Made by a program: the position numbers and the translations under genes
Virus record (IMG/VR): IMGVR_UViG_3300031111_000227
Location: 1-25,286 of that record
Reading direction: 5' to 3' (one strand)
DNA: 25,286 nucleotides
Source: a virus
Part shown: piece by piece, positions 1-25,286 of the stretch
Position numbering within the stretch: the first letter of the stretch is position 1
Layout: every line of letters starts with the position of its first letter
The notes under the pieces: model-generated
Seen by the model: the letters and a program-made list of their open reading frames with translations, nothing else
Told to the model about the DNA's origin: nothing
Database searches by the model: none

Positions 1-126
1 GCCGTGTGCCGTGTGCCGTGTGCCGTGTGCCGTGTGCCGTGTGCCGTGTGCCGTGTGCCGTGTGCCGTGTGCCGTGTGCCGTGTGCCGTGTGCCGTGTGC
101 CGTGTGCCGTGTGCCGTGTGCCGTGT
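1..126. repeat. Tandem array of 18 heptamers (GCCGTGT)
   Basis: Eighteen perfect head-to-tail copies of the 7-bp unit GCCGTGT fill the start of the window, and the array may extend beyond it. Because 7 is not a multiple of 3, one frame stays open through the array with a 7-residue period (MCRVPCAVC-like); this looks like an artefact of the repeat and not a gene. The array sits directly before an AT-rich leader. It could be a genome-end repeat, part of an origin, or a place where an assembly stopped; the sequence alone does not decide. Confidence 0.95.
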
Positions 127-345
127 GAAAACCGAAATTTTTGCAAAAAAGTGACAATGTTCCGGGAATATGATATTTATATGTTTTATTTGGCTTATTG
201 TGAACGGGCTGCAAATGTGACATCATATAACTTTTACAGCTTAAAAGTGACTTATGCGTGTTTTGAGCTCCCTGATTTTTATTTTGATAAGCTCGTTACA
301 AAGGTTTGAAAATTATTAAAAAAGACCGTGACCGTTTTAATAAAT

Positions 346-375
346 TTCTAATGCTTTTCTAATGCAATTCTAATG
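346..375. repeat. Three TTCTAATG direct repeats with 11-bp period
   Basis: TTCTAATG occurs at 346, 357 and 368, spaced exactly 11 bp apart, so all copies face roughly the same side of the helix. This spacing is typical of sites for a cooperatively bound protein. It lies immediately upstream of the possible -10 element and the palindrome. Confidence 0.6.
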
Positions 376-392
376 TTCGGATGCGATAATGG

Positions 393-408
393 GGTTGACG
401 GGTCAACC
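393..408. promoter_or_regulatory. Operator-like palindrome GGTTGAC-GG-GTCAACC
   Basis: Two perfect 7-bp inverted arms (393-399 and 402-408) are separated by GG. The palindrome begins 3 bp after the GATAAT-like -10 (385-390), so it would cover the transcription start. That is a classic repressor position. The cognate protein is unknown; HTH candidates in the window are the products at 5977 and 11916. Confidence 0.45.
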
Positions 409-458
409 GTCGCTTTATTCGCGCACGATGTATCGAAGCTCAATGGGGGTAAAATAAA

Positions 459-788
459 ATGGAGCTGAATGGATGTGATCGATGCGGAGCGAAAAACACG
501 GTAACGTTCCGCGAGCTGGAGGGCTCAGACCCGCCGGCGCTGTGCGTTGATTGTATCATCATCGATGATATGGACGACGACACCGAGCTCGTGTGTTGCG
601 AGTCCGGCGAGATCCTGAAGGCGCTCGATATCCGCGAGCCCGCTGGATTCGGCGATGCACACGCAATTCTCATCATTCTCGATGACACGATTTTCACACG
701 TGGCAACAGCGTTTTCAGGTTGGTGCCGGACAATGACACCGACATTGACGAAGTTGACTCCGCAGTGAAATTCGTGACAACGAATTGA
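459..788 (+). CDS. Small acidic zinc-ribbon protein, function unknown
   Basis: 109 residues, not recognised as a named family. The N-terminus has a complete zinc-ribbon pattern, C6-x2-C9 and C29-x2-C32, followed by a strongly acidic stretch (IIDDMDDDTE) and a further CC pair. The start is supported by a GGGGGT element at 445-450, which can pair with the 16S anti-SD through one G-U wobble, 8 nt from the ATG. It is the first gene after the leader and heads a run of small genes with similar Cys motifs, so it is probably expressed early. Binding of nucleic acid or protein is plausible but not shown. Confidence 0.75.
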   Translation: MELNGCDRCGAKNTVTFRELEGSDPPALCVDCIIIDDMDDDTELVCCESGEILKALDIREPAGFGDAHAILIILDDTIFTRGNSVFRLVPDNDTDIDEVDSAVKFVTTN

Positions 789-825
789 TACGGATTGCAC
801 AATCGAGCATATGGGGGTATAGAAA

Positions 826-1371
826 ATGAGCTCGGAAAAATCTGAAAAATCTGAAAAATCTGAAAAACCAGAACGACCAGAACGACCAGAACGACCAGAA
901 CGACCAGAACGACCAGAACGTGAAGAATCGAAGTGTTACGAACACGGAGCGGACGCAGAATATCGCGTCGTCGGCATCCCGGACGGCGAGCTGTTTTGCT
1001 CCAAGTGCGTCGTTGAGCTCGCCGAACACAAGTACGCAGTCGTTCGATGGCCACAGACGTTGGAGCTCCTTAACGTCAAGACCGGCGAACGCACGACGGT
1101 AAGAGCGGTCGTGAAGAAGTACAGTGAAGAGATGAGCTCGGTGCCGGCTGAAGTGTGTAGCGTATGCGGATTCACGCGCGATAACCCAGACGGCTGGCAC
1201 GATTGCCAAATGCATTTGAAGCTCGGTGATTGCTCGGAGTGCGATAATATGACGTGCAATTGCCGCGAATGCCCACACCCGGATGATTGCTCGGAGTGCG
1301 GGTTCTTCGACGGGCCAGTGTCGGCAAATTGCCGGTATACCGGCGAAGTTATGACAGCTGAGGAAGAATAA
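826..1371 (+). CDS. Cys-rich protein with SEK/PER repeat N-terminus
   Basis: 181 residues in three parts. Residues 3-32 are a low-complexity tail: four SEK and six PER tripeptides encoded by perfect 9-bp tandem repeats. Next comes C37-x2-H40 with C58-x2-C61, a pattern shared with the genes at 4140 and 10216. The C-terminal third is packed with paired Cys, 14 Cys in total, suggesting several zinc sites. The start follows a GGGGGT SD (813-818, 7 nt spacing). The charged repeat tail is probably disordered and its length may vary by slippage. No family was recognised. Confidence 0.75.
   Translation: MSSEKSEKSEKSEKPERPERPERPERPERPEREESKCYEHGADAEYRVVGIPDGELFCSKCVVELAEHKYAVVRWPQTLELLNVKTGERTTVRAVVKKYSEEMSSVPAEVCSVCGFTRDNPDGWHDCQMHLKLGDCSECDNMTCNCRECPHPDDCSECGFFDGPVSANCRYTGEVMTAEEE
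832..921 (+). repeat. In-gene 9-bp tandem repeats (TCTGAAAAA, then CCAGAACGA)
   Basis: Four copies of a TCNGAAAAA unit are followed by six of CCAGAACG(A/T), in frame, adding SEK and PER tripeptides. The PER unit read as CGACCAGAA differs by one base from the non-coding 9-mer CGATCAGAA repeated at 5903-5947. Confidence 0.95.
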
Positions 1372-1386
1372 GGGGGTCAGATTCCA

Positions 1387-1908
1387 ATGAAACGCTCGAA
1401 GGACGAAGCACGTGCAGAGTTCAAGCGCGTGCGAGATGACGACGTTAGCGACGTCGTATGCGCGATGGTTAGGGCCGCGCATCAGCAACTGAAGCTCAAG
1501 GGGATCAGCATCACAGAGATCGGCGTGATGAACGAATTGAGCGACGCCCTGACGGAGGCCGTTTCGGAGCTCCTTGACCGGCGCACCGGGACGGTTGAGA
1601 TGGCTGAATTCTGGAGCCAAAATATGTGCGACATTTGCGGCGTCAGAGTTGGCGAGTGGCAGATCCGGACGAGCGACGCGCCGGGCTGGGTGGCTGTAGG
1701 CAAACAGTGCAGATGCACCCGATGTGTCGTGAACAGCTCGGACATTCCGGATTCGGTGGAGCTGGTGCACGTGCTCGACGGTAACGTCGTTACGGCGTGG
1801 GAGCTCAGGGCCGAAGACGCAGAGGCGTGGCAGGCAGCTACGCTGCAAAAGCGTGCCGGGAGTTCCCTCCTCGAGTACGCTGAGTTGTGGGAAAGCGAGC
1901 GTGGTTAA
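1387..1908 (+). CDS. Zinc-motif protein, function unknown
   Basis: 173 residues. The first 75 are charged and probably helical. Then comes C81-x2-C84 and, about 25 residues later, C108-x-C110-x2-C113, a plausible zinc ribbon. The C-terminal 50 residues are acidic and hydrophobic. The start has an AGGGGGT SD at 1371-1377. The gene follows the Cys-rich gene at 826 by 15 bp and precedes the gene at 1926 by 17 bp, so the three look co-transcribed. No family recognised. Confidence 0.75.
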   Translation: MKRSKDEARAEFKRVRDDDVSDVVCAMVRAAHQQLKLKGISITEIGVMNELSDALTEAVSELLDRRTGTVEMAEFWSQNMCDICGVRVGEWQIRTSDAPGWVAVGKQCRCTRCVVNSSDIPDSVELVHVLDGNVVTAWELRAEDAEAWQAATLQKRAGSSLLEYAELWESERG

Positions 1909-1925
1909 GATAGGGGGTCAAAACG

Positions 1926-2135
1926 ATGCGTGACGATGATTTGAAGGCAGAGGTTCTCGAAGAGATTCAGCTCGCTGCATTTCAAGCTGCGCGAGATGCG
2001 TGCCGCGAAGCAATCAATTCAGCTACAGCCGCCGTACAGGCCGCAGCTGGAGAGGATTATCACGGTGTAGTCGGTCAGTTGTTCGAGCGCGAGCTGAAGC
2101 TGCAGATGATCGAAGCGATTTGCGAGGTGTTGTAG
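1926..2135 (+). CDS. Small helical protein, function unknown
   Basis: 69 residues, Ala-rich with many Glu/Gln, likely a two- or three-helix bundle; no motif recognised. The start is set by AGGGGGT (1912-1918) 7 nt upstream of the ATG. The next start codon follows its TAG stop by 2 bp, which suggests coupled translation. Confidence 0.65.
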   Translation: MRDDDLKAEVLEEIQLAAFQAARDACREAINSATAAVQAAAGEDYHGVVGQLFERELKLQMIEAICEVL

Positions 2136-2137
2136 CG

Positions 2138-2269
2138 ATGCCAGCCGCATATTTCGCGATTGTCTTGTTGGCGGTAGCTGTGGTCCTCGTCCTCGGCGCG
2201 CTCCTTGCGGTAGCTGAGGACGAGGGCGATGTCGTATCGGAGTCGTACAAAGCTTGGAAAGGACGCTAA
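2138..2269 (+). CDS. 43-residue single-span membrane protein
   Basis: The product starts MPAAYFAIVLLAVAVV: after five residues it has one hydrophobic segment of about 20 residues, then an acidic and charged tail. A GAGGTG SD lies 9 nt before the ATG. The gene fits exactly between its neighbours, with 2 bp before it and 1 bp after. It is one of several very small membrane proteins wedged between genes of this window. Function unknown. Confidence 0.6.
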   Translation: MPAAYFAIVLLAVAVVLVLGALLAVAEDEGDVVSESYKAWKGR

Positions 2270-2270
2270 G

Positions 2271-2543
2271 ATGCCGACCTACAAAGTGTGGTCAGTAGCA
2301 TCCGATGGGATGGCCTATCAGGTCGCGAAAACTACCAGGTTGCGGGATTTGCCTGAGCTCGTTGCTCCCTGGCGTGACGGTTACGTGTATGTGTTGCGTT
2401 GGGATCCTCCAGCTAAGACATACGCAGCAAAACGTCACCAGCCGCGACCTCAGCCGACTTGCAGACACATCTGGGGTTGCTTCAGTGGTATGCCCCACAC
2501 GAACGATCTGCGAGCGGACATCAGGCGAGTGCTCAGAGGATAG
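2271..2543 (+). CDS. Hypothetical protein, 90 residues
   Basis: The product (MPTYKVWSVASDGM...) has no recognised motif. It is basic in the C-terminal half, with a CRHIWGC segment that could bind metal. The start follows GGAAAGGA with a 1-bp gap from the previous stop. Its TAG stop falls inside the first copies of a 7-bp tandem repeat that links it to the next gene. Confidence 0.65.
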   Translation: MPTYKVWSVASDGMAYQVAKTTRLRDLPELVAPWRDGYVYVLRWDPPAKTYAAKRHQPRPQPTCRHIWGCFSGMPHTNDLRADIRRVLRG

Positions 2544-2562
2544 AGGATAGAGGATAGAGGAT
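2535..2562. repeat. Four copies of a heptamer (AGAGGAT) at a gene junction
   Basis: Four perfect units plus a partial fifth bridge the stop of the gene at 2271 and the start of the gene at 2568. Each unit carries GAGG, so the last full copy acts as the SD (7 nt spacing), and changes in copy number would leave an SD in place. Confidence 0.9.
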
Positions 2563-2567
2563 AGATT

Positions 2568-3044
2568 ATGAATCCAGATTCGATAGACGTAGTGATGGAA
2601 ACCGCTGCCAAGCTGCGGGAGAGGCGCAATTCAGCTCCGCGTGCTCCTGTTCCTGAAAGCGGCGCTTCGCGTGCTCCTGACCCCGAGGGTCGCTGCATCC
2701 GCTGCGATTTTTACTCGAGGGTTGAGGGATGCCTAGGTGACACAGACGCTTGTCTGCTCGCAGCGCAACGACAACTAAGCTCGGTGAAGGTCACTCCCGC
2801 TCGGCAGATCAGCGAAGTGAAGTTCTTCGATACCTACGCATTCAACTCCCCGTCCGAAGCAGTCGAAGAAGTCAAACGGTTGATCTTCGAGCTGGGAGTT
2901 GACGGCGGGTGGGCCGAGTTCGATGAACCCCTTAGCAAAATGGTTCTCGAACAGTGGCCCGAGGTTATTAGATGGGAGTGCGACTGCGTGTGGGCGTCAG
3001 CCAGCCGCGTGTTGGTTGAGGACCTACGGCTCGAGCTCCCCTAG
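2568..3044 (+). CDS. Hypothetical protein with four-Cys N-terminal motif
   Basis: 158 residues. A Pro/Ala/Arg-rich stretch (22-40) containing a repeated RAP motif leads into C43-x2-C46-x8-C55-x6-C62, which could hold zinc or an Fe-S cluster. The second half is mixed alpha/beta with a CDC motif near the end. The SD comes from the 7-bp repeat array just upstream. No family recognised. Confidence 0.7.
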   Translation: MNPDSIDVVMETAAKLRERRNSAPRAPVPESGASRAPDPEGRCIRCDFYSRVEGCLGDTDACLLAAQRQLSSVKVTPARQISEVKFFDTYAFNSPSEAVEEVKRLIFELGVDGGWAEFDEPLSKMVLEQWPEVIRWECDCVWASASRVLVEDLRLELP

Positions 3045-3065
3045 ACACAAGGGGGTTAAAGTACG

Positions 3066-3275
3066 ATGACGAACGAGCAGTACCTGCAGATGCACAGGGC
3101 CTGGAATTGGGTCTGGCCCTCCGACAAGCCGGGCAAGCGCAACTGTATGCCTGGCCCAGCGTCCAAGCCGAAGGGGCCTCAGAACGGTTACACACAGGCA
3201 CGTCGGCGCAAGGGAACTGGCAAGCCCGGCTACAGCCGTCCGAATCGAACCTACCGTGCGGGCTCGAGTCGGTGA
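3066..3275 (+). CDS. Small basic protein, function unknown
   Basis: 69 residues with a Trp-rich start (AWNWVWP) and a strongly basic, Gly/Pro-rich remainder, likely disordered and able to bind nucleic acid. The start is supported by GGGGGT at 3051-3056. An alternative reading in another frame (3107-3295) lacks an SD. Confidence 0.55.
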   Translation: MTNEQYLQMHRAWNWVWPSDKPGKRNCMPGPASKPKGPQNGYTQARRRKGTGKPGYSRPNRTYRAGSSR

Positions 3276-3291
3276 GCCAGGGGTCGCTGCG

Positions 3292-3480
3292 ATGATCAAA
3301 GTCGAACTCGAACTTTCAGAAGCGAAGGTGATGGTGTTGATCGCCGCGCTCGATGCACGTTCTAAAGCGTTGCGGGAAGCGTGGCAGGAAGGTGAGAAAT
3401 CCCTCCGCCTCGGGCTGCTGTTCCAAGCCGACTACCTGGACTCCGTTTCCCAGAAACTCCTGAAGGAAGTAGGGCAATGA
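3292..3480 (+). CDS. Hypothetical protein, 62 residues
   Basis: Starts MIKVELELSEAK, a short strand followed by predicted helices. The ATG at 3292 is preferred to an upstream start at 3256 because a GGGGT element precedes it and the beta-strand opening matches the next two genes (VIQINLS, VVTVYLT). The stop overlaps the next start (ATGA at 3477-3480), which indicates translational coupling. Confidence 0.6.
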   Translation: MIKVELELSEAKVMVLIAALDARSKALREAWQEGEKSLRLGLLFQADYLDSVSQKLLKEVGQ

Positions 3481-3743
3481 GTGGGCCAACTCACACTCGC
3501 CCGGGTATCAGAGAGCGCACCTACGTAATCCAGATCAATCTGTCGGACTATGGGAAGGAAGAGCTCGATGCCCTGCTGATGATGGGCATAGATTCGTGTT
3601 CCTACCGTACCGACGACCTGCGGCAGGAGTTCCAGGGCGTTCGTAGGGCGCTGATCGAAGCCGAGCCCTTCGTTCGCGGAGAGGTCGAAGGGTGTCACGT
3701 GTTGGAGCTCCTCGACGAGCTCACGGAGGAAAACGATGTCTGA
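3477..3743 (+). CDS. Hypothetical protein, paralogue of the next gene
   Basis: 88 residues. The segment around 15-36 (TYVIQINLSDYGKEELDALL) resembles the opening of the product at 3736 (EYVVTVYLTETGREELLEEL), so the two are probably tandem paralogues. Both ends overlap neighbours: 4 bp upstream and 8 bp downstream. No motif recognised. Confidence 0.65.
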   Translation: MSGPTHTRPGIRERTYVIQINLSDYGKEELDALLMMGIDSCSYRTDDLRQEFQGVRRALIEAEPFVRGEVEGCHVLELLDELTEENDV

Positions 3744-3963
3744 GAAAGAGTATGTTGTGACGGTTTACCTGACCGAGACGGGGCGCGAAGAGCTCCTTGA
3801 GGAACTACGGGCTCGCCGGGATAGTTCCCAAGGAGGGACATCAACGCCAACGTGTCCTCAGGTCATAAACGATCTGATCGAAGCAGTGCGCGACGCACCG
3901 ACCGAAGGCGACATAGCCCACACTGATTGGGTGAATCGGGAACTGAACGACGGAGTACACTAA
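3736..3963 (+). CDS. Hypothetical protein, paralogue of the previous gene
   Basis: 75 residues, opening with the strand-helix pattern also seen in the product at 3477. A GGAGG SD lies within the end of the upstream gene. The stop forms TAATG with the next start (3961-3965). Function unknown. Confidence 0.65.
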   Translation: MSEKEYVVTVYLTETGREELLEELRARRDSSQGGTSTPTCPQVINDLIEAVRDAPTEGDIAHTDWVNRELNDGVH

Positions 3964-4088
3964 TGGACATCAACGCCTTGGCCGCTGCGATTGCACAAAC
4001 AGTGTTCGTACTGTCAATCACGCTTCCCATTACGCTGTTCTTCAGTGCGTGGGCGTTCGGTATCCAGGACTGTCTGGCAAAGGAGTGA
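3963..4088 (+). CDS. 41-residue membrane protein
   Basis: Product MDINALAAAIAQTVFVLSIT... has one long hydrophobic stretch covering most of its length, then a short charged end (CLAKE). The start overlaps the previous stop as TAATG, so it is probably translated by re-initiation. Its last codons (AAGGAG) double as the SD of the following mini-gene. Function unknown. Confidence 0.55.
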   Translation: MDINALAAAIAQTVFVLSITLPITLFFSAWAFGIQDCLAKE

Positions 4089-4089
4089 T

Positions 4090-4146
4090 ATGCCTATCAC
4101 CCGTAAGTTGCAAACCGAACTTGCATTGATAGAGCGTAGATGCTAA
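4090..4146 (+). CDS. Possible 18-residue leader peptide
   Basis: MPITRKLQTELALIERRC has a good SD (AAAGGAG, 4079-4085) and its TAA forms TAATG with an in-frame start of the next gene (4146). This layout fits a coupling or leader peptide. It may equally be a chance open frame in the untranslated region. Confidence 0.3.
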   Translation: MPITRKLQTELALIERRC

Positions 4147-4499
4147 TGAGCGCCCTCCCGATTCAAGCGAGGACAACCGTGCCTGTGACCAAAGTTCTGG
4201 ACGAGAAACGTCAGTGGTGCCAGCTCCATAAGGGTCTATGTAAGGAAGTTAATTGGGTCTGTTACGGTATTGAGTATCACATTATGGCCTGCCAGAAGTG
4301 CATAAATATCCTGCGTAAAGCACGGCTGGTCAAGAAGGGTCGTGACGTAGCTGGTCATCATACGTGGCTCATCAACGTACCTATCCCAGCGTCGAGGTTC
4401 AAGCCGCTACAGAGGAAACCTTACATTCTGGAGATGACTCCTGAGGACGTGGTGGTAGCTAGGGCCCTGGGGTTCAGGGTAGTGAAAGAGATTGATTGA
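4140..4499 (+). CDS. CHCC zinc-knuckle protein, function unknown
   Basis: 119 residues (117 if the coupled ATG at 4146 is used). It has C27-x2-H30 and C51-x2-C54, the same C-x2-H...C-x2-C arrangement seen in the genes at 826 and 10216, with a further C34 and C41. The C-terminal half is basic and then ends with a short helix. Start choice between 4140 and 4146 is open: the second forms TAATG with the mini-gene upstream. Possibly nucleic-acid binding. Confidence 0.7.
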   Translation: MLMSALPIQARTTVPVTKVLDEKRQWCQLHKGLCKEVNWVCYGIEYHIMACQKCINILRKARLVKKGRDVAGHHTWLINVPIPASRFKPLQRKPYILEMTPEDVVVARALGFRVVKEID

Positions 4500-4522
4500 A
4501 CTTAGCCGGATTGAGGTTAGAA

Positions 4523-4738
4523 ATGCCGTGTGATTTCTGCACTAATACCATCGCAAGAGAACGCGCGACAGCCCGTAGCGGCAAGGTTGCAGATTTCTGT
4601 GCGGCTTGCTTCGTTAGGTTCCTCAGAAATGAGGAGCTCGTCGACCACTGGGGTTTTCGTTGGCAGCGCACGGAAAGAGGTGTTTCGTGCCTAGATCCTA
4701 TAGTAAAGGAGTACGAATACAAATGGCGAGGATCGTGA
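4523..4738 (+). CDS. Small zinc-ribbon protein
   Basis: 71 residues with C3-x2-C6-x19-C26-x2-C29, a compact zinc ribbon, followed by a charged helix and an aromatic-rich end. The ATG at 4523 has GAGGT 5 nt upstream; a TTG at 4496 is a weaker alternative. The end overlaps the next gene by 16 bp. No family recognised. Confidence 0.65.
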   Translation: MPCDFCTNTIARERATARSGKVADFCAACFVRFLRNEELVDHWGFRWQRTERGVSCLDPIVKEYEYKWRGS

Positions 4739-5094
4739 ACAAGCTGGAGCTCCCATCTGGAGGAGCACCAGCGGACAGCATCTGCGAACATTGCTCGCAG
4801 TGTTACCAGGGGGAGTGCTGTGCTTTCCAGGCGCCGCACAGCCCTGAGGAGTGGATAGCTCGTAAGGGCGGCGTTACGCTGTGCGAGTTCAGGCTGAGGT
4901 GTAAACGTGTTCTCAAGGATCGTATGCCAAGTGCCTCGCGGAAGCTGATGTGGGAGATCCTTGACCTCGTTGAAAAGAACGAGACCGCTGCGTGGTGGTT
5001 GAAGTTCGTCGACACTGACGAGGTGTATCAGATCAACGTGGAGCTCCTCGTCAAGGTAGTGTCGAAGCTGTTGATTGTTGCTACTTCAAAGTAA
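4723..5094 (+). CDS. Cys-cluster protein, function unknown
   Basis: 123 residues. The N-terminal half holds C21-x2-C24-x2-C27, a C32C33 pair, C54 and C60, enough for a zinc or Fe-S site. The C-terminal half is helical. The ATG at 4723 follows AAGGAG (4705-4710) at a long spacing of 12 nt and overlaps the previous gene in another frame. A start at 4660 is possible but has no SD. Confidence 0.65.
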   Translation: MARIVNKLELPSGGAPADSICEHCSQCYQGECCAFQAPHSPEEWIARKGGVTLCEFRLRCKRVLKDRMPSASRKLMWEILDLVEKNETAAWWLKFVDTDEVYQINVELLVKVVSKLLIVATSK

Positions 5095-5108
5095 AGGAGG
5101 TGATACAG

Positions 5109-5297
5109 ATGCAGATAGAGTTCGAATTCGACAAGGTTACTAAGAACAAGGTACGTTTCACAGAGACCGGCAGCGACTTTGAGTGTGACGAGGCGATCGG
5201 GAAGCTCTACGTTCACAAGGACGCGCTCAGTGAGCTCGGCGTTGAAGAGGACGATTGGCAGGACATCACTGTCCTGGTAGACATCGACGTCGACTGA
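5109..5297 (+). CDS. Small acidic hypothetical protein
   Basis: 62 residues, mostly acidic with alternating hydrophobics, likely a small beta-rich fold. The start at 5109 follows a near-perfect SD, AAAGGAGGTGAT (5094-5105); the GTG inside that SD (5100) is not a likely start. Function unknown. Confidence 0.65.
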   Translation: MQIEFEFDKVTKNKVRFTETGSDFECDEAIGKLYVHKDALSELGVEEDDWQDITVLVDIDVD

Positions 5298-5306
5298 GGA
5301 GGAAGT

Positions 5307-5774
5307 ATGGGCAGTAAATCAGATTGGAACACGACGCCCTTCAAGAGCATCGAACAGGCGCACCAGATGGCGACCAGGTTGAATCTAGCTCCTTCAGCGA
5401 TAGTCACTTTGGAAGGAGGTATGCGAACCTTCCAGATCAAAGAAGGGCGAGCCACGACAGTGGTTGCTCAGCGGATGGCTGGGGGACCTGTGAAGGAGAA
5501 GAAGGTCAAGCGCGGAGAGCCTAAACCTCCTCTGCAGGATCCAGATGCTCCGACGTTCAGCGACGAGGACCGCTTCCAGGTAGGGCCCTGGGTGAGGATC
5601 GACTTTGACTGTGTAGAAGCGGCGCTCGAACATCTATTGTCGCAGTTCGTGAATCCTGACAACGTGGAGCAACTAGAGATGACGCTCGTGCGCCTAGACG
5701 ACGACGAATACGAGTTCTTCGAGAGCACCTCGGGCAAAGTGTGGGAGCGCGTCTTGCACAGGAAGGGCAAGTAG
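5307..5774 (+). CDS. Hypothetical protein, 155 residues
   Basis: An N-terminal segment of about 55 residues with a strand-helix-strand look, a basic Pro-rich linker (KEKKVKRGEPKPP) and an acidic C-terminal part. The SD is GAGGAGG, 9 bp after the previous stop. It is the last gene before the structured non-coding interval. No family recognised. Confidence 0.65.
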   Translation: MGSKSDWNTTPFKSIEQAHQMATRLNLAPSAIVTLEGGMRTFQIKEGRATTVVAQRMAGGPVKEKKVKRGEPKPPLQDPDAPTFSDEDRFQVGPWVRIDFDCVEAALEHLLSQFVNPDNVEQLEMTLVRLDDDEYEFFESTSGKVWERVLHRKGK

Positions 5775-5776
5775 AT

Positions 5777-5888
5777 GGGTACTGACACGATTGTAGGAGT
5801 GACTGACCTTATAGGTAACAACTCACTGCAATCGTATCAGTGCCCACCCAACGAGACCTTTGGGACTGGCTGGGGGTAGCTCGTTGGG
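5777..5888 (+). promoter_or_regulatory. Two adjacent hairpins in a non-coding interval
   Basis: Arms 5777-5793 and 5829-5845 pair over 17 positions with one G-U wobble and one mismatch. The loop between them contains smaller self-complementary pieces (AGTGA/TCACT and ACCT/AGGT). Immediately after, CCCAACGAG (5847-5855) pairs perfectly with CTCGTTGGG (5880-5888). No run of T follows, so these are not standard intrinsic terminators. They could be a leader RNA structure, a processing site or a small RNA upstream of the HTH gene. Confidence 0.6.
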
Positions 5889-5902
5889 GGTCAACTTCGG
5901 CC

Positions 5903-5947
5903 CGATCAGAACGATCAGAACGATCAGAACGATCAGAACGATCAGAA
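5903..5947. repeat. Five copies of a 9-mer (CGATCAGAA)
   Basis: Five perfect units, flanked by 6-bp inverted arms GGCCCG (5899-5904) and CGGGCC (5948-5953). The unit differs by one base from the coding 9-mer CGACCAGAA of the gene at 826. It may be a binding array or an expanded microsatellite. Confidence 0.9.
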
Positions 5948-5958
5948 CGGGCCCTATA

Positions 5959-5974
5959 TAACACGGAGGTGTTA
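5959..5974 (+). promoter_or_regulatory. Hairpin holding the SD of the HTH gene
   Basis: TAACAC (5959-5964) and GTGTTA (5969-5974) form a perfect 6-bp stem with the loop GGAG. The SD GGAGGTG is thus half in the loop and half in the stem, 2 nt before the ATG at 5977. Pairing would limit ribosome access, suggesting translational control. Confidence 0.5.
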
Positions 5975-5976
5975 CG

Positions 5977-6405
5977 ATGGATTTGAGTCAACTGGAACAA
6001 CTGCTCACAGTGAATGACGTCGCAGAGATGTTCGACGTCGAGCCCCGTATTGTACGACGTGAGGCGCGGAAGAACAACATCCCTGGCGCTATCGACGTCC
6101 TAGGACGCCACGGCTTTGACCCTGACAAGGTGAAAGAGTGGGAGCCGCCCGAACCTGGCACGCGGCGCGTAGGCGCTCGGCGCGAGGACGGACGTCAGCG
6201 CTATCGCATCTACCTGTCGCCTCAGGAGTACGAGGACCTGAAGGCCAAGGGGTTCGAGCTCGTCGACCCGCGAGAGGCAGCCAAGGCGCGACGCGCTGCT
6301 CGCAAGGCCAAGAAGGCCGCCGCCGCTGAAGCCAAAGCCGACGATGGCGGCCAGGCTGCTCAGGTCGAGCAAGACGAAGAGGATCCGTTCGCCGACTTCG
6401 AGTAG
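5977..6405 (+). CDS. HTH (MerR/excisionase-like) DNA-binding protein with acidic tail
   Basis: 142 residues. Residues 10-50 (LTVNDVAEMFDVEPRIVRRE...) fit the winged or MerR-type HTH of phage excisionases and small regulators. Residues 60-90 are basic with a short strand-helix unit. A Lys/Ala-rich helix (92-115) follows, then a very acidic tail ending DEEDPFADFE, reminiscent of SSB-type tails. It probably binds DNA as a regulator or accessory protein. Its own leader carries hairpins, a 9-bp repeat array and an SD hairpin, so its expression is likely controlled. A hairpin follows the gene. Confidence 0.6.
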   Translation: MDLSQLEQLLTVNDVAEMFDVEPRIVRREARKNNIPGAIDVLGRHGFDPDKVKEWEPPEPGTRRVGARREDGRQRYRIYLSPQEYEDLKAKGFELVDPREAAKARRAARKAKKAAAAEAKADDGGQAAQVEQDEEDPFADFE

Positions 6406-6418
6406 AAGTTGGCCAATC

Positions 6419-6454
6419 AGTGACGGCGGGCCTCCAGTCAGGCCCGCTATCACT
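6419..6454 (+). terminator. GC-rich hairpin after the HTH gene
   Basis: GCGGGCCT (6426-6433) pairs with AGGCCCGC (6440-6447) around a 6-nt loop, and outer arms AGTGA/TCACT add 5 bp beyond a 2x2 internal loop. It lies 14 bp after the stop. No U-tract follows, so it may be a weak terminator or an RNA-stabilising 3' structure. Confidence 0.55.
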
Positions 6455-6474
6455 CAAATAGGGGGTCACGTAAG

Positions 6475-6918
6475 ATGCCTGACACATTGCAAGAATGTCT
6501 TGACGAGGAACGCAAGTCCCTCTACGGGCAGCTAGCGGAGTTAGACGAGGTCCAGAGGACCCTGGCGGTGCTCGGCGGGTTGGATCTACTAAATGTAAGT
6601 GTTAGTTGCGTAGCGGTCTGGGACTGCAATCGCATCACGCTGTACATATCAGATCATCCTGACTACAGAGGTACGTCGTGCAAGGTAGCGTCGGCTATCG
6701 GCTCAGACTCAGTCATGAAGACGTTCGAAGGGGCCTACGAGGACGTCAACTTCCAGACGGACGATCTCCTCATAAAGATCCGACGCAACATTCCTAGAAG
6801 CAGACGTAAGGGCTGCAAGCAGTACCGGGTGGTCGAGACGAAAGAGATCACGGTCTGCGGGGCCGTAGACGAGGACAAATACGACTCGGTCGAGCTCCTT
6901 TCCGTCGAGGAGGAATAA
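6475..6918 (+). CDS. Hypothetical protein, 147 residues
   Basis: Begins with a predicted coiled helix (residues 5-35, LYGQLAELDEVQRTLAVLGG) followed by a beta-rich domain and an acidic tail. No family recognised. The SD is AGGGGGT (6460-6466) 8 nt from the ATG. The next gene starts 2 bp after its stop. Confidence 0.65.
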   Translation: MPDTLQECLDEERKSLYGQLAELDEVQRTLAVLGGLDLLNVSVSCVAVWDCNRITLYISDHPDYRGTSCKVASAIGSDSVMKTFEGAYEDVNFQTDDLLIKIRRNIPRSRRKGCKQYRVVETKEITVCGAVDEDKYDSVELLSVEEE

Positions 6919-6920
6919 CG

Positions 6921-7133
6921 ATGGAGATCGTCTTACGAGAGGTATCTACCATCGATGCAGCTATGCTCGCGCAGGTGTTGCAGGGCGCGGCAGAAGAACT
7001 AGGAGAGGACGCGAAAGCCCTCAAACGGTTGGGCTGCGAGAGGGTAGTGAAACGGCAATTAGCTCGTGCGGACAAGCTGTCTAGCATGGCAGTGGAAATC
7101 GCAGACGCTATGACCAGAGATTCCACACTGTAG
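6921..7133 (+). CDS. Small helical protein, function unknown
   Basis: 70 residues, Ala/Leu/Glu-rich and almost entirely helical by composition. The SD GAGGAG lies in the end of the upstream gene. No motif recognised. Confidence 0.6.
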   Translation: MEIVLREVSTIDAAMLAQVLQGAAEELGEDAKALKRLGCERVVKRQLARADKLSSMAVEIADAMTRDSTL

Positions 7134-7159
7134 ATCCCAGGATAGGCAGGAGGTTTATG

Positions 7160-7432
7160 ATGCCAGTAGATGTAATCAGCGAGTCAGAGATCGAAACTAG
7201 CAAGTTCAGATTGGTGTTCTCGTCATTTCCCTGGGAGGGCGCCACTCTCAGTATCAGACTATCTTCTAGAGGATACGTGAATGTCTTCGTTCCCGCCGGA
7301 GTCGAGCTCCCGAACATTGAGGAGGTTGAACATGACTTCGCGATCCACCTCGGAGATGGCCTGGCCGCCGCTGTGACCATAGTTCGCTCCAGTCTCGTAG
7401 AGCAGGAGGTGGATGATGGGTCTCCTAAGTAG
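7160..7432 (+). CDS. Hypothetical protein, 90 residues
   Basis: Mixed alpha/beta, no motif recognised. Two ATG codons stand in tandem (7157 and 7160) after AGGAGGT (7148-7154); the second gives the better spacing (5 nt). The end overlaps the next gene by 17 bp. Confidence 0.6.
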   Translation: MPVDVISESEIETSKFRLVFSSFPWEGATLSIRLSSRGYVNVFVPAGVELPNIEEVEHDFAIHLGDGLAAAVTIVRSSLVEQEVDDGSPK

Positions 7433-7697
7433 AAATCCAGGGGCTGGCCAGCGCGCGCCTAGGCCGTCACGCATCTACACGGACCCTGAAACAGGTGAGC
7501 TCGTCGAGGTGTATGACTGCTTTCCAGGACAGACGCACCCGAAGAACGCTGATGTGTCTGTTCCGCTCAAAGATCCCACGACGGGAGCGACTATCGGCCG
7601 TAGGTTCTTCAAGTACATTCTGGTCCTGGCCGGGCTGCTGGTCTTCGGCTGCTGCCTAGCGACGGCCCTAAGCGAGGCAGTTGTAGCATGTTTCTAG
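7416..7697 (+). CDS. Small protein with C-terminal membrane helix
   Basis: 93 residues. The first 60 are hydrophilic and include a short unit (RIYTDPETGELVEVYDC). Residues about 66-91 form one membrane-spanning helix (YILVLAGLLVFGCC...), so it is probably tail-anchored with the N-terminus in the cytoplasm. ATGATG follows AGGAGGT, as in the previous gene; the second ATG is better spaced. It overlaps the nuclease gene downstream by 10 bp. Confidence 0.6.
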   Translation: MGLLSRNPGAGQRAPRPSRIYTDPETGELVEVYDCFPGQTHPKNADVSVPLKDPTTGATIGRRFFKYILVLAGLLVFGCCLATALSEAVVACF

Positions 7698-8155
7698 CAA
7701 TAGATCCTGGTGAGACGGTAGGCGTTGTTAGCCTCGAGCTCCGAGAGAGCGTGCATTTGAAGGATACAACTCCTTCCCTGCACGTAGTCAAGTATGCGCA
7801 GTTCGAGACCGAGGCAGTTAGCGAATATGTCCTGTGGCTCTATCCTGAGCTCATGGGTAGATTCACGCACTACGAACTCGTCATCATTGAGGACTACCGG
7901 ATCTATCAGGGCCTGGGAAACTTGCACACAGGGCAGCGGTTGTACACTCCAGAGCTTATCGGAGCAACTCGCGCCCTGTGTACCCTCGCGAAAGTTCCTT
8001 GCGTGTCGGTGCCTGCGTCCTGGAAAGGGAAGTGGCCACCGGCCCGCCTCAAGGCTAAGTTCTCTGTACCAGATAACTTACCTAGGCCGCATGCTCTCGA
8101 TGCATTGTTGCTCGGCTTAGCACACCTAGAAAAGGAGGGACTATGGACCCCATGA
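7688..8155 (+). CDS. RuvC-like Holliday junction resolvase / RNase H-fold nuclease
   Basis: 155 residues with the RuvC/RNase H-fold acidic set: D6 in AIDPGETVG, E68 in VIIEDYRIY and D138 in PHALDALLLGL (with H135). Length matches small phage RuvC-like proteins. Such enzymes cut branched DNA made during replication and recombination, which helps clear DNA before packaging. It lies just upstream of the SNF2-type helicase. The substrate is inferred from the family and could be another branched structure. Confidence 0.75.
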   Translation: MFLAIDPGETVGVVSLELRESVHLKDTTPSLHVVKYAQFETEAVSEYVLWLYPELMGRFTHYELVIIEDYRIYQGLGNLHTGQRLYTPELIGATRALCTLAKVPCVSVPASWKGKWPPARLKAKFSVPDNLPRPHALDALLLGLAHLEKEGLWTP

Positions 8156-8397
8156 ACGCTCCGCCTCCGTTACCACCTAGGCAACTGCAGGTACGTGTAA
8201 CGTTAGAGGTCAACACAGACCTCCTCGAACAGGCGATCTTACAGGGTAAGGAACTAAAGTTCCTTGAGGCGGTACTGACCGGCGCACTAAGCGAGTACGG
8301 TATCCGTGTAAAGCGCCTTTACTATCCGCACAAAGCAACCCTCGCCAAGGCACGACGGATCTTAAAGCGCTTGCACGGAGGCCGCGATGAAGTATGA
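8143..8397 (+). CDS. Hypothetical protein, 84 residues
   Basis: A Pro-rich N-terminus (PPPLPPR), then a strand (QVRVTLEVN) and helices with a basic C-terminus. No family recognised. A strong AAAGGAGGG SD precedes the ATG. It overlaps the resolvase by 13 bp and the helicase by 11 bp, so it is probably made together with them. Confidence 0.65.
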   Translation: MDPMNAPPPLPPRQLQVRVTLEVNTDLLEQAILQGKELKFLEAVLTGALSEYGIRVKRLYYPHKATLAKARRILKRLHGGRDEV

Positions 8398-9772
8398 GCT
8401 GCTTCCATTTCAGAGCTCCGCAGTGCCCTTGATGGGCGAACAGAACTTTCTCTTAGCGGACGATTGTGGTCTAGGCAAGACGTTAACTGCAGTTGAGTGT
8501 GCGCGTAGGTATGCTCGTGGTCCCGTGCTTATCATAGCTCCTCGATTGACGAAGGAGTGGTGGGCTGAGGTTATTAGGGATCAGGAGGCTGGCTACGTAG
8601 GTGTTTGCGGACAAGCAGGGCGGGGTGTACCTTGGCGTAAAGTAGCAACCTGGGGCAACAAGAAGCCCAACATCTATGTAGTCGTTCATCCCACTGCAGT
8701 GCGTATGTCCGCCGACAAACTAAGGGCGGTGAAGTGGGATATGGTGATAGTCGACGAGGCTCATAGGTTCAAGAACCGCAAAGCGAAACAGACGAAGGCG
8801 CTGAAAACGCTTATAGCTCGTCGGAAGATCATGCTGACAGCTACGCCGTACGGCCGCAGTCCCGCAGATATGTGGGCGCTGCTGCATTGGTTGTATCCGA
8901 AGAGCTTCAGGTCCTATTGGAGATTCTTTGACCAGTACGTTGACTCGTATAGGCCACCTCACGGTAGGTTCACTACGATAAACGGGCCGAAGAACCTGAA
9001 ACAGTTAGCGAAGGAGATCGAACCCTTCTACCTGAAACGCACGAAGGAACAGGTACTACCTGATTTACCTCCTATCACGTACTCGGATGTACCTATCGTC
9101 CTAGAGGGTAAGCAGGAGCAGTTGTACCTCAAGCTCGTGAAGGATGCGTACGCCGAGTTGTCTGGAACAGAGATCATACTAGAGAACGCGCTTGTACGAT
9201 TCCTGCGCCTTCAACAGTGTGCTCTCGATCCAAGTATCATAAGCGAGGATCTGCCACCGTACCCTCTAGGTGAGGTTCCTGCAAAGGTTCAGTGGTTGCA
9301 GGAGTGGATAGAGGATCATCCGGGTGAGTCGGTCGTCATCGTCTCCAGGTATCGTAGGTTCGTAGAGGCCTGGTTACGTGGACTAGCTCCCGGAGCTTGT
9401 ATCGTTGGTGGTATGGATAGGGACGAGGTACAGTCAGCCTTAAAGGTGTTCAACAAGACGGGCGTGATGGTCGGTTCGCTGCATGCTATAAAAGAGGGCC
9501 TGAATCTACAGCGCGCGTCAACTATGATTATCACCGACGGTTCGTGGTCCTCGACGGACGAGTACCAACTGTCACAACGTATCTATCGCGTAGGACAGAC
9601 GAGGCACTGTCACGTAATTCATCTAGTCGCTAAGTTGTCACAGCGCCGTAAGTGGACCGTCGATAAGCTCATGCGGAGGGCCGTCGAGAAGAGGTTCAAT
9701 GACGCACAGCTCGTCGACGAGTTCGTACGTGACCTGAAGGGGAGTTGGTTCGACCAACTCCTAGGGGGTTAA
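8387..9772 (+). CDS. SNF2-family DNA helicase/translocase
   Basis: 461 residues. The helicase motifs are in order: Walker A in ADDCGLGKT (24-32), DEAH box (123-126), TATP (151-154), and the SNF2-type motif VI QRIYRVGQ (397-404) preceded by GLNLQ. Two RecA-like lobes with little extra sequence match the minimal SNF2-like helicases of many phages, which remodel DNA during replication or recombination. The start is supported by an ACGGAGG SD inside the preceding gene. Neighbours are nucleases, consistent with DNA-branch processing. Confidence 0.9.
   Translation: MKYELLPFQSSAVPLMGEQNFLLADDCGLGKTLTAVECARRYARGPVLIIAPRLTKEWWAEVIRDQEAGYVGVCGQAGRGVPWRKVATWGNKKPNIYVVVHPTAVRMSADKLRAVKWDMVIVDEAHRFKNRKAKQTKALKTLIARRKIMLTATPYGRSPADMWALLHWLYPKSFRSYWRFFDQYVDSYRPPHGRFTTINGPKNLKQLAKEIEPFYLKRTKEQVLPDLPPITYSDVPIVLEGKQEQLYLKLVKDAYAELSGTEIILENALVRFLRLQQCALDPSIISEDLPPYPLGEVPAKVQWLQEWIEDHPGESVVIVSRYRRFVEAWLRGLAPGACIVGGMDRDEVQSALKVFNKTGVMVGSLHAIKEGLNLQRASTMIITDGSWSSTDEYQLSQRIYRVGQTRHCHVIHLVAKLSQRRKWTVDKLMRRAVEKRFNDAQLVDEFVRDLKGSWFDQLLGG
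9741..9761 (+). other. Perfect 9-bp hairpin at the end of the helicase gene
   Basis: GGAGTTGGT (9741-9749) and ACCAACTCC (9753-9761) form a perfect stem with loop TCG within the last helicase codons. It is directly followed by the AGGGGGT SD of the next gene, so it could pause transcription or modulate coupling. It could also be chance. Confidence 0.4.
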
Positions 9773-9775
9773 GTA

Positions 9776-10111
9776 ATGTTAGCAGTAACTAAGCATATGT
9801 TCAAGAAGTTCATAGCGGCCCTACCGGACGACGAGGAGATCGAGTCGTACATGTCTTCGAGATCGACCGGGGAGATGGTCTTCGACTGGTACTTACGTTG
9901 GATCGAAGACGGGGCGCCTGAAGTCATAACGCCAGAGCGCCTGAGGAGCTACACCTACGCGGACAATTACGAACTGTCACTTGAGGTGTACGACAGGTTG
10001 ATGAAAGCAGCCGATAACGATTCGGCTGGATGCTTTTTCGATTACCTTAAGGGGTATAGAGCAGCACAGAGGGAGCAAGAGGAACAAGAGGAGCAAAGTG
10101 GAGACAATTAA
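9776..10111 (+). CDS. Hypothetical acidic protein, 111 residues
   Basis: Helical and acidic, ending in an EQEEQEEQ tail encoded by near-repeats of 9 bp. No family recognised. The SD AGGGGGT ends 6 nt before the ATG. Its tail sequence also supplies the SD of the overlapping membrane gene at 10098. Confidence 0.65.
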   Translation: MLAVTKHMFKKFIAALPDDEEIESYMSSRSTGEMVFDWYLRWIEDGAPEVITPERLRSYTYADNYELSLEVYDRLMKAADNDSAGCFFDYLKGYRAAQREQEEQEEQSGDN

Positions 10112-10226
10112 GGACTTACTCATATACGCCGCAGTCGCAGCCGTCTGGGTTACGTTCTGGCTCAGCGTCTTGCGGGGCCTGACACTGATCGAGCGTCCTA
10201 TAGGAGGACCTCTAGATGAATCTTGA
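10098..10226 (+). CDS. 42-residue membrane protein with GTG start
   Basis: Reads VETIKDLLIYAAVAAVWVTF..., with one hydrophobic segment (about residues 8-27) and a polar end. GAGGAG lies 4 nt before the GTG. It overlaps the previous gene by 14 bp and the next by 11 bp, filling what would otherwise be a gap. Function unknown. Confidence 0.5.
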   Translation: METIKDLLIYAAVAAVWVTFWLSVLRGLTLIERPIGGPLDES

Positions 10227-10605
10227 TCTGCAGATTAACTATTACTCGAAGGGCGCGGCGAAGTTATGTTTCCGTCACGCAGTAATGCGCGCCCTGCAAG
10301 GCGAAGACGTGCAATCCGAAGTGTACGTACCTAACCCTGATCGAGACACCGGTCCTTGGGAGTGCGTCGATTGTACGCTCGAGCGCGAACGCGAAGAGGC
10401 AGTAGAGGCTCTTTCCTCAGTAGTGGACGACGCGATAGAGGATGTTAGACGAACGTACAAGATCCTTCGAGGCCCGACAGTTCAGGTTGAGGATACTTGG
10501 ACGATAGGTCTTGGACGAGCGCCCCGGCACGTCGAGTGCCTGAGACAGGCTAAGCGCCGTGATCCTAACGAGGTAGCTGATGCCTTCAAGGAGGTGTTCA
10601 AATGA
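10216..10605 (+). CDS. CHCC zinc-knuckle protein, function unknown
   Basis: 129 residues with C18-x2-H21 and C50-x2-C53 (WECVDC), the same C-x2-H...C-x2-C arrangement as the genes at 826 and 4140. A charged helix follows (REREEAVEAL). The SD is AGGAGG, 4 bp overlap with the next gene (ATGA). Its position ahead of nuclease genes hints at a DNA-related role, but nothing more can be said. Confidence 0.65.
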   Translation: MNLDLQINYYSKGAAKLCFRHAVMRALQGEDVQSEVYVPNPDRDTGPWECVDCTLEREREEAVEALSSVVDDAIEDVRRTYKILRGPTVQVEDTWTIGLGRAPRHVECLRQAKRRDPNEVADAFKEVFK

Positions 10606-11093
10606 GCCTCGCCTTCTTAGCCACAGCTATCCTGATCGGCGTCATCCTAATCCTGTGCTGCATCTTGGTTATAATGGGTACGCTGCTAAACGCTGCGCGC
10701 AAGGAAGCCGAGGATGCTGCCGAACGCGCGCTCGAACACGCCACTCAGGTTCTCAAGCAGCGCGAGAAGGAGATTCGCGCCGACGCAATAGCTCGTAGCA
10801 AGCGCGTCATTAAGGGAATGACGTATGAGAAGCTCGTGCCGTTCGAGGAGGGGTTTCCCTTCAACCCTAGAGATATGCGTTTCATAGGCAACCCTATCGA
10901 CTACATCGTCTTCGATGGAATGTCGGAGGGCGCTTTGGAGCGCATAGTGCTATTGGAAATCAAGTCGGGCAAGTCGCGGTTGAACAAGAACCAGCGGTAT
11001 GCCGCGATGACAGTTCGAGAGGGCGAGGTCGAATTCATCACCTATAGACAGAAGGAGGAAGAACATGAAGTTGCCGATGTTGATGTGCCCTAG
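10602..11093 (+). CDS. Membrane-tethered Holliday-junction-resolvase-like endonuclease (Endonuc_Holl type)
   Basis: 163 residues. A membrane helix (about 5-27) leads into a long charged coiled helix (30-68) and a PD-(D/E)xK nuclease core: D100 in GNPIDYIVFDG, then E119-x-K121 in LLEIKSGKS. This order (membrane helix, coil, Hjr-like nuclease) matches the family described as endonuclease related to archaeal Holliday junction resolvase. It would cut branched or foreign DNA near the membrane. It overlaps the next gene by 29 bp. Confidence 0.75.
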   Translation: MSLAFLATAILIGVILILCCILVIMGTLLNAARKEAEDAAERALEHATQVLKQREKEIRADAIARSKRVIKGMTYEKLVPFEEGFPFNPRDMRFIGNPIDYIVFDGMSEGALERIVLLEIKSGKSRLNKNQRYAAMTVREGEVEFITYRQKEEEHEVADVDVP

Positions 11094-11598
11094 CTGCAAG
11101 GTCTATCTTAAGTTCGGAGATGGCGGAGAGGTTCCGCCCGTCTACTGTCCACAGTGCCAGGTCGGCGGGATCACGTACAAAGACATTTACGCGTACTATG
11201 GTTTCGACGTGCTCGAGCTAAGTGACACAGTTGTCATTTCCCGCCGGAAAGATTTCCGGAGGCATCTAGGACAGGAGAAGGTAGCCGAGTTCAGGAGCTC
11301 CTATGAAAGCGAGTGGTACACTCCTCCTACATTCGATACCTGGGCGTATCTGATGACGGAGGCGGCTGAGGTAGGTGATGCGCTATTGCGCCTCGGCTAC
11401 GGTCTTATGAAGCGTAGCGTGCGTACGAACGAGGTACAACCTGACCTCTCAATGGAGATCGGGGATCTGTATATGATGCTATGCACGCTTGCCAACCTAC
11501 TATGCATCGACCTGGACCTTGCGCTTGAACAGGCACTTGCGAAGGTTGAAGACACTATCATGAGACGCAGAGAGGAGGAAGAAGAATGCACTGGTTAA
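11065..11598 (+). CDS. MazG-like NTP pyrophosphohydrolase with zinc ribbon
   Basis: 177 residues. An N-terminal zinc ribbon (C8-x2-C11, C28-x2-C31) precedes an all-helical MazG-like domain with TEAAEVGDALLR (E-x2-E) and SMEIGDLYMML (E-x2-D), then a helix typical of the family (IDLDLALEQALAKVEDT). MazG-type enzymes hydrolyse NTPs or dNTPs to monophosphates; phage versions adjust nucleotide pools or alarmone levels. The zinc ribbon could bring partner or nucleic-acid binding. SD AAGGAGGA at good spacing. The link to modified-nucleotide metabolism is inference. Confidence 0.7.
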   Translation: MKLPMLMCPSCKVYLKFGDGGEVPPVYCPQCQVGGITYKDIYAYYGFDVLELSDTVVISRRKDFRRHLGQEKVAEFRSSYESEWYTPPTFDTWAYLMTEAAEVGDALLRLGYGLMKRSVRTNEVQPDLSMEIGDLYMMLCTLANLLCIDLDLALEQALAKVEDTIMRRREEEEECTG

Positions 11599-11759
11599 AC
11601 AAGCTCGGTCTGGGATTAGTACTGTTAGGCATCTACGCCGAGTTGCTCGTAGGTAAATCAGTGGGCTTTCCCGAGCGGATCGTCTTTACACTAGCCGTCC
11701 TATTCGGGTTGTTCCTGTTCCTATTCAAGTTCGAGGAAGGAGGCGACGATGGCTTCTAG
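11586..11759 (+). CDS. 57-residue two-span membrane protein
   Basis: MHWLNKLGLGLVLLGIYAELL... has two hydrophobic stretches (about 7-22 and 32-48) separated by a short polar loop and an acidic end. GAGGAGGAAGA precedes the ATG. It overlaps the upstream gene by 13 bp and the downstream gene by 11 bp. Function unknown. Confidence 0.6.
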   Translation: MHWLNKLGLGLVLLGIYAELLVGKSVGFPERIVFTLAVLFGLFLFLFKFEEGGDDGF

Positions 11760-11916
11760 AGATGCAATACCCGAGGATCACGCTTACGATGTGTTCGCTG
11801 AGAACGTCTCCTTGCGGAACACGCTCAGCTTCTTCCTGATGCTCTCATTGATACACGCAGGTGTATCGTTAGCGCTCGTGATTATCGTGGTCTCGTTGCT
11901 GAAGGATCTGATCTGA
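11749..11916 (+). CDS. 55-residue single-span membrane protein
   Basis: A polar 25-residue start (MASRDAIPEDHAYD...) precedes a hydrophobic region of about 25 residues (FFLMLSLIHAGVSLALVIIV) and a short end. The SD is AAGGAGG within the upstream gene. The stop overlaps the next start as TGATG. Second of a pair of tandem mini membrane proteins. Function unknown. Confidence 0.55.
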   Translation: MASRDAIPEDHAYDVFAENVSLRNTLSFFLMLSLIHAGVSLALVIIVVSLLKDLI

Positions 11917-12116
11917 TGGCGACGCAAGAGCCCAACGATAGAGGACAGAAGCTCACGCAAAGGGATGTTAGGGCCATCTATAACCTTTGTGAGGAGGGGA
12001 CCCTGACGCAGTGGGAGATAGCTCACCTATTCGGCGTTACGCAGAGTATGGTAAGCAAGATATACAATCGCCGGAATTGGAAAGATGTTGTGCTCCAGAA
12101 GGGAGAGGGTGCTTGA
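11916..12116 (+). CDS. Small HTH DNA-binding protein
   Basis: 66 residues. Residues 13-52 contain a clear helix-turn-helix (DVRAIYNLCEEGTLTQ, then EIAHLFGVTQSMVSKIYNR), similar to sigma-70 region 4-like or resolvase HTH units often found beside phage HNH genes. It lies immediately before an HNH protein gene. It could be a regulator or supply DNA specificity for its neighbour. Confidence 0.7.
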   Translation: MATQEPNDRGQKLTQRDVRAIYNLCEEGTLTQWEIAHLFGVTQSMVSKIYNRRNWKDVVLQKGEGA

Positions 12117-12118
12117 CG

Positions 12119-12733
12119 ATGGCTCACATTCTCGAAGGTCCTGTTCATCTGGACTTCACTGACAAGCACGCTGGAGTGGTGTTTCGGAGACCTGAGTTGT
12201 TACTCCATCCTCCCATCCCCCACTCGCTGTACACTGTAAACCCTAGGAACATAGAGGGGAAGGCCTGGTGGGATGAAGTGCGACGCAAGGCGTATGCAGA
12301 GAATGATTACCACTGCTTTGCCTGCGGGGCTCATCAGCTAGACGTCGAAGGGCGAAACATGTGGCTAGAAGCACATGAGTGTTATGATTACGACTGGATC
12401 AACTCTGAGATCACCTTCAGAGAAGTAGTCGCACTATGTCCTTATTGCCACAAGTTCATACACTTTCTTGGATCCCTAGGTAAGAGACATCTCAAGGAAG
12501 TTCTCATTCACGGAATCGGCGTCCTGACAGAGGCAGGTCTGGAAGTACCGAACGCACAGCACTTCATGGCTAAGACACTGTTCCCTGGCGCCTTGCCGGA
12601 TCTACCAGAAGTCAAGAGTACGTTTCACAAGAAGTTTTCGCATCTCACGTGCACGATCTGGACGCTCAAATATGGAGGTACGAGATATGACTGGCGCGCA
12701 GCAACTTGCTCAACCGCCCGTACACACAAGTGA
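12119..12733 (+). CDS. HNH endonuclease-like protein
   Basis: 204 residues. The core has C66-x2-C69 (HCFACG), then LEAHECYDYDW with H86, then C107-x2-C110-H111 and H115 (LCPYCHKFIH). The spacing fits a zinc-bound HNH nuclease. ATG at 12119 is chosen over an upstream in-frame start (12011) because that region overlaps the HTH gene and lacks an SD. The end overlaps the next gene by 47 bp. It may be a DNA-processing or homing-type nuclease. Confidence 0.65.
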   Translation: MAHILEGPVHLDFTDKHAGVVFRRPELLLHPPIPHSLYTVNPRNIEGKAWWDEVRRKAYAENDYHCFACGAHQLDVEGRNMWLEAHECYDYDWINSEITFREVVALCPYCHKFIHFLGSLGKRHLKEVLIHGIGVLTEAGLEVPNAQHFMAKTLFPGALPDLPEVKSTFHKKFSHLTCTIWTLKYGGTRYDWRAATCSTARTHK

Positions 12734-13871
12734 AATAAAGAATTACTTGAAGTGCAAGCTGTACTGGTTCTGGACAGCTCCCCCTCCTAGGGGGCTTGGC
12801 CTCGAACCGAAGATGATCCGGCCTGCCTTGAACACAGGGCGGGTCGTGCATAAAGCTCTACAGGACGGTTACGACACGCAGGAGCCGTTCGTAGATACTT
12901 ATCGAGCTGCCGTGCAAGAGTACCTCGAGAAGTATGAGGAAGCAGATTCAGATACGCTCGATGAGCTGGAGACGTGCGGCTCGATGATAGAGGGGTATGA
13001 AGGTTGGGCTGCTATCAACGATCCGGGGACCAAGTTCCTGGCCACCGAAACTCAGTGGGGCCCTATCGAGTATGAGGGCATCCCTCTATCAGGCCGGTTC
13101 GACGCAGTCGTCAAGATGGATGATGGCCTCTGGATCATGGACTTCAAGACGACGAAGTATCTCGACAACCCCTGGACTACCACCGATCTGCAGGCGACGA
13201 TATACACCTGGGCTGCTCGTCAGCTGTACAGCAAAGATGTGCGGGGTCTCATATTCCGTTTCCTACGGAAGAAGGCGCCGATGAAGTACCATGAGCTGAT
13301 ACTCAAAGATGGCACGCTCACGACGCGCAAGAACCTTTCAGGGTCAACGACGTATGAGGAGTACATCACTGCGCAGGCCGTAGCTACCTTGAAGTTCCTA
13401 GCTGAGAAGGATTTCATGTTCGCTGGTGAGATAGGCCTTGAGGATGCCGACGCAGTTCCGATATCGTACTACCGTGCGCTATTGGATGGTACACAGCAGG
13501 AGCAACCGTGGTATCCCGAATTCGCTGAAGCGTTTCAGAACACGCGCAGGTTATATCATAGGCAGTCGATGGAACTGAAGGGCCCCAGCAAGTTCTTCTG
13601 GGACGTTAGGGAGTATCGTACGGAGGAACAGATTGAGAACTACTTCAGATACATCGTCGTCCCCTGCGCACACAGGATGACAGCTCCGAAGAAGTGGGTC
13701 GGCCCAACTGGATTGGGGTCCTTCCGTACTTGCACTTCGTGCTCTTTCCGCGCCCCTTGCAAATTACGGATGGACAATGCGGACTTCAGAACGATTCTGA
13801 ACGAGGAGTTTCAATTGAGAGATATCTATGAGGAGGATTATGAAGAAGCCGATAGAGGACAGGATCTCTAG
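12687..13871 (+). CDS. Cas4/RecB-like PD-(D/E)xK nuclease with Fe-S cluster motif
   Basis: 394 residues. GRVVHKAL (51-58), D139 in SGRFDAVV, D152-x-K154 in IMDFKTTK and Q169 in DLQATIY make the RecB-type nuclease core. C23 together with C349-x2-C352-x5-C358 matches the [4Fe-4S] staple seen in Cas4, AddB and related nucleases. It probably resects DNA ends for recombination with the downstream ATPase and ssDNA-binding protein. The ATG at 12687 follows GGAGGT (12674-12679). Confidence 0.85.
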   Translation: MTGAQQLAQPPVHTSEIKNYLKCKLYWFWTAPPPRGLGLEPKMIRPALNTGRVVHKALQDGYDTQEPFVDTYRAAVQEYLEKYEEADSDTLDELETCGSMIEGYEGWAAINDPGTKFLATETQWGPIEYEGIPLSGRFDAVVKMDDGLWIMDFKTTKYLDNPWTTTDLQATIYTWAARQLYSKDVRGLIFRFLRKKAPMKYHELILKDGTLTTRKNLSGSTTYEEYITAQAVATLKFLAEKDFMFAGEIGLEDADAVPISYYRALLDGTQQEQPWYPEFAEAFQNTRRLYHRQSMELKGPSKFFWDVREYRTEEQIENYFRYIVVPCAHRMTAPKKWVGPTGLGSFRTCTSCSFRAPCKLRMDNADFRTILNEEFQLRDIYEEDYEEADRGQDL

Positions 13872-14064
13872 ACCACCAGATCCCGAATGGTGGTGGAGAA
13901 CGGACGATCAAGAGGAATTCAAAGCGTGGCTCGTTGGACTGCCTCAAGAGGAACGAGACGAAGTCGTACGTGAGTTCCTAGATTTCATGTCGGACTACAT
14001 CGCGTACCTAAACGCGGAGGACGGCGGCAACGCACCTGTGATTATAGGTGGTACAGATGGATGA
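13840..14064 (+). CDS. Small Trp-rich protein, paralogue of the next gene
   Basis: 74 residues. The unit PDPEWWWRTDDQEEFKAWL with a following helix (QEERDEVVREFLDFM) resembles the product at 14057 (PRRPEWWKRDW...FKEYWDGL). AGGAGG stands close to this ATG (3 nt); an in-frame ATG at 13828 is an alternative. Both ends overlap neighbours. Function unknown. Confidence 0.6.
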   Translation: MKKPIEDRISRPPDPEWWWRTDDQEEFKAWLVGLPQEERDEVVREFLDFMSDYIAYLNAEDGGNAPVIIGGTDG

Positions 14065-14266
14065 ACCTAGGAGACCAGAGTGGTGGAAGAGGGACTGGAC
14101 GTTCGAAGGTCCTGGAGGATTCAAAGAGTATTGGGATGGTCTCTCTGTGCAGGAGCGTAAGGTTAAAAGAGGAGAGCTCCTAGATTACTTCATCCTGCTA
14201 TGCGCCTACAAACTAGATAGAGAGGCTGAAATGGAAGAGCTCGAAGAAGGGGGTCAAGATGTCTAG
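14057..14266 (+). CDS. Small Trp-rich protein, paralogue of the previous gene
   Basis: 69 residues. It shares with the product at 13840 the RPEWW start, a following FKxxW segment and a helix of similar length, so the two are probably tandem duplicates that diverged. The C-terminus is acidic (EMEELEEGG). Function unknown. Confidence 0.6.
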   Translation: MDEPRRPEWWKRDWTFEGPGGFKEYWDGLSVQERKVKRGELLDYFILLCAYKLDREAEMEELEEGGQDV

Positions 14267-14453
14267 AAAGAAACGTAGGTATGGTCTTTCGTTCTCGTGG
14301 AAGCGAGCGGTCGGCTTGTCTCAACGCAAGCAGAAGATAGCTCGTAAAATCGGTATTCCGCTAACAAGAGCCGGACGTCAGCGGAAAGTAGGTGCCCTTG
14401 TCCTGGGCGCCTTCCTAGGGCGTCGTGCGCGACGCAAGAAGAGGAGTAGATAG
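14259..14453 (+). CDS. Very basic small protein
   Basis: 64 residues with 24 Lys/Arg and no Asp or Glu. The middle (VGLSQRKQKIARKIGIPLT) looks helical. Such proteins usually bind nucleic acid. The SD is AAGGGGGT (14247-14254), 4 nt before the ATG. The next gene starts 1 bp after its stop. Role in DNA condensation or with the neighbouring recombination proteins is inference. Confidence 0.65.
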   Translation: MSRKKRRYGLSFSWKRAVGLSQRKQKIARKIGIPLTRAGRQRKVGALVLGAFLGRRARRKKRSR

Positions 14454-14454
14454 C

Positions 14455-15255
14455 ATGAAGAAGCTAAATAAAGAAGCGCTTGAACTTGAGGCCAAGTACC
14501 TTCGGCTCTTGGTGTATGGCGAGCCAGGTACAGGGAAGACGTGGTTCGGCGCGAGCGCAGCCCTTGATACTGTGTCCGCCCCAGTGTTGTTCCTGGAGTA
14601 TCGAGCACAGATAGGTTCGCTGCGTAGCAATCCGGACTTCGTCAAGGCGATCGACGAGAAGCAGTTGGTCATCCTGCAGCTGGATAAGTACAGCGAGCTC
14701 AACTACGTGTACACTTGGTTGAGCCAGGGTTGCCCAGAGAATCAGAACTTCGATGAGCTGTTTGACGCTCCGCCGAAGACGCTGGTCGTCGACTCGCTGA
14801 CAGAGCTGCAGCGGTCTGAGGTTATGCGCATCTCTGGCAACCAAGCGAACAAGTTCCTTACGGATGTTGATGCTCCACAGATCCAGCATTGGGGACAGCT
14901 CCTCAATCAGTTCACGCTGCTAGCAAATCTGTTCTACAAGCTCCCGATGCACGTGATCTTCATAGGTCTCGAGGATGTCGACTACGGGCCTAGGAACGTC
15001 GGGGAAGCTCCCACAATCCAGGGGTATCGCCTCGCGCTGCAGGGATCCAGTCAGCGTCAGTTCCCTGCGTACGCGATGACTGTCATGCGCCTAGACCGAG
15101 GTCCAAGAGGGTCGAACGTGCACTGCATCGGCTACACGAAGGCGGTACGCGCAAAGGCGAAGGAGCAGACTGGCTTTCTTCCCGCAAAGATCCCGGCTCC
15201 GTCTGTTCCGCAGCTGGTCAAGTACCTGCCTGGTAACGAGGAGGGAGGTGAATGA
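14455..15255 (+). CDS. Sak4-like RecA-fold ATPase (phage recombinase)
   Basis: 266 residues. Walker A is GEPGTGKT (22-29) and Walker B is KTLVVDSLTE (VVDS at 111-114). The compact RecA-like core without extra domains fits the Sak4 group of phage single-strand annealing/strand-exchange ATPases. The neighbours support this: a Cas4-like nuclease upstream and a DUF669-like ssDNA-binding protein downstream. Start ATG 14455 follows GAGGAG; the earlier in-frame start at 14425 would overlap the basic-protein gene. Confidence 0.75.
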   Translation: MKKLNKEALELEAKYLRLLVYGEPGTGKTWFGASAALDTVSAPVLFLEYRAQIGSLRSNPDFVKAIDEKQLVILQLDKYSELNYVYTWLSQGCPENQNFDELFDAPPKTLVVDSLTELQRSEVMRISGNQANKFLTDVDAPQIQHWGQLLNQFTLLANLFYKLPMHVIFIGLEDVDYGPRNVGEAPTIQGYRLALQGSSQRQFPAYAMTVMRLDRGPRGSNVHCIGYTKAVRAKAKEQTGFLPAKIPAPSVPQLVKYLPGNEEGGE

Positions 15256-15256
15256 G

Positions 15257-15676
15257 ATGATGTCTAAACTAGCAGCGTTAATGCTCTTCCTGCCGATGGT
15301 ATTTGGAGGAGTAGCTCAACAGGCCACCCCGATTCAGGCAGATGTGCCCTGGAGCCCTCCGATCGCTTATGAGGACCTAGTCGATTATCCTGGGCAGGAA
15401 GTTTCGTTCAAGGAGACGTACGTTGTTCGCGTGTCGTGGGTAGATCAGGCGCCTGCAGGAGTTCCACGGTATCGGCTTCTTCTAGCGACGAGGACCGAGG
15501 ACGGCTGGGATACGTACTCAGATCTGATCCTTGTGAGGGCAAACTCCTTGCCGGTAGCTCTAGAATCGTCTGGGAAGCTCTTGGCGATATCTGCTAAGAT
15601 AGTAGGTTCGTATTGCACTGTAGGTACATTTGATTGCGAACACGACTCGATACCGGCCTTAGAGCTGGTCCAGTAG
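15257..15676 (+). CDS. Secreted or lipid-free exported protein, function unknown
   Basis: 139 residues. MMSKLAALMLFLPMVFGGVA is a clear signal-peptide-like start with cleavage likely around residue 20-25. The mature part is beta-rich (YVVRVSWVD, YRLLLATRT, LILVRANSL) with a C-terminal Cys pair that could form a disulfide. No family recognised. Start at 15257 (or 15260) follows GGAGG by 8 nt. An exported protein between recombination genes is unusual and may act at the host envelope. Confidence 0.65.
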   Translation: MMSKLAALMLFLPMVFGGVAQQATPIQADVPWSPPIAYEDLVDYPGQEVSFKETYVVRVSWVDQAPAGVPRYRLLLATRTEDGWDTYSDLILVRANSLPVALESSGKLLAISAKIVGSYCTVGTFDCEHDSIPALELVQ

Positions 15677-15698
15677 AGGAGGTGATGCACATAAGGAC

Positions 15699-15730
15699 TA
15701 GGACGTAGGACGTAGGACCGTAGGACCGTA
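15699..15730. repeat. Short tandem repeats (TAGGACG / TAGGACCG) between genes
   Basis: Two 7-bp units TAGGACG are followed by two 8-bp units TAGGACCG in the gap between the exported-protein gene and the ssDNA-binding gene. A strong SD-like AGAGGAGGTG with an ATG right after it (15683) precedes them but leads only to a 7-codon frame that ends inside the repeat. Confidence 0.85.
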
Positions 15731-15764
15731 TTGGCTGAAACATATTCTCATGGAGGTAACAACT

Positions 15765-16253
15765 ATGTTCGGTAAAGACAAAGTAACTGAGGAAGCTTTT
15801 GAGGGTGAGGCCGTCGACATGTCCGGCGATGAAGGTTTCGAGGATGTGGAACTCTCTGGCCCTATCTCCCTCGACCTCGGCGCAGTTCGTGACGAGCCGG
15901 TTGCCGAAGGTTGGCACTCGGTCGAGATCGAGCGCTGCGAACCGAAGCTGTCTCGCCAGAAGAACCTGCCGAGTCTGTTCGTGATGGGGCGCGTCATTGA
16001 CGAGGGTGATATCGACTACAATCGCACGCTCGTCTGGAACTTGATGCTTGCTGGCGATGGCATGGTCTTCACGAAGCGCTGCTTCAAGGCACTCAACATG
16101 CCTGAGACCCTGAACTATCCGTCGCACCAGGCGCTGGCCGACGACCTTATCGGGCGGCAGGTCGACTGCAAGGTCAAGCACCGCACGTATCAGGGCAATC
16201 TGCAGGCGGCTGTCAACAACTGGCGCGCTATCACGCCCGACATCAGCTTCTAG
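15765..16253 (+). CDS. DUF669-like single-stranded DNA-binding protein
   Basis: 162 residues. A disordered acidic N-terminus (1-45) is followed by an OB-fold-like region with WHSVEIERCEPKLSRQ, LFVMGRVID, and VDCKVKHRTYQGNLQAAV (KxxxYxGN pattern of the DUF669 family). These proteins bind ssDNA and partner with Sak-type recombinases. ATG 15765 follows GGAGGT (15752-15757) at 7 nt; an ATG within that SD (15750) is rejected. A perfect hairpin follows. Confidence 0.65.
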   Translation: MFGKDKVTEEAFEGEAVDMSGDEGFEDVELSGPISLDLGAVRDEPVAEGWHSVEIERCEPKLSRQKNLPSLFVMGRVIDEGDIDYNRTLVWNLMLAGDGMVFTKRCFKALNMPETLNYPSHQALADDLIGRQVDCKVKHRTYQGNLQAAVNNWRAITPDISF

Positions 16254-16264
16254 ACCGTCTCGTG

Positions 16265-16296
16265 CTAGGGCAGGTGGGTTCGCTCACCTGCCCTAG
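16265..16296 (+). terminator. Perfect hairpin with UUCG loop after the ssDNA-binding gene
   Basis: CTAGGGCAGGTG (16265-16276) pairs with CACCTGCCCTAG (16285-16296) without mismatch, extended inside by a G-U and a G-C pair to close a UUCG loop. It lies 11 bp after the stop. Only TTCT follows, so termination may be partial; it likely separates recombination genes from the pathway genes. Confidence 0.75.
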
Positions 16297-16312
16297 TTCT
16301 AAGGAGATCGAA

Positions 16313-16783
16313 ATGAATAAGAAAGAAGAACGTAAAAAGAAGAGGAGGAAGGTTATCCTCGTCCTTAGCAGTATTATTGCAGTGCTGTGTTCCTGCTTAT
16401 TCCTAGTGGCGCTGTTAACATCAAGCCCTGAAGAAGCGGAACCAAAAGCACCTACGACCGAACCAACAAGTACGCAGGCTCCAACTGCTACACCTACGAC
16501 CGAACCAACAAGTACCCATATACCTACACTAGCTCCTACAAGTACACCTCTTCCAACTGTTCTTCCAGCCGCCCTTCCAACAGCCGTACCGCAGCCGGAT
16601 ACCTGGAGGTGCCCTGATTCGCTTGAGGGGGCTCAATACGTAGGTAGTATTCTCAGCGGAAAGTTCCATAGGAAGGGTTGTCGGCACGTAGAGCAGATAA
16701 AGCCAGAACATCGCATCTGTTTCGCCAATCGCGAGATCGCTATTGCTGCTGGCAGAACACCTTGCGGGACCTGCAACCCGTAA
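16313..16783 (+). CDS. Membrane-anchored protein with Thr/Pro stalk and Ada-like metal-binding domain
   Basis: 156 residues. A basic start (1-12), one membrane helix (13-36), a Thr/Pro-rich stalk (about 45-95) with a doubled PTTEPTST unit, and a C-terminal domain YVGSILSGKFHRKGCRHVEQ...AGRTPCGTCNP with H119, C123, C151 and C154. This last part matches small Ada-type zinc-binding domains found at the ends of many bacterial exported proteins. It is probably displayed outside the cytoplasm. SD AAGGAG, 6 nt from ATG 16313. Such stalks are common in Chloroflexota, a weak host clue. Confidence 0.7.
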   Translation: MNKKEERKKKRRKVILVLSSIIAVLCSCLFLVALLTSSPEEAEPKAPTTEPTSTQAPTATPTTEPTSTHIPTLAPTSTPLPTVLPAALPTAVPQPDTWRCPDSLEGAQYVGSILSGKFHRKGCRHVEQIKPEHRICFANREIAIAAGRTPCGTCNP

Positions 16784-16797
16784 CTAAGGAGATTACG

Positions 16798-17457
16798 ATG
16801 GAGATAGAACTAGTTACTGGGTACCTTGAGGATACTGTAGAGGGGCTTCCCCTAGAGTTCAAGGTAAATAAGGCGCTACAGGAAGGTTGGCGGCTTGTAG
16901 GGTCCCCGCTGCTGCTTCCGAATTGTGTAGAAGCTAAAGGTGTCCAGATGTTAGTCAAGTATTCCGCGGAGGAGCAAAACATGCCCAACAACAGTAGAGC
17001 GTTTATCAACTACGATCAGCGGTTTGAACCGCAGGAGGAGGATTACATGGACGGACTTACGAAGCTCGGAGACCCGGGGGCTAAACCAGAGCGAACCCTC
17101 GAGGTGTTCTCTATCGGTCGCACCTCCCTGTTTCCGGTCGAAGTGGAGATGGAGTGCACAGAGTTCACTTGCCGATGCCCTGTGACCAATCAACCTGACT
17201 GGGCTCGCATCACCATCAAGTACACTCCGAAGCATTACGTCATCGAGAGCAAGAGCCTCAAGCTATACCTTGAGACGTTTCGTGACGAAGGTATCTTTCA
17301 CGAGCACCTCGCACAAGACATCCTAACAGACGTCGTTAGGTATGCTACTCCTGTAGATGCCAGCGTTACAGTGCACTTCAACACACGTGGCGGTATTGCG
17401 ATCAGCGCAACAGCTAGCTGGGATGGTCGCAACTCGGCGTCACCTTTAAACAGATAG
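16798..17457 (+). CDS. queF: QueF-type preQ0 reductase fused to a DUF1737-like domain
   Basis: 219 residues. Residues 2-55 (LVTGYL...VNKALQEGWRLVG...MLVKY) resemble DUF1737. Residues 84-219 are a short QueF: C127 in CRCPVTNQPD is the catalytic Cys, D134 follows, ESKSLKLY (150-157) is the family motif, and FHEH and RGGI are conserved. QueF reduces preQ0 to preQ1 with NADPH. An internal SD (AGGAGGAG, 17033-17040) and in-frame ATG at 17047 (M84) would make a stand-alone 136-residue QueF. It sits directly before queC. Start 16798 has AAGGAG 7-12 nt upstream. Confidence 0.85.
   Translation: MEIELVTGYLEDTVEGLPLEFKVNKALQEGWRLVGSPLLLPNCVEAKGVQMLVKYSAEEQNMPNNSRAFINYDQRFEPQEEDYMDGLTKLGDPGAKPERTLEVFSIGRTSLFPVEVEMECTEFTCRCPVTNQPDWARITIKYTPKHYVIESKSLKLYLETFRDEGIFHEHLAQDILTDVVRYATPVDASVTVHFNTRGGIAISATASWDGRNSASPLNR
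17033..17049 (+). promoter_or_regulatory. Internal SD and start codon within queF
   Basis: AGGAGGAG (17033-17040), 6 nt spacer and ATG (17047), in frame with the fusion gene, exactly at the border where QueF homology begins. It is as good as any gene start in this window and may give a second, shorter product. Confidence 0.6.
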
Positions 17458-17470
17458 AGAGGAGATTGAG

Positions 17471-18127
17471 ATGCATGTAGTCGTTCTTTCAAGTGGAGGG
17501 TTGGACTCTACAACCCTTGTCTACTATCTACTGAAACTAGGGCACGTACCGCACTTGCTGTATATAGCCTACGGTCAACGCCACTCCAAAGAGGAGGAGT
17601 TCTCGCGGACGGTAGCGGCTAACCTAGGTCTCGGATGGACAAAGGTTGAACTTGGGCTCGTCCTTGAATCGTCGGCGCTAACGAACCAGGAGCTCGAGAT
17701 ACCTTCTGGCAACTACACAACTGAGAGTCTCAAGGTAACAGTCGTCCCGAACAGAAACGCGATCTTTGCGAACATTGCGGCAGCCGTCGCAGCTGATCAC
17801 AGAGCAGAGGCGATAGCGCTTGCTGTGCACGCTGGAGATCATCCAGTGTATCGCGACTGTAGACCTGAGTTCATAGGGGGCCTTAAAAAGTTTCTGTCGC
17901 TATCACTGGACAACCCCCTTGACGTTATGGCCCCGTTCGTCTACATTCCGAAGGCGGCCATCGTCCTGCTAGGGGATATCTTAAACGTTCCTTTCGACCT
18001 CACGTGGAGCTGTTATAAGGGCGAGGAGCTGCACTGCGGTACCTGCTCGACGTGCCGAGACCGTATGGAGGCCTTTGCGAAGGCCGGCGTTCCCGATCCT
18101 ACACCTTACGGCATATGGAAGATTTGA
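17471..18127 (+). CDS. queC: 7-cyano-7-deazaguanine (preQ0) synthase QueC
   Basis: 218 residues. The PP-loop SGGLDST (8-14) binds ATP; VVPNRNAIFANIA is the family core; the C-terminus carries the zinc Cys set CYKGEELHCGTCSTC. QueC turns 7-carboxy-7-deazaguanine into preQ0 using ATP and ammonia. Full length for the family. GAGGAG SD, 13 bp after queF. Its TGA overlaps the start of a mini membrane gene (TGATG). Confidence 0.95.
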   Translation: MHVVVLSSGGLDSTTLVYYLLKLGHVPHLLYIAYGQRHSKEEEFSRTVAANLGLGWTKVELGLVLESSALTNQELEIPSGNYTTESLKVTVVPNRNAIFANIAAAVAADHRAEAIALAVHAGDHPVYRDCRPEFIGGLKKFLSLSLDNPLDVMAPFVYIPKAAIVLLGDILNVPFDLTWSCYKGEELHCGTCSTCRDRMEAFAKAGVPDPTPYGIWKI

Positions 18128-18213
18128 TGGGCGAATTACCGATAGATGATAGAGTGCTATGGAGCGTGATCGTGCTGGGACTAGCAGTGGTCACGATACT
18201 AATCTCGAGGTGA
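18127..18213 (+). CDS. 28-residue membrane peptide between queC and queD
   Basis: MGELPIDDRVLWSVIVLGLA... has a short acidic start and one hydrophobic segment (about 10-26). The start overlaps the queC stop as TGATG and the stop lies 3 bp before queD, so it is in the pathway operon. Small size leaves doubt, but position and composition match the other mini membrane genes. Confidence 0.45.
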   Translation: MGELPIDDRVLWSVIVLGLAVVTILISR

Positions 18214-18216
18214 AAT

Positions 18217-18555
18217 ATGAGACTATACTTGAAGAGGAAGTTCGCAGCTTCACATAAGCTAGACCTTCCCTACGCAAGCAAATGCGGTAAGCTCCACGGC
18301 CACACGTGGGTAGTAGAAGTGTGGCTCGAAGGGCCAATTAACGAGGACGGGATGGTAGTTGACTTTCAGGTAATAAAGGAAATGATCGACACCTTCGATC
18401 ATACGTATCTGAATGACTGCATCCCCTTCTACAACTCAGGTGCGAATCCTACGGCTGAAAACCTGGCGCTGTTCTTTATCCGTACGATTCCTCATGCTAT
18501 ACAGGTACGGGTCTGGGAGTCCGAGGATGCGTACGCTGAGGAGTTCAGACCATGA
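18217..18555 (+). CDS. queD: 6-carboxy-tetrahydropterin synthase QueD
   Basis: 112 residues, a normal length. Zinc ligands H13 (FAASH), H27 and H29 (LHGH) and catalytic C23 are present, as are FDHTYLND, PTAENLA and VWESEDAYAE. QueD converts dihydroneopterin triphosphate (product of FolE) into 6-carboxy-tetrahydropterin. The stop overlaps queE by 4 bp (ATGA). Confidence 0.93.
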   Translation: MRLYLKRKFAASHKLDLPYASKCGKLHGHTWVVEVWLEGPINEDGMVVDFQVIKEMIDTFDHTYLNDCIPFYNSGANPTAENLALFFIRTIPHAIQVRVWESEDAYAEEFRP

Positions 18556-19190
18556 CCGTCTATAGGATTTCAGAGATCTACCGCACGATGCAGGGTGAGG
18601 GTTGGTGGGCAGGGATGCCTTGTACGCTTGTACGATTCCAGGGGTGCAACTTGAGCTGTCCGTTCTGTGACACTAAGGAGTCGATCGACCAGACTTCTGG
18701 TGAGCAACTTAACCTATTACAGCTCTTCAATCGGATTAGCGACGTCCACGTTAAAGGGCAGATGATCTTGATCACAGGGGGCGAGCCGACACTTCAACCC
18801 CTAGAACAATTAGTCAAGGTCCTGTACCCACTAGGGCCAGTGCATCTTGAGACGAATGGAACCCAGCCCCTATCAGGGGACGTTATGTTCAACTGGACAG
18901 CTGTAAGCCCCAAGATTACTTGGTGCGGTGAAGATGCAAAACCAGTCCAGAGCATGCTCGGCCGCGCTGACGAGATAAAGTGGCTCGTCGGTAAGGAGCA
19001 GGACATCGAGGAGTTGAAAGCCTTCCTAGAGGAGGTTAGTTCCCTGGGTTTCGCTGATGGTCCTTTCAAGCGCGTAACGTTACAGCCTATTTCGCAATCA
19101 GGCCAAGCAACCGAGATAGCATATCAGGCGTGTCTCGAGTACGGTTGGCGGCTCAGCCTGCAGATGCACAAGTACCTCGGTAAGCCGTAA
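18552..19190 (+). CDS. queE: 7-carboxy-7-deazaguanine synthase QueE (radical SAM)
   Basis: 212 residues. The radical SAM cluster motif is C-x3-C-x2-C in GCNLSCPFCDT; ITGGEPTLQ is the SAM-binding GGE motif; MQGEGWWAGMPCTLVRFQG is the family's usual opening. QueE makes 7-carboxy-7-deazaguanine from 6-carboxy-tetrahydropterin. Translationally coupled to queD. The next small gene starts 1 bp after its stop. Confidence 0.93.
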   Translation: MTVYRISEIYRTMQGEGWWAGMPCTLVRFQGCNLSCPFCDTKESIDQTSGEQLNLLQLFNRISDVHVKGQMILITGGEPTLQPLEQLVKVLYPLGPVHLETNGTQPLSGDVMFNWTAVSPKITWCGEDAKPVQSMLGRADEIKWLVGKEQDIEELKAFLEEVSSLGFADGPFKRVTLQPISQSGQATEIAYQACLEYGWRLSLQMHKYLGKP

Positions 19191-19191
19191 C

Positions 19192-19407
19192 ATGAAGACG
19201 TGTAGACATTGCGGTCGGGAGTTCGAATATGGAAAATACTACTGGCAGAGCTGTTGCGACGCCTGTGCGCAGGAGCACAAGAACGACTGGCCGATAGAAG
19301 GTGACACGTGAGGCATCTGCGGCGGAGAGATAGTTTATCTCTACACGAGGGAGTACGAAGCACACTACGAATGCCCTGAGTGCAACGCTCGTTGGGCCTA
19401 TGACTGA
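19192..19407 (+). CDS. Two-zinc-motif mini protein interrupted by an in-frame UGA
   Basis: From ATG 19192 the frame gives a 39-residue zinc protein (C4-x2-C7, C21/C22-x2-C25) ending in TGA at 19309-19311. The same frame continues as GICGGEIVYLYTREYEAHYE, then CPEC, to a TGA at 19405-19407. This second part is a zinc ribbon lacking only its first Cys, and the UGA stands exactly there (UGA-x2-C). It has no start codon of its own. A 7-bp hairpin with a G-first loop lies 15 nt after the UGA. Options are selenocysteine readthrough, a nonsense mutation, a sequencing error, or just the 39-residue product. No good SD. Confidence 0.5.
19326..19342 (+). other. Hairpin downstream of the in-frame UGA
   Basis: AGAGATA (19326-19332) and TATCTCT (19336-19342) form a perfect 7-bp stem with loop GTT. 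The loop starts 21 nt after the UGA and its first base is G, which fits what is generally described for bacterial selenocysteine insertion elements. Palindromes this short also arise by chance. Confidence 0.35.
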
Positions 19408-19416
19408 GTGAATCTT

Positions 19417-19600
19417 TAGCGCATTGTATGAGGAACGGTGCACTATCAAGATATAAGGAGAAACATATGTTGAAAAAACTACTACCTACCGTTACGATCC
19501 TGCTCGTGCTTGTCGGCATCACGGCATCAAGTATGCTCTTGATGACGCCGCCTGACAGCTCCGCTATGCCTCTGCTCGACGTTACGCCTACAGAACCTCC
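19417..19600 (+). repeat. 5' block of cassette 1 (direct repeat)
   Basis: 184 bp covering the 5' untranslated region, SD and signal-peptide codons of the gene at 19467. It is repeated at 20258-20441 (offset 841 bp) with only one difference (GTT versus GCT in codon 39). Confidence 0.95.
19418..19442 (+). repeat. 25-bp inverted repeat, copy 1 (forward)
   Basis: Begins AGCGCATTG and ends GGTGCA. Its exact reverse complement is at 20162-20186, so the pair brackets the gene at 19467. Confidence 0.95.
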
Positions 19601-20123
19601 TCTAGTCCCTGACCACCTCTACCGTGTAGGCGTATATCACACAACTGACTATGGCTGCGACAACTGTGGCTTCTCAGGCACTGTGGATGACATCGACAGC
19701 TGTTACACCTGCAAGTACGCCTCGAGTCACCTAAACACGAACAAGTGTACTCAGATTCCAGTGTCGTACTGCCGCACTGCTAACGGTTTCGCTCCTGATT
19801 ATGTCCTGTACTGGGCTAACGGCGAGTTCCGGTGGCACTACGGCCTCTCAGGCCAATACTTCTTCGGCTCCAACTTCGTGACCGACGAATACTACGGCTA
19901 TGGCGGCGAGTACTGGTGGGAGTACCCAGTGACTGACGAGGACCAAGAGACGGTCTATTACAAGGAGTTCGACGAATGGACTGTCGAGGCCGAGGTACAT
20001 GAGGACGCGTACTGGGACAAAGAGTGGTGGTCTCAGTACCTCGGGGGCCTCGAGGGAGCATACTGGGACACCTGGAACGTACAGTTCCGATGGGCTGAGT
20101 GTAAGGGTACTGTCTGCCCGTAA
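19467..20123 (+). CDS. Secreted Cys/aromatic-rich protein, cassette copy 1
   Basis: 218 residues. MLKKLLPTVTILLVLVGITA is a signal or anchor segment, followed by a Pro-rich spacer to residue 45. The mature part is rich in Tyr, Trp, Asp and Gly, with eight Cys, several in pairs (CDNC, CYTC). It shares blocks with the product at 20308: VDDIDxCYxC, ASSHL, LYWANG, FFGSNF/YFGANF, and a WA(E/D)C...CP end. SD AAGGAG, 6 nt from ATG 19467. No family recognised. It probably acts outside the cytoplasm. It interrupts the deazaguanine operon. Confidence 0.75.
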   Translation: MLKKLLPTVTILLVLVGITASSMLLMTPPDSSAMPLLDVTPTEPPLVPDHLYRVGVYHTTDYGCDNCGFSGTVDDIDSCYTCKYASSHLNTNKCTQIPVSYCRTANGFAPDYVLYWANGEFRWHYGLSGQYFFGSNFVTDEYYGYGGEYWWEYPVTDEDQETVYYKEFDEWTVEAEVHEDAYWDKEWWSQYLGGLEGAYWDTWNVQFRWAECKGTVCP

Positions 20124-20213
20124 CTGTTCGAACACGTCTTTGATCTAGTGTAAGAGGAACCTGCACCGTTCCTCATACAATGCGCTAAAACTTTCGAAAG
20201 GAGAAAGGAGATA
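20124..20213 (+). repeat. 3' block of cassette 1 (direct repeat)
   Basis: 90 bp of non-coding DNA after the stop, repeated at 20992-21081 (offset 868 bp) with only about two differences. It ends in an SD-like AAAGGAGATA; here no gene follows this SD, while in the second copy it serves folE. Confidence 0.95.
20162..20186 (-). repeat. 25-bp inverted repeat, copy 2 (reverse)
   Basis: Exact reverse complement of copy 1, after the first cassette gene. With copy 3 (20259-20283) it could also form an intergenic 25-bp stem around a 72-nt loop. Confidence 0.95.
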
Positions 20214-20257
20214 ACACTGGAAAACAACTTAACCTCGGCTTTCAAGTCGTCAGTCAC

Positions 20258-20441
20258 TAGCGCATTGTATGAGGAACGGTGCACTATCAAGATATAAGGA
20301 GAAACATATGTTGAAAAAACTACTACCTACCGTTACGATCCTGCTCGTGCTTGTCGGCATCACGGCATCAAGTATGCTCTTGATGACGCCGCCTGACAGC
20401 TCCGCTATGCCTCTGCTCGACGCTACGCCTACAGAACCTCC
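20258..20441 (+). repeat. 5' block of cassette 2 (direct repeat)
   Basis: Second copy of the block at 19417-19600, one base different over 184 bp, covering leader, SD and the first 44-45 codons of the gene at 20308. Confidence 0.95.
20259..20283 (+). repeat. 25-bp inverted repeat, copy 3 (forward)
   Basis: Identical to copy 1, upstream of the second cassette gene; the matching reverse copy is at 21030-21054. Confidence 0.95.
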
Positions 20442-20982
20442 AGTCTCCAAGTGCTACATTGTCGGAGTTGTTCACGAGAACCTGGGCGGGGCAGCCTTTA
20501 CTATCCGCGACGTAGATGACATCGACGCATGCTATTCCTGCCCCTTAGCCTCCAGCCACCTAGTGAACGAGTGTTCTTCCATCGACCTCTACTGGTGTGA
20601 TCCAGATTCAGGCTTCGGCTTCGACCCTGAATACTTCCTATACTGGGCGAATGGGTACTTCAACTCTGACTCTGGTTGTGGGGGCTCTGGAGGACCTTGT
20701 ATCGAGGATGACTACTACTTCGGGGCCAACTTCACGACCGACGAGGAGTACGACAACGACTGGTGGGACTACCCCTTCCCGTCGCCAGGTTACGCAGAGC
20801 AGACAGAATACTGGTCCTATGGGGGCCAGGAAGCTTACGTGAACTGGTATGGCAACTACGCCAATCAGAACGTCGGCTTCCAACAGTATACCAACTTCCC
20901 GTGGCTCAACACCTACTTCAACAACAGCAATGCCCAGTGGAGATGGGCAGACTGTCATGCAGGATCCTATAGCTGCCCGTAA
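20308..20982 (+). CDS. Secreted Cys/aromatic-rich protein, cassette copy 2
   Basis: 224 residues. The first 45 are the same as in the product at 19467 except V39 to A. The mature part is related but strongly diverged, with several insertions (Ser/Gly/Cys-rich GCGGSGGPC; Asn/Tyr-rich end region). Nine Cys. Shared blocks are VDDIDACYSC, ASSHL, FLYWANG, YFGANF and RWADC. The same SD is used. The flanking DNA is far more alike than the mature coding part, so the middle has been exchanged or has changed fast. Function unknown. Confidence 0.75.
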   Translation: MLKKLLPTVTILLVLVGITASSMLLMTPPDSSAMPLLDATPTEPPVSKCYIVGVVHENLGGAAFTIRDVDDIDACYSCPLASSHLVNECSSIDLYWCDPDSGFGFDPEYFLYWANGYFNSDSGCGGSGGPCIEDDYYFGANFTTDEEYDNDWWDYPFPSPGYAEQTEYWSYGGQEAYVNWYGNYANQNVGFQQYTNFPWLNTYFNNSNAQWRWADCHAGSYSCP

Positions 20983-20991
20983 CGCTCGCAG

Positions 20992-21081
20992 CTGTTCGAA
21001 CACGTCTTTGATCTAGTGTAAGAGGAACCTGCACCGTTCCTCATACAATGCGCTAAAACTTTTGAAAGGAAAAAGGAGATA
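20992..21081 (+). repeat. 3' block of cassette 2 (direct repeat)
   Basis: Second copy of the block at 20124-20213. Its terminal AAGGAGATA is the SD of folE (ATG 21085). Confidence 0.95.
21030..21054 (-). repeat. 25-bp inverted repeat, copy 4 (reverse)
   Basis: Identical to copy 2, between the second cassette gene and folE. It lies in the folE leader and so could affect folE translation if it pairs with copy 3. Confidence 0.95.
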
Positions 21082-21084
21082 GAT

Positions 21085-21762
21085 ATGACAACAGTAAGAA
21101 GGACACAGATGACGACGTACGAGGACGCAGTAGACCCGTACCCTCCCTATGATAAGGTGGGTAGCGGAACAGTGGGCTACGCGTTCAGGCTCCTGGCACA
21201 TTGCGGGATGCCTCTCGCTGCACGCAAATACGAGGGACTTAGTGTGGCAGAGGTTCCAGCGCATCCGCATCAGATGATGACGCCGTATCGCCTAGCCCAC
21301 TACTTATCGTACTGGTTCAGGCCACAGAAGGAACTACGCTTCACGACCTTCGAGAACGTAGACCCTAAGGTCGACCAGGTCGTGTGCGTCGATCCCATCG
21401 ACTACTGGGCAGTGTGCTCGCATCACATGTTGCCCTTCTTCGGGAAGATCTACTTCGGTTACATCCCGAAGGACAAACTCATAGGTCTCAGCATGATACC
21501 CTTGTTAGCGAAGGAATTCTGCGCGAGGCCCTGGGTGCAGGAGCACATGACTCAGAGGTTGGCCGACATCCTGATCGAGAAGTCAGATCCCCTGGCACTA
21601 GGTTTGGTCACAGTGGGGACGCATACCTGTCAGATGCTTGACCTGCAGGGCCCACCAGTTCCCAAGATGACCTTCTCAGTGATGTACGGGAAGTTCAAGG
21701 AATCCGATAGGGCGAGGGCGGAGTTCTTGAAGTTGAGTGGGATAGACAAAGGAGGTGTATGA
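21085..21762 (+). CDS. folE: GTP cyclohydrolase I FolE
   Basis: 225 residues, full length. Zinc and catalytic motifs are present: CSHHMLPFFGKIYFGYIP, LIGLSMIPLLAKEFCARPWV (with the conserved R), and THTCQMLDLQG holding the second zinc Cys. FolE converts GTP to dihydroneopterin triphosphate, the first step toward preQ0. The SD lies in the 3' repeat block of the cassette. Its stop overlaps the next gene (ATGATGG). Confidence 0.9.
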   Translation: MTTVRRTQMTTYEDAVDPYPPYDKVGSGTVGYAFRLLAHCGMPLAARKYEGLSVAEVPAHPHQMMTPYRLAHYLSYWFRPQKELRFTTFENVDPKVDQVVCVDPIDYWAVCSHHMLPFFGKIYFGYIPKDKLIGLSMIPLLAKEFCARPWVQEHMTQRLADILIEKSDPLALGLVTVGTHTCQMLDLQGPPVPKMTFSVMYGKFKESDRARAEFLKLSGIDKGGV

Positions 21763-22397
21763 TGGCATTAGTGATCACTGGTACGCAACGTTCAGGTACG
21801 TCTGCGATAGCTAAGCTGTTCATCGAGATGGGCTACGACCTTGGCTCTTACTGGTTTGACGAGACAGTACAGGGCGGGTACGAGAACCTCCTCGCATGCG
21901 CGTTCTATCGCTACTGGCTCGGAGACGACTCCTTCCCGTTCATCGGAGCTCCTTATGGGAAGTATGGGCCAGGTGAGATCTCACAAGGACTCCTGCCAGT
22001 GATGTTTTCGCAGATGGATTATAAGGTCCTCAAGTTCAGCTACCTATGCATGAACCCTGTGTTCGTCTCAATCTGGCACAAGTTCAGGCCACACCAGGAC
22101 AAGTTCCTGATTATGCATAGGGACCCTAACGCAGTCGTGCGGTCAAAAGAGGCGCATAGGGATCAGTTCGATCTCGATAGCCTGCTCTTGTCAAAGAGCT
22201 CGAGGGGCCTCAGAGCGAACTTCGGAACGAGCGTCGAATTGCTCGGATCTGTTGGTGAGGAGTCCTGGATGTTGCCCTTCCCGGATTGTCTGGATGACTT
22301 CGACATGGTAGACGAGGCAGTGATGTCCCTCGTCGATGTCAAGATTCCTCTTGGTATCTGGGAAGAGGTCGTTGATAAGTCGAAGGTACATTTCTAA
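21762..22397 (+). CDS. Sulfotransferase-like protein (PAPS-type)
   Basis: 211 residues. The N-terminal VITGTQRSGTS (GTQRSGTS at 7-14) matches the 5'-phosphosulfate loop of sulfotransferases, and HRDPNAVVRS (R120, S128, R-x7-S) matches the 3'-phosphate motif. PAPS-dependent transfer of sulfate is the expected reaction; the acceptor is unknown. ATG 21762 gives the better spacing to GGAGGTG (21751-21757) than ATG 21759. Its place between folE and the DpdA gene suggests, but does not prove, a link to DNA base modification. Confidence 0.65.
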   Translation: MALVITGTQRSGTSAIAKLFIEMGYDLGSYWFDETVQGGYENLLACAFYRYWLGDDSFPFIGAPYGKYGPGEISQGLLPVMFSQMDYKVLKFSYLCMNPVFVSIWHKFRPHQDKFLIMHRDPNAVVRSKEAHRDQFDLDSLLLSKSSRGLRANFGTSVELLGSVGEESWMLPFPDCLDDFDMVDEAVMSLVDVKIPLGIWEEVVDKSKVHF

Positions 22398-22414
22398 CCT
22401 TAAGGAGGTTACAT

Positions 22415-22744
22415 ATGATCTACACGAAGAAGGAACAGGAACAGTTCAAGTTGACGAAAGCGAGGTTCGCGAAACTCTTTACGGGCCTCCTGGAGACAAT
22501 GCTCGCAACCTACGAACGCAAAGGGCAGAAGCGCGATGTCGGGTCTCCAATACATCACAGGCAGTCGCCAAGCACGATGCTGGCAATCGCACAAGCCAAG
22601 ACGCGAAGGATCGAATCGATCCTCTCACAACCCGCTTGGGAAAGAGAGAAGTCGATGCGTGAAGCGGTTATTGAGGAGTGCGTGGATGCAGCGAACTACA
22701 TGCTCTACATCGGCGCCCTGTGTCTATTACTAGAGGAGGGATAA
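22415..22744 (+). CDS. Helical protein, possibly MazG-like/nucleotide-modification associated
   Basis: 109 residues, all helical. The end, REAVIEECVDAANYMLYIGA, resembles the E-x2-D half of MazG/DUF1599-like phage proteins linked to nucleotide metabolism, but the E-x2-E half is not evident. AAGGAGG SD, 7 nt spacing. The DpdA-like gene starts 3 bp after its stop. A role in nucleotide handling is a guess from this likeness and position. Confidence 0.6.
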   Translation: MIYTKKEQEQFKLTKARFAKLFTGLLETMLATYERKGQKRDVGSPIHHRQSPSTMLAIAQAKTRRIESILSQPAWEREKSMREAVIEECVDAANYMLYIGALCLLLEEG

Positions 22745-22747
22745 GCG

Positions 22748-23764
22748 ATGCAAGTATCACACATAGTACCTCCTGGCTGGGCAGGCATCTTTCCTAAGGG
22801 CTCCTACCGGATGGTCCTTGCTCACTGGGTCCTCGGCTATCCGGGGTATGCAGCTACAATGAAGGGGAGCCCCAGAGCGCTTGCACCAGATTCGCCTTTC
22901 ATCCTTCTGGATAATGGCGTCTTCGAAGGCGAACAGGTAACGCTCGACCAGCTCAACGAAGCTGCGCGCCGTGTCTGCGCAGATGAGGTAGTACTACCTG
23001 ATGTTCAGGGCGATCCGAAAGCTACTTTACACCGCTCGTGGACTGCCTTAGGGAAGATCGCAACGAATCGCCTCGTGTTTGTTCCTCAGGGAGCTACGCA
23101 TGAGGAGTGGGCTAAATGCCTGCAGGCATGGATCTCAAGGTGGGAGCACTCGGATTGGGCTGATGTGTACACCCTGACAATCGGAATCTCATCTTTGCGT
23201 AATCCTGAGGACCGGAAGGCCATACAAGGTACCAGACCACAGCAGATGATAGAGGCGGCTAAAACCGCTTACCCGGTGCATCTTCTCGGAATCGCAAGCC
23301 CGCGCGTCTTCGGCGAAGAGGAGCTCCCGGTAGCTCTATCGTGCGGAGTTCGTGGCGTCGACTCCTCGACAGCCTTCGCGTTAGGTGCTTCAGGAAAGCT
23401 GTTGACGATGAAGCAGCCGAAAGAGTTCCTAAGGGTTCCAGGTTCCTATGACCTGTTGCCGACGAACAGCAAACGCCTCATATACCTGAATCGTGCTATC
23501 CTTGAACATTGGGTAGCCGAAGGCGAGGGAAGTGAGGTAGTTCCTACACATATAGTTCGAAGTACTGCTCAGCGATGGCTGAAGTACTACCAAGAGGGCT
23601 TCTGTCCACTTGAGGACGTTCTGAAGGCTGTCGGCCTGAAGGGTAAGTTCGCTCTTACAAGGGGATCTCGAAAGGGCCGAAACGCGACGAGACGCGAGAA
23701 GCATCTGCGACCCCTCGAGGACAATGAGAAGCCGTTAGATCACGAGGAGGTTATAAATGTGTAA
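22748..23764 (+). CDS. dpdA: DpdA-like DNA-guanine transglycosylase (7-deazaguanine in DNA)
   Basis: 338 residues related to tRNA-guanine transglycosylase. D55 in LLDNGVFEGE corresponds to the general-base Asp of DSGGFQ, D205 in GVDSSTAFALG to the nucleophile, with LPDVQGD (83-89) and VHLLGIASP between. The zinc Cys set of tRNA enzymes is absent, as in DpdA proteins. A basic C-terminal extension (KGKFALTRGSRKGRNATRRE) may bind DNA. It would exchange guanine in DNA for preQ0 or preQ1 made by the upstream genes. The end overlaps the next gene by 8 bp. Confidence 0.8.
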   Translation: MQVSHIVPPGWAGIFPKGSYRMVLAHWVLGYPGYAATMKGSPRALAPDSPFILLDNGVFEGEQVTLDQLNEAARRVCADEVVLPDVQGDPKATLHRSWTALGKIATNRLVFVPQGATHEEWAKCLQAWISRWEHSDWADVYTLTIGISSLRNPEDRKAIQGTRPQQMIEAAKTAYPVHLLGIASPRVFGEEELPVALSCGVRGVDSSTAFALGASGKLLTMKQPKEFLRVPGSYDLLPTNSKRLIYLNRAILEHWVAEGEGSEVVPTHIVRSTAQRWLKYYQEGFCPLEDVLKAVGLKGKFALTRGSRKGRNATRREKHLRPLEDNEKPLDHEEVINV

Positions 23765-24023
23765 CAACCACTTACTATCTGGACGCCTGCTCGCAGCAGC
23801 GTGGTGGGCTAGTTTCTTTCTGTCGACATGGCTGCTTATCCTAGGGAGAATCCCTGGGCGGACCTGGCCTGTCTGCCTCGTCTTCCTGCTAGGTTCTCTC
23901 GCCATCACAGTGCTCGTACACGGAGCAGTACAGGCCGCACGTGACGACACTGCGGAGGAGATGATCAGTGCGCTCTCAAAGATCGTTAAGTCGGCGCCTC
24001 GGGTAGGCGGCAACCATGACTGA
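23757..24023 (+). CDS. 88-residue two-span membrane protein
   Basis: Hydrophobic stretches at about 10-30 and 37-58, then a charged helix. GAGGAGG within the end of dpdA serves as SD. It overlaps both dpdA and the polymerase gene by 8 bp. No family recognised. Confidence 0.65.
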   Translation: MCNNHLLSGRLLAAAWWASFFLSTWLLILGRIPGRTWPVCLVFLLGSLAITVLVHGAVQAARDDTAEEMISALSKIVKSAPRVGGNHD

Positions 24024-25286
24024 ATATTGTTCGACTTGTCCGTACAAGGGTCGCCCTCGAGTACCACCTGAGGGCGATCCGAGTACGGCTAAGTACATAC
24101 TGATAGGCGAGGCGCCTGCCTACGACGAGGTTCGTAAAGGGCGCCCCTTCATAGGCAAGACAGGCCGGCTGCTAATGGCGTTCTTAAGGCGTGCTGGCAT
24201 AAACCGTGGAGATTGCTACTTAACGAACGCCATCAAATGTTCCTTGCCGCGTGAGAAACGTGGCTATTCCCGCGCCCTTGCAGTATGCCGACATGAACTT
24301 GCTGACGAGTTGAGAGTGGTTGCCGAGACGAACCCTGACGCACAAATAGCAGTTATGGGAGGGATCGCTAAAGAGGCGATCTGGCCGAACGACAAGAGCG
24401 GCATTATGGCGTCTAGGGGTTGGCGGCGGCTGGGTGAGCGCTGGGTTTACGTAATGGCGCATCCTGCCTACTACAACTACAATCCCGATCAAGCACCTAT
24501 GTTCGTAAAGGATCTGCAACGTCTCAAGCGTGGGAGATTGGAGGCACCCATCGTCGCCCCTGTGATCATAGATACTCTTGAGGGTCTCGTGGATCTTCTG
24601 CATCAGGCAGCACGCGTAAAGCCTGAGGATCGAAACTTTGTAGCGTTCGACCTCGAGACAGATCAGGTCGACTTCCAGCGAGACCGTATCCTGTGCATGA
24701 GCGTCTCCTTCAACTTCGGTACAGCCTACATCATACCAGACAGCTTATTGTATGAGGATGGTAAGGAGTTCTACACCGGCTCTTGGACGAAGAGGGTGCA
24801 AGCGAGGTTCCTAGACGACTTCCGGTATCATACCGGAGAGTACCTAAAGCCAGATGAACGCACTGTAAGATTACTCTATCAGTTGTTTGCAGTGCCTGGC
24901 TATCGCTGGGTAGGACATAACGCAAAGTTCGACTTGCGGTTCCTTATCGGACAGCTAGGAGTTGAGAATGCACATGTGGACTTCGACACCATCGTTGCGC
25001 ACTATGCGCTGGACGAGCGCAAGGGCGGTCACGGTCTTAAACCGCTGGCTGACGACTACTTTGATTCTGGTGACTACGAAGCTACCCTATTCAACTATAT
25101 CACCAAGAAGTCGGCTAGATACAGTAGAATACCGAGGCCGGTGCTATATCAGTATAACGCTATGGATACAGAGCTGACTTTGCGCCTCGCATATGCTCTT
25201 GAACGGGAGTTGAAACAGCAGGGTTTGTATGAGCAACCCTTCATGTTCCCGATGATGGAAGCATTGCCAATGCTGCTCAACGCCGA
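24016..25286 (+). CDS. Family A DNA polymerase with N-terminal uracil-DNA glycosylase and 3'-5' exonuclease domains (partial)
   Basis: 423 residues seen; the gene runs off the window. Residues 1-170 look like a family 4 uracil-DNA glycosylase: GEAPAYDE (31-38), RPFIGKTG, LTNAIKC and HPAYY (149-153), with four Cys (5, 8, 75, 91) placed as Fe-S ligands. Residues 205-400 are a DnaQ/Pol I-type 3'-5' exonuclease with FDLET (D212, E214), HNAKFD (N302, D306) and YNAMD (Y380, D384). The polymerase domain is expected downstream. Glycosylase-polymerase fusions are known in some phages (SPO1-type). The Gly of GEAPG is Ala here, so uracil excision is uncertain. Confidence 0.85.
   Translation, partial: MTEYCSTCPYKGRPRVPPEGDPSTAKYILIGEAPAYDEVRKGRPFIGKTGRLLMAFLRRAGINRGDCYLTNAIKCSLPREKRGYSRALAVCRHELADELRVVAETNPDAQIAVMGGIAKEAIWPNDKSGIMASRGWRRLGERWVYVMAHPAYYNYNPDQAPMFVKDLQRLKRGRLEAPIVAPVIIDTLEGLVDLLHQAARVKPEDRNFVAFDLETDQVDFQRDRILCMSVSFNFGTAYIIPDSLLYEDGKEFYTGSWTKRVQARFLDDFRYHTGEYLKPDERTVRLLYQLFAVPGYRWVGHNAKFDLRFLIGQLGVENAHVDFDTIVAHYALDERKGGHGLKPLADDYFDSGDYEATLFNYITKKSARYSRIPRPVLYQYNAMDTELTLRLAYALERELKQQGLYEQPFMFPMMEALPMLLNA

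Follow-up and report, generated by a model that had tools for sequence, protein, structure and literature searches.

The locus examined here raises the question of why nearly the same 9-mer should be tandemly repeated twice in one virus genome, once in front of a gene and once inside another. The window, i.e., the whole stretch of DNA that was analysed, is a virus record of 25,286 bp. It is continued by contig L047/G001 (25,659 bp), which is identical to window positions 20311-25286 and then extends past the window end, and about 46 kb of the virus were seen in all.

On the + strand, CGATCAGAA forms five exact head-to-tail copies at 5903-5947, as described in the initial annotation, and the period extends by two further bases (CG), which makes a perfect array of 5.2 copies at 5903-5949. 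A two-copy pattern with up to two mismatches gave 9 matches, compared to 0.02 expected from 100 dinucleotide shuffles. The array sits between ORF 5307-5774, behind which a 34-codon frame follows, and an ORF for a helix-turn-helix (HTH) protein that starts at 5977, 28 bp downstream of the array. It is probably an untranslated leader. That it is non-coding, as had been stated, is likely but unproven, the unit being free of stop codons in every + frame. A possible, equally unproven frame of 48 codons with a GTG start (5840-5986, + strand) reads R-S-E through the array, which would then be a repeat of a small peptide, of the E-[KR]-[SP] kind encoded in ORF 826. This frame is open, and its unit phase equals that in ORF 826. 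Against a translated repeat, the codon score of the frame, with the array left out, is intermediate (-0.01 per codon, while gene segments average 0.24 and wrong frames -0.22), the frame runs into the beginning of ORF 5977, and inspection revealed no ribosome-binding site before GTG 5840. We therefore consider translation of this array very unlikely.

The sister array lies about 5 kb upstream, at 867-920 on the + strand, and differs by one base from the CGATCAGAA array, in agreement with the earlier description. It is located in frame in ORF 826-1371 (+ strand), which codes for 181 amino acids with a repeat-bearing N terminus (MSSEKSEKSEKSEKPERPERPER...) followed by a Cys-rich domain. The product has no match in Pfam, PHROG or NCBIfam, and a protein scan yielded no relatives. 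The copy number of six holds in the register ACCAGAACG alone, in which the array encodes E-R-P repeats; in the register used before, CGACCAGAA, there are five copies (874-918). Immediately 5' of it we find another array, absent from the initial annotation, of 3.7 copies of GAAAAATCT (835-867, + strand) that encodes E-K-S repeats. The array copies are perfect, without synonymous variation, and the gene array uses minor codons of the virus: GAA has a virus-wide share of 0.28 of Glu, CGA 0.11 of Arg and CCA 0.16 of Pro codons. As had been argued from the start, selection on the protein is the poorer account: the copies agree base for base and are written in minor codons. Nor, with such codon shares, can codon preference account for the likeness of both arrays.

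Do the two arrays have a common origin? Among 200,000 random draws of 9-mer pairs from the window, approximately 0.25% were as similar (P about 0.0025; at most one mismatch, all rotations and both strands considered). In addition, GTGTTACGA and AACACGGAG are common to the 60-bp 3' flanks of the two arrays. Each of these words occurs twice in the window, at the two array flanks only, and both are missing from L047 and L050. When 60-bp pieces were paired at random 200,000 times, 0.014% of the pairs had two such words in common (post hoc P about 1.4e-4). Next to the arrays the two words appear in swapped order, such that AACACGGAGGTGTTACG at 5960-5976, in a leader with a Shine-Dalgarno-like GGAGG and a predicted small hairpin, is a rotated copy of the 17-mer GTGTTACGAACACGGAG at 933-949 within ORF 826 (both + strand). 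Rotated 17-mers of any kind were found at two places in the window and as 23 pairs over 36 other viral loci. They are thus not rare, and what is unusual is their position beside both arrays. The second pair of the window lies at 11936 and 13844, near the HTH ORF at 11916. Alignment of the 5' flanks yielded only TGGGGGTA in common, part of a motif that is frequent before genes here. The flank words were chosen after seeing the sequence, and we take them as suggestive of a shared origin. The proposal of a common source, made in the initial annotation, is therefore supported in part, i.e., by the likeness of the units and by the shared 3' flank words, the test of the latter being post hoc. The alternative is coincidence, two independent slippage arrays that happen to have similar units. 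The window does contain several 9-bp arrays, and many unrelated genomes have the unit as well, but a unit likeness found in 0.25% of random pairs and flank words shared by both arrays make a chance resemblance improbable.

Taken together, we propose that both arrays are short tandem repeats that arose by recent replication slippage, probably from one source sequence within the phage. One source sequence would have given rise to both arrays, recent slippage would have expanded each of them, and the two would have come to lie in different surroundings, one in the stretch that encodes the N terminus of a small Cys-rich protein, the other in the HTH gene leader. According to this proposal, the copies are identical because expansion is recent, and not due to conservation of protein or DNA; identical copies in rare codons are as expected of recent slippage. 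From these data we infer the slippage mechanism, a copying event between the loci and the lack of an essential function. The arrays comprise at least three near-perfect head-to-tail copies, as is typical of slippage-derived short tandem repeats. Moreover, the window holds four non-edge perfect arrays of at least 2.9 copies. A control set of other viral loci (446,617 bases), mostly picked for a two-copy match to the unit and including near-identical contigs, has 13 of them, which gives a Poisson P of about 0.007. Within the window, such repeats are concentrated on the left side. Bacterial and phage short tandem repeats generated by slippage are similar in having perfect short-period copies, in being private to one genome, and in occupying coding as well as leader DNA. 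They differ from the present case in that here the units of two arrays are a single base apart and the flanks have words in common. A search of the literature on phage tandem repeats returned nothing relevant. If slippage alone is at work, the case illustrates the spread of a repeat word through a phage genome, into coding and leader DNA alike. As a whole, the arrays are a genuine curiosity, if a modest one.

Further tandem repeats of the window were noted along the way. GCCGTGT is repeated 18 times at the left contig edge (1-127). Two other viral contigs carry four such units, one of them right at its beginning; neither has protein matches in common with the window. The repeats of AGAGGAT (2535-2565) and AGGACGT (15694-15726) directly precede ORFs, the latter an SSB-like gene.

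A function at the DNA level had been offered as the other explanation, with further arrays and conservation in relatives as its expected signs. A search for CGAYCAGAA finds two places only in the 46 kb of this virus. The rest of the window and the continuing contig are free of both 9-mers. In that contig one perfect array of at least three copies was seen, that of a 13-mer. A distant relative, G002, has kept the order helicase, nuclease, Sak4-like ATPase, SSB-like, QueC, QueD, QueE and FolE, and in spite of this synteny it is without the array. It encodes an HTH_17 protein (E 3.8e-9) upstream of the helicase; alignment of this protein with the HTH product of the window is no better than noise.

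In viruses at large, the two-copy match was observed in 29 contigs, of which L034 alone shows three copies in a perfect-repeat scan, its array sitting just after a stop codon. Twenty bacterial contigs from unrelated taxa carry at least three copies. Nineteen of these arrays are inside open frames of at least 100 codons, read in differing frames (D-Q-N, R-P-E and others), and in contig L058 the array follows a stop codon. The longest array, with 9 exact copies and 10.4 periods, belongs to a Chloroflexi MAG (L060). It resembles an intergenic hairpin at first sight, but reads as D-Q-N coding repeats. Likewise, a conserved array family was rejected, given the scattered, unrelated bacterial contigs, the differing frames and the mostly two-copy arrays of viruses. 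Arrays that are scattered over unrelated taxa in varied frames rather suggest that the unit arises repeatedly by itself.

Inverted arms around the 5903 array were reported in the initial annotation. GGCCCG (5899-5904) and CGGGCC (5948-5953) are indeed present, and a 6-bp stem around the array is possible (5899-5953, + strand). However, the CG of both arms belongs to the repeat, which leaves just GGCC per side outside of the array. As GGCC is self-complementary, an inverted repeat is indistinguishable from a direct repeat at this place. The predicted RNA fold of 5890-5960 is better than that of shuffled sequences (z = -3.2), and that of 5880-5990 has no clear excess (z = -1.3). When the letters of the unit were permuted within identical arms, 76 of 210 arrangements (the observed one counted) folded equally well or better, and so a hairpin function is not indicated. 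Rfam gave no matches at gathering scores. In view of the fold z values and the permutation test, an RNA hairpin as the function of the array is unconvincing. Strong predicted hairpins, both without a T run, are found elsewhere: right after the HTH ORF (6419-6454, + strand, z = -7.0) and just after the SSB-like gene (16265-16296, z = -5.4).

A binding site for the product of the adjoining gene is the form of DNA-level function that deserves closer consideration. ORF 5977-6405 (+ strand) encodes 142 amino acids with an N-terminal winged HTH (wHTH) of HTH_17/BldC-like kind and a Lys/Ala-rich and acidic tail. The product matches PHROG 66, "excisionase and transcriptional regulator" (E 4.4e-7), Pfam HTH_17 (E 0.0016; 19.1 bits, below the curated cut-off of 27) and, over 28 residues, NCBIfam BldC (E 1.9e-4). 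The latter match, at 21.2 bits, is below the curated cut-off of 77 and thus does not place the protein in the BldC family. Neither viral contigs nor phage records, the latter searched by tblastn up to an E of 1, contained a relative of this product. The single-sequence structure model had a mean pLDDT of 60, which is not good enough to search by fold. Among solved structures, chain 6ama, a BldC-smeA-ssfA DNA complex, matches best, at a weak E of 0.36. In this alignment the equivalents of BldC Arg30, Gly44 and His46 are unchanged and Arg takes the place of Lys26, the residue numbering being deduced from the 71-residue 6ama chain with an offset of three residues.

The 5977 product might regulate itself by occupying, in the head-to-tail manner of BldC, the five 9-bp direct repeats that end about 28 bp before its start codon; the ORF 826 array, located where the early genes begin, would then serve as its second site. 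We regard this as unlikely, with arguments to be named on either side. Each BldC protomer is described as binding a 9-bp direct repeat, head to tail (PMC5859096), and the exchanges R30A, G44E and H46E are stated to essentially abolish binding (PMC5859096); by analogy, the 5977 product may act like BldC. The HTH_17 relative RdfS is described as binding and repressing its own promoter (PMC11963761). The array does consist of 9-bp direct repeats near a candidate target gene, and in the best BldC-like register the one base that differs between the two arrays would be an unread position. On the other hand, the Pfam and NCBIfam matches are under their curated cut-offs, and, compared with the reported BldC consensus, AATTXXXX(C) (PMC5859096), or with AATTNNNN(C), the unit has three of four A/T positions plus the C, a fit that approximately 62% of random 9-mers of the window equal or surpass. 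Further sites are absent in the 46 kb, no 9-bp repeats were found upstream of the HTH_17 gene of G002, and a promoter-like site was looked for near the array and not found.

The BldC operators of whiI and smeA-sffA are, as described (PMC5859096), contiguous 9-bp direct repeats as well, and BldC is the nearest solved relative of the wHTH of the next gene here. Those operators are characterised as AT-rich and degenerate (PMC5859096), whereas the phage arrays are perfect copies, a candidate operator next to a family match below cut-off. Apl of phage 186 (PMC7498355) and RdfS of an ICE (PMC11963761) are presented as small wHTH proteins bound head to tail to direct repeats; the likeness here consists of the repeats and a predicted wHTH, control of the own promoter being a feature of RdfS (PMC11963761). 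For Apl and phage excisionases a spacing of 10-11 bp is given (PMC7498355), which is the excisionase-type (RDF) spacing and not the period of 9 in the phage array, and an integrase was not noticed in the window.

The absence of other arrays in the 46 kb and the lack of conservation in relatives thus speak largely against a DNA-level function, the BldC-like gene next door being the one lead. An extended version, in which a phage HTH_17 protein would control itself and an early gene via two slippage-expandable 9-bp operator arrays, with strength tuned by copy number and one operator doubling as a coding repeat, appears to us quite unlikely. If the adjoining wHTH protein does bind the array, the array would act as an operator that tunes itself, evolving through changes in the number of repeats. 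For the time being, recent slippage from one source sequence is the reading we prefer.

Several other features of the window may be recorded. Genes of the preQ0 pathway (QueC, QueD, QueE, FolE) are located at 17471-21762 in an order repeated in G002, and this set presumably points to 7-deazaguanine modification. ORFs 19428 and 20269 adjoin (19415-20187 and 20258-21057), have near-identical starts and are each framed by an inverted repeat of 26-28 bp, which looks like a duplicated cassette; L047 starts inside the second of these two copies (20258-21057). ORF 22748 was suspected to encode a tRNA-guanine-transglycosylase-like enzyme, which none of the searches supported. The ORF at 24016-25286 fuses a family-4-type uracil-DNA glycosylase domain with a 3'-5' exonuclease domain of DNA polymerase A. 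Finally, between 445 and 14254, GGGGGT has ten + strand occurrences, eight of which are closely followed by an ATG, and a single one on the - strand; it looks like a ribosome-binding signal of this phage.

Follow-up and report, generated by a model that had tools for sequence, protein, structure and literature searches.

Two tandem genes for probably exported or membrane-anchored proteins, gene 1 at 19467-20123 and gene 2 at 20308-20982, lie between queE and folE of an uncultured phage, in a 25,286-nucleotide stretch of DNA (IMG/VR record IMGVR_UViG_3300031111_000227; hereafter the window, whose numbering is used throughout, with features on the plus strand). The ends of the two units are nearly identical, their middles differ strongly, and perfect inverted repeats of 26-28 nt enclose each unit; these were overlooked in the first-pass annotation and are the unusual part of the locus. 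We give about an even chance to the explanation that two alternative exported proteins stand here in tandem, with ends that serve as homology arms for exchange and inverted repeats that act in the transcript.

Shared ends and diverged middles

Direct repeats were detected between 19408-19600 and 20249-20441 and between 20116-20213 and 20984-21081. The exact core of the 5' block (19417-19600 versus 20258-20441) is 184 bp long with 1 mismatch (99.5% identity) and holds the leader, ribosome-binding site, signal peptide and Pro/Thr linker; the core of the 3' block (20124-20213 versus 20992-21081) is 90 bp long with 2 mismatches (97.8%). The near-identical ends described in the first-pass annotation are therefore real features of the sequence, and its reading of the 3' block as non-coding is mostly right, except that the similarity already starts in the last codons and the stop (TGCCCGTAA), where it is interrupted by a 9-nt insertion after the stop codon of unit 2. 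The second copy of the 3' block holds the folE ribosome-binding site. The first copy closes with a sequence that resembles a ribosome-binding site, and no clear gene lies downstream of it; this copy duplicates the folE block, as expected if the duplication occurred in place.

Between the units lies a unique 44-bp junction (20214-20257, unstranded) that has no significant match elsewhere in the available sequence of the phage, and the left flanks of units 1 and 2 are unrelated. An open frame at 20217-20294 follows the first 3' block, with CTG exactly at the position of the folE ATG (LENNLTSAFKSSVT...), and runs into the left arm of unit 2; it may be the truncated beginning of a gene since lost. 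Upstream of unit 1, at 19191-19408, two small zinc-ribbon-like ORFs lie in the same frame, split by a TGA (ACG TGA GGC ATC TGC) that falls where a CxxC cysteine would be expected, and this TGA could represent a nonsense change, an overlapping start or recoding.

Gene 1 encodes a Cys/Tyr/Trp-rich protein of 218 aa, with a Shine-Dalgarno sequence (AAGGAG) before its ATG, and gene 2 encodes a paralogue of 224 aa. Both N-termini are basic and hydrophobic (19-residue mean hydropathy 2.2) and lead into a Pro/Thr linker; the mature part that follows is acidic and contains 8-9 Cys and about 20 Tyr. Judged from these sequences, both proteins carry a hydrophobic export signal and are probably exported or membrane-anchored, in agreement with the earlier claim of export. 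The accompanying suggestion that they may face the host surface or rival phages draws only on this signal, as does the guess that they act at the host envelope. The proteins matched no Pfam, PHROGs or NCBIfam family; a PDB profile search returned antibody chains only, at weak scores that we took as chance, and AlphaFold2 models of the two paralogues had mean pLDDT values of 35 and 30, too low for use. Two more exported proteins are encoded at 16262-16783 and 15248-15676, the first with a long Thr/Pro linker and a Cys-rich C-terminus. Long Thr/Pro linkers are reminiscent of Chloroflexota secreted proteins.

The diverged middles, corresponding to the mature domains, occupy 19601-20113 in unit 1 and 20442-20970 in unit 2. 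As the first-pass annotation had stated, they differ strongly yet remain homologous (35% protein identity, E = 2e-21, BLASTP of the mature parts), and many length changes separate them. The alignment for dN/dS and breakpoints that it had proposed was run, and divergence along the unit is not uniform. A two-breakpoint model gave a log-likelihood ratio of 103, versus a maximum of 12.5 in 100 shuffles, and placed the breaks at 19600 and 20114 (unit 1 coordinates), with identities of 98.9% at the ends and 56.8% in the middle. The breaks are sharp, falling at the end of the signal peptide and linker and at the stop codon. By the Nei-Gojobori method, the signal-peptide block has a dS of 0.028 (1 of 36 synonymous sites) and the middles have one of 0.94 (56 of 105), together with a dN of 0.55 and a dN/dS of about 0.6.

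Selection on the protein is unable to give a thirtyfold synonymous difference between adjacent stretches, so the common ancestor of the ends must be far more recent; a single common age is excluded, and recombination, not protein selection alone, is required. Of the two processes named in the first-pass annotation, recent exchange is favored by these much younger ends, and rapid change of the middles by selection is contradicted by a dS of 0.94 versus 0.03. To judge from the sequence, the recombination would be either an exchange of middles through the ends or a conversion of the ends between tandem copies. Allelic exchange and an old duplication with end conversion would look the same in a single genome. 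The GC and GC3 of the middles match other genes of the phage, so they probably derive from similar phages.

Inverted repeats and predicted transcript structure

The left arm of unit 1 (L1, 19415-19442, TTTAGCGCATTGTATGAGGAACGGTGCA) is the perfect reverse complement of both right arms, R1 of unit 1 (20162-20189) and R2 of unit 2 (21030-21057). The left arm of unit 2 (L2, 20258-20283), which lies within the second copy of the 5' block, consists of 26 nt of the L1 sequence and pairs with 21030-21055. About 4e-10 such inverted repeat pairs would be expected by chance in 2 kb, and in a control set of 993,493 bases from 79 other, distant folE-bearing phage loci the longest perfect inverted repeat within 2.5 kb was 19 nt and A+T-only. 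On the left, the similarity between units has its limit precisely at the arm's outer end; on the right side it extends 24 nt past the arm, taking in the folE ribosome-binding site. R1 and L2 are 70 bp apart. Gene 1 and the junction also share a 12-nt inverted match, which was dismissed as chance (E about 0.1).

Computed folding of the 1.7-kb transcript predicts that the inner arms pair with each other (R1 with L2, 25.6 expected pairs), as do the outer arms (L1 with R2, 26.9 expected pairs); for a unit on its own, the left arm is predicted to pair with the right arm. A folding energy of -65.6 kcal/mol (z -5.9) was calculated for the region from R1 to L2. Local hairpins (GUA-A-GAGGAAC-loop-GUUCCUC-A-UAC) are also present in the 3' blocks, at 20150-20178 (z -3.4; 3 bp, a mismatch, 7 bp and a 7-nt loop, overlapping the right arm) and at 21018-21046 (z -3.1). 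The left arm forms a hairpin alone as well, weakly above shuffles, to which we gave no weight. There was no match in Rfam, and the promoter count was at chance level. From these predictions, a role in the transcript, in processing or protection, appears to be the simplest use of the arms; because all four are identical, covariation lends such a role no support, and the energies were calculated on a single sequence.

Genomic setting and relatives

Upstream of unit 1 lie queC (17471-18127; TIGR00364 above cut-off, PF06508), queD (18217-18555; PF01242, phrog_2389) and queE (18552-19190; phrog_2076, PF04055), and downstream of unit 2 lies folE, for GTP cyclohydrolase I (21085-21762; PF01227, phrog_2197), which supports the setting in a DNA-modification operon proposed in the first-pass annotation. 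Together, queC, queD, queE and folE make preQ0, which with DpdA leads to dPreQ0 in phage DNA (PMC6884629). A 338-aa gene at 22748-23764, considered as a DpdA candidate, had no Pfam or NCBIfam match and is 23-29% identical to phage proteins of unassigned or inconsistent annotation.

The phage also carries a set of recombination genes: a Sak4-like single-strand annealing recombinase (14425-15255; phrog_124, E = 9e-27; PF13479), a probable SSB as partner of Sak4 (15750-16253; phrog_378, E = 7e-4), a PD-(D/E)XK exonuclease (12672-13871; PF12705, phrog_1218) and an endonuclease related to Holliday-junction resolvases (10602-11093; PF10107, E = 5e-34). Sak4 performs single-strand annealing, which its SSB stimulates (PMC5928155), and single-strand annealing proteins recombine diverged DNA (PMC5499656). 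The two contigs of the virus, about 46 kb together, have no recognizable head and terminase genes, so the genome is incomplete; within these 46 kb, no integrase, invertase, transposase or reverse transcriptase was recognized.

Elsewhere, a family A DNA polymerase whose N-terminal stretch resembles, by eye, a uracil-DNA-glycosylase domain lies at 24016-25286 and in L005 (8126-10618). In L089, a contig of the same virus, glycosyltransferase- and methyltransferase-like genes adjoin tail genes (by eye), and three Trp-rich repeats occur at 8907-9237 with 123-bp spacing. The window begins with a 7-bp tandem repeat, GCCGTGT, in about 18 copies (1-133), which is probably why the contig ends at position 1. 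Short tandem repeats at 826-1371 read SEKSEK...PERPER in a reading frame, and within 5809-6000 a 9-bp repeat near 5850 reads DRSDRS on the minus strand.

Just one further record contains any part of the unit. This record, IMGVR_UViG_3300028883_000128, is 100% identical over 4,976 bp (20311-25286); it ends at 20311, inside the 184-bp repeat, and spans gene 2 and its 3' block. By its sequence it is the same virus and, since it overlaps this contig, very probably another assembly; a contig break inside the repeat is the effect expected of a real repeat. Apart from the same virus, searches of IMG/VR, GTDB genomes, phages and plasmids yielded no homologues of the two proteins, the arm and 3'-block sequences matched nothing further in IMG/VR, and a search for relatives through the 338-aa gene at 22748 returned the same virus only (IMG/VR). 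Neither an alternative middle nor a single-unit form or other cassette number was present in the IMG/VR, GTDB genome, phage or plasmid records. The swapping system as such, put forward in the first-pass annotation, thus gained no support from the collections searched, and since no relatives were found, cassette swapping is something that we infer.

Proposed exchange through the ends and competing explanations

In the explanation we favor, one exported or membrane-anchored protein would be present in two alternative versions, encoded next to each other in a phage that makes a 7-deazaguanine precursor. The shared ends, with leader and signal peptide on one side and the stop and 3' region on the other, would be fixed control and export parts that double as homology arms. 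Homologous recombination would be confined to these ends and spare the 57%-identical middles, leaving the ends alike and the middles different, and the agent may most simply be the phage's own set of Sak4, SSB and exonuclease. Most likely, exchange in the ends would have brought in the variant middle from a related phage, after which an unequal event would have left both versions in tandem. In the transcript, a 26-bp stem of R1 and L2 would stand between the genes, and pairing of L1 with R2 would enclose both, the paired arms most likely giving a structure for processing or stability. What speaks against a plain homologous event is that the left limit of the direct repeat and the left arm's outer end coincide exactly; such an event does not require this.

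A dS of 0.03 versus 0.94 and a dN/dS of about 0.6 also fit an old tandem duplication within one genome, in which gene conversion homogenized the ends and the middles drifted under weak constraint until too different for conversion, with no exchange of middles between phages. This history needs a single genome, agrees with the lack of alternative middles in the collections searched, and is suggested by the copied folE ribosome-binding site in block 1, which points to duplication in place. However, both ends must have been converted recently, with breaks at the signal-peptide end and stop codon, while the adjoining stretch escaped from the start, and we consider it possible but on the whole doubtful. 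That the tandem arrangement itself is an artefact, an assembler having joined two strain variants, is suggested by a 184-bp repeat that is hard for short reads and by the other contig's end at 20311 inside it. Yet a unique 44-bp junction is not something an assembler would invent, the left flanks differ, and the overlapping contig shows no difference in 4,976 bp, which cover gene 2 and its 3' block, so that an artefact appears very unlikely.

The inverted repeats raise another possibility, namely that each unit is a mobile or invertible cassette bounded by them and served in trans by a site-specific recombinase or transposase. Perfect repeats of 26-28 nt stand at both ends of both units, inverted repeats of at least 20 nt are absent from 0.99 Mb of control phage loci, and the direct repeat begins exactly at the left arm's outer end, next to unrelated left flanks. 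Such a cassette is nevertheless unlikely, given that there is no target-site duplication, that the repeat continues 24 nt beyond the right arm, that no integrase, invertase or transposase was recognized in about 46 kb of an incomplete genome, and that no further copy was found and the sites fit neither pdif nor attC. We regard as distinctly improbable a novel type of phage cassette for exported proteins that would be moved or inverted in trans, with the inverted repeats as its recombination ends and their arms doubling as RNA clamps around each gene. Mutagenesis by a diversity-generating retroelement, or diversifying selection within fixed ends, would account for change limited to the mature part of an exported protein. 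Synonymous sites and many lengths differ too, however, and no template repeat of the middles or reverse transcriptase was found among the recognized genes of the incomplete genome; the retroelement is disfavored, and we find this whole class of explanation extremely unlikely.

Among known systems, the best reading by analogy is that the locus would be polymorphic and would work most like the internal-protein (ip) loci of T4-type phages, while standing outside that family. In both, several genes share a conserved N-terminal targeting sequence and differ in the rest, in a phage with modified DNA, and here the conserved N-terminal segment is accompanied by conserved flanks. The T4 internal proteins are a diverse set in which only the capsid targeting sequence is conserved (PMC3012670), and the modification-dependent GmrSD nuclease that is inhibited differs from one internal protein to the next (PMC12373910). 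Unlike those loci, the present one has an export signal instead of a capsid targeting sequence, middles that are still homologous and perfect inverted repeats that bracket the units; membership was rejected on the hydrophobic export signal at the N-terminus and on the lack of a PHROGs, Pfam or NCBIfam match.

Acinetobacter pdif (dif) modules are likewise bounded by inversely oriented 28-bp sites that alternate along a row (PMC13141974), but they have one shared site between units where there are here separate arms 70 bp apart, and the 28-bp arm matches 11 of 21 XerCD consensus positions, versus a random average of 10.5. Integron cassettes and the attC sites found in phages also place a gene before an imperfect-palindrome site; no RYYYAAC / GTTRRRY core pair occurs at the 3' blocks, and no integron integrase was recognized. 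The units have terminal inverted repeats, as transposons and MITE-like elements do, an assignment rejected for want of a target-site duplication (flanks TGAGTGAATC...ACTTTCGAAA and CGTCAGTCAC...ACTTTTGAAA), of copies elsewhere and of a matching transposase in the incomplete genome. T4-type phages carry mobile early-promoter stem-loop cassettes, intergenic regulatory repeats that serve as homology for the shuffling of adjacent genes. In contrast to these, promoters are at chance level here and the repeat includes signal-peptide coding sequence.

The perfect inverted repeats, with their arms, hairpins and junction, provide a handle for finding further units in reads or relatives, and for asking whether annealing recombinases or a site-specific enzyme acts on them. 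If the ends are indeed exchange points, as in the explanation favored here, the locus would show a phage diversifying its exported proteins while leader, signal peptide and 3' control stay fixed, and this diversification would sit within a DNA-modification operon.
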